Below are positions 1-64,000 of a stretch of 64,000 bases of DNA, piece by piece. A program made the position numbers and the translations under genes. Source of the stretch: Stentor roeselii (taxonomy: Eukaryota; Ciliophora; Heterotrichea; Heterotrichida; Stentoridae); assembly GCA_006503475.1 (NCBI GenBank), contig RSEH01000134.1:60745-124744 (forward strand), in the 5' to 3' direction. Each line of letters begins with the position of its first letter. The stretch's first letter is position 1. The notes under the pieces were generated by a model that was not told the origin of the DNA, did no database searches, and was given only the letters and a program-made list of their open reading frames with translations.

Positions 1-3000
1 ATGCGCTGAAGGAACTAAAATCTCAGCAGGCTGAGGAGAAGTCAGCCCATATTGAGAAAATTCTGTGAAAATCTGGAAGAAACTCAGAGATTCCCAGTCG
101 ATGTAATTGTCGAAAAGCTCTAAATCGTCTGGGTAGAAATATTTTCCTCTTAAGTTTGAAAAGTGCTTTGAGAATAAACTGCTGAAGATCTTTTTCTCGT
201 CTTCTGAAAGAACTACTCCGAATGTCCAGATCACAGCAAAGATTAAACCGATCTCCAGTCGAGCCTTTACTTCTAAAAGGCCCTGATGTGTGGAGCCGTA
301 TTTTACTGCATAGTCAAATATTTCTTGGTAACTCGGTGAAAAAAGACCCTCAGCTTCTCCTAAAGGCCGGACATATGGAACTATCCCTAATTCGATCACA
401 CTTGACAATAATCGACAAAAGGCTAAAGTGATTGACTTTGTATTCCATATGTCAATATTTTTAAATTGCTTGTGAAGTTTTATTATAAAACTTCTGATCT
501 TTTCATGAAAAATGTCTAAAATCCACTGACTTAGCAAACCGTACTTTATGAACTTTTCACTCAGTTCTTTGCTTACAGGTACTAAATAACTATCCCAATT
601 CACGTAGTTTTCACGTACATAGTGAGTTGAAAGCTTTGTGAACAGAGCTGGACTCACACTTTCAGCTGAACAAGTCTCAAAAATAACTTGCATGTCTCTT
701 GGAACTCGCAAATGGATCAAATTCGGCAGGACTAAAAAGTTACTAAAAGAATCATTCAAAGTCTTCTGAGACAAACACAACTCCCAAGGCTCTAACGTGT
801 AACTTTCTGAATTCAGCAAAGGTGACTGATCAACAAACTGCAAAAAACACTCAGACCACCAAGGTTTTAACTTTTCGCATTCAAGAACGAGCCACTTCGC
901 ATTGAATTCAAAAGTTTCATTGAATGCGTTTTCGATGAGACTTGCGAGGATTCCTGGCCTTTGAATCTTTTCTGAGTTCAAAGACCCGAAAAGTTGCTTT
1001 TCTGTGAAAATGTTTGGGTTTAGGAAATATTTGTTTACTTGTAATTCGTAGAGGTTTTTTAAGGCTGTTGATAAAAGATGGAGAATTGTTGATTTTCCGG
1101 ATGATTTTTCACCGAGGATTAGAATTCCTTTGTGCATTCGAAGACCGTAGTAGATTTCTTCAGCTGTTCTTGTTAGGTGGTCTTGGACTGTTAGCTTTAA
1201 GGAGGCGAAAGATTGCTCAAGACCTTTTCTTAGCTCGGGTAACTCGAAACCTCCTCTTTGCCTTTTTCTGAAAACGAAGGCAACGGAATCGTCTACTGCA
1301 TCAAATATGAATTTTTCACTTTCTTTATCGAAACCTCCTTTTTTATGCATGAATTTTGGGATAAAGTAAAGTTTGCATGCTTTGGCCACTGACTGTGTTT
1401 CACCCATTTCAAGATCATTATCAGCTATGATAACATCTCTAAATTTTTTAGCAATAGTTACAACAGTCATAATATCACGACTTGAAATCGCAAGCTGAAG
1501 GTCAAGTTTTTCAATAATATTTCTGCAAAAATCAGCGACCATTCGACTAAGTCCTTGATGATATCTGAATCCTTCCCTGACCAACATGAAAGCAGCAGTT
1601 GACTTATAATCAGGCCGAATCATCTCAGTAGTTCTGAAGCTATTTGAAAGAGTGACAAGCAGATTTGGGTTAATCTCAACGAAATGGTCTACAGAGCCCA
1701 TAACAACGAATAAGGAGTTAGAAGATTTTATCGGAACTTTTACTTGTTTCGAGGAATTTTCGCTCACTCCGGACCTGGATGACTTTTGGATGCTTGACTC
1801 GTTTTGACTGTCGCCTGTTACTGAAATTAGGAACTGCTGTTGGACCATTTGGATTTCTTTTATTATGATTTGAAGGTCTGAGAGACTTAGTTTCGTGATG
1901 TGTTCAAATAAGACCCAGAAATTCGCTAAGGCAGCACCGTTTAAAACTTGCATTAGGGAACTTGTGGCTGTCCCTGAGTTTATGCATAGTCGTTTACTGC
2001 CCATTCCACACCAGTTGGCCAGCTCTTCAAAAACATCTCCAGCAAATGAATGACTGGAGTTAGTTTTAAACAAAACAGAGCTCGACTCTCTAATACTGCA
2101 AGCCATGAACAAAAAGTACTTAGTAGTAAGTGGAGTACATAAAAGTCGATACCCAGTTCCCAAATATTCCCAATTTTGCACCAAATGAAGTCCTCCACAT
2201 TCAATTTTCGTGACATTTTCATCCGCTTTCCAATAAACCCTGAAATGTTTCTGCCATTCGAAGTCCTCAGGAGAAAAAATTTTTTTTTCAAGTAAACTAC
2301 CAACGATTTCCCGTTGATAACAAAGAAAAAAAACAAGACTTCTCAAAGACATCATATGAAGAGAAGTCATTCTTTGTTTAGTTTCCTGGTCAGCCTGCAT
2401 GCTTTTAGTGATTTGATTAATCCAGAACTGAAGCCTTAAAAACAATCCCCGATAATTTTTACTTTGAAGAATTTTCATCATATCAAGTTTGCTCTGCCCC
2501 ATCGATTTCGTCTGTGCCAAGCTTCCAAAATAAACTTTCGAAAAATGTTCTTCATAATCTTCAGGAATATTTTCACTGTCATCAAAACTTTCATCCGAGT
2601 TAGATCCAGCATCTTTAGCATTTTCTTCCATGAGTTCAGTGATTTCATGAGTTAAAATCAAGTTAATAGCTGTGTAAATGATTTGTTGGGGATAGTCAAG
2701 AACCCATTCATCTAGACTTTGTTTAGGAAAGGTGGAAACAGCGAAGCTGATCATTTTTGACAATGATTCTTTCATTTGTTTTTCAACCTCACCGATCCAT
2801 CCTTCGACGCCTTCATGAATTCCGACGGATTTCTCGAAAAAGAAGAGTTCTTCATTAAACCCGAACATTCCAAGGATTTCAAAAGGATGCATGCCTCCGA
2901 GATCACTTGATTCAGGGTACTTGTCCCTCAAGTCCTGTTGTTTCGTAACCAAGTTGCTGTTCGACAAGACAATCGCACTCGTGTCTTGAGCAATGGAAGA

Positions 3001-6000
3001 CTCAGAAAATTCAAAAGGACCTAACAAGTCACCAACAGCTGGGGTAAAAGAATTGAAAGGCAACTTGTCAGTATCTCCACTTTCTTCGGTAGTGAACGTC
3101 CTTGGGTGGATTTCTTTAACGTAAAATCTACTACACCCTGGAAAAATCACGGAAATGTGCTTGTCGTACTTTTCTCGACTGTGAATTTTGCTTAAAAACT
3201 CTAAGAGCTGAGGGTCTGATAAGAAGAAAAATCTGGGAAAGTTCACTCTGCGGTTTTCTAAGAAACCTTTTATGTTTTTACGTAGTCTGCCGAGGCCTTC
3301 TAATATGCTTATTAACAGGTTGTCGCGGTTGGGAACTAGGAGGTTTAAAGCGACTTTTGGACTGTGGAAAGTACTCCACATGATCCTTCTGAAGTTCATT
3401 TGAATGTCGTTGAATGCTTCGTGTTCTTGTGGAAGGGTCTCCTGCATGTGGCCTGATGTAAATATTGGCTCTAGTTGAAGCCAGGCCTCCTGAGCATCTA
3501 CCCAGAACTCCAGTACTTTCCTCATCTGTGCAAGTTTCACCCTCCAGTCATCAATTTCAGGTTGAATATGTTCAGAATAAGATGCTTTTTCAATATTTTC
3601 AATAATTGCCAGGTGTTCCTCAATAGAATACTGAACCTCCTGAAAGTTCTTAATCGTAAAGGTATCCATTCGCTCTCGATAAGGTTCAGCCAAGAAGTCA
3701 AGTGTTTCCCAGACAGTTTTAATGCTGAGTAGACTGCTTTCTTGTTTCGACTCTTCCTTCGCTTCTTTAAACAAATGCTGAATTTTACTCGCAAACTTCT
3801 GAAGAGAGGCTTCTTTCAGGTCCTGTAGCTTGAAAGGAATATTCATAAAATGAGGTTTTTTTATAATTTTAAAAATAAGTTCCCAATGTCTAGGCTTAAG
3901 GACCTCATCTTTAAGAATCGTCAGCGTTTCTCTCATCGAACTAATTTCTTCAATTTCATCCAAAAGGATCCTAAGGAGTCTTTCAGAATTTTTTAAAAAA
4001 AGTTTGCTGGTAAAACTTGAAATTTTTAACTTCACAAGGATTGTGTCGATTTTTTTAAACATTTTAGGAACTTGTAACTTGAGGAAAGTACTTGAAAGCC
4101 AGTTTTCCAAGTGGTCCTTCCAGTAGTTCGCGAGTTTCCAGAGCTTTATCGTATCACAATGCATATCAAAAGTTGCTTTAAACTCTTCTCTGCACTGAAC
4201 TTGTTGTTTTGCCTCTCCAGGAGGCCTGATACACGCAAGAGCATTATTAAAGTCCTCATAAAGTTCAACCCTTTGCTTCATAGCACTGAGAGCTTCTTCT
4301 CTTTTTTCAATTTCCTTTAAAGTAGCACTGGTATGTGCAAGTCTTTCAGTTTCTTGCATGTATCTTTCAATGTACTTAGCTTGAAACTTCTGAATTTTCT
4401 TGGAAAGTTGACTGGACCCTCTTTGCATTTGACTTTCAAAATGATTTCGATATTCCTGATAATGCACTTCTGCCTTCGCGATTTGAGCTGGTAAGTTCTT
4501 AACAATACTTTTGCATTCATCTATCGCCATCGAGGTGTTGGCTGGAATGCGAACGTTTTCCTTTCTACACAAATTGACACATTCAGTGACAAAAACTATT
4601 TTTTTTTCCCATTCTTTCAATTTGGTTTGTTTTAACACAGATGTCGACATCACCTGTTCCACGAACTGAGGTAAAGTTGAAGCTTTTTCTTCTAAAAGAG
4701 CATGATGAGTGAAAAGCTCATTTTTCAGCTCAGAGGATTCATAAGTGATGATTTCTAAGAGTCGTTCTTTAAGAGAACTGATAACACCTTTAGGGATTTC
4801 TTGTAAGGAATTGCGAATTGTCGCTGTTTCGATTGTCAAGATGCCTGAGGTGAAGTTGACTGTCGGAATTTCATCGATTTTTACTGAAAACTTGTTGAAT
4901 TGCTCGTAGTTGTCTTTGTAGAAGGTCACCACGTCGAAGGTCTTTTCTTTCAGTTGACTGAGCCAAGTCACTCCAACGTTTTTGATGGCTTCTAAGTGTT
5001 TGTACTGCTGGATGAACTTAAAGCAGGCTTCAATGTCTTTATTTATTTCTTTTTCAATGCTGAGTTCGTATTGTTTGAACCTTCCAGTGCTTGAAAGTGA
5101 AAGTTCGATGATTTGAGTGAAAGTTGATTTGCTTTGAGGCTTTTTAAACAGGTAGTCGTTGATGTAGTTCTCGAATTTTAACATGTATTTATTGGTGAGA
5201 ATCGTTTGCATCAAGTTAGAAGCGCAGTCTAGGATGATTCGCTTCTGTTTTTCAAGGTCAGGCTCAAGGAAAAGTGAATCTTTTATCATCAGGATCAACT
5301 CGTACTTCGGCTTATGTTGACTGCAAAGCAAAGTTGCGATATTTGAAAAGTTCTTCTCAAGCATTTCAACTATCGTGCCCATATATCTGAGACGAATTGA
5401 TTTCAAGTAACAGTCATTTAGTTTTTCCTGTAGTTTTAAAGACTCATAGCGTAGTTCACGGTTTTTTGCTTTTCCTCTTTTCTTTTTTTCGATTCCAATG
5501 AAGTGATCTTTCCGAGTATCTAGTTTTTCAGTGATTTGATCGTGTTTTAGCTGTTCACGTTCTTTCTCGTGGTCTGAGCGAAGGTTTTTAGTGATGTTTT
5601 CCATCACGTTGATGATTTGGTGAGTAGAAGACTCGTAGATTTTCGTGACTTCATTTAAGGATATTTGTTGTCTTTGGTTAAACTCAACATGTCTCTTGCC
5701 ATAAAGAGTATTTTCTCTTATTTCAATTCCATGAATGTTAAGTATAGACCACAAAGGATCCATAATCACTGGAAGACTCTGAGCGAACAACTTATCCGAC
5801 ATCCATAAATTTTCCTTCAAATTTTTCCTACATCTATTAAAATGCGCTTTTCTTGTTTCTTTCATCCATTTCGCAAGAATTTTTCTTTTTCCAAAATTAA
5901 TCACAAGAGGAAGTTTACTAAACACATCCTTATAATAACTTTCCATAATAAACTCCCTTTTCGACACAAATTTCGCAGGCATATTTTTTTCTTTAGGAAT

Positions 6001-6660
6001 CTCAAAAAACCCATGTTTAGTAAAAAGCGTTGTTCCAGAAGGGTCATCAGCAGGATTCTCAGAAGGCAAAAAAATGATTCTCTTATCAGTAGTGTACTTC
6101 TTATCAAGTGCAATAGGCAGTGAATTTTTATGAACTTGCATGACAAGATCAGCAATTTGTTCCCTGGGGTTGACATAATCAGGTGGAGGTTTTTTCTCTT
6201 CAGTGCTTTTATGAACTACTTTCACCTTGCGAACAGGAGGTTCAGTTGAAAATCGAGGAGAAGGAGGCTGATAAACCACGTTTTTTCCAGGCAAAGGGGA
6301 TTTTTTACGTCCGCGAGTTGGAGACTTGGCGGGCTTGGATGATTTCTTGAACTGTCGAGCTGGATTCGACTCGAACCTGACTTGGTCTGGCTTCGTACTT
6401 GGAGGCCGTGGACGGCGACTTGATGAGAGTTTTTGAGAACTGAGTAAAAAGTACCTGGAATCGATTTCTGCCTTTGCGGTCAGTTCGTTACTGTCCTTGT
6501 AAGTGGTCTGCTCCATCTTCCTGGTCTCCACGCTTGAGTAGTCCTGTAAGGTCTTGGCTGGTGAAAACTCCATCCCACGACTGCTGCTCAGGCCTGGGAT
6601 TGACCCGGATGAACTGTTGAGTTTGCTGAGGTTTGGAAGAATTGATCTTTTCGCTTCCAT
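1..6660 (-). CDS. Dynein heavy chain, N-terminal part (gene runs off the window), degenerate AAA1
   Basis: The frame from the ATG at 6660 stays open to base 1, giving 2220 residues with no stop and no intron. The start follows a C-rich, G-poor leader and opens a basic, disordered stretch of about 170 residues. The tail is followed by the linker (DHC_N2) near residue 1035, with WRVKLAQMRKVLEFWVDAQ. AAA1 begins with TPLTTKYF near residue 1510, where other dyneins have TPLTDRCY. The P-loop position (about 1530-1540) reads FKTNSSHSF instead of GPAGTGKT, and the Walker B position (1582-1590) reads WVLFEHITK instead of WACFDEFNR. AAA2 has an intact P-loop, GEKSSGKS (1850-1857). The rest of the motor, including the microtubule-binding stalk, lies outside. 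The tail length fits a single-headed inner-arm type, which is inference. A DNHD1-like divergent heavy chain is an alternative. Family assignment is firm; subclass is open. Confidence 0.93.
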   Translation of the reverse strand, partial: MEAKRSILPNLSKLNSSSGSIPGLSSSRGMEFSPAKTLQDYSSVETRKMEQTTYKDSNELTAKAEIDSRYFLLSSQKLSSSRRPRPPSTKPDQVRFESNPARQFKKSSKPAKSPTRGRKKSPLPGKNVVYQPPSPRFSTEPPVRKVKVVHKSTEEKKPPPDYVNPREQIADLVMQVHKNSLPIALDKKYTTDKRIIFLPSENPADDPSGTTLFTKHGFFEIPKEKNMPAKFVSKREFIMESYYKDVFSKLPLVINFGKRKILAKWMKETRKAHFNRCRKNLKENLWMSDKLFAQSLPVIMDPLWSILNIHGIEIRENTLYGKRHVEFNQRQQISLNEVTKIYESSTHQIINVMENITKNLRSDHEKEREQLKHDQITEKLDTRKDHFIGIEKKKRGKAKNRELRYESLKLQEKLNDCYLKSIRLRYMGTIVEMLEKNFSNIATLLCSQHKPKYELILMIKDSLFLEPDLEKQKRIILDCASNLMQTILTNKYMLKFENYINDYLFKKPQSKSTFTQIIELSLSSTGRFKQYELSIEKEINKDIEACFKFIQQYKHLEAIKNVGVTWLSQLKEKTFDVVTFYKDNYEQFNKFSVKIDEIPTVNFTSGILTIETATIRNSLQEIPKGVISSLKERLLEIITYESSELKNELFTHHALLEEKASTLPQFVEQVMSTSVLKQTKLKEWEKKIVFVTECVNLCRKENVRIPANTSMAIDECKSIVKNLPAQIAKAEVHYQEYRNHFESQMQRGSSQLSKKIQKFQAKYIERYMQETERLAHTSATLKEIEKREEALSAMKQRVELYEDFNNALACIRPPGEAKQQVQCREEFKATFDMHCDTIKLWKLANYWKDHLENWLSSTFLKLQVPKMFKKIDTILVKLKISSFTSKLFLKNSERLLRILLDEIEEISSMRETLTILKDEVLKPRHWELIFKIIKKPHFMNIPFKLQDLKEASLQKFASKIQHLFKEAKEESKQESSLLSIKTVWETLDFLAEPYRERMDTFTIKNFQEVQYSIEEHLAIIENIEKASYSEHIQPEIDDWRVKLAQMRKVLEFWVDAQEAWLQLEPIFTSGHMQETLPQEHEAFNDIQMNFRRIMWSTFHSPKVALNLLVPNRDNLLISILEGLGRLRKNIKGFLENRRVNFPRFFFLSDPQLLEFLSKIHSREKYDKHISVIFPGCSRFYVKEIHPRTFTTEESGDTDKLPFNSFTPAVGDLLGPFEFSESSIAQDTSAIVLSNSNLVTKQQDLRDKYPESSDLGGMHPFEILGMFGFNEELFFFEKSVGIHEGVEGWIGEVEKQMKESLSKMISFAVSTFPKQSLDEWVLDYPQQIIYTAINLILTHEITELMEENAKDAGSNSDESFDDSENIPEDYEEHFSKVYFGSLAQTKSMGQSKLDMMKILQSKNYRGLFLRLQFWINQITKSMQADQETKQRMTSLHMMSLRSLVFFLCYQREIVGSLLEKKIFSPEDFEWQKHFRVYWKADENVTKIECGGLHLVQNWEYLGTGYRLLCTPLTTKYFLFMACSIRESSSVLFKTNSSHSFAGDVFEELANWCGMGSKRLCINSGTATSSLMQVLNGAALANFWVLFEHITKLSLSDLQIIIKEIQMVQQQFLISVTGDSQNESSIQKSSRSGVSENSSKQVKVPIKSSNSLFVVMGSVDHFVEINPNLLVTLSNSFRTTEMIRPDYKSTAAFMLVREGFRYHQGLSRMVADFCRNIIEKLDLQLAISSRDIMTVVTIAKKFRDVIIADNDLEMGETQSVAKACKLYFIPKFMHKKGGFDKESEKFIFDAVDDSVAFVFRKRQRGGFELPELRKGLEQSFASLKLTVQDHLTRTAEEIYYGLRMHKGILILGEKSSGKSTILHLLSTALKNLYELQVNKYFLNPNIFTEKQLFGSLNSEKIQRPGILASLIENAFNETFEFNAKWLVLECEKLKPWWSECFLQFVDQSPLLNSESYTLEPWELCLSQKTLNDSFSNFLVLPNLIHLRVPRDMQVIFETCSAESVSPALFTKLSTHYVRENYVNWDSYLVPVSKELSEKFIKYGLLSQWILDIFHEKIRSFIIKLHKQFKNIDIWNTKSITLAFCRLLSSVIELGIVPYVRPLGEAEGLFSPSYQEIFDYAVKYGSTHQGLLEVKARLEIGLIFAVIWTFGVVLSEDEKKIFSSLFSKHFSNLRGKYFYPDDLELFDNYIDWESLSFFQIFTEFSQYGLTSPQPAEILVPSAH

Positions 6661-6829
6661 TTTTATTTAAGTTGAGAAATGAGGACTGGCAGTCGAAAGG
6701 ATTTTTTGGAGTTTAGGGTTTTTGAGGAGTTTAGATGAAATGTTTGGGTTTTGGAAAATAATGATTTTTTTTAAGATTTTTATTTTAGGCAACTTCTAAA
6801 AGGTTTATTATTCCTTATTAATATCGAAT
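6661..6829. promoter_or_regulatory. Divergent intergenic region between dynein and DYRK
   Basis: This 169-bp region separates the divergent start codons of the dynein and DYRK genes. In 6661-6780 the + strand contains only three C residues, so the dynein-side leader is almost free of G on its coding strand. No recognisable promoter motif was found; the role is inferred from position. Confidence 0.5.
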
Positions 6830-8182
6830 ATGGATCATTTTAAATCCTGCTCGCTGTTAAAAGAAACTCCTTCATCTTTAAGAGCGAAGCGATTTATTAA
6901 CAAGAGAATCCTGAAGCCCCCGCGTCAACCAAATGAAAAAAGCCCAAACAAGCAGAAAATTCTGAACTCAACCGCGTCGTTTAGCTTCCTGAGCAGCACG
7001 TCAACAGCCCACCAGTCACAAAGGAGTTCATTTGATGATAAAAGCTTGAGACATGCAGGAAACCTGAAGATATCCTCAACATTAAAGATCACCAACGTGC
7101 CAAAGCCAATGAGTGGTGTAGAAGCTTTGAAAGCCCATTCAAAATGCCTGAACCGTTTTGAAATGCGAGAAATCCAGAAGTTTAAATTCATTTACTATGT
7201 CCGAAAAGCCTTCACCGAGTACAAAGAAGAGTTTTTTCTCAAGGAAGGCGAATATCTGGTGGTTTTAGGAGACGCCATTTGTTATCGATATGAAATCCTT
7301 GAAGTAATCGACTCTGGTAGCTTCGGGCAGGTGCTTCGCTGTCAAGACCACAAGACAGGTGAAGCAGTTGCAGTGAAGGTGTTGAAAAATCATTATGATG
7401 CGAAAAAACTTGGTCTAAACGAGTTTAAAATCGTGGAAATGCTTGGAAGAGGTCTGGACCACAATAATATCGTAAGGGTCAAAAAACGATTCACTTTTCG
7501 AGGCCATTTTTTCATGGTTTTCGAGCTGCTAGGTATCAACCTTTACTATTTCTTACATCTTAACAACTACCAACCTATCAGTCCAAACCTTGCAAAGCGG
7601 ATAACAGTCCAGCTGCTTACTGGACTGCAACACATCCACGCGTGCAACGTGATTCACTGCGACTTGAAACCTGAAAACATCGTATTTAAGCAAAACAACA
7701 AGTCAAGCATCCGAATCATCGACTTCGGCACTTCCATATTAAACAGCAAGTTTTTCTTCACTTATTTCCAGACAAGACTTTACAGAGCTCCTGAAGTCGT
7801 TTTTCAAACAAAGGACTATGGACCTGAAATCGACATCTGGTCACTTGGGTGCATTGTCTGTGAACTGTTATTAGGAGTGCCGATATTTTGTGGAGAAAAT
7901 GAAGAAGAACTGCTTATTTCCTTTTGTCAGATGTTGGGACCTCCTCCTTTATCACTGTTGGAAAAATCGACTGAGAATCAAGACTTCAGCTTGTTGAGTT
8001 GGAAAGAAGAGCCGATGCTGAGGCAGGTGTTGTCAGCCTATCCTTCTTACATCATAGAGTTCGTCGAGCAGTGCCTCGCGTGGGACCCTCAAAGGCGGGT
8101 ATCAGCCAGACAAGGCCTTCAATCGAAGTGGTTCCAAATTTCTCATTCTAGGAACTCTTCATTTGAAGACTCTCTTGTCTGA
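6830..8182 (+). CDS. DYRK-family protein kinase (class II-like)
   Basis: This 450-residue protein is a CMGC kinase that phosphorylates Ser/Thr and usually self-phosphorylates on an activation-loop Tyr. The N-terminal 110 residues are basic and low complexity. A DYRK-homology box follows (PMSGVEALKAHSKCLNRFE, about 100-118). The kinase domain runs from about 150 to 436: glycine loop IDSGSFGQV, ATP-site Lys183, catalytic loop HCDLKPEN with Asp278 (HCD is typical of DYRK, where most kinases have HRD), DFG Asp298, and the activation loop TYFQTRLYRAPE with Tyr312 at the autophosphorylated position. It ends in TGA, which supports the standard genetic code. Leading the kinase pair on the + strand, it lies 68 bp before the AMPK-like gene. 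The DH box favours DYRK2/3/4 over DYRK1; subclass is moderately sure. Confidence 0.92.
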   Translation: MDHFKSCSLLKETPSSLRAKRFINKRILKPPRQPNEKSPNKQKILNSTASFSFLSSTSTAHQSQRSSFDDKSLRHAGNLKISSTLKITNVPKPMSGVEALKAHSKCLNRFEMREIQKFKFIYYVRKAFTEYKEEFFLKEGEYLVVLGDAICYRYEILEVIDSGSFGQVLRCQDHKTGEAVAVKVLKNHYDAKKLGLNEFKIVEMLGRGLDHNNIVRVKKRFTFRGHFFMVFELLGINLYYFLHLNNYQPISPNLAKRITVQLLTGLQHIHACNVIHCDLKPENIVFKQNNKSSIRIIDFGTSILNSKFFFTYFQTRLYRAPEVVFQTKDYGPEIDIWSLGCIVCELLLGVPIFCGENEEELLISFCQMLGPPPLSLLEKSTENQDFSLLSWKEEPMLRQVLSAYPSYIIEFVEQCLAWDPQRRVSARQGLQSKWFQISHSRNSSFEDSLV

Positions 8183-8250
8183 TTCTAGCTAATGTTAATA
8201 GCTTCAAACTCTAAAATTCAAAATGTCTTTAAGAATACTAAATAACCCAA

Positions 8251-9786
8251 ATGTAACTGCTAAAAAGGACTTCATCCTTTGAAACTACTGCAAAATCCTC
8301 TTCGAATTCCATCGGAAACTACCTTCTCGGCAAGACCATCGGCGAAGGAACTTTCGGCAAAGTCAAGCTCGGGACTCACATCTTGACTGAAGAAAAAGTC
8401 GCGATTAAAGTGCTGGAAAAGGACAGGATTTGTGATGTCTCTGATGTGGAAAGAGTTTCAAGAGAAATCCACATCTTAAAACTCATCCGTCATCCGAACA
8501 TCATCCAACTTTACGAAGTACTCGCTAGTCAGATCATTGAAACCCCTCGAAAACTCTACCTTATCATGGAATACGCCAGCGGCGGCGAACTCTTCGACTA
8601 CATCGTCAAAAACAACAAATTAAAAGAAAAAGAAGCCTGCAAATTTTTCCATCAGCTCATCGCTGGAATTGAATACATTCATAAACTCCACATCGTGCAC
8701 CGCGACTTAAAACCAGAGAACTTGTTACTTGACCACAACAATAACATCAAAATCGTCGACTTCGGCCTTAGCAATACCTACAAAGAAGGCGAGTTACTTA
8801 AAACTGCCTGTGGAAGTCCTTGTTACGCTGCTCCTGAAATGATTGCAGGGAAAAAGTACGTCGGTCATCAAGTTGATATCTGGAGTGCTGGAGTTATTTT
8901 ATTCGCAGCGGTTTGTGGATATTTACCTTTTGAAGACCCGAATACTTCTCAGCTTTACAAGAAGATTCTTCATGGGGATTATAAATTTCCAAAGTTTATT
9001 TCGCCGAGTTGCAAGGATTTTATTGAGAAGATTTTAAATATTGAACCTGAGTCGCGGTATGGAATTTCTGAGATACGCAGTCATGAATGGTTTAGTCAAG
9101 TCACTGAAGAGATCCGTCCAGGTATTTTGATTGGTTATGACCATATCCTTGTCGACCCTACTGTCTTGGCGCAGTTGGAAAAGTACAAAATCGATTTGGA
9201 CTACACTAAGAAATGTCTTGAAGCTAACAAGCACAATAATTTCACCACTTCTTATTATTTACTTCTCAAAAAGTACATTCAGAATGGAGGGTATTCAATT
9301 GCTGATTACTCTTTAAATAGAAAAGATGTGAATCGAAGTGAAAAAACAGTTAATCATAAAAGTGAGGATCTTAGCATGTTCATGCCGAAACATCGGAAAT
9401 ATGAAAATTTGCAAAGTGGTCGAAGAACTGAAAGTACCGGTGGGAGTCATTCCAGGGAAAAAGAAGGTTTCAGGGCGTTTCTCGTCACTCAAAACAAGCA
9501 TGAAAGACACTCTTCAGTAAAGGAAAGACGTCAAACCTCAGTCAGAGAAAGACGTCAAGCATCAGTTTCCCCGAAATGCGATAATTCCCGTAAAAAGCCT
9601 TCAAAAATCCGAAAAGTTTCACAGGACTTCCGCGGGCGTTCAACGACTCCAAGACCTCCAACAGCAGTGAAAAGCCGTAAAACAAGGTCAATCACTCCAG
9701 CGATGAAAAACCTCAGCGACTTTCTGATATCGTCTCACAAGTTCAACGTCTTCAAGACGAAAAAGCCATCGAAGAATTATAAGTAG
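8251..9786 (+). CDS. AMPK/SNF1 alpha-type protein kinase, intron in the start codon
   Basis: Proposed CDS is join(8251..8252, 8268..9786), 506 residues. The glycine loop IGEGTFGKV (from 8335) lies in an open frame that has no ATG; an in-frame TAA at 8254-8256 blocks upstream extension. Removing a 15-nt GT..AG intron (8253-8267) joins AT to G and creates the start MTSSFETTAK. The kinase domain (about 19-270) has Lys48, HRDLKPEN with Asp147, DFG Asp165, and activation-loop Thr180 in LKTACGSPCYAAPE, equivalent to the LKB1 target of AMPK. A UBA-like/autoinhibitory region follows (about 290-345), then a basic Ser/Arg-rich tail with repeated RRQ(T/A)SV units. The length is close to that of AMPK alpha (about 550). 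It should act as the energy-sensing catalytic subunit with beta and gamma partners that are not in this window. The kinase call is firm; the start is inferred. Confidence 0.88.
8253..8267 (+). other. 15-nt intron splitting the AMPK start codon
   Basis: The sequence is gtaactgctaaaaag, with GT..AG ends and an internal CTAA. Splicing after AT and before G is the only 15-nt junction I found that opens the frame leading into the kinase glycine loop. If retained, the message reads ATG TAA. Confidence 0.65.
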
Positions 9787-9794
9787 TTAAAGAA

Positions 9795-10358
9795 ATGAAA
9801 TATTCAAGCACTCCAACTGACATGAGGAAAAAAGCGATAAGTTTATTAGAAAAGATTGAAGGACATCCGAAGATTTTTGTTAATCGAAAAGAATCGGGTC
9901 TTGACTTGGCTTATAAAAAAATACTGAGAGAAAGGCAGGTTGGAAGCCAAAGCGGGTATCAGGTCAGGTTGAGTAATAAAAGGGTTTTACCTGGAATTGG
10001 AAATAGAAGGGTTCACTGCTTTCGCAGTGAAAATGATGATTCACTTGTGCTTCGTAGTCAGGCTGGGAACTTGGTTGTACCTAAATTGGTTTTTGAGAAA
10101 AGTCTTGAAAATCGAGAATTTTTAGGATTTAGAACTTTTGAGGGAAGTTTGGAGGATAGGGTGAAAAGCTTGAAGAATAGGTTTAAACAACTTTCTTTCA
10201 ATTTTGAACCAGGGTTTGGAAGGAGGTTGAAGAAAAAAAGTCACTCACCGTCGTTGTTAGAGCGCAAAGTTGTCCCGAGTTATGAAAAAAAAGTTTTAAG
10301 TCCATTACAAAACTCTTTGTTGCTTAAATGGAAGGAAAGGTTCAGTGAAAGTCCTTGA
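9795..10358 (+). CDS. Hypothetical basic protein, 187 residues
   Basis: I do not recognise this protein. It starts MKYSSTPTDMRKK and is basic throughout, with many Lys/Arg and short hydrophobic patches such as LVVPKLVFEK, and no membrane segment or Cys cluster. The ATG at 9795 lies only 8 bp after the TAG of the AMPK-like gene. A stop in its own frame at 9780 prevents upstream extension. The change of frame from the kinase would need an intron of length 3n+2, which does not match the 15-nt introns here, so I treat it as a separate gene. It ends TGA at 10358, 7 bp from the convergent stop of the next gene. A role in the cytoskeleton is possible from composition alone, but that is a guess. Confidence 0.7.
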   Translation: MKYSSTPTDMRKKAISLLEKIEGHPKIFVNRKESGLDLAYKKILRERQVGSQSGYQVRLSNKRVLPGIGNRRVHCFRSENDDSLVLRSQAGNLVVPKLVFEKSLENREFLGFRTFEGSLEDRVKSLKNRFKQLSFNFEPGFGRRLKKKSHSPSLLERKVVPSYEKKVLSPLQNSLLLKWKERFSESP

Positions 10359-10365
10359 AAAGGTG

Positions 10366-10926
10366 TTATTTTAATTTTATAGAATTTAATTCATAGAGTT
10401 TGTCTAGAAAATCATCTGAAAATCCTTCGCTTTTTTTTTCAGTTTCAACTTGTTTGGCTTTTGAGAGTCTTCCAGAGTTTCTGCTGATGTTATCTCTGAT
10501 ATAATTATGAAATTTGTTGAAGTCCTTCCATTCAGCAGTGGAATAAACAGGCTCCACTGACCTGACCCTTTGAAGCAAGTCTTTATTTGACCGTTTTATT
10601 GATTTTTGGCTTTTTTCCCTTCTTTTTTTATTCAACGATTTGATGGTAGAAACCTCTTCATTGAAATTCGTTGGTTTTCTCTTCAATTTCAAATCAATTC
10701 TAAGCATTTTCTTTAAAAGTACCTGATTTTCTCGAAAAATCTGTTTTTTTCTGAAACTCTCTTTAGAACTCGTGCCAAAAGGTCGATGAAGGTTGAATTT
10801 CAAGCATTTAGGTGAAGAAGTATCAGTTTTTGCCTTGACATTATGAATCATTTGATTCATTCTGCGATTTTCCAAATGAATTTCTATTTCTTTGTTCTGA
10901 TTTTTACAGCTGAGTTGATTCCACAT
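10366..10926 (-). CDS. CFAP97/Hemingway-like small basic protein
   Basis: This 186-residue protein has an N-terminal stretch that resembles the CFAP97 (Hemingway) domain found in cilium and basal-body proteins. It has a helix with IHLENRRMNQMIHNVKAK, then a Pro-rich linker, a KK/KQ basic patch and the characteristic end IFRENQVLLKKMLRI (about 15-80). The remainder is very basic (KKRREKSQKSIKRSNKD), followed by an acidic, leucine-rich C-terminus. In other organisms such proteins act in motile cilium assembly. The start at 10926 is 24 bp from the start of the divergent DHHC gene, and the stop is 7 bp from the convergent neighbour. The family call rests on motif spacing read by eye and is moderate; the open frame itself is secure. 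Confidence 0.55.
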   Translation of the reverse strand: MWNQLSCKNQNKEIEIHLENRRMNQMIHNVKAKTDTSSPKCLKFNLHRPFGTSSKESFRKKQIFRENQVLLKKMLRIDLKLKRKPTNFNEEVSTIKSLNKKRREKSQKSIKRSNKDLLQRVRSVEPVYSTAEWKDFNKFHNYIRDNISRNSGRLSKAKQVETEKKSEGFSDDFLDKLYELNSIKLK

Positions 10927-10950
10927 TCAAATTATATCCTCCTTATAAAT

Positions 10951-11898
10951 ATGCGAAAGTGTAAGTTAAAAGCAGGCCAAGCGGTAGTAATTCTAATAAT
11001 TTCCTTGCATCTCTCAATATTTTCTCTGACTCTTTACAAGTCTTCAGAGCTTCAAGACCTATCACTTGGCAGTTTCCTGTACTTGTAATGCAAACTTAGC
11101 ACCAGCTTTTTTTTCACTTTGACCTTTTACTTTATCACAAGCGTCAAAGAACCTGGGTACATCCCAATTCAAAAGCCGACACAAATTTTATCTATAGGTC
11201 CGAATTCAGTGGACTTTACTTCAGGGAACCTTCCTCAGACGACGAATGAACCAGATAAGCTGAAAGATCATGAATCTCCTCCTAAAGAAATGGAGGATGA
11301 GAACTCTGGGCCTATCTCTGTTGGGACTTTCGGACAAAATCCGATCATCAGTGAACCTGATGAAGAAATTGATAATGGAGATAACTCTAATCCTAATGTT
11401 TCCAGGAAAAGTATCACTCCTTATGTTGAAAGTCGCGCTTGTAGAATTTGCTTGATTGAACAACCTTTGAGATCTAAACATTGTATTGATTGTGGTCGGT
11501 GTATCGCACTTTATGATCATCATTGTCCTTGGCTTGGAAATTGCATTGGTGAAAAAAATAGGTTGTTTTTTTGGTGGTATTTGTTTTTTGAGTGCTTTGT
11601 TCTTGCTGCTTCTGTTTGGTACTTGGGAACTAGTATCAGTAAGACAAATAAGTTCTGGATATGGGCTTACCAGAATTTTTTAAGTGTTTTAAGCATCGTT
11701 ATTTGTTCTTTTTTCGAACTACTTGTCACCTTTTTGCTGGTGTTCCACACATATTTGGCTTTGAGTAATAAAACCACGTGGGAAGTACTTTCAAGGAAAA
11801 AAATAACATATTTGAACAACATGCCAGAAAACTACAACCCATTTACATTGGGAGTGAGAGGAAACCTTTACTTTTACTGCTGTAAAAGAATAAACTAA
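10951..11898 (+). CDS. DHHC-type protein S-palmitoyltransferase
   Basis: CDS join(10951..11084, 11100..11898), 310 residues. The enzyme transfers palmitate from CoA to cysteines of target proteins, through an acyl-enzyme on the DHHC cysteine, in Golgi, endosome or plasma membranes. Four membrane segments are visible: about 11-30, 36-55, and two after the DHHC box near 200-222 and 234-262. Between TM2 and TM3 lie a DPG-like EPG motif, an acidic linker, and the Cys-rich domain with CRICLIEQPLRSKHCIDC and YDHHCPWLGNC (D184-C187). TTWE after TM4 is the family TTxE motif, and NPFTLGVRGN matches the C-terminal PaCCT region. The ATG at 10843 is in frame but lies antisense to the CFAP97-like gene; 10951 is preferred because TM1 follows directly. 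All catalytic residues are present, so it is likely active. Confidence 0.9.
11085..11099 (+). other. 15-nt intron in the DHHC gene
   Basis: The sequence is gtaatgcaaacttag, a phase-2 intron. Splicing joins TT to C (Phe) and restores one frame through TM2. If retained, the frame meets TAA immediately. Confidence 0.9.
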
Positions 11899-12047
11899 GG
11901 TCGGATTCAAAGAAATTCCTTAGAATAGCTTCAAATTGTTTAATTATGTAAAATTCTAATGATTAAAGCAAAAATTTTCAATCTCGACCGAAATTACAAT
12001 GAAATTCATTTTCCATAAACTTCATTCAATATAAATAATTACTCTAA

Positions 12048-12605
12048 TTATCTCCCTTTTCCCTTCGTGGTCATTTCAGCGATTTGATTAAAAAGCTGCT
12101 GCACATTTTTCGCAGTTTTCGCAGAAGTTTCAAAAGCAAGCATATTATGCGATTTAGCGAATTCATTAGCAGCTTCTTGTGTGACTTCCCTGTTTTCCTT
12201 ATCAGCTTTATTTCCAACGAGGAAAAGTAGACAGTTGGGTTCCTGTTCTCTGAGAGTTTTGACCCAATAATCACATCGTTGGAAAGATTTGTTGTCTCCA
12301 ACATCATAAACAATAACAGCTGCTGAGGCCTGGCGGTAGTAAAGAGGCATGAGGGACCTGAACCTTTCCTGCCCTGCCGTGTCCCAAACGTCTAAAGTGA
12401 CTGAAAATCCTTTTTCGAGTTCGACTTTGGTCTGTAAAAAGGCACCTCCGATTGTCACTTCGAAGGCATCGCTGAACTCGTTTCGATGGAAACGCAGGAG
12501 CAGTGAGGACTTACCCACCCCTGAGTCTCCTAAGAAGACTACTTTTGTCTCGTGCTTTGTCTCTGGGAGTTGACGAGCGTTTTTTCCTTTTGATCGGCAG
12601 CACAT
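12048..12605 (-). CDS. Rab5-like small GTPase without C-terminal prenylation cysteines
   Basis: This 185-residue protein has a complete G domain: P-loop GDSGVGKSS (26-34), switch I with VTIGGAF, WDTAGQERFRSL, NKAD and ETSAK. The TIGGAFLQTKV and LYYRQASAAVIVYD stretches are closest to the Rab5/Rab21/Rab22 group, which controls early endosome fusion. The protein stops at TTKGKGR with no Cys at all near the end, whereas nearly all Rabs end in CC or CxC. The N-terminus is MCCRSKGK, so two cysteines sit at positions 2 and 3. By analogy with plant ARA6/RABF1, which uses N-terminal lipids, this one may be palmitoylated at the N-terminus, although Gly2 for myristoylation is missing. No 3' intron that would add a cysteine tail is visible. 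The GTPase call is firm; the membrane anchoring is inferred. Confidence 0.92.
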   Translation of the reverse strand: MCCRSKGKNARQLPETKHETKVVFLGDSGVGKSSLLLRFHRNEFSDAFEVTIGGAFLQTKVELEKGFSVTLDVWDTAGQERFRSLMPLYYRQASAAVIVYDVGDNKSFQRCDYWVKTLREQEPNCLLFLVGNKADKENREVTQEAANEFAKSHNMLAFETSAKTAKNVQQLFNQIAEMTTKGKGR

Positions 12606-12939
12606 TAGTTTAGCTTATTATTAATTTTTCTCTTGGTAAGAACTGGATGAATTTTTAAATCTTGAATGAAAAGGGTTCTATGAATTTACCAGGGATTTAT
12701 TGAATGAGTTTTAAAGTTATTTGATTGAAGGATAACTGGTTTGGTTATGTTTAAGGGAGATAGGGGAGTTAGAGAAGGATTTTAGTTGGGATTGATTTTT
12801 TATGAGAGATTGAATTGTTTTGATTAAATTGGAGACTTTTAATGTTTATACCTATGCACACAAATCTATTATCTTAAACTACCCAAAGCTCTACCTTAAA
12901 CCCCTAAAATCCCTTCATAATCCACCCAATCCCCCAAAC
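12606..12939. other. 334-bp intergenic region, strongly strand-asymmetric
   Basis: No gene was found here. From about 12610 to 12840 the + strand is G-rich and C-poor, which on the coding strand of the downstream Rab gene is a C-rich, G-poor leader. From about 12850 to 12940 the bias flips to C-rich on +, next to the 3' end of the carbonic anhydrase gene. It probably holds the Rab promoter and the carbonic anhydrase 3' UTR; this is inferred from position. Confidence 0.5.
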
Positions 12940-13716
12940 TCAAGAAAAATTTAAAATAACCCTATTCCCAAGAGACTGAGTAGCTCTATTATTTCCATGT
13001 CCCCTAGCAAAAGCTTGATTATTTTCCCATTTCGAGCTAAAAAACTTGATCTGTTCAAAACTAAGTTTCTGTACCTGATTACTAACAAGCCAAAGCACAG
13101 TTTCACTACAAGGTGGAAAAGTGAGTGATCCAAAATAAACATTCAAGCAAGGTTTCAGTCCAATGACCTGCGCCAAGTCAAACTCTTCACCACCCAGCAC
13201 TTCCTGAATGAAAGTATTATGACTTGCAGCAAGTTTAAACAAAATCGCTAAAATCAACAAATTTCCAGTAACTTGTTCTTTATGCACGATATGAACTTCA
13301 AGTGCTTTTTGCTTTCCTTTGACAATATGTTCTGCAGGTGCATGAAATTCAATGCGAGTCGTGTTGAATTTTCGGACATTTCCTGACATTGTGTAAATTT
13401 CAAGTTCGCCTTCATTAAATGGGATCTGAAAAGTCTTTTCAGAGAAGTATCCTTGACTAGTGACGGGTGGGTAGTGAAAGGTGAAAGGGTAGTAGGGCAT
13501 CCCGACTGATGAGATCCTGATAGTGTTAACCGGGTCTATCATGATAGGAGATTGCATCGCTCCTTGACTGCACACCTTGTACCAGTCAGCTCCTGACTCG
13601 ACATAATCCCAGTCAGTTTCATGTACCCGTGGGGACTGTTCTGTTCTGTAAGTTGAAAGCATTTCCAGACACTCATGTATCAAATTTTTCTGATCTGGTG
13701 GGATTGAAGAGTTCAT
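12940..13716 (-). CDS. Alpha-carbonic anhydrase-like protein with one altered zinc ligand
   Basis: This 258-residue protein is cytosolic, with no signal peptide visible. It has the alpha-CA landmarks WDYVESGADWYKVCSQG, QSPIMID, the EVHIVH strand, and SLTFPPCSETVLWLV. In active enzymes the first two zinc His ligands lie in FHFHAPSEH or FHFHWG. Here the matching stretch is IEFHAPAEH, so the first ligand is Glu123 while the second (His125) and third (in EVHIVH) remain. The Thr that orients the zinc-bound hydroxide is kept (SLTF), but the next Thr is Phe. Human CA-related proteins VIII, X and XI also lack a zinc His, and the first of these changes the same position, so lost or altered CO2 hydration is likely. 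A metal site using Glu cannot be excluded. Fold call is firm, activity uncertain. Confidence 0.88.
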   Translation of the reverse strand: MNSSIPPDQKNLIHECLEMLSTYRTEQSPRVHETDWDYVESGADWYKVCSQGAMQSPIMIDPVNTIRISSVGMPYYPFTFHYPPVTSQGYFSEKTFQIPFNEGELEIYTMSGNVRKFNTTRIEFHAPAEHIVKGKQKALEVHIVHKEQVTGNLLILAILFKLAASHNTFIQEVLGGEEFDLAQVIGLKPCLNVYFGSLTFPPCSETVLWLVSNQVQKLSFEQIKFFSSKWENNQAFARGHGNNRATQSLGNRVILNFS

Positions 13717-13903
13717 TTTGTATAACCCTAGAAAATATTCTTATATCTTAAAGTAACCTCCTCACAGATACACATTCATTCATAACAGTAATATTTACAA
13801 CACCTTATAAAAATCCTTCAAAAATCCTTTCCTGTCTTCATATCTGATCTTCGCAGGTCTTCCAAATGACTTCTCGAATTTCCCAGTCTTCAGTTACAAA
13901 CAA

Positions 13904-14998
13904 GTGAATTTCTCCATATTTAATCCGATACCCGTAACATTCCTACGTCAGACAGTATATTCTTATAAACAAATGGAAGCAGTCGAGTCAATCCTTGCAG
14001 TCGTCCACTCAATCGAAACCAGCTGGGCTAAAGTTGTTCCTGAAAACTGCAAAGTGACCCGTCTTGTGAGTAATTCAAGTCGTGTCTTCCTCGTCGAAAC
14101 TTCATTGCAAGTTCTTCCAAAACGTTTTATTTTCAGGGTCTTCGGCTCATCAGACACTTTAAACTTGACAGTGGCTTCTCAAATAGTGCAAAAATTGTGC
14201 AAATATAAATTAGCACCCACTGTCTTTGCAGAAACTTCCACTTATCGATTAGAAGAGTTTCTTGAAGGTTTTCGAAATCTTACTAGAACTGAGATAGTCC
14301 AGGAAAGAATTGCTTGCAAGATTTCGAAGAAGTTGAGAGATTTGCATTCGTTAGACTTGAGCGATATTCTTGATAGGGATTCTGTTGTTTGTACTGTAAA
14401 TGCTTTGAAATGGAGAAAATTTGCTCAGAGTGTTTTTCATGAACCTTCAAGGTTTTCTAGGAATGAAGCGCTGCAGGTTTCAGAGTGTTTAAGTGAAAGG
14501 TACCTGATGATGTTTAATGATGTCCTGCCTAAGGAGAGTCCTATTGTTCTTGCTCATATGGATACAAGCTTTTTGAATATTTTGTATCAGGAGGTTAAAG
14601 ATGAGGTTTATATTCTTGACTTTGATTATACTGGATATTGTTATCGTGGATTTGATATTGCCATGCTTTTGACTGATGTTAAGTATGATTATAATCACCC
14701 GGTTTACCCGTTTTATCAGTATCAGCAAGAGGCTTATCCGGGAGATCAAATTCTTGCTAGTTGTGTTCAAGCTTATGGAGAAGGAGTCGAGATGTTTGTT
14801 GAATGTAAAAGATGCATGATTGCTTCGAATTACCTCTGGGCAATGTGGGCTTTTTCGCTATACTCAGAAGACTCAGACGGAATCGACATGCTGAGCTACG
14901 GTTTGCTAAGGTTTTCAGAGTTCATCGAAGGTTACGAAGACTTCAAAAACAAAGGTCTCGAGGGCATGCGACGAGAGGCCTTACCATATTTTGCTTAA
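13904..14998 (+). CDS. Choline/ethanolamine kinase
   Basis: This protein of up to 364 residues phosphorylates choline or ethanolamine, the first step of the CDP-choline/ethanolamine route to phospholipids. The C-terminal half has the choline kinase landmarks: the Brenner-type loop AHMDTSFLNIL (Asp220; usual form HNDxxxxNIL), the metal-binding DFDYTGYCYRGFDIA, and the helical NYLWAMWAFSLY stretch. The small N-terminal lobe has VFLVETS and RFIFRVFG, where the nucleotide-binding Lys/Arg lie. The first ATG is at 13904, but Met24 at 13973 (MEAVESIL) is an equally good start and would remove a stretch without family similarity. The gene lies 187 bp from the divergent carbonic anhydrase and 11 bp from the convergent gene at 15010. 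Substrate preference cannot be read from sequence. Confidence 0.9.
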   Translation: MNFSIFNPIPVTFLRQTVYSYKQMEAVESILAVVHSIETSWAKVVPENCKVTRLVSNSSRVFLVETSLQVLPKRFIFRVFGSSDTLNLTVASQIVQKLCKYKLAPTVFAETSTYRLEEFLEGFRNLTRTEIVQERIACKISKKLRDLHSLDLSDILDRDSVVCTVNALKWRKFAQSVFHEPSRFSRNEALQVSECLSERYLMMFNDVLPKESPIVLAHMDTSFLNILYQEVKDEVYILDFDYTGYCYRGFDIAMLLTDVKYDYNHPVYPFYQYQQEAYPGDQILASCVQAYGEGVEMFVECKRCMIASNYLWAMWAFSLYSEDSDGIDMLSYGLLRFSEFIEGYEDFKNKGLEGMRREALPYFA

Positions 14999-15009
14999 TA
15001 TAATGGTCA

Positions 15010-15807
15010 TTAACTAAAAGGTGATAAATTCCTGCAATATTTTCTAGAGTAGCACCCTCGATCAGGAGTAAGTCGTGAGTCATCAATCCTCGAACTAAAC
15101 CCAACCTTCTTATTGATTTTCGGTGTAAAAGTGCATTGTTTCATTTCTTCCATTTCCTTTTTCCTCAGTAATTTCATCCTTTCTGACTTTTTTTCCTCTT
15201 CTCTTCGAACAGCGAGTTCATACAAGTCGACTCGATGTGTGTAGGCCATTTCTCTTGACTTCAAATCAGTTGTTGGCTTAAAGGTGCATTGACTGTCCAC
15301 CTTGTCTAATGGAGGAACTGGTGTCGAGCTTTTTTTACCTTCAAGTTTGACCAGTTCTTTTATGTAGTTTCTTTCTAGAAACTCTTTTATCGACACCTTC
15401 GGCCTTTCTGTCTTGTTCTCGTCTGGCTGGGGCTGAGGAAAAGGGTCTCGCTTCTTGGAATGAAAGGACTTTCCTTCCTTTTCAGCTTGTTTCGCCAACT
15501 TTAGAGACTTTGGGTTCAGGCTTGGCTTAAATGTTTCATTTGGAGAGGGATTTGCTTTCTTGGGAGGTTGAACTGGTGACTTGCTTTTAGAGGACTTTGC
15601 TTCTGGGTCCAACGGTTTTTTTTTAAGGGATTTTAAGAGAAGATCTGCTAGACCTCCTGATGGCTCTTGGGTTTTTTCAGGGGAAAATGAGAACTCTCTG
15701 TTTGGGTCACGACTGGTGAAGTGTATAGGAGACTCTCTTTCATTTTCTGAAAAAGATCTAAGATCCTTGAACACATTAAGATTTTTCAAAATATTGATAG
15801 ACTTCAT
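15010..15807 (-). CDS. Hypothetical low-complexity protein with CTFxP repeats
   Basis: I cannot assign this 265-residue protein to a named family. The N-terminal half is Ser/Pro/Lys-rich and probably disordered. Residues about 170-240 hold two copies of a CTFKP/CTFTPKIN unit flanking a charged helix (AVRREEEKKSERMKLLRKK). Such CTFxPxIN units recur in many ciliate and other protist proteins of unknown function. The ATG at 15807 lies 96 bp from the divergent hydrolase start, and the stop is 11 bp from the choline kinase stop. No membrane segment or enzyme motif is visible. Confidence 0.72.
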   Translation of the reverse strand: MKSINILKNLNVFKDLRSFSENERESPIHFTSRDPNREFSFSPEKTQEPSGGLADLLLKSLKKKPLDPEAKSSKSKSPVQPPKKANPSPNETFKPSLNPKSLKLAKQAEKEGKSFHSKKRDPFPQPQPDENKTERPKVSIKEFLERNYIKELVKLEGKKSSTPVPPLDKVDSQCTFKPTTDLKSREMAYTHRVDLYELAVRREEEKKSERMKLLRKKEMEEMKQCTFTPKINKKVGFSSRIDDSRLTPDRGCYSRKYCRNLSPFS

Positions 15808-15903
15808 TAATTATATCTAAACTGAGATCGTTAACCCCATGACTCCCATTTTCAAGCCGATGATCAAAACAAAGAAAAACCCCAAAAAATCAAAGAATAA
15901 AAA

Positions 15904-16857
15904 ATGCAAACCCTAGCCAACCTAATAATCCGTCCATATCGCGACCAATACTCTTCAAAAGAGCTTCGTCCGAGCACCTTCACCCTAAACCGTAAGCCCT
16001 ACACCCGAAAGGACATCGACCTTCCAAGTACCCGAGGAAAGTTAGTCTGCAGTTGGTTCGATCACGAGAAGCACATCTCATCAACCTGCATAATTTACTG
16101 TCACGGAAACTCCGGAAGTCGTTTAGACAGCGAAGAAATCCTTGAGTCAGTCCTCAGATTTGGAATGAGTTTATTTTGCTTTGACTTTGGCGGATGTGGA
16201 ATGTCTGAAGGCGAATTTGTAAGTTTAGGACATTTCGAAAAAGAAGATATAAGCACAGTGATTAAATATATATACTGCCAGAAGCCAACTATTCACATTG
16301 TGCTCTGGGGTCGGAGCATGGGAGCTGCGGCGAGTATTCTTTATTCATTTAGCAACCCTCATTTAACTGCCATGGTGCTTGATTCACCTTTCGCTAACTT
16401 TTCTCAAGTGGCGGATGAGATGGTCTCTGACTATAAAATCGTTCCTAAGTTTGTCAGGAAATATTTAATTAAAGGCACTGCTCAGTATATCAAGGAAAAT
16501 TACAACTTTGATATCATGAAACTCAACCCGATAAGTTTTGTCAGAAACTGCAAAATTCCTACGATTTTTATTCATTCGTTTGATGATAAACTTGTTAGAA
16601 TCGAGCACTCGAAAGAACTTTATGAACTGTTCAAAGGACCGAAATGTTTCATGGAGATCTCTGGAGAACATAACACGGTTAGAGATAAAGTCGTTGTCAT
16701 GAAAGCTTTGAAAATCGTTTTGTATTTGATAGGAAAGTGTCAAAAAGAAGAGCAAGAAATGGCCACTTCTCGAGACCATTTCCCAGAATTCAACCCGAAC
16801 CTTGCAGAAATAATTCGTCATAGAAGAGGTGAAAGTGAAGGAAACATTTTGAATTAG
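15904..16857 (+). CDS. Alpha/beta hydrolase (ABHD17/FrsA-like serine hydrolase)
   Basis: This 317-residue hydrolase has the complete catalytic set: oxyanion-loop YCHGNSGSRLD, nucleophile elbow GRSMGA with Ser138, an acid in IHSFDDKLV, and a His in SGEHNTVRDK. FDFGGCGMSEG matches the family's FDYRGYGxSxG strand. Related ABHD17 proteins remove palmitate from membrane proteins, and other relatives are lipases or esterases; the substrate is not readable. There is no signal peptide; the N-terminus (MQTLANLIIRPYRDQY) is a short hydrophobic/basic lead. A DHHC palmitoyltransferase lies 4 kb away, which is suggestive only. The gene ends 38 bp before the next + strand start. Confidence 0.88.
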   Translation: MQTLANLIIRPYRDQYSSKELRPSTFTLNRKPYTRKDIDLPSTRGKLVCSWFDHEKHISSTCIIYCHGNSGSRLDSEEILESVLRFGMSLFCFDFGGCGMSEGEFVSLGHFEKEDISTVIKYIYCQKPTIHIVLWGRSMGAAASILYSFSNPHLTAMVLDSPFANFSQVADEMVSDYKIVPKFVRKYLIKGTAQYIKENYNFDIMKLNPISFVRNCKIPTIFIHSFDDKLVRIEHSKELYELFKGPKCFMEISGEHNTVRDKVVVMKALKIVLYLIGKCQKEEQEMATSRDHFPEFNPNLAEIIRHRRGESEGNILN

Positions 16858-16895
16858 TTGTAATTGTAATTATCTAAAAAAAATCGCATATTAAA

Positions 16896-19800
16896 ATGGA
16901 CAGAGTTTTTATGGTCTGGCTGGAAATCTTTTCAAACAAAAAGTTTTTATCGAAATCTAATAATTACAGAATTGCTTATTATGTCGGGAAGCACCTCATT
17001 GTTTACTTGCAACATATTCAGTTCTTCTGGTATTATGACATGAAAATCGCGTATTTTTCTGCTTATGAGATCTTTTGGAAGACTTTGAGTCTTGCTTCAT
17101 TTGATGTAATCGCTGCAAGTTATGGATTTCTCAGGAATTATGCTTTATTTATCACTATTTTCTTATCTGGCTCGCTTTCTTTGATAGTTGCATCGATTTT
17201 TGCATCAATTTTTAAGAAAAAGTTTCCAGCTAAGGTTTACCCTTTCTTACGTTTTTTAATTATTGTTACTTGTGATGTGATGTTCATTCCAACTGCCTTG
17301 GTTTTGCAATTGGCTTTTAAATACTCAGAGCCGGGTAAATCAAGAATAACTGAGTACTCAACTTTTGTGCCTGCAAGTGAAATGGACTTTGGAGAGGGGT
17401 CTCGATTTGGTTTTATGATAGTTTTGATTATTTTTTTAGGGTTTTCTTGGATGTTCGAGGCAAGCAGCTACGAAATGCGTCACAGTATCGAAGACGAGAT
17501 TCACGATAATAAAATTTTTTGCTTAGTTGATTTTATGAAGAAAATTGTTGACTTTTTAACGACTGTCTTGTTTTTGAACTTCGGTTCAGAGAACTATGAA
17601 ATGTATTTGATCATCTTACTTGTTTTGCATATGGTGACCAGTGCTGCTTATGTTGTCTGCATTCCTTATTATTGCTATTTTATGAACTACTTGAAAATTA
17701 TCAGCAGTGTCAGCCTTGCACTGCATTCTTTGTTTTTTCTTGTTGGGCTGAAAATTGATAATTCAAGTGTTACTCTTATTCTTTGCATCAGTTCACCTTT
17801 GTTACTTGTTCCTTTGTGCAAAGCTGGACTTGATAGACGGTATCAAATGATTGAAAAGCCTCAGGTTTCTATTTTTCATAAATTTGAAACATTTGAAAAA
17901 TCTATTCGAGGATACTTGAAAAATGGGCAACTTTCTGAAAGACTTATCAGAAAACTCAATAAAAATAACAATTTTAATAAATCTGTTCTTAATAAACTTA
18001 CGCAGGCTTATTATTGCAATGATGTTATTGGAAACTGTGCTCTCGCACTCAATAAAGTCTTTCAAACTAAGAAAAAAGCTCTGAATTTTTTGCTTAATTT
18101 TCAGGTCTTTAAATGTCAGCATATCATGTTGACTGCTTGTGAAAATCTTTCACAAAGTTTTAAACTTTACAAGTATTTTCTTGAATTTGCGAAAATTAAG
18201 AAAGGAGATAAGAAATTTTGTGAGCATTATAATAAACTTCTAATGAAACTTATTGAAAAAAATCCGAATATAACTGAGATTAAGAAAGTTATTGTTGGTG
18301 TTGTGGGTCATTTGTATCGTCTTGAGAAAAGATATACAAGTTTACTGATGAGATTTCCAAACGCAAACGAAATAAAACAAAGTTACGGAACCTTCATGAT
18401 AAATATCCTAAACGATATAACCCGGGGTGGCAAGTTAGTAACCCGTATGTCAAACACAAGAATCCAGCGAAACCTAACAAGAAACATGTTAAGATTCATA
18501 GTCGACCGTTGTTTCCTAGTGATATCCGGAAACTACTCAACTCTAGGTAAAATTCTTTTCCACAACCAAAACTTCCTAAATTTTTTAGGCTACACAAACG
18601 AGACAATAAAGCACATCTCTCTAAACCAACTAATTCCAAAAGAGTTCATCCGCCATCACGACAAACACATGTTAAACTTCTTGGAAAACTCAACATCAAA
18701 CACAGTTTTCAAAAACGCAGTTCTCAGTCTAGTAAATTCCGAAGGTTACTTATGCGAATGCATCATAAACTGCGAGTGCATCGGTTACGACAAGTCAGTC
18801 AACTTCATCTGTGCGATTGACCCTCTCAACTTCCGAAGGCGCGAAATGGCGCTGGTCAGTCTTGACGGTTTTATTTTCGGGCACTCAAAAGGCCTATGCA
18901 GTCTTTTAGGAGCTGGCAGGAGAAGTGTTGAAGGAAGGTTTATTCAGGAGTTCGTTGATTCTTTCGAGATGGAAGCTCTTCAGAACAGCCAGATGAAGTA
19001 TTTTCAAATTTTTGATACCTGTGACCGCTTCAATCTCCCCAGAGAAGTCGCTTTTTTACTGAAAATCACGAAAGTTCGAAAAACAGGAGTTCTTTTGCTT
19101 TACGTCAGCGAAGATAAAAATGAAATTAAAAGCTGGGAAAATGATCAAGAGTTTTATGATGTCGACGAGCTGAACAACTACGGAAATAAAATTGAAACTG
19201 TTATCACTGAAGGCTTTGATGAGTTTAAAGAATCTGTTGTTAAGAAAAAAGTGAAGATCTTCGACCAGGACAGTGAAAACGACGATAATGAAGAAAAGAA
19301 ACTGATTGAAAGTCAGTTGAAAAATAGTACTTCAAGAACTGGTCAGCATTATCAGTACTTGTCTGAAAATGACTTCAAAGCTATCAGTAAAAGCAAGACG
19401 GTCCTTCGGGTGACGAAGATTATCATGATTGTTTCAGTAAGTTCCATGTAGATCTTTTTAATCATCTCTTCTAACCTGGGGATTTTGATTTACATCACAC
19501 GGGTCTTCAATAATTCAAACTCTTTGTCACAGTTGAAGACTTTTGGAGAACTCGGGTTTAAATTTTCGGAGAGTTCTTTAAAACTTAGGACTTTTGACTT
19601 GACACTGAAATTGAAAATTCCTCCTGTTTATCCTGTTCAAGACTTGAAAAATTTGACGCAGGATCTTTTAAAATTGAAAAATGAGTTGATTGATAATTAC
19701 AATCAATGGAATCCTTGTAGATACTTTCAGCCTATCAATGAAAAAAATTTCATTTATTGGAGTTTAGAGCCAAGACCTATGCTAAGGATATCGACAATCG

Positions 19801-20966
19801 CGGAATTTACTGAAAAAATGAGACAACAGGTAAAAAATAAGAAGGTTGAGAAGTTTTCGTTGAACTATAAAAGCTCGAATTATGAAGAAAACATGTTGTT
19901 TGTACTGATCAACTCACAATCAAGTGTTTTCAGTCAGATTCTCGACGTGATCGAAGGGGTGAAACGATGTGAAATGGAAAAAATAGAAACTATTAAAAGT
20001 TTTGATATCATTTTGCTTATTGTAGGGATCGGGATCCTTGCAAGTATTCTTCTAGTTATCGGAGTTTTTCTAATGTCCATCGATAAGGACTTGAACATGG
20101 TCTGGGGTTTTTTGTTTAAAAGGATGCAGTTTGCGGTAATTGGTGTAAGGCAAAAGGTAATTGACCGTCTGGCTCATTATCATGACAGGGCCGAGTACCT
20201 TGAAGTGGATTCTGAAAATATTCGTATAAAAAGTCCATTAAAGCACAATTTCCACCATTCAATCCGTTATTTGAAAGTCATTTCGATACTTTTTATATCA
20301 GCTTCTCTCATCTACATAATAAACTCTTTCGTATTCGACTCTTACATCTGTGAACTTTTAACGTTTAAACCGAAGCTCATCACAGATTTCATTGAAAAAC
20401 GTATCTGGACTAACAACTTGGGTTTTTACTCTCAAGAACTTCTAGTGAGCCAAACATCAGCAGGGTATTCAAGTGTTTACAAAGGCCAAAACTATCTACT
20501 TGGCCTATCAGATGGAGTATCTTTATACTCTTCTCGTCTTCTAAGTGATTTTTCACTTTACCGTCAGTCCTTGATCCAAGAACTGGTATCATCTTCAGTG
20601 TTAAGAGATCTAAACGACCGAATGCAAAGCAGTCACAACTTTCTCGAATACGGTTTAATCACAGGAATCGATTTCTTCGTTCAAGAGTCAAATAACCTGA
20701 TCAACACAAACTATTCCCAGTCCTTAAGCGCCTATCACGTGATGTTGAGTACTTTGACATCAAAAAGTGAAGTTTTGCTGAAGTCGATAGTATCTGATTC
20801 ACAAGACTCAGTAACTGAATTCGTTTCTTATCTTGTGGCCTTCACAGTGATTGCTTGTTTTGGTGTCAGTCTTTTGTATGTTTTCATTTATAGGCCTATG
20901 CTTGACCAGGAGACTGAAGTGCTGAAGGGAATCACGAAGCTTTTGACTATCATTCCGAATAACTAA
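16896..20966 (+). CDS. TmcB-like multi-TM PAS-domain protein, copy A
   Basis: CDS join(16896..19436, 19452..20966), 1351 residues. The N-terminal third has six or seven membrane segments opening with QHIQFFWYYDMK. It is followed by a soluble helical region like the repeats of TmcB/TmcC proteins (FKCQHIMLTAC... RGGKLVTRMS) and a PAS-like domain (about 535-645) with GKILFHNQNFLNFLGYT. The C-terminal third has four more membrane segments bracketing two likely extracellular helical regions and a cytosolic loop (VWGFLFKRMQFAVIG). The layout suggests a sensor or receptor, but ligand and output are unknown. Copies B and C lie at 34-43 kb on the other strand. Copy A is the most divergent, and its single intron is at the same place as that of copy C. 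It ends 31 bp before the Vps18 start. TmcB naming is by similarity of layout and moderately sure. Confidence 0.82.
19437..19451 (+). other. 15-nt intron in TmcB-like copy A
   Basis: The sequence is gtaagttccatgtag, a phase-0 intron. Splicing continues TKIIMIVS into IFLIISSNLG, completing the first membrane segment of the C-terminal block. The final TAG of the intron is an in-frame stop if it is retained. Confidence 0.92.
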
Positions 20967-20997
20967 GGTAATAATTAATGTAACATAGGTGAAATAA

Positions 20998-23943
20998 ATG
21001 TCAAGGTATTCCAACCTTGAATGGCTTAACTCCAATGAAGCGAAACACAATGAGGATGACTGGGTAAGATTCAAGTAGAATGCTGATCAGATGGGATTCA
21101 AGACCAACACTGAAGATGATGGGGAAAAAGAAAATGTTTTTAGATCTATTCTGCTCACGGCCATTCAGATCAAAACTGCTACTGTCAAGTCTGTGGCTAT
21201 TTCGCTTAAGGCTATTTATGTGGTTACTAGTGATAAGCAGGTGCTTAGGTGGAATATCAATGAAGAAGATGTCGTCAAGGCTCCTAGAAGGGATCAGATG
21301 ACTGAACTTATCATTCGTGGAGGGGCTACATCCCAGCAATCCCCAGAAAAAGTTTTTTGCGACAAGACAGGCTGGCACTGCATCGTAACATTTAACACCG
21401 AGATCTGCCATTACTTCCACTTTTCCTCAGTAAAATCTCTTCTTCTAAACAAGCTCTCTCAAAACCAACAGCAAATAATAAGCGTCGGGTGGCATCGACT
21501 AGCCGAAAAGTTCAATTCCCGAGAAGTTCTCCTGGGAAGTTCAAAAGGTCTAATTCTAGAGTTAACAATAGAATACGACGCCTCTTCAGACACAATAAAG
21601 CACAACTACCAGTTGCTTTTTAACGTGGAAAACGGTATTTTCGGTCTAGAATACTTAATATTCCCTGGAAATCCCGGAAAATGCAGTATAATCGTCGCAT
21701 GTCCAACAAAATTATTCCAATTTATCGGAGACACCAACGAATTCGGAAGGCCAATTTTCCCAGACATATTCAAAAGATACAAAGAAAACGTGAATCGCCT
21801 TCAAAGATCAATCCACGAGTTTCCTGGAACAATAAAAAAAAGCCAGCTTCAGATTTATTTCCAAAACTCTCGTCCGGACACCTTCGCCTGGATGAACAGC
21901 GTCGGGATGTTCTTCGGGTCTCTTCCGAAGTCAGCCTACGACGAGATATACGTGGGACAAATGAAGCCTATTCAGTGTCCGAAGCGTTTAGAATCTTTGA
22001 TTGGGATTGGAATGACAGCTTATCATCTTTATTTCTTAGGAACTTTCAGTTTGGTGATAGTTTCGAAAATCAGTCAACAAGTCGCCCATACAATTGAATT
22101 CGAAAAGAGAAATGGATATGAAATGCTTGGAATGGTCTTTGATGAGAGAAGTCACTCGTTTTTTGCCTGGTCGCATAAGTTTATATATCAGATTGTCGTC
22201 GAACATGAAGAGAGAGATGTGTGGAAGTATTATATTGATCAGCATCTTTTTGAAGATGCTATTAAGTTCTGTGAAACTACTGGAAGCAAGGCGCTTTTTA
22301 AGGTAAAGGGCATGCATGCTGACTTCCTTTATGCGCAGGGAAAGACTGTTGAAGCTGCTGAGGCTTATGCTCTAAGTGAAAACTCTTTTGAATCGATTAC
22401 GTTGAAGCTTAGACCTGATAGCGCTGCTCTTCAGAAGTACCTGGAAACCAAGTTGAAACTGCTTACTAGTGACATGAATGCGCAGAAAACTTTAGTCAGT
22501 ACTTGGCTTGTTGAAATTTATATTGAAAATATCAATAGTTTTTATTTGAATGATGAAGAACTTGCTGCCAGGGCTGAGGAAAAATTGCAGAGGTTCTTGG
22601 AAACTCATCAGGAGGACTTGGATGAAGAAACTACTTGCTACTTGCTTCAGACTCATGGAAGGATTGATGATTGGGTCACTTTTGCGGACTTGAGGAAAAA
22701 ACATGAGATGGTCATGATGCATCATATTAATCAGCAGGAGATTAGAAAGGCACTTACTAAACTTAGCCAGATTGAATTGATTGGAAGGGAAAATCTTATG
22801 TATAAGTTTGCACCGGTTTTTATGAAATATGAACCGAAGAAATCTGTTGATTCACTTGTGGAACTTGCTAAGCAGAAAAAAGGAGCTATTGATGTGAAGA
22901 AACTTATTCCTGCTCTTATGAATGCTGACCATAATTCAAGAGTTGAAGCAATTCGATTCGAACAATACCTAATCATCAGTCTAAAACTAAAAGAAAAATC
23001 GCTGCACAACCTATACCTCTTCCACCTATCCGAAATCGAAGGAGAAGCCAAAATTCTCGAATACCTAAAATCCCAAGAAAGTCAATCAGAGCTAAACTTC
23101 GACTCAGAGTACGCCCTGACAGTTTTCAAGCAAAACGGTAAAATCGAGAGTCAAATTTCTCTCTACAGTCTTTTAAAAATGCATTCAGAAGCCGTGACTC
23201 TAGCAATAGACTACCGCAAGTTCGACCTTGCCAAGTCAAATGCGAAAAAACCTGAAAAGTTCGATGAAGAGTTAAGTCGCAAGCTTTGGCTTCAAATCGC
23301 GATTCACCACATCAAGCAAAATAATGTCAGAGACGCTTTGAACGTGATGAACGAGAGCAAGTTAATCAAAATGGAAGACTTGCTGCCTTATTTCGATGAG
23401 CAGGACAGCATAACGAACTTTAAAGAAGATATTTGCAAAGCTCTTGCAGGGTATAAAAAGACTATTGATGAGTTGAATGAAGAACTTAAAGAGTCTAAAA
23501 GTTCTGCTGTTCAGGTTAATGAGGAATTGAATGGGATTAAGGATAGGTATTTTGATTTGGAAGGGATGCAACCTTGTGAAGCTTGCTGTAAACCGGCTTT
23601 GAATAGGTCGTTTTATGTGTATCCTTGCTCTCATTTGTTTCATAAGGACTGTCTTATCAACATGCTTATCAGTGTTTATAAGGTGAGCGACACAGTCAAG
23701 TCTAATAAAATTCTTTACATCATTAACCAGATTGACCTTAAGGAAAACGGGGACTTTCGAAGCGGTAAAAAAGTAGATGAATGCAAAGAAAGTATCCAAG
23801 AGCTTTATGTGAAACTTGATAACTTAATCTCTCCCCAATGCTACTTCTGTAGCAACCAGTTCATTGAAAGTATTAGAGATGATATGATAGAAGATGAGCA
23901 TGAAGAAAGACTATGGGGAATAGGGCACAGAGCTGATAATTAA
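20998..23943 (+). CDS. VPS18: Vps18 (Pep3), HOPS/CORVET core subunit
   Basis: CDS join(20998..21063, 21079..23943), 976 residues, the usual size for Vps18. It is a core subunit of the class C tethering complexes on endosomes, lysosomes and contractile vacuole-related membranes. The N-terminal half is a WD-like beta propeller (about 40-390). The clathrin-heavy-chain-repeat alpha solenoid follows, starting at the family signature KYYIDQHLFEDAIKFCE and ALFKVKGMHADFLYAQG. Near the C-terminus a short coiled coil precedes the RING (about 854 on): CEACC, YPCSHLFHKDC and CYFCSNQF. The first exon supplies MSRYSNLEWLN and is needed because the long frame has no other upstream ATG context before 21091; use of Met at 21091 would shorten it by 26 residues. 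Neighbours are TmcB-like A (31 bp upstream) and the flippase. Confidence 0.93.
21064..21078 (+). other. 15-nt intron near the start of VPS18
   Basis: The sequence is gtaagattcaagtag, phase 0, after the 22nd codon. It joins NEDDW to NADQMGFK. Its terminal TAG is an in-frame stop if retained. Confidence 0.88.
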
Positions 23944-24248
23944 GATTGTAATTTAACAGAAAAGCTCTTGACTAATCTTGAATTTTATCTATGAATGAAC
24001 AGATCTTTTTCACTAAATTCTCAATCTTTCTAAATATTCATTAAAAATCCCATGCAAAATTTTTATTTCCATATGAAATATTTTCAAACTAATTAAAAAG
24101 GGTTGTTTCAAAGAAAAACCTTCAAATCTAACACCTTCCTCCTCCTCTCTTTCTCCCACACAAAAAAATTCCATCAAAATCCTAAAATTTTTTAAATCTA
24201 AACCATCAGTAAAAGTAACTCCAGCATTCTTCTCCACCTATCCAATAA
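23944..24248. promoter_or_regulatory. Intergenic region with G-poor flippase leader
   Basis: This 305-bp region lies between Vps18 and the flippase. Bases 24121-24248 contain only three G residues on the + strand, the C-rich, G-poor leader seen before many genes here. A 74-codon frame on the opposite strand (24013-24237) looks like chance. Nothing else is visible. Confidence 0.5.
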
Positions 24249-27200
24249 ATGGCCAACGATGATCACCACGAAGTACATTTGCTCTCACCTCATCTGAACA
24301 AAAACCACAAGTCAAACTACGTCGAAACAACAAAATATTCCTTTCTGTCCTTCATTCCAAAGTCAATATTTTTCCAATTCCTGCGCCTTGCTAACTTTTA
24401 CTTTCTTTGCACAGCGATTTTGCAATGTATTCCAGGTCTTTCCCCGATTCATCCATTGACAGCTGTCGGGCCTTTAGTCTTGGTTCTGGTCGTTGCGATG
24501 ATTAAAGAAGCTCTGGAAGACTTGGTAAGTTTTACTTAGACGAGAAGGAAAAATGATAAACTTGTCAATCATAGCGAATGTCTTAAGTGGAAAGATAAAT
24601 GGGAAAGTATTGAGTGGCAGTTTTTAATGCCAGGCGACTTGGTTAAGATATGTGATAAGGAAGAGTTCCCTGCTGATCTGGTTTTATTGACTTCTTCTGA
24701 GGAAAGTGGAGAGTGCAAGGTTCAGACTTCTAATTTGGATGGAGAGATTAGTCTTAAGACTAAGCAAGCTTTGGAGATTACTAGGATTTGCTTTAGTCAG
24801 GATAGGATTATTGACCCTCATCTTGATCTTAGTGTTTCTGTTGATCAACCTTCTTATGAACTTAGTAAGTTTAAAGGAAGTATTACGGTACAGACTCAGC
24901 ATTTTCTTGAACATAAACAACTACTGCTTAGGGGAAGCAATTTAAAAAATACACAGTTTGTGGTTGGGATGGTTGTTTATACTGGACACCAAACGAAACT
25001 AATGATGAACCAAAGAGTGACCCCATTCAAAAGGTCTCATTTCGAGAACATCTTAAACAAAATAGTTATTTTCCAGATAGCAATCCAGACAGGATTATGC
25101 TTATTCCTTGCAATATCCTCAGTAAGCTTCGAAAATGATCACGAAAATAGTCCATTCACACACAAAGTATACGATACAGACTGGAAGCAAGGAATCACGA
25201 CTTATTTTTCATTTTTTCTTCTTTTGAACTCATTGATTCCTATTTCTATGATAGTTTCTTTAGAACTTGTCAAGTTTTTACAGACCTTTTTCGTGCAGTG
25301 GGACTTGGATATGTACAGCGAAGAGCAGAACCGATATGCTAAGGTACAAAGTATGAGTATTTTAGAAGAACTGGGCTCGATAAACTACTTATTTTGTGAT
25401 AAAACTGGCACACTTACTGCAAATATCATGGAATTTAAAGGATGCAATATCGCTGGAACCTCTTATATGGACCCTCTACCGAAAGTTGAGGAAGTGCATG
25501 ATGATAATTCGAAAAATATCTTCTCACAGAGACATCGTAGTTCTAATACTTTGCAGGATATTATTAATGATATTAGTCATAATGATGAAAATTTACTCAC
25601 TTTTGATTTCAGGGGAAAGTCTTTTAAGAATCAAAGTGAAATGATTTATGAATTCTGGCTTGTTATAGTCCTTTGCAACGATATCGTAACTGACAAATCC
25701 CAATCCAAGTTAACCTACCTCAGTTCATCACCAGACGAAATCGCATTAATAGAAGCCGCAAAAAATTACGGTTTCGAGTTCTTAGAAAGAAATTCCCAAG
25801 GCATCAAAGTGAAAATAGAAGGAATCCTAAAAACCTTCGAAATATTAGCAGTAAACGAATTCACCTCAGAAAGAAAGCGAATGTCCGTTTTAATAAAAGA
25901 CCGTGAAACAAATCAAACAAAGCTTCTAATAAAAGGAGCTGACGAGGCATTAATGAAGATAATGGATCATTCAATAGATAATCCATTTCTAGACAAACTA
26001 AACCAGTCTCTTGTTCATTTCGCCGAGCAAGGCCTGAGAACCTTAGACATCGGGTTCAAGCATTTCGAAGACGACAAAGAATGGCAGGACTGGCTTGACC
26101 GTTACCTCCAAGTCAAATGTTCCCACGCAGAAGACCAGCAAGTCCGGCTGGAAGCCTTAGCCGAGGAGATCGAAGAGGGCATCGCGCTTATCGGAGTCAC
26201 AGCAGTAGAAGACCAGCTTCAGAAAAGTGTTGCAAGAGCCATTCAAGAGTTCAACGAAGCCAAAATCCACGTCTGGATGATCACAGGTGACAAGTTAGAA
26301 ACAGCGGAAAATATCGCATTTTCATGTAACTTGATTTCGAGGAATTGGCACATTTTCCATATAAGACATTCTAATGATATTCAGGGGCAACTCACAAGGA
26401 TCAGGCAAGAAATAAGCACTAATGAACTGATGAAAAATCATGTATATATCGGCTTGGTCATTGAGGGTGATGCACTCAGTGTCGCTATTGAAAAGGAAAA
26501 ACAATTATTTTATAAGATCTGTAAAGCTGCTCAGGGTGTTGTTTGTTGTCGCGCTAATCCGATGCAAAAAGCGAAGGTTGTTCGTTTTATTAGGAAAATG
26601 GACCCTAATGCTAAAACTTTAGCTATTGGAGATGGAGGAAATGATGTCACTATGATTCAAACTGCTCATGTGGGTGTTGGGATCTATGGAAAAGAAGGAC
26701 ATCAAGCTGCGAACTCAAGTGATTTTTCTATCGCTGAGTTTAGGTTTTTGAGACAGCTGATGTTTGTGCATGGAAGGTGGAACTCAAGAAGAATCGGGTT
26801 TTTTATTCTTTACTTTTTCTTTAAGAACTTGGCTTTTACTTTGGTTCAAGGGTACTTTGCTTTTATTTCTGGATTCAGTGCGCAGACTGTTTGGGATGAC
26901 TGGTACTTGCTCTTGTTTAACTCAGCGATAACAGCTGCAGGTATCACTTGTTACAGTCTTTGGGAGCAAGACCTGAACTACAGACAGGATCGGGTAGTTG
27001 AGTTGTTTTGGCCTATTCTTTACATTTCTAATCGAGAAGACTTACCGCTGACTTTAGGAAAGTATTTTTTTTTCATGATCTGGGGAATAACCTCAAGTTT
27101 GGTTGTATTTTTTATCTGCAAGGAAAGTTTTCACGGGATATTAAATAGCGAAGGACATACAGAAGTCTTCTGGGACTTAAGCACATGTATGTACTCAAGT

Positions 27201-27602
27201 ATTGTATTCATAGTGGCGATTGTATTGATAATCAAAATGAAGTACTGGAGCTGGATCCAGCATTTAACTATCTGGGTTCTAGGTTTCGCTTTATACTGCC
27301 CATTGTTCATGCTAATCTACGACCAAGTCCCAGGAACTTACGTTTATTCCAATACTCTTGACTTCTTATCTCTTCCTATTTTCTACTTGAGTGGCGGACT
27401 TTGTGTTGCCGTCTGTACGATTCCCTTTTACGCCGGGTACCTTTATCTAGAATTATTTCATCCGAAAGACTCTGATAAGGTTTTCCAGAACCGGATAAAA
27501 GTCGATCCAAAGCTGGAAGAAATGAACAATTCAGAGAAACTCGACACCCTTCACTCAACAAACTATACAAATAAGATGAGATCAAGAGGATATAGAAAAT
27601 AG
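24249..27602 (+). CDS. P4-type ATPase, phospholipid flippase
   Basis: CDS join(24249..24524, 24540..27602), 1112 residues, the normal P4 length. It moves phospholipids from the outer to the inner leaflet, usually with a CDC50 partner that is not in this window. Features in order: N-terminal NFYFLCTAILQCIPGLSPIHP (TM1-2), PADLVLLTSS, the A-domain LDGEISLK (usually LDGETNLK, catalytic Glu kept), phosphorylation motif CDKTGTLT with Asp379, nucleotide-binding KGADEALM, TGDKLETAENIAFSCNLI, and GDGGNDVTMIQTAHVGVGI. TM5-TM10 follow, ending with the cytosolic tail EKLDTLHSTNYTNKMRSRG. The TM2-to-A-domain junction is only readable after splicing. All transport-cycle residues seem intact except the Thr-Asn of DGETN. 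The stop lies 15 bp from the convergent stop at 27618. Confidence 0.95.
24525..24539 (+). other. 15-nt intron in the flippase gene
   Basis: The sequence is gtaagttttacttag, phase 0. It joins KEALEDL to TRRKNDK, the normal P4 sequence after TM2. The terminal TAG stops translation if it is retained. Confidence 0.95.
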
Positions 27603-27617
27603 ATTATGTATAAACTT

Positions 27618-28079
27618 TTAATTACCTGGCCATCGTCTTTTAGCTTCTTCTTTCACTTTTGCTGAGAAGTTTGTAATGTCTTCTGGAAGGTCTGAAAACA
27701 TTTCGAAGATCACGTTGAAGTACTTGTTGTGCATATTCTCGAAGTAGTCAATCGCCTTGTGAATGTCGATGCCTGGGACGTAAATCACTGAACTTTTTAA
27801 CATGATTTTATTTTGTTCAGGGTCGTATTCAATTGAAAAGCTGACGACTTCATCATTAACCATGTTGATAGCTTCATAGAACCTATCATCATGCGTAAAA
27901 GTAAAAGGTCTATCTTCAGAAAATGTAAAAAATACTAAAAATTCCGTTCCCCAAACCTTGATCATCCTATTCAATCCATTCGATATTAACAAGAATATCT
28001 TGCATTCACCATCATCAGAAGCCACAACACCTTTTTTCTCATTAGCGACTTTTCGAACTATCTCTAAAAGATTATCCAT
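27618..28079 (-). CDS. Hypothetical 153-residue protein
   Basis: I do not recognise this protein with confidence. It is acidic and soluble, starts MDNLLEIVRKVANEKKG, and alternates predicted strands (CKIFLLISNG, TEFLVFFTFSE, VVSFSIEYD) with a C-terminal helix (IDIHKAIDYFENMHNKYFN). The layout recalls small alpha/beta chaperone-like folds such as YbjN, but that is only an impression. The ATG at 28079 lies within the first copy of a 62-bp tandem duplication. The second copy carries a duplicate ATG (28141) and the same first 11 codons, then goes out of frame and stops after 23 codons, so the downstream copy must be the functional start or the upstream one acts as a short upstream reading frame. 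Confidence 0.72.
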   Translation of the reverse strand: MDNLLEIVRKVANEKKGVVASDDGECKIFLLISNGLNRMIKVWGTEFLVFFTFSEDRPFTFTHDDRFYEAINMVNDEVVSFSIEYDPEQNKIMLKSSVIYVPGIDIHKAIDYFENMHNKYFNVIFEMFSDLPEDITNFSAKVKEEAKRRWPGN

Positions 28080-28170
28080 TTATAAAGAAGTCTAACTAAA
28101 TATAAGAAGACTTTTCGAACTATCTCTAAAAGATTATCCATTTATAAAGAAGTCTAACTAAAGATAAGAA
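28047..28170. repeat. 62-bp tandem duplication at a gene junction
   Basis: Copy 1 is 28047-28108 and copy 2 is 28109-28170. They are identical except for one base (T in copy 1, G in copy 2, in the stretch ctaaatataag versus ctaaagataag). The unit contains the start of the 153-residue protein gene and the 3' end of the ankyrin gene, whose stop lies at 28158-28160. Near identity suggests a recent event. Confidence 0.97.
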
Positions 28171-28805
28171 GCGACTTGTCTGATAATCGCATCATTAAGT
28201 CCTTGAAGTAGTCTTCGTCGACAAGGGTGGTAGTCAGTGGCTGTTTCATAAATAGCAGCGAGTTCGAACTCTCCATGATCAATCGCGTATTGACTCGGTA
28301 TTTTCCCTTCAATATTCTTCCTATCCACAATGACATGAAATCGATGCAAAATAAACTTCGCCAGAAATGTCTTAGGCAATCCAAAAAACTCATTTAAAAG
28401 TTCAGAAGGCTTATGAAGCAAAATCTTCGTCGGTGGTCGCTTATCAGCCATGGCAGCGCGATGTTCCTGGAGCCTTGTCAAAGTGTCTCTATAATCATCT
28501 TCCCAGATGTTCTTCAAATGACTCTTGATATTCTCCAAGTCTTCATCAGTCGCTGGTTTCACAATAGTCCCATTGACCAGGTAATGATAAATCCCGTTTC
28601 CATAAACATCAATCGCATGAGGCGACACATGATACTCAACCAACAAATGTATCAGAACCTGCCAGTTCCCATTAAAGGCAGCGATCAAAGGGCCTGTCCT
28701 GCCATCCTCGTCCTTCACATAAACCAACTTATCATTACTCTCTAAACATCTGTCGATATCAGCGCAAGACCCTGCCTTGCAAGCCTGCAGAAAAGATTCA
28801 GCCAT
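28158..28805 (-). CDS. Ankyrin-repeat protein, 215 residues
   Basis: This small soluble protein begins MAESFLQACKAGSCADIDRC, a typical capping ankyrin helix. Repeats follow at about 30-65 (KDEDGRTGPLIAAFNGNWQ, VLIHLLVEYHV) and 62-80 (IDVYGNGIYHYLV), and a likely last one near residue 165 (DRKNIEGKIPSQYAIDHGE). Between them is a charged helical insert (about 85-130). Ankyrin repeats mediate protein binding, and no catalytic domain is visible. Its ATG is only 29 bp from the start of the divergent gene at 28835. Its last codons and stop lie in the second copy of the 62-bp duplication. Partner unknown. Confidence 0.82.
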   Translation of the reverse strand: MAESFLQACKAGSCADIDRCLESNDKLVYVKDEDGRTGPLIAAFNGNWQVLIHLLVEYHVSPHAIDVYGNGIYHYLVNGTIVKPATDEDLENIKSHLKNIWEDDYRDTLTRLQEHRAAMADKRPPTKILLHKPSELLNEFFGLPKTFLAKFILHRFHVIVDRKNIEGKIPSQYAIDHGEFELAAIYETATDYHPCRRRLLQGLNDAIIRQVASYL

Positions 28806-28834
28806 GATTATTCTAATTAATCCTTACTATTTAA

Positions 28835-31183
28835 ATGAATGAACCTTTTTTCAAGATCTCCGCAGCAAGGAACGCAAAAGTCCTGACTCGCAAAGAGAAG
28901 CAAAATCGAGAAGTCTCTTGGAATCCTCGATTTTTTGTTGAGAAAATGCCTGAATACGACGCGGCGAAGGACAGGTACCTGCAGAGTCTTCTGTCAACTC
29001 TGAAAAACAAGAAATTTGCGCCGAAAAGCCGGAAAATTAAGCTGCGCTCGCCGAATACTGTCCAAAAGTCAGCTAGTTCTAAACGGTTGGCTTATGTTCA
29101 GGTGAATCGACTTGAAACGCTGTCGAAGATTCGGAGTGAATTGGAAAGTGCTTACATTTCCAAAGGTATTCCCATCGAATTTTTCAAGGACTTGGGGGAA
29201 TGTGTTGAAGGCTTGGATCTTAAAGTTTCTATCGTCTTGCTGAATAAACATCTGCAGGACTTGCTTAATGATAAAAGTCTTGTTCAGATCGCTATTAAGA
29301 CGGTTAAGGTCAGGGAAAGGTTTTTGCAACAGATTCAAGATACCATTGCTCTTGGGCAGGTGGATCGTAAAATTGCTGCGGATTTTATTAGCATTGTTTC
29401 AGTTTATTCTATTCAGGCAGTTGAAGCTATTGTTCAGTGGAGGGATTACATGCAACAGATCAACCCTGCTTTGCCTCGACAATCTTTTTGGTATCATGAA
29501 AAGAATTATCTGGCGAAAATGGCTAAAGATTTAATGTTTTTAAAGGAGTCGATTCTTGTCAAGGCTCTTGAAAGTCAAATTGTTTTTAAGTTCATTCCGA
29601 ACTTTTGTGAGAAAAAAATTAAAAATTTCACGAAAAGACTCTTGGATGCTGAGAGTTGTATTTCTGAAGTGGTTTCTCCTGGATTTAAGGAAAGTGTTTT
29701 TGAACTTAGGAGTAAGAAAAGTGAAAAAAAAATTGGGGATGGAAGTTTTAATGGATTGAAAATTAAGAATTTAGATAGTCAGGATACTAGGAGTGTTGAA
29801 AAATTGAATATTGAAAGCAATGAATCCCAGATAAACCTCGAAAGCCCCTGCGAAATAATCGAAACCAACGGAGACATCCTCCCTCAAATCCAAGCCTTCA
29901 ACAAATCCATTCCAGACCAAATAAAAAAATGTTTAGGCGATGCAGAATCAGCTTATTCCACGTCCCTATCTCTAAAGTTCCCAAGTTACCTCTGGGTGAA
30001 AATCCAAAACTCAAATCTCGGTTTTTTCATCCTAAACCTAGAAACCCAAAAAACCCAGCAAAAACGTTTATTTTTATCTCACATCTCCGCAAAGAGTTTA
30101 GAAGCTCTAGAAAAAGTAATAGAAGCTGCTATAAACTACTGCAAATCAAGTTACAACTGTGACGAGATTCGAGTGAGTCTCTCCAGTCCTCAAAACGCGG
30201 AAGGCAAATACGAGTCTGACAAGTCAATCAAACGTTTTTTCGATAATTTGGGTTTTCGCTGGAAGGTGCTGATTAAAGATAGAACTGACTTCCCCGTGCA
30301 CATCTTGGGTCTCGTTGTTCCTAAGTCGGAGTCTTTCAAAACTTCAGACCTGTTCCAAGATTCTTTGAAATTTTCCTATGCTTGCTTTGCTCAAAAAACT
30401 ACTTCGAGATTTGAAGGTAGTTGTGGACTTAGTGATGTTGGACAGGCTTTAGTGCTAAATGCTTTGGCATCAAGTAGTTCAGAAAGTAAAGAAAATTTGG
30501 ATTTTGAAGGGTTTAGTTCTTCAGTTAAGGGCATTCTTAGCAAAATAACTCAAAAATGGTCGCCTCCTGCTTTTAAGGTCTCTGAGCACAACAGTCTAGA
30601 TTCAGTGAATCAAGAAACCTCAAAACTCGGCCTTCACTTCGAAAATCTTGAAGACAAGAGAACCATTTTATCAATGTGCTCAGTCGAGTTAAACTGGTTG
30701 AAGTTCTTAACAACCTGCTGGCAAAACAAAAGATACCTCATCCTAAACTGCCAGATAAACGTAATGTCCAGCAATTCAAAATCAGTTTACATAATCCCAA
30801 CGGAAGACCCATCATTTTCAGTATTTTTAATTCCCCATATACCAGAATCTTCAATTCCCGACGCTTTAACCAATTCCAAAGAAATCCTATCAAGTCTCTC
30901 AAAGACTCAAGAGCAGCTTCATGAACTTTGGCTTCCCGAGTTCAAAGTGCCCAGCAAGTCCTCTGCTTGCTGGAAGGACTTTAAAATAGAAGAGACTTCT
31001 GAACTACATGTAAAAGCTGCTTTGCACCCTAAAGGCAATGCTCGGCTGACGCCGAGCAAGAACGCGTTGATCATCTCAGAAGGCTTTTTGTTTGGACTGA
31101 TCAACTCACGGATTGACGAAGAATTCGAAGTGCCTTATATGGCGGTTTATGTGAAGACGAGTGACTTTACCAGATTAAGTTAA
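28835..31183 (+). CDS. Large protein of unknown function, weakly GNAT-like and serpin-like
   Basis: This 782-residue protein is not recognised with confidence. The first 80 residues are basic; 80-300 is helical (LETLSKIRSELESAYISKG, TVKVRERFLQQIQDTI). Around 400-500 the order of a helix (LEALEKVIEAAINYC), a strand (DEIRVSLSS) and NLGFRWKVLI is what the second half of a GNAT acyltransferase fold looks like. In the last 250 residues LSDVGQALVLNALAS, LWLPEFKVPS and LIISEGFLFGLINS recall serpin segments, though without an obvious reactive loop. Both readings are impressions. The start faces the ankyrin gene at 29 bp, and its TAA (31181-31183) directly abuts the TAG of the convergent gene. Ciliary function is possible given the neighbours, but unproven. 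Confidence 0.75.
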   Translation: MNEPFFKISAARNAKVLTRKEKQNREVSWNPRFFVEKMPEYDAAKDRYLQSLLSTLKNKKFAPKSRKIKLRSPNTVQKSASSKRLAYVQVNRLETLSKIRSELESAYISKGIPIEFFKDLGECVEGLDLKVSIVLLNKHLQDLLNDKSLVQIAIKTVKVRERFLQQIQDTIALGQVDRKIAADFISIVSVYSIQAVEAIVQWRDYMQQINPALPRQSFWYHEKNYLAKMAKDLMFLKESILVKALESQIVFKFIPNFCEKKIKNFTKRLLDAESCISEVVSPGFKESVFELRSKKSEKKIGDGSFNGLKIKNLDSQDTRSVEKLNIESNESQINLESPCEIIETNGDILPQIQAFNKSIPDQIKKCLGDAESAYSTSLSLKFPSYLWVKIQNSNLGFFILNLETQKTQQKRLFLSHISAKSLEALEKVIEAAINYCKSSYNCDEIRVSLSSPQNAEGKYESDKSIKRFFDNLGFRWKVLIKDRTDFPVHILGLVVPKSESFKTSDLFQDSLKFSYACFAQKTTSRFEGSCGLSDVGQALVLNALASSSSESKENLDFEGFSSSVKGILSKITQKWSPPAFKVSEHNSLDSVNQETSKLGLHFENLEDKRTILSMCSVELNWLKFLTTCWQNKRYLILNCQINVMSSNSKSVYIIPTEDPSFSVFLIPHIPESSIPDALTNSKEILSSLSKTQEQLHELWLPEFKVPSKSSACWKDFKIEETSELHVKAALHPKGNARLTPSKNALIISEGFLFGLINSRIDEEFEVPYMAVYVKTSDFTRLS

Positions 31184-34100
31184 CTACTCATTCAATCTTT
31201 TCGCCTTCAGTGGCTCAAAAGAACTGAACCTGAAAGAAGACTGTTTTAATTGTGACTCCAAGTCACTGATTTTTCCTAGAAATTGACTTTCAGCCCTTTT
31301 CGCGTCTTTTTCAAGAGAATTGCAGAGGTCTCTGTAGTACTCAGCGTTTTTATCTTTGCTGGTGAGAAGAGCGTCTTTATAGTTGACTGTCTCGAAATGC
31401 TTTTTCTGAAGGTCTTCGATTTCTTGTTTTAATGAAGACTTTAAAGTCACCACTTCGGCTTGAAGTGTGTCGAGACTTTGCAAGTGAGTTTCTTCAAGTC
31501 CTGAAAAGTTCCTCAGAAGGTCTGAAAAGCAAGACTTGTAAAAACTAGTCATTTGTTGAGATTCCGTGAAAATCAACTCAGATTCACTGAGGGTCTGGTC
31601 GAAGTGTTGTTTGACTTGAAGCAGCTCAGCTTCTCTTTCTTTCAACAAGGCTTTTAAAGAATCTTGCTCAGTTTCTATTTCCTGCAAAGAAGCAGTTGTT
31701 GATAAGACCTCGTCTTCCTTCGCTGTTAACTCGCTTTGAAGTGTTTGCAGGACCTTTTTTAATTTCGTCTGGTCCTGGTAGTGATTTTCCTCAGTTTCCT
31801 TTAAAAGTTCTCGAAGTTTATTGCTTTCGTATTTGCAGGTCATTAGTTCACGGTTTAATTCTTCTTTTTCTTTCAGCCAGGCGAGTTTTGAAGAGTTGAA
31901 AACCCTTAAAATCGAGTTGGACATGTCAGAAAACATTACAAAAGTTTGACTATTGAGTTCTTTTATCTCGTCAATGAACTGTTTCTTGACTTCTGCCAGT
32001 TCTGAGCTGGTTTTATTGAAGATTTCTTTGAAAATAAGGAAAAATTCCTTGTTTTTTCTTAAAACTTCTGACCTGAGCTCCTCGTTGAACCTTTCCAGGT
32101 CTTGAATTTCGGTTTCATAGTCGAGAACTTTAAGTTTCAACGAGTCTGTCAGTGAACTTTCGCTGAAAAACTGTTCTTTTAAGAGAGAGGCTTGGTTTTG
32201 AACTATCTGAAGTTCTTGAATAGCTTTTTGGTGCTTTTTTTGAAGCATTTCAAGTTCCAAACGAGTCAGTTCTAGTTCTTGTAAGGTCTTCTGCTGCTGG
32301 TTACGAGATAAGTCCTTTTCCGCTGAGACTTCATTGAAAAACTTATCTGCTGTTTCTTTTGCGCTGGTTTTGAAGTCGTTGAAACGTTTTTCAAGAATTT
32401 TGTAAGTTTCTTGTTTACGAAGAAGTTCAGTTTTCAGTCGGGCGATTTCGTTTTGAAGGTCTTCGATTTGCTCATTTAGTTTAAAAGATTCAGACTGAAG
32501 TTCAAGATTTCTTTTATTGACGATATTGGAAGACTCTTGATTGACTTTTTCTATTAAAGTGATTTGTTGTTCAAGACTTAAATTCTGGTCTTCGAGATGA
32601 GCTTTTTGAGTTTGAATGTCGGAAAGTTGAGTTTTTAATTCGTTTACAAGTTTGTTGACCTGCGCCAGTTGTTCAGAAAAATTTGCTCTGGTTTGGTGAA
32701 GGTCGAGAAGATTTTTTTGAAGGTTTTCGTTTTTTGATAAGATTTCTTCATTTTTCGACTTTTCTATTTCCAGTAAAGTTTCGACTTTCGCGAGTTTTCG
32801 AGAGGTTTTTTCACATCCGATGAAAGATTCTTCGAGTTTTGACTTGATTTCATCGATTTTAGAGTTTTTCTCATGTACCAGGTTTTTTAGTTCTTTTTCC
32901 CATTTGGAGTTGAGTTCATTTTCAGCTGTTTTGAGAGTTCTTTGAAAGACGTTCTTCGCTTGTTCGAGTTGTTCCGTTAAAACTACTGAGTGAGTTTTTT
33001 TCTCAATATAACTTTCATTAAGATCCTTTAAAAGACTTGAGTATTGTTCATCTTTTTCCTTTTCCCTTTGATAAAACCCTGCAGCCCTAGCTTCAAACTC
33101 ATCCATTTGCGACTTGATGATATTTTTATAGTAATTTTTCTGATCATCAATTTCATTTTCATGCTTTTTTCTAAGATTTCTACTTTCAAACTCATTTTGT
33201 TTCAAGATATTCGAAATCGACTCTTCATAGTCGCACTTGCTGATTTCTAAGGCCTGGGTCAAGTCGTTTTTATCTTCTTGAAAGCGCTGCTGAGAGATTG
33301 AAAGACAATGTTCAAGTTCTGATACTTTATGCTTAAGTCCCTCGACTTCTGAGTTCTTTTTATCAATTTCTTCTTTGACTTCTTCAAGTCGTTCCGAGAA
33401 TTTTTTCTTCAGGTCTTTCGCTTGACTTTTACATTCACTGAGTTCTTTTTCCTTTTCAGACTCGAGAGTCATCTTGAAAAAAGAAGTCGATTCTTCAAGT
33501 TCATGCTTTTCTGAGTTTATTTTAAAGATCTGGCTGTTTAAAAACTCGATTTCCCGCGCAGAGTCTTTGAATTTAATGTTGAGGTTGTAATGTTCTTCTT
33601 CGAGGATGTCAAGTTTTCGCTTGTTTCCTTCGTTTTCTCGTTTTAGAAGGGAAAGGCTTTCTTCTAGTCTGGACTTCTCGTTTTTTTCTTTAGTGATTTC
33701 TGACTTTAGGTCTTGAATCTCGTCGTTTTTAGCGTTGCTGACTTTTTCGAGTTCTTCGACAACTTTTTTTCTTTTGTTGCTTTCGTCTTTTCTTTCAAGG
33801 ATTTCACTTTGCTTGGATTTCATCCCGGTCTCGTATTTTACTCGAAGGTTTTCAAGGTTACTTTCGAGTTCTTTGATGGAAAGTTTTAGAATTCCTGATT
33901 CTTCGATTGATTCTTTCTTTTCTTGACGTTCTTGTTCCAGCTTTTTCTCAGCATTTAGCCGCGAGTTCATTTCGAAAAAATATTCAGTGATGGTTTGGCT
34001 TAGTTCTTTTTTTAGACCTTCGATTAGTTCTTTGGTCATTTTGTCCTCGTATAGCTCTTTTAGTCTTAAAGGCACGTAGGCCTCTGTCACTGGGTCTTGT

Positions 34101-34237
34101 TTAAGTGATAAGAGAAGAGGGTCATTTTGAAAGTCTTCCGAGGAGTTTCTAATGAGATTTGAAAGTTTTTCCAGTTTTTCCTTGAAATGTTTTTGAGCTG
34201 AAGTTATAATTGACTCTGACTCGCTTTCCGGGTTCAT
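31184..34237 (-). CDS. Long coiled-coil protein, 1017 residues
   Basis: Almost the whole protein after residue 100 is predicted coiled coil, with dense heptads of Leu, Glu, Lys and Gln (for example RLETELLRKQ-like segments, LTRLELEMLQKKHQKAIQE). The N-terminal 90 residues are less repetitive and include LPLRLKELYED-like helices; the C-terminus ends SSFRFSSFEPLKAKRLNE. No motor, calponin or kinase domain is visible. Such proteins in ciliates are often basal-body, cortical or contractile-fibre components, but nothing here singles out one role. The stop abuts the stop of the convergent gene with no gap. The start is 70 bp from the stop of TmcB-like copy B on the same strand. Confidence 0.85.
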   Translation of the reverse strand: MNPESESESIITSAQKHFKEKLEKLSNLIRNSSEDFQNDPLLLSLKQDPVTEAYVPLRLKELYEDKMTKELIEGLKKELSQTITEYFFEMNSRLNAEKKLEQERQEKKESIEESGILKLSIKELESNLENLRVKYETGMKSKQSEILERKDESNKRKKVVEELEKVSNAKNDEIQDLKSEITKEKNEKSRLEESLSLLKRENEGNKRKLDILEEEHYNLNIKFKDSAREIEFLNSQIFKINSEKHELEESTSFFKMTLESEKEKELSECKSQAKDLKKKFSERLEEVKEEIDKKNSEVEGLKHKVSELEHCLSISQQRFQEDKNDLTQALEISKCDYEESISNILKQNEFESRNLRKKHENEIDDQKNYYKNIIKSQMDEFEARAAGFYQREKEKDEQYSSLLKDLNESYIEKKTHSVVLTEQLEQAKNVFQRTLKTAENELNSKWEKELKNLVHEKNSKIDEIKSKLEESFIGCEKTSRKLAKVETLLEIEKSKNEEILSKNENLQKNLLDLHQTRANFSEQLAQVNKLVNELKTQLSDIQTQKAHLEDQNLSLEQQITLIEKVNQESSNIVNKRNLELQSESFKLNEQIEDLQNEIARLKTELLRKQETYKILEKRFNDFKTSAKETADKFFNEVSAEKDLSRNQQQKTLQELELTRLELEMLQKKHQKAIQELQIVQNQASLLKEQFFSESSLTDSLKLKVLDYETEIQDLERFNEELRSEVLRKNKEFFLIFKEIFNKTSSELAEVKKQFIDEIKELNSQTFVMFSDMSNSILRVFNSSKLAWLKEKEELNRELMTCKYESNKLRELLKETEENHYQDQTKLKKVLQTLQSELTAKEDEVLSTTASLQEIETEQDSLKALLKEREAELLQVKQHFDQTLSESELIFTESQQMTSFYKSCFSDLLRNFSGLEETHLQSLDTLQAEVVTLKSSLKQEIEDLQKKHFETVNYKDALLTSKDKNAEYYRDLCNSLEKDAKRAESQFLGKISDLESQLKQSSFRFSSFEPLKAKRLNE

Positions 34238-34307
34238 TTTTATTTGGTTTGGGTTAATTATTGGGTGATGGATGATTGAATACTAAATCTATTCACCATG
34301 AATAAGT

Positions 34308-37300
34308 TTAACTCGAGATTTTACCTAGTCTATTCTGTCGAAGAGTCAATGTCGGAAATAACTCAACAAGGCTAACAATGCTGTGAATCACTTCCACTTC
34401 TTTGTTTAAAGATTTGATGTATAGTTGATTGGTGAACAGAATTAATAATGCTGCACTAATCAAGGAAAACACAAGAATATCGCGCTTCATTGAATTCAAC
34501 ATGCTCAACGCAGAAGATTTACAATAATCTTTTAAATCTGAAATCATTGAAGTTGAGGTCTGGACACCTGAGGCAAATTCATAGAGTTCTGAGTTTTTTG
34601 CACTGAAATTCGATGAAAGATAATAAGACTCAGTGATTAAGAAGTCTTGATTCGGGATAAGACCTATTCTGACACTGGCAGGCTTCAAATTATTTTTCCC
34701 ATGAATTAAATTTTCAAATTTTTGATTAATAAATAGAAAACTAGCAGCTTTTTCGATTTCATTGTGATAAATGTGCAGTTCTTCATATGTTTTATTGAGG
34801 ATCTGACCACTGGGCTTGAGGACATAAGAGCTTTTATTTAAAATATTTAAAGATTGGTCTGTTTTTTCGAGAAAAGACTCAACAGTGAAAAAGTTCATTG
34901 TTAATGTTAGAGATTTTAAGTGTTCAAGTCGCATCATCAGCTGGGAATACGTTGAAAGAACTGCGATGATATCTGGAAAGAAGTAAAAGTTGACAAGAAG
35001 GTAGATGCTGATACTCATAAGGCAAATCAATGAAAAGTTCAGGATGTATGAAAAAAAATGATCAACTATTCTTTTCATTTCAACACCTTCAGCTTCTTCA
35101 ACATCTGTCACAATTTCATTGTCAAAATGATACTCAAGAAGTCTTTCTAAAACTGACTCACGTACTAATTTCGATGATGATTTTACCTGGAATCTTAACA
35201 GCTCCCAAAGTAAGTTCACGTTTTTTCGGTTGAGAAAAGTGAAAAGGCAGGTCAAGATAAATGCAAAAATTGATAAACCTGTTCCAGAGTAGAATAAAAT
35301 CTTTTGTCTTGTTGATGATTTTTTTAGTTTTTCATGTTCACAGGAAATAAACTCAGAAGAAGTGTTTAGAAGATGTGAATTCAAAGAAAAGTAAAGAGAA
35401 TAGACAAGTTCTATCATTAGTGCATTGTAACTTCCTTTAGATTTTACTTTTTTAATGATTTTTTCTGTGGTGATTACGAATGAATCGATTAAACTGATGA
35501 CATTTGATGACTTCTGAGTTAGTTCTTGTGTAAATATCCAGGAATTCACCTTCTGTTCATATAAATGACTGTAAGCTTCGCAAGATACCAGGTTTTCTTT
35601 TTCCTTTTTAAGCTTAACTTGAATTGAGCTTAAATTATTCAGTTCTTTTTCAATATCTTCTACTTTAAACCCCATGTCTAAGTTTGTTGAATGGTAGATG
35701 TCAACAGCTCTAATCGAAAACACTAAAAATTCCAATGAAATCAAAGCATCTTGCATAGAATTCAAGGTCTCTATATTTGATCTTTCATTTATTTCCAAGT
35801 AAATATTCGTGAAAATTCCTATGATTATGCAGATCAGGACTAGCACTGAAATATTTGTCAGGTACTTCGCAAATCTGAAAGAAAAAATTGAACTTTTCAT
35901 TTCTTTTGATTTTCTTAAGTTGCTTTGAGTGGATTCGAACGTTTCTGAAGAAAGTAAAACGGATTTTCTAGAAACTTTTTGAAGGTCTTTTTTAGTTTTA
36001 CTATCTTCTGAAGAGGGTTCAAAATAGTTTAAGTGGTTTTTATTTCCAGCTTGTGATTTTTTGCATATTTGACTGCTGAATAATTGATTTTCTCCTAAAA
36101 CAGTTTTTGATTTTTTGGTTTCATGTAAATTTTCATCATCTATAAGGTAAATGACAATAGCTGTCTTTTGGAATATTTTCAGTGAAGATATCAAGTAGTA
36201 TCTTGAACCATCTATTAATTCACTATGAGGAAGATGTCGAGGTTGATCAAATTTCTTACGGTTCATTGAAAATTCTTCAATGAAACTACTAATTAAATTT
36301 CCTTTAACATCAAAATCTTTCCCTGTTAACTTCACATCAAAATTCTTACTTCTTTCCAAAATAACCCCAAAATCCGATAACAAAGCAATCTCTTTTCTCT
36401 CATTCAAATCCGGGTCTAAAACAAACCAAAAAAAACTATTTTCTCCATCAGAGATATTTTCGATTTTCATGTAACATTCACGAATAAACCCATTTTTATC
36501 CAAAAACAAAAACTTGCTGTTTTGAATAACGATGCTTGAACAGCTTGACTTCAAAAACCCGATCAGTTGTTTTTTAATTAAAACATAAAAAGTATCTGGC
36601 AGAATCACAGACAAATGCAAATCGTCTGGCAAGTCTCCAGAGAAATTCAGCAATTCTAAAAATTCTTCATTGCAAAAAACAACTTTTCCGAAGTTTTTCT
36701 TATTTCCTTCAATGATAAAATTGCTTCTTCCATAACTAAGTTCTGACCTTTTCGAGCCCTGGCTTAAGTTTTTCAAAGAAGAAGCTTCGCTGATAAGCTT
36801 TTTTCCTCTTTTGCTGTTATTTAAGATCCCGTTCATCAAAGAACCGTAACATTTCTTGATTTGATAAGCTCCTGGGAACTGATTGTCAATGATTTGATAA
36901 GAATGGTTTACTATTTGCATGCTAACAACAAGTTTTCGAATGCTTTGTTTAAGTTTTCGAAGAGATACTGTCTTTTCACTGAAATCATTAAGAAATTTCA
37001 GATAATTCCTGCAAAATTCATGATCTTTTTCTTTCACTTCTTGGAATTTCTTGAAAAAGTCTAGAATTTTAAATCCTACTGAGTCGTCGCTGCAGATAGT
37101 TCTGATTATTTTCTTGCATTTGAAGACTTGGTAACAGTCAGGAAAGTTAAAACCTATGGGATTTGGAATCGTGATTTTATTTAAGGACAAGGTACTGTTG
37201 TTTAGGTATTCTTGGGAAAAATTTGCCTGTAGAACCCAAATTAAACGACTTTTGCTTGATTTGAAGTTTTTTTTCATGGATGTGAATAGTAGTGAATGGT

Positions 37301-38336
37301 TTAAAGGCTCTTTTAGGGTTTTTCTTAGAGATAGCTCAAACATTTCAAAGCTTTTTCTTTTCGATTTCGAGATTGGGGGAATGATTTTCAGACGATAGTT
37401 TATTATTGAATGAGAAAAAAATCCAATTAGTGGAATAGAAAATATTGTCAAGACAAAGGTTAATACTGAGTTATTGAAAGTGTATCCAAGCCAAAAGAAT
37501 AAAGACATAGAAGCACACCCAAGCTGAGTGGATAACTTGATGCTATTAACCACAGCTGAATAGTACGGAACATAATAAATCATCAATAGTGATGTCCCTG
37601 AGTACAAAAAAAAAGCAATTCCAAGGTAAGTATAGTAATTCGTTAACTGAATACTTGTAAAAAAGTAAGAATTAACCAAGTAATTTAATTTAACCGCATA
37701 ATCTGCTTTCGCATGAATTTTTCGATTTTCGTAAAAGTCCTCACTTGGATATCTAATCTCATAACTGCAAGTTTCATAAATAAAAGTCAAAACAATCAAA
37801 AATAAAATAACTAAAACACTAAGAACTTGCCCATATATTCCAAAGTCCACCTTCGATGCAGGCAATTCGCTCGGATATTCGACGACCAATCCTTTCGGGT
37901 TTTTCGAGTATTTAAAAATAACAAATAAAAGTATGCAAGTTGGAATGAACAAGTACTCAGCGATCAAAGTTATGAACATTTTGGCGATTGCAAGAAGCAA
38001 GATAGGGGTATTTTTATTAAAAATTTTCATGATCAAAATTGCAAGAATGATTAAAAAGACAAAACCTATCATCACCGCTTCAAAGATCAAGAACTCGTTT
38101 ATGTACCCAAAGGCTGTCACTGCTACGTCAACTGAAAGTAAGTTGATACTGTTCCAAAATGAGTAGTAGATGTCCCAATGCTTCACCGGCAAGTTTGGAT
38201 ACCAGAAAAATTGGGAATTTTGAGCAAGGATTATCAGCTGGTTTAAGAAAACTATCAACAAATTAGAAGATTTTTTCTTGAACGGCCAAATGTTGACTGA
38301 AAAAATCAAGTAGCAGAACTCGTATACAGTTCTCAT
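34308..38336 (-). CDS. TmcB-like multi-TM PAS-domain protein, copy B (no intron)
   Basis: This 1342-residue protein is a close paralog of copy C just upstream. The N-terminus begins with AQNSQFFWYPNLPVKHWD, then six or seven membrane segments (about 75-330). A helical TmcB-type region follows, with CYQVFKCKKIIRTIC and SLMNGILNNSKRGKKLI. A PAS-like domain (about 539-645) contains GKVVFCNEEFLELLNFSG. A Ser-rich cytosolic linker (about 730-815) precedes four C-terminal membrane segments near 822-846, 1009-1033, 1097-1120 and 1287-1309. The two long loops between them are helical and probably outside the cell, a layout reminiscent of sensory receptors. Unlike copies A and C, the first C-terminal membrane segment is encoded without interruption, so the intron was cleanly lost or never gained here. 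Confidence 0.85.
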   Translation of the reverse strand: MRTVYEFCYLIFSVNIWPFKKKSSNLLIVFLNQLIILAQNSQFFWYPNLPVKHWDIYYSFWNSINLLSVDVAVTAFGYINEFLIFEAVMIGFVFLIILAILIMKIFNKNTPILLLAIAKMFITLIAEYLFIPTCILLFVIFKYSKNPKGLVVEYPSELPASKVDFGIYGQVLSVLVILFLIVLTFIYETCSYEIRYPSEDFYENRKIHAKADYAVKLNYLVNSYFFTSIQLTNYYTYLGIAFFLYSGTSLLMIYYVPYYSAVVNSIKLSTQLGCASMSLFFWLGYTFNNSVLTFVLTIFSIPLIGFFSHSIINYRLKIIPPISKSKRKSFEMFELSLRKTLKEPLNHSLLFTSMKKNFKSSKSRLIWVLQANFSQEYLNNSTLSLNKITIPNPIGFNFPDCYQVFKCKKIIRTICSDDSVGFKILDFFKKFQEVKEKDHEFCRNYLKFLNDFSEKTVSLRKLKQSIRKLVVSMQIVNHSYQIIDNQFPGAYQIKKCYGSLMNGILNNSKRGKKLISEASSLKNLSQGSKRSELSYGRSNFIIEGNKKNFGKVVFCNEEFLELLNFSGDLPDDLHLSVILPDTFYVLIKKQLIGFLKSSCSSIVIQNSKFLFLDKNGFIRECYMKIENISDGENSFFWFVLDPDLNERKEIALLSDFGVILERSKNFDVKLTGKDFDVKGNLISSFIEEFSMNRKKFDQPRHLPHSELIDGSRYYLISSLKIFQKTAIVIYLIDDENLHETKKSKTVLGENQLFSSQICKKSQAGNKNHLNYFEPSSEDSKTKKDLQKVSRKSVLLSSETFESTQSNLRKSKEMKSSIFSFRFAKYLTNISVLVLICIIIGIFTNIYLEINERSNIETLNSMQDALISLEFLVFSIRAVDIYHSTNLDMGFKVEDIEKELNNLSSIQVKLKKEKENLVSCEAYSHLYEQKVNSWIFTQELTQKSSNVISLIDSFVITTEKIIKKVKSKGSYNALMIELVYSLYFSLNSHLLNTSSEFISCEHEKLKKSSTRQKILFYSGTGLSIFAFILTCLFTFLNRKNVNLLWELLRFQVKSSSKLVRESVLERLLEYHFDNEIVTDVEEAEGVEMKRIVDHFFSYILNFSLICLMSISIYLLVNFYFFPDIIAVLSTYSQLMMRLEHLKSLTLTMNFFTVESFLEKTDQSLNILNKSSYVLKPSGQILNKTYEELHIYHNEIEKAASFLFINQKFENLIHGKNNLKPASVRIGLIPNQDFLITESYYLSSNFSAKNSELYEFASGVQTSTSMISDLKDYCKSSALSMLNSMKRDILVFSLISAALLILFTNQLYIKSLNKEVEVIHSIVSLVELFPTLTLRQNRLGKISS

Positions 38337-38979
38337 TTTTATAGCTTATTAAAAATTTTATGTGCTGTGGAATGATGAGATTTAAGAATATTTATATAAG
38401 GATCCTGATTGGGAATTGGTAATGATCGAAGAACTAAAAATTATTATAGAAATTATGAAATTAAGATGGAAGCATTTCTTATTTATAATTTAGCGAAAGC
38501 TGTATTTTTAAGTTATTATAATCTTGAAAATGATTAGAAAATATCTAGAAGCCTTTGAATTATAAGAAATTTAGCTTTCAATAATATTTAGGAAGGTTAT
38601 TATTAAGATCAATTTTTGAGAATAATTTTCTGAATTATAAAGGTTTTAGTATTTTTTATTTATTTACTCCTGCGTCTTGAAGTTAACTATTAAGGACTCA
38701 AGTTAATATAGTGTATTCCATATTTCAATATAATATGAAGTTTGTTCATATTTAGTGTGAATAGCTTATTTCTGAACTTAGTTTTGTATAAATATCAAGT
38801 AAGTACAAAAAATCTATAATTTCAAAGCTTTCTATCATATAAATTAATTGATTTAAATTATTTACTAAGCATAACATAAAACTACATATTTAGATAAAAA
38901 CAGTCAAAAAATATTATCGATTATAAACAAGCTTATATAATGAATTATAATACAACAAGAATACTGCTCTTATTAAAAT
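38337..38979. other. 643-bp AT-rich spacer between TmcB-like copies B and C
   Basis: No open frame of note lies here. The first 100 bases next to copy B are C-poor on the + strand, the usual leader pattern for a minus-strand gene. The remainder is very AT-rich without a recognisable repeat. It should contain the 3' UTR of copy C and the promoter of copy B. Confidence 0.5.
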
Positions 38980-41900
38980 TTAATTACTAAAGTGGAGACC
39001 AGTATTTGTTGAGCGTTTATTTGAAATCGGTACCAATTCGATGATATCGATTATATTATAAATTATTTCAATTTCTTTATTCAAGTATCTATGATAGCAG
39101 AAGTAGTTCAAAGTAATTAAAATAATGAAGCAAAACCCACAAAACAAACTAAAATCCCTTATTATATAATTGAGAACATCATCAGAGGACTTTTTAGCCA
39201 TCCCGAATAAATCTTCAATAACAGAACATGACTCTAAACATTTTTCAATGAATAATGATATCACTGATGAGTCAACATCAAAATAGCTAACAATAAACTG
39301 AGACTCCTGTATCAAATAATCCTGAACAGTCACAAGTCCTAATTTAGACTTTGTTAAACTTGATCGACTATCACCAAGTAACAGATCTTTAAACTGACTA
39401 TTAGTGAACCAGTATTCATCTTTATCATAAATATGAGAGTGGCATTTTTGCATTTGATAAACATTCGAATCAAGCATCTTTTTACTAGAAAACAACACAT
39501 AACCATCTTCTGTCTTGAAGTAAAGAGAATCCTTATGAAAATCCAAATGAGATTCCACAGTAAAAAACAAAAAACTAATAGTTAAAGTCCTCAATTCCTG
39601 TAAACTATTTAAGTAAGAAGGACGAGCCTCTAGAGCTTTAAATATATAAGGATAAAAATAATAGTTGGTCATTGAGTACATCGCTATGCAAACAGTGCAA
39701 ATAAAAGAAAACCTTATAATATACCTGATAAAATGATTCACAATTTTGATACTATTCAAGTTTTCCTCTTCATAGTTTTCTCTGATCTCTTCATTTTCGT
39801 AGTGATGTTCATTTAATCGTGACATGATTGCTAACCGAATATGAAGAGATTCAGTTTTCACCTGCATTCTAAGCAGCTCCCAGAGTAATTTAATATTTCC
39901 TTCAACCAGGTACATATAACAACAAGTGATCAGTAAAATAGCGATAGAGGTAAAAATTCCAACCATATAAAAAATATTCTGTCTTTTTTCTGAACTCTGT
40001 AGTTTTTCTTTTTCACATGAAATAAATTCAGCTCTTGCTTGAGTCAACTGAACCTCCAAACTTTGATGAATAGAAAAAACCAGATCTCCAAGTAAAATCG
40101 TGAAACTTTTATTTTTTTCATATTCTTTTAAAATATTTTGCCCTGTGTTCACAATAAAATTGATAACCTTCATAGGATTCCCTGTTTTTCGCTTATAACT
40201 TGAGCTGAATTCCCAGTAGCTGATGTCTTCTTCAAGCCTATCTTTTACACCTTTGCAGATTTTCAAGGTTGACTGGAGATTTAAAAGTTCTTCATTGAGT
40301 GACTTGAGTTTTTCAAGTTCTTGACTGATACTTTCAGTTGAAATGTTCAGATTTATGTGAGAGTCCTGAGAAATTTCAAGAGTTCTTAACATGAAACCAA
40401 CACTTTCTAAAGAGTAGCTTATTCTTTGAATATTCTCTAAAATATTTTCTTTCATTTTTTCGTTGATTTCTGAAAAAGCATTTCCCATTATTCCAGCAAA
40501 AATGCAGATGAGAAGACCGACCTAAATAAAAAATACTGTAAATGTTGTTAAGTACTTTGAAATCTTAAAAGCTCGAAGTGAATCTTTCATTTCTTTGGAA
40601 GTCCTTAAGTTGTTGTGGTTTGATGATGAAGAAGATGAAGCACTTGCTAATCCGAATTTACTTGTCAAGTTTTTTTCCCCAGTGAAGGTTTTTTCTGCTT
40701 TTTTTTGATTCTCTTCTAGAAATTTTACCTGATTTTTAAAGGTTTTTCGTGTTTTTGATATGAAAATGCTCTGATTTTCCAATAAATAAATCTCAGTGTC
40801 TTCCCACTGTTGTTTAGATTCTTCTTGATCAGTGAAATAAAGAACCACAATAGAAGTATCCATAATAGAATGTTTTTTAAGGATGTAAAAAGTTGAGTCA
40901 TTTTCAGCTGTTTTGGGTAAAACTATGCAACGATCGAAATAACTTGATTCTAGAGAAAGTCCTTCAATGAACTCTTGAATGAACAAACCTTTAAAGGTAA
41001 CTTTTTCGTATTTGAATCTTTTTTTAAACTTTTCACTGTGTTCAAGGATTTGTCCTGATTCATTCAAAATCGCAAAGCCTCTTGATTTGATAATGACAGG
41101 GTCGATTAGGAACCAGAAAAAATTTTCAAAACCAGAAGAAATATTTTCAATATTCGCAATGCATTCAATTAAAAACCCGTTTTTATCAACCAGATAAAAC
41201 CTGTGATTTTTCAAGATTTCATTTGAAACACTTGAAAAAGTAAAATCTTTCGAAATTTTCAAGAACCAGTCACTTAAAATTTTCGGTAAAATCATTGATA
41301 AGTGTAGATCTTCTGAGAAATTTAACGGAAATCTCAATAAATTTAGAAGATCTTTATTGAAATAAATAAGTTTTGCAGAGTGGTCATTTAGAGATACTAC
41401 AAAATTGCATCTTCCAGTACAAAATTCAGAGTTTTTATTGAGATGACTGATACTTTTCAGTCCCTCGGCTTCACTCATCATTTTTTTCCCTTTGCGATGG
41501 TTGTTAAGCAGCTCAGTGAGTAAAGAGCCATACAAGTCTTTGACTTCTGCACTATCAGGGAACCGTTTACTAAGTTTTTTATAATTTTCTTTTAATTTCT
41601 CGATGTTTTTCACAAGACTGCTTATTTTTAACTTCAGACTGGTCAGTGAGACAGTCTTTTCCAAAAAAACATTGAAAAATTTTATGTAATTCTTGCAAAA
41701 ATCATAGTCTTTTTCTTTAGTTTTTCTGAATTTCTTGAAAAATTTTAAAATCTTGAAGCCATTCGAGGCTGTTGTGCATGATAATTGAATAATTTTTCGA
41801 CATTTAAAGACCTGATAACAATCTGGAATGTTAAAACCTTTACTGCTGGCCAATGAAATCTTCGTTAAGGCCAAGCTGCAGTTGTTAAGATTGTAAATTG

Positions 41901-43020
41901 AAAAGTAAGCTTGTAACACCCAAATAAGTCGACTTTCACTAATTTTAAAATTTTTTTTCATGTTTTTGAAAAAATTTGGATTTTTTTCAGAGGTTTTTAA
42001 AAGGTTTCTTAGAGAAAGTTCAAATTTTTCAAAACTTTTTCTTTGAGCCTGGGCCAAGGGAAGGACAAGTCGCAGTCGTAGGTTGACTATAGAGTAAGAA
42101 AAAAATGCGATAATAGGGCAAGTGGAGACTGAGAGAAGGAAAGTGATTCCTGAGTTTTCTAAAGTGAAACCAAGCCAAAAGTAAAAACATGTCGACATAC
42201 AAGATAACTGCGACCATAACTTCAAATAATTAATTGCTTTGGAATAATAAGGGACATAATAAATCACTACTGCTGTTGTAGTCGTGTAAAGTAACAGCGC
42301 AACGCAGAGATAAGCGTAATAGTTAGTCAGTTGAATATTTGTAAAAAAGTAAGAATTAACAGCATAGTTCAATTTTATTATGTAATCAACTTTTGCGTGA
42401 ATCTTTCTATTTTCCATAAAATCCTCTTTCGGGTATCTGATATCATAATTGCAGGTCTCATATATGAAAGCAATAAACAAAACAAATACAATGACAACAA
42501 CTGCTAAAACTTCTCCATATATCCCGAAGTTTACTTTGGACCCCGGCAAGTCATTCGGGTATTCATCCACAAAGTCCTGAGGACTTTTCGAGTACTTGAA
42601 AATGACGAAGAAAAGAATGCATGAGGGAATAAAGAAAATTTCTGAAAGAAGTACAAAAAAAACCTTTGCGATGATTAAAAATATTTTAGGGACACTTTTT
42701 TTTAAGCAGTTCATTAGAAGTATAAAGAGGATGTTTGAGAAGATAAAACCGATCATCACTATTTCAAAGATGATGAACTCGTTGATGTACCCGAAGGTGC
42801 AAACTGCTACATCCACTGAGAGTAGGTTTATACTGTTCCAAAAGGAGTAGTAATTTTCCCAGTTCTTCACTGGCAACCCAGGGTACCAGAAGAACTGAGA
42901 GTTTTGCGCTAGCAAAGTAATCTCGCATAGAATAAGCAGAAAAAGGCTGATGGTTTTGCTTTTTGATGTTATGATCTTGATTGAGAAGATAGAGTACCAA
43001 ATTTCATAAACCCAATCCAT
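38980..43020 (-). CDS. TmcB-like multi-TM PAS-domain protein, copy C
   Basis: CDS complement(join(38980..40521, 40537..43020)), 1341 residues. Nearly every segment lines up with copy B: AQNSQFFWYPGLPVKNWE at the start, the same N-terminal membrane block, CYQVFKCRKIIQLSC, SLLTELLNNHRKGKKMM, and a PAS-like domain with AKLIYFNKDLLNLLRFP. After a poly-Ser linker comes the C-terminal block of four membrane segments, with the conserved cytosolic LLWELLRMQVK between the second and third. The intron falls inside the first segment of this block. B and C probably arose by tandem duplication, and A is an older relative. Function as a membrane sensor is inferred from architecture. Confidence 0.85.
40522..40536 (-). 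other. 15-nt intron in TmcB-like copy C
   Basis: On the coding strand it reads gtattttttatttag, phase 0. Splicing joins KYLTTFT to VGLLICIFAG. The terminal TAG stops translation if retained. It is at the same place as the intron of copy A. Confidence 0.93.
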
Positions 43021-43470
43021 AAAATTATTCTATCAATCACATTCAATAAATAAATTAATCGTTTTTAAAGAATTTTTCAACATTGTAATAATTTCGTATA
43101 TCCCTATTCTAATGAAACTAATTTTTCAGAAGCTAAGCTATCCTTTGCTTTCACTTTTATGAATTATTATCATTTATCTTAGTATGAATATGTTATTATA
43201 TATATAAGATAATATATAAAAAATAATTTTTTATATTAATAAATACTCGACTTCTTTGTGTCATATTCAGAATCTCAACTTTCTTCATCAATTTCACCCA
43301 ATCCTAAAACCTTTCATTCCAATCCAAAATTCTTAAATTTCTTCTAAAACCTAAATCCTATTTTTTTCTAAAAAAATCCAAAAATTTCCAAAATTTTACT
43401 ACCCATCATCGAAATCCCAATAAATAATCCATAAAATTTCAATTCTAATCTAATCCAATATATTCTAACA
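43021..43470. promoter_or_regulatory. Divergent intergenic region with a 200-nt G-free leader
   Basis: This 450-bp region separates two divergent start codons. Around 43190-43240 it is nearly pure A and T (tatatatataagataatat). Bases 43271-43470, directly before the coiled-coil gene, contain a single G (43411) on the coding strand. No ORF is seen. Confidence 0.55.
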
Positions 43471-44691
43471 ATGTTAAAAAAACCTCAAGACGAGTGGGGA
43501 GTGATAATCAACAAGCAGGCCGAGTTAAACCAAAGACGTGAGCAAGAAGAGAAAATCCGTCAACAAAAGGAAAAAGAACGTTACCGATACGAGTTAGAGC
43601 AGCAGGCGTTATTCAACCAAAAGCGCAAAGAAGAAGAGCAACGTCTTCGAGAAGCCGAGTCTCTCACAATAAAACTTCAAGCGAAGGCCTTCCAGTCCGA
43701 AGAAGAGCGCCGTAAGTACCAAGAGTCTCAGCTTCACAAGTCCTTAGCAGATGAGTACTTGACTCAAGCTTCATCTTTGAAGACCCGTCAGCAAGTCGAG
43801 CTTCAATCAAAGCTTAAAGAAGAACAGGACCTTATTCGATTTAATCAAGCACTGCTTGAAGAAGACCGTCGAAGGAAAATTCAACAAAGGGAAAAACTTT
43901 TTCAAGATGATCAGGAAATGCTTCAGGGAAAATCGATTAGTCAGAGAAGACGTCAGCAGGAAGCGAAAAATCAGATGTTGCAGGATTTGGACTTGCTGAG
44001 AATGAAGAAAGAAGCGGAAGAGAAGAAGGAAAAGGATTATCGAGATTATTTTGAAAGGGTTTCTGATCAGCAGGCTAAAAAACAACAGCTTTATTCTCAG
44101 AAAGTTGCAGTCATCAATGCGGAAAAAGATTTTCATATTAACTCATGGGTTAATAAGAGTGTAGATGATTATCAGAGGAGTGTTCAGGAAAAGATGGAAA
44201 AAGACAGAAAAGCAAGACAAGCACATTTAGAAAATGTGAATCAGACATTAAAACACCAGCTCGACGAAAAAAACAAAAACGAGATGCTAAGAGCAGAGGA
44301 AAAAAAGCGACTCGCTGACGAGCTTCAAAGAAAAATCGATGAAAACAAAAGAATAGAAGAAGAAAAATTAAGAAATCGTCGTCAGCAACAAGCAGAATAC
44401 TTCACGCATCTAAGTTACCAAGCAAATGAAGCAAGTGACATGAGGACAAGTGTATTCAAGCTTTCAGAAACCGAGAAAAAAATGAATAAACAATACTCAG
44501 TAGATGTGGGAATAGGAAAAAACAACTTAAGTCTAGGTGCACAAGAGATTCTCAAACCAAACTTCAGAGCAAGTTCAATCTTTGCCTCACCAATCGACCC
44601 GATAGTAAAAACCAAGAACTCAGTATCATCCTCAACAATATCTCGTCCTTTCGAAAGCGTTCTAAGTCCAGCCTTAGGTTACAAGAATTAG
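43471..44691 (+). CDS. Trichohyalin-like coiled-coil protein, 406 residues
   Basis: Residues about 10-330 form one long, highly charged helix rich in Arg, Glu, Gln and Lys (for example REQEEKIRQQKEKERYRYE, KRLADELQRKIDENKRIEE), of the trichohyalin type common in ciliary and cortical structural proteins. The start MLKKPQDEWGVIINKQAE and the non-helical tail (YSVDVGIGKNNLSLGAQEI) are distinct and may be docking ends. No enzymatic domain is present. The ATG follows a 200-nt leader with one G. The stop is 46 bp from the convergent stop of the polycystin gene. The family name is unknown to me; a microtubule inner or outer structural protein is one guess. Confidence 0.82.
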   Translation: MLKKPQDEWGVIINKQAELNQRREQEEKIRQQKEKERYRYELEQQALFNQKRKEEEQRLREAESLTIKLQAKAFQSEEERRKYQESQLHKSLADEYLTQASSLKTRQQVELQSKLKEEQDLIRFNQALLEEDRRRKIQQREKLFQDDQEMLQGKSISQRRRQQEAKNQMLQDLDLLRMKKEAEEKKEKDYRDYFERVSDQQAKKQQLYSQKVAVINAEKDFHINSWVNKSVDDYQRSVQEKMEKDRKARQAHLENVNQTLKHQLDEKNKNEMLRAEEKKRLADELQRKIDENKRIEEEKLRNRRQQQAEYFTHLSYQANEASDMRTSVFKLSETEKKMNKQYSVDVGIGKNNLSLGAQEILKPNFRASSIFASPIDPIVKTKNSVSSSTISRPFESVLSPALGYKN

Positions 44692-44737
44692 TTAACTATA
44701 AAGCTACTTGTTTACCCCTCTTTCCTTTTTCACTTTC

Positions 44738-47700
44738 TTACTTTTTTTTCATTCTCTGCAAATATTCATTTTGTTTCTGTAGATCTTTCCTGTTGCTTTC
44801 AAATCTCTTAACGTTTTCTTTAATTTCCAGAAAATAATCCTTAAGATTCTTAATATCATATTCAGCTTCTTGATATTTTTCAACTATCAGGCTTTTTCGC
44901 ACCCTTTCTGCGTTGAAACTGCATTCAGTGAATAACTTGTCATGAATCGAAGAAGTGAAAAAATCACTGAGTAACTCATCAGCGAATTCAATTTTAAAGA
45001 CACTGTCTTGCAACTCGCTGATGATGAGAAATGCAAGAATTTCAGCTTGAGGTTCAATTGGGTTGTTAAGGTAAAGAGTTAATTTCCATTTGTGGTTAAA
45101 ACCCAGAGCTGCCCAAAGCAATTCTTTGAAGTCGAGTTTTTTTATATTCACGTCTTTGAAAAAATTGTCGCTGAACTCTGAACTGGCTTTAAGGTTTTTA
45201 TTGAAATCTTTCATCAATGTAATGATTTTGTTTGCTGTTGTAAGTTTTTCTTGAATGGTTAAAGACTGCCAGAGGATGTTTTCGGTTTCTACTGTCCAAG
45301 GCTCATCTGGCAACTTTTGCTTGTCATCAGGGAAGGACTTCAGGGAAAATGGAATTGAGTTCCAAATGGAAACTCTTTCGTAGTCAGTGAAATGATTCCG
45401 CCCTGCCCACATTTTCACTTTATCTTCAAAACTCGTTTTTTCCCAGAATTGTTTCAGAATTTTAGAGATGTTTGACATTTTCGTGGATGAATTCATTAGA
45501 ATTGAATTTGCTTTGATTAGCAGGTTGTTTTTATTCTGCATATCACTGAGAGACCTCCAAATATCAATCTTGCCATCGATGTCTTCGTTAATCCACTGTT
45601 CAGAGCTGATCATCACGATTTCTGCACTGCACTTTTTTTTGAAAATATCGAATTTTTTTCCTTTGATTCTTGCGAAATTTGACAAGATCATGTTTTTTCG
45701 TGAGTACTTTTTTAAGGTGTCTTCTAAGATGTTATACCAGGCTTCAGGGCCTTCAAAGAACTTTGTTGAAATAGGGAAGTCAAACAATGGCTTCTGGTGA
45801 ATTTCATCGCTATCAAAAGTTTTGAAATAGATTTTTTTCAGATTTTTTATTTCTGAGATGTTTCTGTCTTTATTTAGTTTTCGGGGACATTTGGCATCTC
45901 GAATGGTTTGATAAATTTTCATGAAAAAGCCTACGTTTGGAAGGTCGTTACTTTCTTTTTCCACCTGCTCATTGTGAGCTCCGATGATAGCAGTGAACAT
46001 ATTAAGCAAAAGAAGGTAAAACATTACAATATAAGTCCCAAAAAAAACCATCCCTAGGGCAGGGTCAGCTTCTTTTATCGCCTCAAGGTCGAAACTTCCT
46101 AAAAGTATCAAGTAACAACTTAAAACCGACCGAGGAATGCTGGAAAAGTCATAAATCGATGTCCCTAGAATCAAATGGCCCATCAGGGAATACCCAAGTA
46201 AAATAATCACGAACATCGCCAAGAAGAAAAAAATATCAAATTTTGCTGAAGCCAAGACGTCTGTCAGCACAGACAAGTCTTTACTAAAGTTGTAAAACTG
46301 AAGAATTCTCATAAAAGTGATAAAAACGAGAAATGCTGCATAAAGACGATAGTTCAAGAAAAGTTTATTTGCTTCTGAGAACTCTCCAATCAGGTTATCC
46401 CAGTCATCACCGATTTTGTAGTTTTGAATGAAGTTGTTTGTGTAGAGTTTTATGATCTGTGCGAAGAGCATTATACATAAAGTGTTTCCAGCAACATTGA
46501 CAAAGATGAATGTGCTTGAAAATAGGAAAGAGTAAGTTGTTTTCAGGAACTGCATGAAAAGTTCAGTTATCCAGAGGAAAAAGATATAAATTAAGCTTCC
46601 CAAGTTTTTTATTATCTTTACGCAGCCTTTTAGCTCTCTTGACTCTCGACTTTTTAAAATTGATTTCACTTGTCTCACGATCCACTCACCTCTGAGCTTT
46701 TCAATACGGGCGATGTTGTAAATTTTCCAGAATTTTATCCAGACAACCAAGTCAAGGTAAATGAAGTAAAGACATAAAATCCCTAAAATGCCTTCAAGGA
46801 CTCCAACATAACTATTATCCGCTGAAAATAAGTCAAGGTTGAATGAGTTGATTTCGAAGTCTTTCTCAATTAAACCACTGGGTGCATGTTTAATTTTAAT
46901 CAGGCAATAAGTGAACATGTCATAATTGGAATTATAAAAAACCCATTCAAAAGTAGCCCATTTAGTTTCATGGTCCATGAGTCGATCATTTCTCATAATT
47001 TTTATATATTGGCTCAAGTCAATATTTCTATAAAAGTAAAAAACGCTCCCTCCTTGTTTATCGTAACTCTCCAAAGTCCCAGCGTCAGTATAATAATACA
47101 AAAGTTTAGAATAAGGACCTCGAAAATCTTTTCTTATCTCATTGTTATTTTTGCTGATGTACTCAGGAATGACTTTTTTAGAAAAACTGTTTTGGTTTTT
47201 GGTTTTTATCGACTTTTGAATCGTTCCTCTCATAAACGGTTCGGCGAAGAAAAAATTTGAGTAAAAAATACTTTCTTGTGAAAATCCCTGAAAAAAATCA
47301 CCGAAGTAGTCATACAAGTTCTCTTCTGACACGATTTCTTCAAAACTGTCCTCATCAATGAACTCAATCGCGATTTTTCTTAAATTGTTTACCTCAGAAG
47401 TCTGTAGCCTTGCAAAGATCGTCACAAGTAACACAACCGTGAAAAAGATAAACAAAAACATTCGAATAATAAGTTTAAAATTATGATGTACGTCATTTTC
47501 TTGTATTTTTTTGAATTTTTCTATTTTTTTCTTATTGATAAAAAGTTCTCTGACAATATTCGTGATTTCTATTTTTACTTGTTCATTGGTTTTAAGAGTT
47601 CCACTTCCAACTTTTTCTTGGAACTTTCCCAGGTTGAACTTGAAGACTGCATAGTAATTTTTATTGATTTGTTGAAAAATCCCAGTTTCCAGTTGTTTAA

Positions 47701-49468
47701 TTTTTTCAGTAATGTCAGGATTTTGTTCTTCTTTAGTCGCTGAGATGAGATTAAGGTAAAGTTCACAATCTTCATATAAAGTGTTTTTTGTTCTGAAGAA
47801 AATCAGGTTGTAGATGTTTAAAATGAATCTTTTCCCGTCTTCTGTAAGCATTTTCGCTTTGGCTTCGAGCATCAGTTGATTCTGGCTTTTAATTTCAATG
47901 TAGGTGCTGATAACAATCGCAATAAACATGTTTAAAAGGATAAAGTAAAATAAAGTGCAGTAGATTATTGTAAACCAGGCTGAGAGATCTTCATTCGCGT
48001 CTTTCATGTCTGAATACCCGACATTTGACAGGATTGTTATAAACAAAGCGTTAAACGCGCCTTGAATTGTTCTGAACTGAGAGTGATTCAACCCGAAAGC
48101 GACTTTTCCCATGAAAACAAAACCAAAGAGCAGGACTAAAGTGATTATTGAAAAGTTGATTAAATCGTTTTTTGAATGCCAGATTGTATCAAAAAGAACT
48201 CCAAATGAAGGAAACTTATTTTTCAGGACTAAAGTCATTTTTATCATCATCAGGACACATGATATGGAATTCACTTCAATTACTGCAAAGTACAAACGTG
48301 ACATTGAAATCATTCCGTCAATTCCAGAATTGTCTAAAGGAAGAGAATACTTCCCAGCATTGGAGAAAATCAAGTTGAATGTGATTATTACTGTCACCAT
48401 CGGCATCAACACGTTTAGGATCTGGATGAATTCGAAGAAATCCATGTCGATTTTGAAGTTTGACCAGAAAAAACGACAGATTTTTATCAAGTTCTGGAAA
48501 ATTTTTATGAATTGGATTGTTAGAGCGATTGTGTAGATTACAAGAATACCGACTATTATACCGTATTCGAGTTTCTTGGTTTCGTAGACCTCGTAGAACA
48601 TTCCGCTGGAGTAGGAAAGAACTTTTAGGTAACCTGATGGACCTTTTTGGAATTCTAGTGTGTAGAGCAAGGTTGTTTTTAGGTTTCGGTTGTGGAATAA
48701 AGTTTCTATTGAAAGACTTGCGAAGTTTTTTTCTAGCCAGAATTGAGTCATTTGTCTCCATTTTGGTATAAAATTTTCACGGTCTTCACTTTTGAAGTGT
48801 TCGATGTATCCACCTGCATTTTGAAAACCCTTCTTAGGTTCATACTTCCAGAATTTCATATCCTCAGTACTAAGCTCTTTTCCATAAAACCCAGTAAACG
48901 CATCAATATATGTAGTCTTAATAGCTTTATTATATCGAGTATCATCATTTTCTACCTGTTTGTACTTATTAAGTGTAAATCGACTTCCAGCAAAATACGA
49001 GGTGTAATTTGCCCTTTCATCTGAAATAATGGTCTGAAAGTAAATATCTCTGATAAATATCTCTAGATCAGCCATGGTTTTCACATCATCAAAATATTGA
49101 TCTTCCTTCCATTGAGTCTTCTCAAACCGATTTTCAGCTTCATTGTTCAACCCATTAATAATAGTGATTCCACTAACTTCAAGACAAAGAACAATAAAAA
49201 GAATACTTGTAAAAAGTGTGAAATAAAGACTTTGAGGATTGTTTTTAATTTCTTGTATTGAAGTCTCTATGTCTTTTTCTGACTCTCTGATTTGATTCTC
49301 AATGTTTTCTAGTTCAGCTTCAGTCAAAGGCACCTCGGTGTAGTCCTCAAAGATCTGAGGAGCCTCGGAAGATGAGGACGTCTGATGGTTGCCTTCATCG
49401 ATTCCTGGATTCCGATCATTCCTTTCTTCGGACTCGGTGGCTATTGGGCTTTTCTCGTTTTTGTTCAT
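44738..49468 (-). CDS. Fused double polycystin-2 (PKD2/TRPP)-type cation channel
   Basis: This 1576-residue protein holds two complete polycystin-type modules in one chain. Module 1 (about 85-545): TM1 FTLFTSILFIVLCLEVSG, a large extracellular domain with GPSGYLKVLSYSSGMFYE typical of PKD proteins, TM2-TM6, and a pore helix with GAFNALFITILSNVGYSD near residue 480. Module 2 (about 665-1230): TM1 FKLIIRMFLFIFFTVVLL, a second extracellular domain, TM2-TM6, and a pore stretch SVLSCYLILLGSFDLEAI near 1120. Single-module PKD2 is about 900-1000 residues and works as a tetramer; two joined modules would let a dimer form the pore, as in two-pore channels. The C-terminal 300 residues are helical and end in a Lys-rich coiled coil. 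Likely a ciliary or cortical cation channel for calcium entry. No intron was seen. Confidence 0.88.
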   Translation of the reverse strand: MNKNEKSPIATESEERNDRNPGIDEGNHQTSSSSEAPQIFEDYTEVPLTEAELENIENQIRESEKDIETSIQEIKNNPQSLYFTLFTSILFIVLCLEVSGITIINGLNNEAENRFEKTQWKEDQYFDDVKTMADLEIFIRDIYFQTIISDERANYTSYFAGSRFTLNKYKQVENDDTRYNKAIKTTYIDAFTGFYGKELSTEDMKFWKYEPKKGFQNAGGYIEHFKSEDRENFIPKWRQMTQFWLEKNFASLSIETLFHNRNLKTTLLYTLEFQKGPSGYLKVLSYSSGMFYEVYETKKLEYGIIVGILVIYTIALTIQFIKIFQNLIKICRFFWSNFKIDMDFFEFIQILNVLMPMVTVIITFNLIFSNAGKYSLPLDNSGIDGMISMSRLYFAVIEVNSISCVLMMIKMTLVLKNKFPSFGVLFDTIWHSKNDLINFSIITLVLLFGFVFMGKVAFGLNHSQFRTIQGAFNALFITILSNVGYSDMKDANEDLSAWFTIIYCTLFYFILLNMFIAIVISTYIEIKSQNQLMLEAKAKMLTEDGKRFILNIYNLIFFRTKNTLYEDCELYLNLISATKEEQNPDITEKIKQLETGIFQQINKNYYAVFKFNLGKFQEKVGSGTLKTNEQVKIEITNIVRELFINKKKIEKFKKIQENDVHHNFKLIIRMFLFIFFTVVLLVTIFARLQTSEVNNLRKIAIEFIDEDSFEEIVSEENLYDYFGDFFQGFSQESIFYSNFFFAEPFMRGTIQKSIKTKNQNSFSKKVIPEYISKNNNEIRKDFRGPYSKLLYYYTDAGTLESYDKQGGSVFYFYRNIDLSQYIKIMRNDRLMDHETKWATFEWVFYNSNYDMFTYCLIKIKHAPSGLIEKDFEINSFNLDLFSADNSYVGVLEGILGILCLYFIYLDLVVWIKFWKIYNIARIEKLRGEWIVRQVKSILKSRESRELKGCVKIIKNLGSLIYIFFLWITELFMQFLKTTYSFLFSSTFIFVNVAGNTLCIMLFAQIIKLYTNNFIQNYKIGDDWDNLIGEFSEANKLFLNYRLYAAFLVFITFMRILQFYNFSKDLSVLTDVLASAKFDIFFFLAMFVIILLGYSLMGHLILGTSIYDFSSIPRSVLSCYLILLGSFDLEAIKEADPALGMVFFGTYIVMFYLLLLNMFTAIIGAHNEQVEKESNDLPNVGFFMKIYQTIRDAKCPRKLNKDRNISEIKNLKKIYFKTFDSDEIHQKPLFDFPISTKFFEGPEAWYNILEDTLKKYSRKNMILSNFARIKGKKFDIFKKKCSAEIVMISSEQWINEDIDGKIDIWRSLSDMQNKNNLLIKANSILMNSSTKMSNISKILKQFWEKTSFEDKVKMWAGRNHFTDYERVSIWNSIPFSLKSFPDDKQKLPDEPWTVETENILWQSLTIQEKLTTANKIITLMKDFNKNLKASSEFSDNFFKDVNIKKLDFKELLWAALGFNHKWKLTLYLNNPIEPQAEILAFLIISELQDSVFKIEFADELLSDFFTSSIHDKLFTECSFNAERVRKSLIVEKYQEAEYDIKNLKDYFLEIKENVKRFESNRKDLQKQNEYLQRMKKK

Positions 49469-49517
49469 TATTACAAATTTAAATTTGCAAGAATATGGTC
49501 AAGATTAAAAATTTACA

Positions 49518-51989
49518 TTAACGATTTGATTTATCTAAAAAGTAAGAGTTTTGGAAAAGTAATGAATTGGCCAAATCAGGTATTCTAGGCTGCGCACCAA
49601 ACACTTGATTTTTAGTATTAAAGTAAGTCTCACCTCTAAGTCCATAAGCATTATTCGGGTTGTACGGCAAAAAGTAGATATTTCTCGAAAATGAAGACTT
49701 ACTTTCTTGGTTATCTAAAGCGACTCCATCATTGACCTGAACAGCTTTCGAGAAATTAGTGACTTGAATCATTTTCAGCTCATCAGTGGTCCAGACTCCT
49801 TTATCAACAACTGTGTATTCAATGCCATCCTTTCCCGTGATTATTTTTTCCATTCCTTGATCAAAACCTGTTGATTTCAAACTTTTGTTCATCAATGTTT
49901 CCCATTGAAGACTTTTATTCATTTGATACTCGTCCTCGCTTTCATACCTGTCAAGAGAATTTTTCATGTAATGAGATTTTTTCTCGATTTTTCCAGTTTT
50001 ATCAGTTTTTGACCAACTCGAGTTTTCACTTTTGTCTCGTTTTTTACCGTCTTTTGAATCTTTTTGATTTCTTTGGTCACGCATGTCTCGAGCTTCTTGA
50101 TAATCACGCAAATCTCGCAAGTTTTGGGTTTCTCGCTGGCTTCCTTTTAGTTCTTTGATTTCGTCTACCCTGGCTAAAGGCGCGTCTCGAGAATTTACAC
50201 GAGTTGGCATGTTTCCTTCGTAGACTGATTTGAATTTTTCGGCTGGGGTGCTTGATGTACTTCGGGTGTCTTGGATGTAGCTTGATGACATTTTTGAATC
50301 TGGACGGGTTGTGTCAATTAACTTATGTGAAGATTTTTCATTATATCCTTGAGACAATAAATCTTCTTCTCGCTCTTGTTTTAATGAATAAATCTGGTCT
50401 TGATCCTCAGAGTTATCTCTAACAGTAGATTGCGAGTCGCTATTTTTTGACCCCCGCATCGGATTTCTCGAGGTCGACTGTTTCGACTTTCTCGACTTAG
50501 AAGACGAAATAATATCATCAAATCGAGAAGAGTCATTAGACTGTTCAGCTCCACTTTCCTTCGCCTTTTCTTTATTTTTATAAATGCTGAGGTCAGGTTC
50601 TTCACTTTTTTCAGGTTTTTCTCCTCTTTTAAGTCTGATTTTTTCTAGTTTTTCTTCAAGCTGTTTGATTTTTTCATCTTTTTCCTTAAGACTCAAGTTC
50701 AAGTTTTCATTTTTCTTGCTTAAACCAGTAATTTTAACATTCAAAGAATTGACTAAACTTTCAGTCTCAGCAGTCGCAGTTCCTTTAAAACTATTCAATT
50801 TTGCAAGTTCTGCTTTGACCAGGTTGAGTTCAACTTTCGAGCTGAGACTTTCTTTATTCAAATTTTCGATTTCTCGTTTAAATCTAGAATTTTCTCCTAA
50901 AAGTTGAATTTTTTCGCTTTCCATTTGCTCGAAATGAGAATTTTTTTGAAAGTTTTCTTCTTTCAGTCTTTCGATTTGGATGATGGCTGATTGGTATTGA
51001 ATGTTTAACTTCTCTGAGTAGGTTGAAATGTCTTCGAAGTCTTTAGGGGAGATGTACTTGGCTGTTGTTTGGAGAGCGATTGAAGTTTTATTTTTGCTTT
51101 CCATCACTTTCATGATGCGAAAAGCTGTCGATTTTTGAAGAAGTTTGAATTTTGACTGGATTGTTGTTGTGAACTCATCCATGTTTAAAGTAGGGATGTC
51201 AAAAAAGCGCTTCTCGGGTAAGACGTAATCTTTGTTCATTTGGTTGTAGACTTCTTTCAAGTAGTCCGCTGTTGAAACCCCGGGTTCGTTGCTGCCTTTT
51301 GGTCTGAATTTCATGAGTTGTTGCTCAGTATCTTCACTTCCGAAGATTTCTTCAATTTCCTTTTGAATTTGCTCCATTTCTAGTCTTTCATTGTTATGAA
51401 AGCTGTCGATTGTTGACTTTAAAATGCTGCATTCGTTTTCTAGGGTTTTTATTTTCTTTTTGAAGGCTTGGGTCTCGAGTTTTATCTTTTTCTGTGAGTC
51501 ATTCATGACTTTTTCTAGGTCTTTAAATAGATTTGTCAAATTTCCTGTGACTTTAGTGAAAACCTCGCCAATTTCTGGGTAACCTTGCTTTATTAGTGGA
51601 ATTATTTCTACACAGCATTGACTCCATAGGTTAAACTCGTCGGTTACTTGAAATAAACCGTTTTTTATACGAAGTTCGTAGGATTCGGTCCTTTCTTTTA
51701 TTTCCCAAAATGAATTTGGAACGGCTGGCTTCACTGAAAGATCTTCTTTGAACTCTGTATCAATTCGGAAAGAAGATGGAATGGCTGTCCGGGTAATGTT
51801 AGTAGGAGTGAAGAATTTTCTTACACTGTTGAGGTTGAATGAATTATCTTGAACTACAGTGTAGCTATTCAGTTCAGACTTGTGGCTCGTCGGTGTTTCC
51901 GAGTGTCCTCGTAAACGACTCAAGTGAGGAAAGTTCGGCTTTTTCAAGTTAGGTGTTCGAGGAGCTGATGATGAAGTTTTACGGTTCAT
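49518..51989 (-). CDS. Coiled-coil protein with Arg/Asp-rich C-terminal half, 823 residues
   Basis: I cannot assign a family. The N-terminal 110 residues are Ser/Thr/Pro-rich. A folded helical region at about 110-330 includes FNLWSQCCVEIIPLIKQGY and MDEFTTTIQSKFKLLQK. A coiled coil follows at about 330-470 (IIQIERLKEENFQKNSHFE). The stretch 480-680 is disordered, with many Ser and alternating Arg/Asp (LRDLRDYQEARDMRDQRNQ). The last 130 residues contain repeated QWETLMNKSLK-type units and VVDKGVWTTDELKMIQV, and end in a Phe/Asn-rich stretch. The RD-like tract resembles charged tails of RNA- or microtubule-binding proteins, which is inference only. The stop lies 49 bp from the start of the polycystin gene on the same strand. 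Confidence 0.82.
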   Translation of the reverse strand: MNRKTSSSAPRTPNLKKPNFPHLSRLRGHSETPTSHKSELNSYTVVQDNSFNLNSVRKFFTPTNITRTAIPSSFRIDTEFKEDLSVKPAVPNSFWEIKERTESYELRIKNGLFQVTDEFNLWSQCCVEIIPLIKQGYPEIGEVFTKVTGNLTNLFKDLEKVMNDSQKKIKLETQAFKKKIKTLENECSILKSTIDSFHNNERLEMEQIQKEIEEIFGSEDTEQQLMKFRPKGSNEPGVSTADYLKEVYNQMNKDYVLPEKRFFDIPTLNMDEFTTTIQSKFKLLQKSTAFRIMKVMESKNKTSIALQTTAKYISPKDFEDISTYSEKLNIQYQSAIIQIERLKEENFQKNSHFEQMESEKIQLLGENSRFKREIENLNKESLSSKVELNLVKAELAKLNSFKGTATAETESLVNSLNVKITGLSKKNENLNLSLKEKDEKIKQLEEKLEKIRLKRGEKPEKSEEPDLSIYKNKEKAKESGAEQSNDSSRFDDIISSSKSRKSKQSTSRNPMRGSKNSDSQSTVRDNSEDQDQIYSLKQEREEDLLSQGYNEKSSHKLIDTTRPDSKMSSSYIQDTRSTSSTPAEKFKSVYEGNMPTRVNSRDAPLARVDEIKELKGSQRETQNLRDLRDYQEARDMRDQRNQKDSKDGKKRDKSENSSWSKTDKTGKIEKKSHYMKNSLDRYESEDEYQMNKSLQWETLMNKSLKSTGFDQGMEKIITGKDGIEYTVVDKGVWTTDELKMIQVTNFSKAVQVNDGVALDNQESKSSFSRNIYFLPYNPNNAYGLRGETYFNTKNQVFGAQPRIPDLANSLLFQNSYFLDKSNR

Positions 51990-52118
51990 TCAAATACTAG
52001 AATGAAAGTTGTATTAAGAATTACCTTAAAAGCAATCCAATAATCACTCTAATCAAAAACATTCAAAATTAACTAAAAAATCTTTCAAATTTTAAACCTT
52101 TGTTTATTTATAAATTAA

Positions 52119-54539
52119 CTAATTACTATCTTTATCATCCCCAAACTCCAGCTGATTTTCTTCTAAATCAAAATTATCATCACAAAGCGAGTCATTAAGT
52201 TTTGCTCTTTTAGTAGGAGTCATGAGTTTATCATCATCAATATCAAGACAATTTCCACTTTTACTCATCATATGATTGATGGCGTCTAAATGATAAGAAG
52301 GCGATTCCCCAAAAGCATAAATTCTTTTACTTCTAGGTGTCGCATAAGGTGACCGAGCAGGACTATTAAGCGAGTATCTATTTTCACTTGGAGAGTAGAT
52401 AATCATTGGAGGCGGCAAAGAGAACTTCAAAGGGCTGCTAGGGTTCAAGCAAGGTATTCGAGGGTCATTTCTGGAAATATTTCCAGTTTTACTCGTGAGG
52501 GACATGAGGTAATTTTTCATATACTTTACAAAAATATCATTGTAAAATCGAATAATATCTCCAGTCGTTGACCCTTCAAGCCTAACACATCTAAAAAGTC
52601 TTCCATTGTCATTATAAAACTCAGTATACTTGCTGATCAAATTGTTAAACGTGACATTAAGTCCCTTAGCCTTACAAACTCCATAAATCGTGCAAATAAT
52701 AATCTGGTCCATTTCCCGATTAATAAACAATTCCGTCTCTTCACTCAGTCCATTCTTCATCACAGCCCAAATATCTTCCCTGACCTCTTCACTGATATTC
52801 AGCATATTCCCCAAGTCATAAATGCGAAGGGCGCAATAAGCAAGAACCCTTCGACAAAACATCAAAATAGCCGGATGCGTCAAATCTTTCTTACTGCTAA
52901 GATGCGCCCGGATATGCCCGGCAATAGGCGAGTTTTCAGTCCAGGCCATGCTAGAAATGACTTTGGCTTCTAAACTTTTAAAGTGCTGACGAAGTGAAGA
53001 AGGAATACGTGAATCAAATTCTAAAAAATTTTTCATTAGTTTCCAGGTGTCAAAGGCGGAAACAGAGCAGATGTCGAGGACTTCAGAGAACTCAAGGGCG
53101 GTGATGTTGTTAACGTAAAGAACTGTCTCGATGCAACAGACCAGCAGGGCTCTGTAGAAAGTTTCATTTTTTAACACGTTGATCAGCTGGTCTTTCGTCT
53201 CTGATCGAAGCTCCTGTTGTTTTTCTTCGTTTTTAAGAAGTTCTGTTAACACCTTGAAGAAAAAGCGAAGAAGGGAGTCAGGGGTTAACTTGTTGGAAGG
53301 GATTGAAAGGTAAGGCTTTGATGATGATTGGAACTTTTGGATGTTGTTTAAAGAGTTTTTGATTAGGTCTTTGAATTGCTTGATGATTGAAAGAAAGCCG
53401 CTGGAACTGGAAGTGTCCATTTTTTCAAGGATTTCTTCTGGGACTTCGCAGGAGATGCCTTCGATGTGGCTGTTTATCCAGTTTTCTAACTCGTAGGAAG
53501 TTATCATTCGTGAACAGGGAGGAAATGTTTTTATTGAGTAGGGACTGTTGGATACTAAGGATGGGAACTTTATGTCTTGAAGTCGAGATGTCATTGAAAG
53601 GCTCTCGTCGTCTTCGTAGTCTAACATTCGCTTGTTGCAGAATCTTTGACTGTTTTGAACTGAGTCTTTTACTTTTAAAGGGGAACCTAAATCGCTTTCT
53701 TGCATTAGAAACTCTTTTTCGTCGATGTCGTCGGGTAGTAGTTTGCTTGAGTACTCGGAACTTACGCTTTTTATGTTGAACCAGAGGTGGTTTTGATCTA
53801 GGATACCTTCGATGTTGGAGGAGTTGGCATAAGTGCCCCTAAGGTGATTATGTTCTTTAAATTTCTCAATCATCATCCTCAAATGATCCGAAGCCAACTT
53901 AACCTGTTCTTGAGAAGCTTTAATAGTGCTACACAAGAACAAAAGTGGGTCTCCACCAACTTCACCTCCAACAGGCAAAAGTGCTAAAAACACATGAAAA
54001 GTTCCAAGCAACATGCAAGCACATTCAACAATATCACATCTTCTCTGAAGTATATTAATCCGAGCAAGAATAAAAATAATCCACATGAACCTCTTCACCT
54101 GTCTTAAGTTATCAGTCCCAAGTCTAAGTTTCGAGCAAACATCTTCAAATTTATTGTAAAGAGTGAGAGAAAACGCATAAGAATTGATAATCGAGTTGAT
54201 ATCTGGAGATGCCCGCTCATCCATCGGAACAAATTTGATGAATTCTTTTAACTTCCGAATAAATGAATGAATGTCTGTCTGGTGCGGGCCTGACAACAGC
54301 GAGACTAGCGACAAAGGACTTTCACTGTCGTTATTGCTTCGCTTTTTCATGATTTTATAAGCTGTCAGAATCGCGCATCGCACAATTGATCGACTTTTGC
54401 TTTCTTCCCAGAGCTGGTCTTGTGATTTGAAGTCTTTTAATAACCGCTCTGCTGTTGACTTGGTGCTTGGGTCAAGACTTAGACTACTGCAGAGGTCATT
54501 TAGCAAGGTCTGGGAAAGAGTGATTTCGCTGTTTTTCAT
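52119..54539 (-). CDS. Retinoblastoma-family (pRb-like) pocket protein
   Basis: This 806-residue protein is a pocket protein that represses E2F-driven S-phase genes until cyclin-CDK phosphorylates it. The N-terminal cyclin-like region (about 1-250) includes FMWIIFILARINILQRRCD. Pocket A (about 345-520) includes LKNETFYRALLVCCIETVL, matching the Rb HMSLLACALEVV helix. Pocket B (about 550-690) includes FCRRVLAYCALRIYDLGNM and DQIIICTIYGVCKAKGLNV, very close to the Rb DQIMMCSMYGICKVK. The LxCxE-binding side includes FYNDIFVKYMKNYL. The C-terminal tail has clustered SP/TP sites (SLNSPARSPYATPRSKR, LMTPTKRAK), the expected CDK targets. Length is close to human RB1 (928). The start lies 127 bp from the small divergent gene. 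One of the firmest calls in the window. Confidence 0.93.
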   Translation of the reverse strand: MKNSEITLSQTLLNDLCSSLSLDPSTKSTAERLLKDFKSQDQLWEESKSRSIVRCAILTAYKIMKKRSNNDSESPLSLVSLLSGPHQTDIHSFIRKLKEFIKFVPMDERASPDINSIINSYAFSLTLYNKFEDVCSKLRLGTDNLRQVKRFMWIIFILARINILQRRCDIVECACMLLGTFHVFLALLPVGGEVGGDPLLFLCSTIKASQEQVKLASDHLRMMIEKFKEHNHLRGTYANSSNIEGILDQNHLWFNIKSVSSEYSSKLLPDDIDEKEFLMQESDLGSPLKVKDSVQNSQRFCNKRMLDYEDDESLSMTSRLQDIKFPSLVSNSPYSIKTFPPCSRMITSYELENWINSHIEGISCEVPEEILEKMDTSSSSGFLSIIKQFKDLIKNSLNNIQKFQSSSKPYLSIPSNKLTPDSLLRFFFKVLTELLKNEEKQQELRSETKDQLINVLKNETFYRALLVCCIETVLYVNNITALEFSEVLDICSVSAFDTWKLMKNFLEFDSRIPSSLRQHFKSLEAKVISSMAWTENSPIAGHIRAHLSSKKDLTHPAILMFCRRVLAYCALRIYDLGNMLNISEEVREDIWAVMKNGLSEETELFINREMDQIIICTIYGVCKAKGLNVTFNNLISKYTEFYNDNGRLFRCVRLEGSTTGDIIRFYNDIFVKYMKNYLMSLTSKTGNISRNDPRIPCLNPSSPLKFSLPPPMIIYSPSENRYSLNSPARSPYATPRSKRIYAFGESPSYHLDAINHMMSKSGNCLDIDDDKLMTPTKRAKLNDSLCDDNFDLEENQLEFGDDKDSN

Positions 54540-54666
54540 TATAAGAGGATTATTAGGAAAACTATTGAATTCAAGTAGTTTAAAGTCAGGTTTAAGTCGT
54601 TTTCTTCCCGCTTTTTATTTGCTGAAGCTTTCATATCCTTTTAAGATCCTACCTGAATCTCTTATA

Positions 54667-54990
54667 ATGAAACCTTCCCATTGTCAGAGCCGGTCCTTTA
54701 CCTTTTCCTTGCCATCAATAGTGAAAAAACCAGAAAGGTCTTTACCAAAGTGTATCCAAAAAAGAAAAAAAAAGGAAAATTTTCCAGATTTTCAATCTTT
54801 TTTCATCACCCGGTCAAAACTTGTTCTTAACGTGAAGGATCCCTTTAGCTATGCACAGAACTTTCACAGAATGCAAGCACCGGACGTTGGAGTTTCGAGG
54901 AAAGTTTCAGAGGAAAACATTTTTTGTGAGAAGTTGAAAAAGGCGCATTTTTCTCATGCTTTAATTCCGTTGACGCCGATGTCGAAATGA
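54667..54990 (+). CDS. Small basic hypothetical protein, 107 residues
   Basis: The protein starts MKPSHCQSRSFTFSLPSIV and ends HALIPLTPMSK. It is basic (a KRKKKE patch near residue 35) with an Arg/Lys-rich middle and no membrane segment. An in-frame ATG at 54397 lies antisense inside the Rb-like coding region and gives an N-terminus without sense, so I chose the ATG at 54667, downstream of the Rb start. The TGA at 54988-54990 is 11 bp from the convergent histidine kinase stop. No family is recognised. Confidence 0.6.
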   Translation: MKPSHCQSRSFTFSLPSIVKKPERSLPKCIQKRKKKENFPDFQSFFITRSKLVLNVKDPFSYAQNFHRMQAPDVGVSRKVSEENIFCEKLKKAHFSHALIPLTPMSK

Positions 54991-55001
54991 ATTTTGATTA
55001 G

Positions 55002-57056
55002 TTAGCGAATGTATTTACTTACTTTTATCATTATTTCTTCTGCTGCTGTTGGCTTCGAAATGTAGTCCACCATCCCGGCTTCTTTGCAGATGATTTTGTC
55101 TCGTTCGCTTGAGTAGGCTGTGTGAGCGATTATGCTTGGAGCTACTTGGATCACTCCATCAGCTGCTAATTTTAAGATCTTCTGGCTTGATTCCCACCCG
55201 TCCATCACTGGCATGTTGCAGTCCATGATGCAGCAGGTTATTGGCATACCTCTTCGGTCTGACTCGATTATAACTTCGATAGCTTGAAGCCCATTAGTTG
55301 CTTCCAAATAAGGGATTCCTTTACGTTTGAATGAGTTACTGAGAAACATTCGGATTATCTCATCGTCATCAACTATTAAGAGCTTTGCGTAGCTAGGACT
55401 TGACTGCTTATAATAAGAAACCTTTAGTTGCACCTGTCCGGGTGACTCTGAAGGTATTTCGCTATCTGGTTTTAAAGAATTTGCACTCGTATCTTCATTT
55501 CCATCCCCGATAGTAAATTGAAATAAACATCCAATTTCTTGTGGTAATATCAAAAGTTTAGAATTGAAATACTTTAAAATTTTCTTACATATATAAAGCC
55601 CAATCCCGCTAGTTCTGCAGTTAGGATCTTCACAAATTTTAAAATTTTTCGATATTTGACTCGATGAAAGCCCTAATCCTGAATCAGAGACCTCGATTTT
55701 AATTCCACGAGAAGTCCTAAAAGCTGAAAGCTGAATGAACCCATTTTGCGTGAATTTCAAAGAATTGCTCATCAAATTGATTATCGCTTTTTGTAATCGA
55801 TACTGATCACTCGAAATCATTTTAGGAATATTTGAGTCATAATGAAAAATCAGTTCAAGTCTCTTATAAAAGGCCTGTTGTCGAATCAAAGACAAGCAAG
55901 TCTCAAGAGCTGCTTTCAAATCAAAATCCGAAAAATTTAAAGTAAATTTGCTGAAACAAAGCTCAGAGTAGTCTAAAATATCATTGAGGAAAAACTCGAC
56001 AAGACTAGTGCAGGTCCTAATCTGCTGGAATTTTTCTCTGACAGCTTCAGTGACCTCGTTTTTCAAGTCATCAATAATGAGAAGGATTCCGTTGATCGGT
56101 GTGCGAAATTCATGAGAAATCGACCTGATTATCTCGTTTTTTGTTTTATTTGCAGAAGCGATTCTTTCAAAATTGAGTATTTTCGTGACGTCTTTGACAG
56201 TAATCATGTAACTCAAGGACTTTTTCCAGAAGATCAGCTTCAAACACCACTCAAACTTGGCCTCTTCACAAACTGAGATCCCAAGAGAAGATGAACAGAG
56301 AGATTCAGTTGAACTAGTTTTTATTTTATTGATTAAAGTTGTATCTTCTACTTTTGTTTCTGATAAAAAGTCCAGGATATCCTTTTCTTTTATGATAAAA
56401 TCGATAAAGTCATTTTTGTATTGAAGTTTCATGTCTTTGTCAAGTATTAACAAGCCTTGAGGGAAAATTTGCAAAAGAGTTGAAAGTTCTTGTAAAGCTT
56501 TACTTTCTTTCTTTTTAGCTTTTTCAGTGTTTTTCAGGAAAAGTCTTTTGTCTTTTTCAAAGAGGTACCAAATTAGGAGGATCACAAAACTGATCATGAA
56601 AGATGTGACTGTTTTAGGAAATTCGAAGGATTCGTTGTAAAAGTACCAAAGAGTTATGTGTTTTAAGGATATTAGGATATTCGCTTCAGTGCTTTCGAAG
56701 ATGTTGCACTGATATAAAAGGGTTAATAAAGTTGACTCTAAACAAAAGAGGATTGATTCTTGCTTTGATTCTATCAAGGAACTAGACCTTAAACCAAAGT
56801 TAAGAATTTCTATCAAAGAATACATGATCAGTTTTCGGAAAGCTGAATGAACGAATTTTAGTTTTTCTAAGGATAAGTAAAGAAAAAGCATCATCATAAA
56901 TTTTAGTATTTCAGATGATCCAAAGGCTTTTTCGAATGATACGAATATGCTTGTTAAAATTCGGAGAGTGAATGATATTGCCAAGATGATTCGTAGTGTC
57001 CTGCAAAATCTGTCGTACGACATCAAAAAATGTTTGTTCCACCAAGATGAATTCAT
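55002..57056 (-). CDS. Hybrid sensor histidine kinase with receiver domain
   Basis: This 684-residue protein has several N-terminal membrane segments (about 15-180, including FMISFVILLIWYLFE). A PAS-like segment follows (FPQGLLILDKDMKLQYKND, about 195-225). The HisKA dimerisation helix has phospho-acceptor His315 in SISHEFRTPINGI. The ATPase domain has N box IINLMSNSLKFT, G1 VSDSGLGLS and G2 TSGIGLYICKKIL. The C-terminal receiver has acidic VDDDE, phospho-acceptor Asp612 in IMDCNMPVMDG, Thr in AHTA and Lys in ISKP. Every catalytic residue is present, so autophosphorylation and transfer to the receiver are expected. A separate histidine phosphotransfer protein would be needed downstream and is not in this window. 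Upstream lies the 2-kb desert. Confidence 0.94.
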   Translation of the reverse strand: MNSSWWNKHFLMSYDRFCRTLRIILAISFTLRILTSIFVSFEKAFGSSEILKFMMMLFLYLSLEKLKFVHSAFRKLIMYSLIEILNFGLRSSSLIESKQESILFCLESTLLTLLYQCNIFESTEANILISLKHITLWYFYNESFEFPKTVTSFMISFVILLIWYLFEKDKRLFLKNTEKAKKKESKALQELSTLLQIFPQGLLILDKDMKLQYKNDFIDFIIKEKDILDFLSETKVEDTTLINKIKTSSTESLCSSSLGISVCEEAKFEWCLKLIFWKKSLSYMITVKDVTKILNFERIASANKTKNEIIRSISHEFRTPINGILLIIDDLKNEVTEAVREKFQQIRTCTSLVEFFLNDILDYSELCFSKFTLNFSDFDLKAALETCLSLIRQQAFYKRLELIFHYDSNIPKMISSDQYRLQKAIINLMSNSLKFTQNGFIQLSAFRTSRGIKIEVSDSGLGLSSSQISKNFKICEDPNCRTSGIGLYICKKILKYFNSKLLILPQEIGCLFQFTIGDGNEDTSANSLKPDSEIPSESPGQVQLKVSYYKQSSPSYAKLLIVDDDEIIRMFLSNSFKRKGIPYLEATNGLQAIEVIIESDRRGMPITCCIMDCNMPVMDGWESSQKILKLAADGVIQVAPSIIAHTAYSSERDKIICKEAGMVDYISKPTAAEEIMIKVSKYIR

Positions 57057-59089
57057 TTATTAATAAGAGATCTTAATATCTAAAAGATGAACTGTTTCTT
57101 GAATATTTATCATATTCATATATTAGTAATACTCTTATTTTTATTATTATTTATATTTTCATAATATTCAATCCTTTACCGTTACTTAAATAATCTAATA
57201 TCCTGAATGGCCCCAGTTTTCATCAGTTTGAATTGAGGTACATTGAAAATATATATTATGAGCATCTTAGTAACAAGTTGGGAAAATCACTATTGATAGC
57301 ATGAAAAGAAATTTAATAGCTTTCAAGTTTCTTATACAATAAACCCTGATATATCTTTATTACAATCAGGAAAATAAACTGAATTATAAAACAATATAAT
57401 AATTGGCCTTTTTTATTGCATCTCTGCTAGATTTAAACCTTGATTAAAAGAAAAACAAAATTTTCCACATCGACAAAAAAAATTTTGATGAGAATCTTTG
57501 AGTTTTTTTGGATAAGACAAAAAGAAGATGATGATAAGGATCTCTCCATGAAAACTCATAAATTCAATTGAAATTCTTTCAGCGCAAGTAAAACAGTGGT
57601 CTAATTTCACTTCAACTAAAGTACTTATTTTACTCATTTCTCTGGAAGGAAAAATTAAACTTTTTCGGATTATCGATCTTTAAGTGCAAAGAAATGTTTC
57701 TTGAACTTGTTTGACAAACATTTAATCTGTTTTTCTGGAAACTTATGAATGTGCTTGTATTTTAAGAACCTACTTGAGATAAATAGCACTTATTTCCTTA
57801 TTAACCTTTTTTCGAAGTACTTCAGTAAGTTCAAATCGGTAAATGACGATTCTAAGATATTATTCTTTTTATGACTATTTCTTTGTCATTTGATTTAGTT
57901 TGAAGTGTATTGTAAACTTTTATTGTATTGTTCGATTCAGGATTAGCATTCCCTTTAGAAATAATATGAAACGTTTGCAATAGTTAAATGTTTTAAGTGT
58001 TTTTTACCAAGGTATGAAGGTTCTTGAGATTAGGAATTAGGCTGGAATCTTATATTATAACAGTTCTGAGCTCTAAATATACTTTCCTAAAGGGTATACA
58101 TCATTTCTTTTCGAATCGTTTAGCATTAAATACTTTAGTTATAATATTCAAATAATTCATGATTTAATTTCTAAGGAGTTCCTACCGTTGATGAAGAATA
58201 CTTCTATCATCGATTAACTGAAATTATGTTATTTTTATGATACTTATAAAATATTGAATAATTTTCTTACAGTAAAGAAATGCATTTCAGTGATTCAATA
58301 AAATATCGATATTAAAAAAGAATTATCTGATTCAAGCAAGGAAATTTTAAAGATTATAAAATTAAAACAAAAATGAAAATTCATCTAAAACAATACCAGA
58401 ATTAATAGAAAAAAGGTCTTCATTGTAATTCTTTAAATCACTGTAAATCAAGGATCATATCCTTATTATTCAAAGTATATTAATTCATATCATAAAAATA
58501 TAATAATTTTTTAAGGGTATCATTTTTTTTAAAAAAATAAATTTTGGGCTTATTTTATTTAATAAAATATTTTAGGAACATTAATTAGCTTAACTCATAT
58601 TAATTACTAAGAATTTATTGAATAATATTTTATTGTAAATTTAAATCACATCAAAAATAAAATAATTGCTTTTATTAGATGAAATTAAATAAGATAAATA
58701 ATTTTATTTTATTTCTTCAATATTAAAAAGTTTTAAGTGTTTAAATTTTTAATCAAGTATTAATCATCTTAATTTTATTTGAATAATATTCCTGAATAAT
58801 AATAAACTATAATAATGATATATTTAAACTTGATTAATTGTTACTGATGATATATATTTTTTATCTTCATTTATGATTTATACCAAGATATTTTAAGTAA
58901 TTCCTTTAAAACAAAATTCATCATAAATTAAATATTTCCTACTATAATATATTTATTATTATTTTTATGATTAATTTAACTTTTTAATGTAAAAAAGTTC
59001 TTTGCAGAAAAATGAATTTCAAATAACATTTCTAAACAAGAAAGAACCAAAAGCTAGATGATATATCAAACTAATTAATCCTCAACTAA
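57057..59089. other. 2-kb AT-rich gene desert
   Basis: This is the largest gap in the window, at least three times longer than any other. The part next to the histidine kinase is moderately AT-rich and carries the possible gene remnant listed separately. From about 58250 to 59050 the sequence is almost entirely A and T, with long runs such as tttttttaaaaaaataaa. I found no tRNA, no long repeat and no convincing ORF. It may hold a promoter, a replication or matrix-attachment element, or unexcised germline-type DNA; none of these can be shown from the sequence. Confidence 0.6.
57413..57910 (-). pseudogene. Possible gene remnant in the AT-rich desert
   Basis: On the minus strand, protein-like stretches lie in different frames and are broken by stops. 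From about 57885 one frame reads NNILESSFTDLNLLKYFEKR, then a stop, then FLKYKHIHKFPEKQIKCLS and on to KDR at a second stop. Another frame (57637-57413) is open for 74 codons with two cysteine groups (DHCFTCAER and FFCRCGKFC). The composition is less AT-rich than the surroundings. No 15-nt intron removes the stops. It could be a decayed gene, or the 74-codon piece could be a small real gene; the cysteine spacing vaguely recalls the zinc modules of the neighbouring RING-IBR genes. Confidence 0.3.
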
Positions 59090-60784
59090 TTATTCCCTAA
59101 TCGATTTTCTCATAAGTTTGTATTGTTCACATACGGAATTTCCAAAAAAATGAGGAGTCGAAGAGCAAGTAGGACAAAAATTGAGTCTACAAAATTCACA
59201 AAAAATTTTGGTATTTTCCAGATTCTCATCAATATAATTCCTATAACTTCTAACTTGGCATACAGGGCATATCGCTAAAGTATAAGACCAATCCAACAAA
59301 TTGGATTTGATTCTCGCCTCTTTGCTGAGATAATTAAGATTAGTAAAAAATCCGAAGTTGATACTTTCACTGCATTCAGCACAGCCTAAAAAATTTATTT
59401 TTTTTTTACATTTTTCTAACTGCCTTTCATATTGTATTTTGATGCATTTTTGATGATAGAAATGCCCACATGGCGAAATCTCTAAAGTTGTTGAAATGAT
59501 TTCTCTGCAAACAGCACAAATTTTAGAGTTAATGTTTACTTCAGGTATAAATGATTCGATGTTTATTTTTGAAGTGTGAACTGAGAAATGCAAGGTTGGA
59601 TTGTAAAAGATATGATTTTTCGTGCTTTGATCAGAAATTAAATTATGATTCTGCAAGCTTGAGGTACTTTGATTAATGGAGACTTCTACAGAATTACCTG
59701 GACTATTTTCACATGATGAAGAGATAGTGCTCGAGTAACTCATGACAGAACCTTGTCGAAAGAAACAACTACTTCTTTCTTCATGAAAGCTCTCCATTAA
59801 ATTTATAGTGGCTGATGATTCATCCTCAGGAGATTCTATATTTAAAATACGATTTCGAGAATTGATTGATTTTGACATAATACTTTTTCTGTTTATTTCT
59901 TTAGTATCTGATAAAAATCTGATGTTTGTAAGAGTCTTGAACTTTACCTTTAATGGATTTATGACTTCATCTCGAATTTGATTCAGTTTTGAATATATTT
60001 CTTTTATTGTTGATGAAGTGCATATTTTAGGGTCAGGACTTAGCATGTCTTTAATTAGATTCTTTAAACTTTCAAGGTAGTTGAATTTGTCTAATTCTTG
60101 ATCTATAAAATTATTTAGATTTATAACATCCATTTTGTGAAATGAAGAGAATATTTTCGCTGTTGAAAACTCAAAAATTACTTTTGCAAATGAATAAATA
60201 TCATATCTATAGAGGTTATTTTCGCATAAGCTCTTACCGTCCTTTAGAGCTTGAATAAGCTCAGGAGCCATGTATTCTTTAGTTCCTACAACTGTGCAGT
60301 ATTCCCTCTCTTCTTCAAACTTCTGACATTTTTCAAAATCTCCAATGACAGGCCTAAGCCCTTCAGTAAGGAAGATATTTTGAGGTTTAATATCTCCATG
60401 TGCATATCCCAAGGCATGTATCGACATCAGTTGTTTACATAGAGTTAAACTTATATTCAAAACATCAGTCAAAGGTTCAGGATTCCCTCGTCGATTTCTG
60501 ATGTACTCATACAAGTTTCCGAATGGGCAAAACTCTATGCACATGTACTTATAGTTTGTTGTTTTATCAGACCAGTAACCGATAAATTTTAGTATCTCAT
60601 GCGAAGATTGGGACAATCCTTGATGAACGTTAATCTCTCTTGGTTTCATATCAGTTTTGAATATCTTGATAATGAAGAGCTGGGTTAATGAATCTGAGAG
60701 GTTTTTGGATTCAACTAAATGAACTTCTTTTAGTTCATCCTGCTTGAATATTTTTTTCGATTGATAATGAATAGGGTTCATCAT
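59090..60784 (-). CDS. Kinase-RING-IBR fusion protein, single kinase domain
   Basis: This 564-residue protein has an N-terminal kinase-like domain (about 30-275) with ATP-site Lys in FIIKIFK, catalytic loop AHGDIKPQNIFL (Arg of HRD replaced by Gly, Asp kept), metal-binding IGDFEKCQKF (DFG is DFE, Asp kept) and VGTKEYMAPEL. The glycine loop is not recognisable. The closest feel is NEK-like. After a Ser-rich linker (280-415) comes a RING-H2 type finger starting at Cys423: CAVC, CGHFYHQKC, CAEC. Next is a conserved spacer (LSKEARIKSNLL), then an IBR-type finger: CPVC, CEFC, CPTC, His and Cys. The protein ends 15 residues later, with no RING2. A ubiquitin E3 function with a regulating kinase domain is inferred. 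It lies 92 bp downstream of its larger paralog. Confidence 0.85.
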   Translation of the reverse strand: MMNPIHYQSKKIFKQDELKEVHLVESKNLSDSLTQLFIIKIFKTDMKPREINVHQGLSQSSHEILKFIGYWSDKTTNYKYMCIEFCPFGNLYEYIRNRRGNPEPLTDVLNISLTLCKQLMSIHALGYAHGDIKPQNIFLTEGLRPVIGDFEKCQKFEEEREYCTVVGTKEYMAPELIQALKDGKSLCENNLYRYDIYSFAKVIFEFSTAKIFSSFHKMDVINLNNFIDQELDKFNYLESLKNLIKDMLSPDPKICTSSTIKEIYSKLNQIRDEVINPLKVKFKTLTNIRFLSDTKEINRKSIMSKSINSRNRILNIESPEDESSATINLMESFHEERSSCFFRQGSVMSYSSTISSSCENSPGNSVEVSINQSTSSLQNHNLISDQSTKNHIFYNPTLHFSVHTSKINIESFIPEVNINSKICAVCREIISTTLEISPCGHFYHQKCIKIQYERQLEKCKKKINFLGCAECSESINFGFFTNLNYLSKEARIKSNLLDWSYTLAICPVCQVRSYRNYIDENLENTKIFCEFCRLNFCPTCSSTPHFFGNSVCEQYKLMRKSIRE

Positions 60785-60876
60785 TTAATTGGAATTACAA
60801 ATGGAAATAGATTATTTTCAATCAAAACTAATAATTTTTCTTTACCTACAAAAATAATATATCAATTCACATTCTA

Positions 60877-63800
60877 CTAGCTGTAATCTCGACATAAACT
60901 ATCCATATTTTGATTCAACCTCAACTTTTTAAACGGAGAACACCTTCCGAAATGTGATCCTTTTTCTGAGCAAAAAGAACAATACTTCTTTTTACATTTC
61001 GAACAAATGATATTTTTATCTCTAAGTTTCGTACTAATCGTAAACTTTTCAGTAGTATCTCCACATTCAGGACAAACAAATTTAATATCCGCTAATCTCT
61101 GAAGATTTGCATTAGTCCTTGCCCTTTCACTTAAAAACCTCATTTCTAAGAAATCTTCGTAGTTGATAGGAGTAGTGCATCTATGGCAATTCAATTTTTC
61201 ACTTTTTCTGTCTAGTCTCTCAAGAATTTTTCCGAAGGAAATTTGTGCACATCGATGATGATAACCATGAAAGCATTTTAACAAACAGAAGGGCTCAATT
61301 AGGTTTTGTTCACAATGCGCACATGATGTGTCCCTCGAAGTTTGGGATAAAGGGTGGATGAGGATTGACTCTCGTTGTTGAACATTCATGGACATGTACT
61401 CAGGTATAACGTAATGAGATTCAAGTTTTGAACTGGGTTCACTTTGATGGGAATGAAAGGATTCGTGTTGTTGAAGTGATTTATTATGTGAAAGGTCACT
61501 TGATTCTTCTTTTCTCTCGGAAGATTCAGATGATGCCTCTTCAGAGATTTCTTTTTTTCGATGATTTGATTTAATCGTCGAGCTAGACTTGCAGCTTTCA
61601 TCAAATTTAAGATTTTTTTGATTTTCCTTCAACTTTTTATCACTTTTTACTTGATTTTCTTCAACGTTTTTTATTTCTTCGAATTTCATTTGTGGCTTAT
61701 GTTTCAATTCTTTTACTTTTTCTTTTTTTTCTTCTAGTTCATTTTTTTTTACCTTTTTTTTCTGATCTTTGTCTTTCACTCCTCGATCATCAATTTTTTT
61801 CACTTCTTCAAATAAGAAAGAACTATCTTTATAAGAAGAATCTTCAACAAAATCAGATCCTTTTTCAACAAACATCGAATTAGCAATAACACTATTCTTA
61901 GAATTCAAATGATCAACAAAACTTTTATTTTCTACCCTTTCCAAGCATTGTTTTACCCATTCAATAACAACCTCAACATCCAAAACTATTCCTTCCCTCA
62001 AATGATAAAATCCCTGTAAAACCTTTTTAAATTCTTCATATTTCTCTAAATTTTTCCATAATCCTTCAAAATTTTTTCGTTGTTCCAACTCATCCGCACA
62101 AAATCCTTCAAAAGAACTGAAAGATTTGTGTAAATTTAAAAAAACCTCTCCAATTGCTTGAGTATCTTCTTGAAATAAACCTTTTTGACTTTGAGAGTTG
62201 ATTTTTTCACATAAGCTAAATTTTCCAAGTTTCGGAAGATTTTTAGAATCAACAAAAATGCTTCGAAGGTTTATTCCTCGATGAACGAAATCGTTTGAAT
62301 GTAAAACTTGAAGGTTTTCTAAGATTTTTAAGTAAAAAGTCAAGGCTTCAGTTGGGGTCAGTTTAGGTTTGGTTAAAAGGAAGTCTTCAAGGCAGCCTTT
62401 AGAACAGAACTCGATCTGCATGAAGAAAAAAGGGTCTTCTTGCCAGTAGGACTTTAAAGTTACTAGGTCGGGACTCAATGGGGAAATAGTTGAGTGGATT
62501 TCAATTTCAGCGGGGACATAAGGAGTTTTAAATCTCTTGATTATATATTCAATGCTATCTTCGCTAGAAGTTATTAGAAAGACACATTTTTCATTATTCT
62601 CTGAAATGGTTTTTTTTATAAAAAACTCAAAATCTGGAAATTTTTTGAATTTTTTCAAGTTTTTTTTTAGGATTTTTGAATCATCTGAACTCTTTTCTAG
62701 ACTTTCTTGAAATTCATTTTGTTTACTGTTTGTTGATCCTAGAGATATATAAGTGTCATATATATCTACTTTTTGGGTTTTTAAAAACATTGCACGAGGC
62801 CTGAAAGGTTCTGGGAAGTTGATCTTTTCATTTGAACTTTGATCAAATTTTTCCTTTTTTTCCTTTTTTTCCACTTTTTCCTTTTTTTCCACTTTTTCCT
62901 TTTTTTCCTTTTTGTCTTTTTTTTCCTTTTTGTCTTTTTTTTCATCTTTTCCTTTTTTTTCATTTTTTTCCTCTTTTTCCTCTTTTTCCATAGATTTTAA
63001 TTTCATATCCTTTCCACCCTCTCTAAATTGCGAAAGTTCCATATTCTGACATTTCATTTCATCACTCGACAGTTTCCTCTCTGAATTTCCAGTGATTTCT
63101 TCATAACTTTCAGAGCAAGGCCTACAATTTTTAATCTCCTGAAGTTCAGTGATAACATCATAAATCTCAATAAGCCGTTCCTTAGAAGTACAAATCATTT
63201 TTTTAACAAGTTTAATAAACCTCTTCGGAGACTTCACTATTTCCAAGTTATTTTCAATAAAATTTTTAATCTCTCCATCAGAATTTTTATTTAAATCAGG
63301 ATAAAAACTGCAAGTTGCAAGTTCAAAGAAAATCTTTCCTAAACTCCAAATGTCTTCTTGATAAGGAAACGTTTCAACAGGCCTAGTTCTAGAAAAGTTT
63401 TTAACCAGTTGATTACTCATGTAATGCATGTCTGATTTGATAGTATTCAAAATTTTCTCATCCTTTTTCTGTACTTTTTTACAAGCTCCAAAACTACCGA
63501 GCTTCAACTCTCCAGACCTTATCCGAAAAATGTGCTTTGGGTCGATTTTTCGATGACAAATGGAATTTCTATGAAGAATCTCCAGGGACTCTGAGACTTG
63601 CAGGCAGTTTAAAATCACTTTTTCGATTGGGTCTGGATTTTTATGTCTTTTTGCGATGTAGGAATGCAAATCACCTCCTTCACAGTACTCCATGCAGAGA
63701 AAGTGACAGTTGTCTTTTGACCAGCTTGAGTAGAACTGAAGGATTGAAGGGTGAAAGCTGGAAAGCTCTTTGTGGAATTGAATTTCTGAAGGAATTTCTG

Positions 63801-63927
63801 AGGAGAGTAGCTGTTTGATTACAAATCTGGAGGGAAGCTCTGGACATGTCCCTTCTGCGAGGATGATCTTTTTGGGACTTGAATTTAAAGTTTGGAGTTT
63901 TTTGAAGCTTATTTGTACGGAAGACAT
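60877..63927 (-). CDS. Double pseudokinase-RING-IBR fusion protein
   Basis: This 1016-residue protein is a larger paralog of the gene at 59090. Kinase-like domain 1 (about 15-265) keeps Lys in FVIKQL but has HRKIDPKHI for HRDxKPEN and LGSFGACKK for DFG. Domain 2 (about 430-640) has IIKRFK, HRGINLRSIF and LGKFSLCEK, so both catalytic and metal Asp are missing in each. Between them is a Lys/Glu tract (about 319-360). Another charged, Ser-rich linker precedes the RING-H2 finger at Cys869 (CAHC, CFHGYHHRC, CHRC). The same spacer follows (LSERARTNANL), then an IBR finger (CPEC, CSKC, CSFC, His, Cys) and 15-20 terminal residues without RING2. Two pseudokinases likely serve as docking or regulatory platforms for an E3-like zinc module; this is inference. 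Confidence 0.85.
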   Translation of the reverse strand: MSSVQISFKKLQTLNSSPKKIILAEGTCPELPSRFVIKQLLSSEIPSEIQFHKELSSFHPSILQFYSSWSKDNCHFLCMEYCEGGDLHSYIAKRHKNPDPIEKVILNCLQVSESLEILHRNSICHRKIDPKHIFRIRSGELKLGSFGACKKVQKKDEKILNTIKSDMHYMSNQLVKNFSRTRPVETFPYQEDIWSLGKIFFELATCSFYPDLNKNSDGEIKNFIENNLEIVKSPKRFIKLVKKMICTSKERLIEIYDVITELQEIKNCRPCSESYEEITGNSERKLSSDEMKCQNMELSQFREGGKDMKLKSMEKEEKEEKNEKKGKDEKKDKKEKKDKKEKKEKVEKKEKVEKKEKKEKFDQSSNEKINFPEPFRPRAMFLKTQKVDIYDTYISLGSTNSKQNEFQESLEKSSDDSKILKKNLKKFKKFPDFEFFIKKTISENNEKCVFLITSSEDSIEYIIKRFKTPYVPAEIEIHSTISPLSPDLVTLKSYWQEDPFFFMQIEFCSKGCLEDFLLTKPKLTPTEALTFYLKILENLQVLHSNDFVHRGINLRSIFVDSKNLPKLGKFSLCEKINSQSQKGLFQEDTQAIGEVFLNLHKSFSSFEGFCADELEQRKNFEGLWKNLEKYEEFKKVLQGFYHLREGIVLDVEVVIEWVKQCLERVENKSFVDHLNSKNSVIANSMFVEKGSDFVEDSSYKDSSFLFEEVKKIDDRGVKDKDQKKKVKKNELEEKKEKVKELKHKPQMKFEEIKNVEENQVKSDKKLKENQKNLKFDESCKSSSTIKSNHRKKEISEEASSESSERKEESSDLSHNKSLQQHESFHSHQSEPSSKLESHYVIPEYMSMNVQQRESILIHPLSQTSRDTSCAHCEQNLIEPFCLLKCFHGYHHRCAQISFGKILERLDRKSEKLNCHRCTTPINYEDFLEMRFLSERARTNANLQRLADIKFVCPECGDTTEKFTISTKLRDKNIICSKCKKKYCSFCSEKGSHFGRCSPFKKLRLNQNMDSLCRDYS
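62840..62990. repeat. Lys/Glu-coding microsatellite inside the pseudokinase-RING gene
   Basis: The + strand is a run of T-rich units (tttttcctttttt, with some tttttgtc) that on the coding strand reads as repeated Lys/Glu/Asp codons, giving KKEKKDKKEKKE-type sequence (residues about 319-360). It is a low-complexity linker likely to vary in length between strains. Confidence 0.85.
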
Positions 63928-64000
63928 TATATAGAAAATTTTATCTGTGAATTATTTTGAATAATAACAGTCTTTATTTAAGCTATTTAGATAATCTCGG
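63928..64000. promoter_or_regulatory. Start of the upstream region of the pseudokinase-RING gene
   Basis: The last 73 bases lie upstream of the minus-strand ATG. They are AT-rich with few features; the window ends before another gene begins. Confidence 0.4.

Follow-up and report, generated by a model that had tools for sequence, protein, structure and literature searches.

RBR ubiquitin ligases such as parkin, ARIH1 and HOIP combine a RING1 with a C3HC4 ligand set, an IBR finger whose canonical first ligand pair is C-x4-C, and a RING2/Rcat domain with a catalytic cysteine. In plant KEEP ON GOING (KEG), the RING comes first and is followed by a kinase domain, ankyrin repeats and HERC2-like repeats, and in animal MEKK1 a RING-like finger is N-terminal and an active kinase C-terminal; to our knowledge, neither of the two has an IBR-like finger. 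KEG is described as an E3 ligase (PMC8948693). The kinome of Dictyostelium is described as including dual-domain kinases, kinases predicted to be inactive and lineage-specific families (PMC1420674), and 2057 kinase genes are given for Stentor coeruleus (PMC6811501). At the level of titles and abstracts, no kinase-RING-IBR fusion of ciliates was described among the literature matches listed, although a preprint about the Stentor kinome and its novel domain architectures (Reiff and Marshall 2017, bioRxiv 168187) may already list the combination.

We analyzed a window of 64,000 nucleotides from Stentor roeselii (contig RSEH01000134.1), in which a preliminary description had placed two adjoining minus-strand genes carrying one and two kinase-like domains, respectively, ahead of a RING-IBR module. 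Both ORFs, here P1 and P2, were found intact at those positions and on that strand (Table 1). A Pfam scan of the full-length proteins matched PF00069 in both (P1, E 3.7e-25; P2, E 2.2e-39), in P2 in two stretches, in agreement with the proposed domain numbers. By BLAST, residues 33-272 of P1 matched the first kinase-like domain of P2 at 28% identity (E 3e-26), P1 matched the second at 30% (E 5e-13), the second matched the first at 25% (E 6e-18), and the zinc modules of the two proteins matched at 29% (E 1e-17). On these alignments P1 and P2 are paralogues, and both have the order kinase fold, linker, RING, spacer and C6HC finger, with a spacer that is indeed fixed, at 34 residues in each.

Table 1. 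Features of the P1 and P2 genes (positions in the window; ligands and residues in protein numbering)
Feature	Position	Strand	Basis
P1	59090..60784	(-)	564-aa single ORF: kinase-like domain, linker, RING, spacer, IBR-like finger
P1 kinase-like domain, aa 1-272	59969..60784	(-)	PF00069 E 3.7e-25; motifs
P1 linker, aa 273-420	59525..59968	(-)	Ser/Asn-rich composition; candidate 15-nt intron
P1 RING-H2	59372..59518	(-)	C423 C426 C439 H441 H444 C447 C468 C471
P1 IBR-like C6HC finger	59129..59269	(-)	C506 C509 C529 C532 C537 C540 H545 C552
P2	60877..63927	(-)	1016-aa single ORF: two kinase-like domains, charged linkers, RING, spacer, IBR-like finger
P2 predicted pseudokinase 1, aa 1-264	63136..63927	(-)	PF00069 E 8.5e-27 (aa 1-409 scanned); motifs
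P2 predicted pseudokinase 2, about aa 440-690	61858..62610	(-)	PF00069 E 2.4e-14; motifs
P2 RING-H2	61177..61323	(-)	C869 C872 C885 H887 H890 C893 C914 C917; spacing as P1
P2 IBR-like C6HC finger	60940..61074	(-)	C952 C955 C975 C978 C983 C986 H992 C996

Like KEG and MEKK1, P1 and P2 join a RING or RING-like finger and a kinase domain on one chain, but they differ in the position of the finger and have a RING plus an IBR-like finger at the C-terminus. With the RBR ligases they share a RING, a spacer and then a C6HC finger with IBR-type spacing, and they differ from them by their N-terminal kinase-fold domains. Two kinase folds in one protein, together with predicted inactivity of some, are described for the Dictyostelium dual-domain kinases, as for P2, although the main text of PMC1420674 does not use RING or IBR as whole words. 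The combination is unusual, yet the domains that it brings together are all known.

All zinc ligands were directly visible, as originally noted, with eight RING and eight C6HC ligands in each protein. The cross-brace pattern C-x2-C-x12-C-x-H-x2-H-x2-C-x20-C-x2-C was complete in P1 and P2, and their modules aligned without gaps from C423 to C540, where 15 of 16 ligand columns were identical versus 23 of the 112 other columns (Fisher p 1.5e-8). The full zinc-ligand pattern, which was written with both sequences in view, occurred once per protein (P1 423-552, P2 869-996) and in 0 of 200,000 shuffles of the last 150 residues of each protein. Profile evidence for the proposed RING-H2 finger was uneven: zf-C3HC4 scored 22.3 bits against the last 150 residues of P1 alone, above the curated Pfam cutoff of 21, and 17.6 bits, under it, against full-length P1, while for P2 only sub-cutoff matches were obtained and no Pfam RING model passed, with either the full-length protein or the isolated tail. 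The best PDB match of a profile built from the paired zinc modules was the RING of the E3 ligase synoviolin (E 0.0022 over 36 positions). RING identity is supported by these comparisons, more weakly in P2.

E2-binding RINGs have a hydrophobic residue between the first two ligands, and their E2-contact and linchpin positions include a proline between the last two cysteines and an arginine or lysine directly after the last cysteine. Between the first two ligands P1 has the hydrophobic V425 and P2 a histidine, the proline is absent from both proteins (CAEC, CHRC), and the residue following the last cysteine is S or T, with no Arg/Lys in either. These positions being mostly not conserved, more so in P2, and the P2 RING lying under every Pfam cutoff, these features count against a RING-type E3, and V425 of P1 counts in its favor. 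The unfavorable features, together with the missing Rcat described below, would suit a module without E3 function, namely a structural double finger for dimerization, localization or ubiquitin binding on diverged kinases and pseudokinases that serve as scaffolds. We regard this as somewhat unlikely but as deserving real weight, the counterevidence being that the RING ligands and spacings are the same in the paralogues despite about 29% overall identity and that the isolated P1 tail passes one RING cutoff.

The second finger had been called an IBR, a name that holds for its C6HC ligands with IBR-type spacing but not for its profile score, and its first pair is C-x2-C, differing from that of the RBR ligases. 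Pfam scans of full-length P1 and P2 with a limit of E 1 gave no IBR match; in the 150-aa tail of P1, PF01485 reached E 0.022 (15.3 bits), and the 154-aa tail of P2 had none with the limit raised to E 10. The isolated second-finger segments scored 18.0 bits in P1 (E 0.0031) and 18.2 bits in P2 (E 0.0026), both below the cutoff of 24.3 and both over profile positions 9-60 of 65, and the score was equaled by 3 of 38 shuffles in which the ligands were held fixed. On this evidence the IBR label fits by spacing only.

Several other zinc families scored slightly better than IBR, namely zf-B_box (E 0.0014) and Zn_ribbon_IS1595 (E 0.00065) for the P2 finger and FYVE_CARP1-2 (E 0.0018) for the P1 finger. 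Since zf-B_box and ANCHR-like_BBOX matched the second finger of both paralogues and TRIM72 chains matched positions 104-135 of the paired profile (E 4.3-5.4), the finger could have another zinc fold, such as a B-box-like fold or a zinc ribbon, so that the tail would be a TRIM-type arrangement of a RING and an unrelated finger. We consider this improbable, because the better-scoring families cover four or five ligands, whereas the IBR match covers seven of eight ligands and 52 of 65 profile positions, the widest among families matching both paralogues; ANCHR-like_BBOX spans seven ligands in P1, but at E 0.023. IBR was also the commonest match of ligand-fixed shuffles at E up to 1 (12 of 30, compared with 9 each for ANCHR-like_BBOX and zf-B_box), so the ligand spacing alone leans to IBR, although not exclusively.

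RBR ligases had been named among the nearest families. The ORFs end 12 (P1) and 20 (P2) residues past the last finger ligand, and RING2/Rcat with its catalytic cysteine is absent from both reading frames; therefore P1 and P2 are not RBR ligases, which rules out RBR-type transfer by these proteins on their own. The earlier description nevertheless largely stands, with its domain order shared by two uninterrupted paralogous ORFs, and its interpretation is supported in part. Descent from an RBR ligase whose Rcat was lost, with a partner supplying the catalytic cysteine in trans, would account for the RING1-IBR order across the 34-residue spacer and for the PF01485 matches at the same profile positions in both isolated fingers. 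We judge this very unlikely, given that the RING ligand set here is C3H2C3 (H2 type) instead of the C3HC4 of RBR RING1, that the IBR match is sub-cutoff and driven by spacing, as the shuffles indicated, and that no RBR protein appeared in three sequence searches of solved structures, which listed 22, 2 and 19 matches with a limit of E 10.

Introns of 15 nt occur in this genome (two read-through joins), and one candidate of this length, located as a GTA..TAG stretch in a scan for lengths of 15 or 16 nt, lies in frame within the P1 linker at aa 312, where the frame is open whether it is removed or kept. Small introns of this kind could in principle conceal a gene-model artefact, in which different genes encode the kinase and zinc parts or splicing adds an Rcat. 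This is extremely improbable, as both ORFs are stop-free throughout, the order is kept in the paralogue, and neither ORF gains 60 aa when any one GT..AG segment of 14-17 nt is taken out of its last 400 nt. Furthermore, a tblastn search for an Rcat or a relative in the 2 kb downstream of P1 returned only chance-level pieces (best E 0.12). The one Cys-rich frame of this region, an 88-codon stretch at 57413-57679, was considered as a third copy and rejected; no Pfam family matched it with a limit of E 5.

Structure prediction, suggested in the preliminary description, was run with AlphaFold2 for P1 (alignment of three rows; mean pLDDT 36.7, pTM 0.21) and for the zinc module (two rows; mean pLDDT 53.9, pTM 0.50), values too low to show zinc folds. 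At the RING, the P1 model had a hairpin and a helix with pLDDT of about 48-63, while in the tail-only model the first RING loop contained a helix (tail residues 10-17), which is not RING-like. Foldseek of the zinc-module model returned 110 matches with a limit of E 10, all of them weaker than E 0.001; RNF216 appeared twice at E 2.6 among the best 50 of the 110, which we do not count toward an RBR origin with so weak a model. Both models are too poor to count as evidence for zinc folds.

Relatives were sought by pattern scans and tblastn. In viral contigs there were 1 pattern match for P1, 6 for P2 and 42 for the paired zinc module, and in prokaryotic genome contigs 88 for the zinc module, with none confirmed in either collection; the 150-aa tail of P1 had no tblastn match in phage records. 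Missing relatives say little here, because the collections were non-eukaryotic and the patterns nearly exact, and with no relative in the collections tried, conservation rests on two sequences.

The kinase landmarks claimed for both proteins were found in part. P1 has a VAIK-type K40, E50, H129-G-D131 (HGD), N136, D149-F-E (DFE) and MAPE, so that the active-kinase residues K40, D131 and D149 are all present, with HRD reading HGD and DFG reading DFE, but there is no glycine-rich loop (GxGxxG) in aa 1-39, and single 14-17-nt splices within 400 nt upstream add at most 12 in-frame residues. In P2, the first domain has K38 and E48, with HRK..H replacing HRD..N and SFG replacing DFG, and the second has K464 and E474, with HRG..S and KFS at the corresponding sites. 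Because the HRD and DFG aspartates are absent from each, both are predicted to be pseudokinases, and two of the three kinase-type domains are apparently inactive; prediction of inactivity from these catalytic-aspartate motifs is also described for Dictyostelium (PMC1420674). The linkers had been described as charged, which is true of P2 (28% K and 22% E in one, 18% K and 15% E in the other) but not of P1, where serine and asparagine are abundant in the linker (20% S, 11% N) and K and E make up 5% and 8%.

Taken as a pair, P1 and P2 are most likely lineage-specific, kinase- or pseudokinase-docked RING-type E3s or scaffolds. The more specific reading, that they are paralogous heterotrich proteins in which docking kinase folds are combined with a C-terminal RING/IBR-like module acting as a direct-transfer E3, is one that we favor tentatively, at slightly less than even confidence. 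Tandem duplication would have produced the two multidomain proteins in a heterotrich ciliate. Their N-terminal kinase folds would be used mainly for docking, to hold a partner or substrate; the P1 fold may still bind and use ATP and could be an active kinase, and both P2 folds would be pseudokinases, for which the loss of both catalytic aspartates in both domains fits a docking role. The RING would recruit a ubiquitin-loaded E2 that hands its ubiquitin straight to the target, or to the protein itself. There being no catalytic Rcat cysteine, no thioester relay would take part, and the proteins could act as E3s solely in the manner of a RING scaffold. We doubt that the system goes further, as a heterotrich-specific E3 family in which tandem pseudokinases read a partner that a shortened RING-IBR without Rcat ubiquitinates by direct E2 transfer, with P1 and P2 as active and inactive counterparts that couple phosphorylation to ubiquitination within one protein. 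If real and functional, the combination would be a direct physical link from kinase-type recognition to ubiquitin transfer in a single cell with a probably very large kinome. It would also be a natural example of a RING plus IBR-like module retained after its catalytic partner is gone, from which the function of RING1-IBR by itself could be learned.

NEK-like kinases had been proposed as the nearest kinase family, which was the case for the first P2 domain alone, whose top solved-structure matches were NEK7 and NEK2, with NEK7 first (best 60 of 1639). The best matches were MELK and Chk1 for P1 (best 60 of 1428) and PLK1 for the second P2 domain (best 60 of 1292). NEK was thus not a consistent best match, and with three different best families for three paralogous domains none of NEK, PLK and MELK can be assigned; unlike kinases of these families, two of the three domains here lack catalytic residues. 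A tryptophan (W71 in P1) is invariant across all three kinase-type domains. A Wee1/PEK-like origin, considered because of this residue, is not claimed. No Wee1 chains were among the same best 60 matches of each domain, which did include PKR chains for all three domains and GCN2 chains for the second P2 domain.

The two neighbouring minus-strand genes reported in the preliminary description were recovered at their claimed positions as ORFs open throughout: P2 lies first, and 92 bases separate it from its paralogue P1. Full-length Pfam scans matched PF00069 in P1 (E 3.7e-25) and in two stretches of P2 (E 2.2e-39; scanned separately, domain 1 E 8.5e-27 and domain 2 E 2.4e-14), bearing out one and two kinase-like domains, respectively. 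The P1 domain was 28% identical to P2 domain 1 (E 3e-26) and 30% to domain 2 (E 5e-13), and the two P2 domains were 25% identical to each other (E 6e-18). The best solved-structure matches were MELK and Chk1 for P1, NEK7 and NEK2 for P2 domain 1 and PLK1 for P2 domain 2; the kinase family is therefore not assignable, and the earlier label 'NEK-like' suits only P2 domain 1.

Protein-coding features of the window
Feature	Position	Strand	Description
P1	59090-60784	minus	564-aa ORF, uninterrupted
P2	60877-63927	minus	1016-aa ORF, uninterrupted
Large protein, membrane-like stretches by eye	16896-20966	+	TmcB-TPR PF25474 just over cutoff; PAS under cutoff
Large protein, membrane-like stretches by eye	34308-38336	minus	Related to 16896-20966 protein
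Large protein, membrane-like stretches by eye	38980-43020	minus	Related to 16896-20966 protein
Retinoblastoma-family protein	52119-54539	minus	RB_A and RB_B domains
Hybrid histidine kinase	55002-57056	minus	HisKA, HATPase_c and response-regulator domains; encoded in a eukaryote

The kinase landmarks said to be directly visible were partly found by motif reading: the VAIK-type Lys and helix-C Glu were kept in all three domains and P1 carried HGDIKPQN, DFE and MAPE, but no glycine-rich loop was seen in P1, and HRD and DFG were replaced in P2 by HRKIDPKH and SFG (domain 1) and by HRGINLRS and KFS (domain 2). Judged by the VAIK/HRD/DFG motifs, a criterion applied to Dictyostelium kinases in PMC1420674, P1 may have an active kinase and the two domains of P2 are predicted pseudokinases.

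Sixteen zinc ligands in a common order occupy the last ~150 residues of P1 and P2, as claimed, with an identical RING spacing (C-x2-C-x12-C-x-H-x2-H-x2-C-x20-C-x2-C), a 34-residue spacer in both and a second finger of C-x2-C-x19-C-x2-C-x4-C-x2-C-x4/5-H-x6/3-C (P1/P2). The module aligned without gaps from C423 to C540, with identity at 15/16 ligand columns and 23/112 others; the sole differing ligand, the IBR-like His, is one position off between the two. The ligand pattern, composed with knowledge of both sequences, occurred in 0/200,000 shuffles of either tail. PF00097 scored 22.3 bits on the isolated P1 tail (cutoff 21) and 17.6 bits, under cutoff, on full-length P1, and the best solved-structure match of a paired P1/P2 profile was the synoviolin RING (E 0.0022, 36 positions). 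P2, in which the RING is less well supported, exceeded no Pfam RING cutoff (best zf-C3H2C3, E 0.091).

For the second finger, Pfam scans gave no IBR match at E ≤1 in full-length P1 or P2; tail scans gave 15.3 bits (E 0.022) in P1 and no match at E ≤10 in P2. The isolated fingers scored 18.0 bits (P1, E 0.0031) and 18.2 bits (P2, E 0.0026) against PF01485, below its cutoff of 24.3, covering profile positions 9-60 and 7/8 ligands. When the fingers were shuffled with Cys and His held in place, 1/8 shuffles in a first set exceeded the real score (20.5 bits, E 0.00049) and 2/30 in a second reached E 0.0032 (pooled, 3/38 as good as the real fingers), and 12/30 matched IBR at E ≤1. The Cys/His spacing therefore leans IBR, and the intervening residues contribute little. 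Another zinc family slightly outscored IBR in each protein, B-box models matched both fingers, and RBR (RING1-IBR-RING2) ligases were absent among their 2 and 19 solved-structure sequence matches (E ≤10). As far as this evidence goes, 'IBR-like' is the firmest label for the proposed IBR finger.

RBR ligases, proposed as the nearest family, carry their catalytic cysteine in RING2 (Rcat) according to PMC11354881. Beyond the final ligand of the second finger, P1 has 12 more residues and P2 20. Splicing out any one short intron from the terminal 400 nt lengthens neither ORF by 60 aa, and no relative was found in the 2 kb downstream of P1. The RING2 cysteine is therefore absent; by sequence, P1 and P2 are not RBR ligases, though their mode of action could resemble that of an RBR ligase's RING half. 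According to PMC10778545, the IBR supports catalysis in the case of a RING2 without its cysteine, whereas P1 and P2 lack RING2 altogether, so we do not lean on that case.

The kinase folds, two apparently dead, likely serve for docking, with possible recruitment by the RING of an E2 that would pass on its ubiquitin directly. RINGs that contact an E2 usually carry a hydrophobic residue flanked by the first and second ligands, a Pro separating the seventh and eighth, and a basic linchpin after the eighth. Such residues are mostly missing in P1 and P2 (V425 in P1 only), which counts against E2 recruitment and favours a strong rival, a structural, non-ligase zinc module. Structure prediction, suggested earlier, decided neither the zinc folds nor their absence: mean pLDDT was 36.7 for P1 (three alignment rows) and 53.9 for the tail (two rows), where a helix inside the first RING loop was not RING-like, and a fold search with this low-confidence tail model gave no match at E ≤0.001.

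KEG and MEKK1 also join kinase and RING in one protein, but their domain order is unlike that of P1 and P2. No relatives were confirmed in the collections searched, all non-eukaryotic, and the literature matches listed held no report of a kinase-RING-IBR-like architecture, the 2017 Stentor kinome preprint on novel domain architectures lying outside that comparison.

Among closed ORFs of ≥200 aa (24 in all), the stop codon was TAA in 12, TAG in 10 and TGA in 2, and removing a 15-nt GT..AG intron lengthened two other window genes by >500 codons each. Such introns with the standard code, which we take to be indicative of Stentor, make the genome look like that of a heterotrich ciliate of Stentor type. 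Beyond P1, the AT-rich 2 kb at 57057-59089 (22% GC) has a longest stop-to-stop frame of 88 codons; this frame, which bears Cys and lies at 57413-57679, had no Pfam match. ARAGORN called a tRNA-Leu (taa) at 41960-42038 (+), antisense to a coding ORF; the window held no Rfam match at gathering threshold, and the call is probably false. Among the large proteins, a 15-nt intron splits the genes at 16896-20966 and 38980-43020, and the latter and 34308-38336 are adjoining paralogues with 49% identity across 837 aa.
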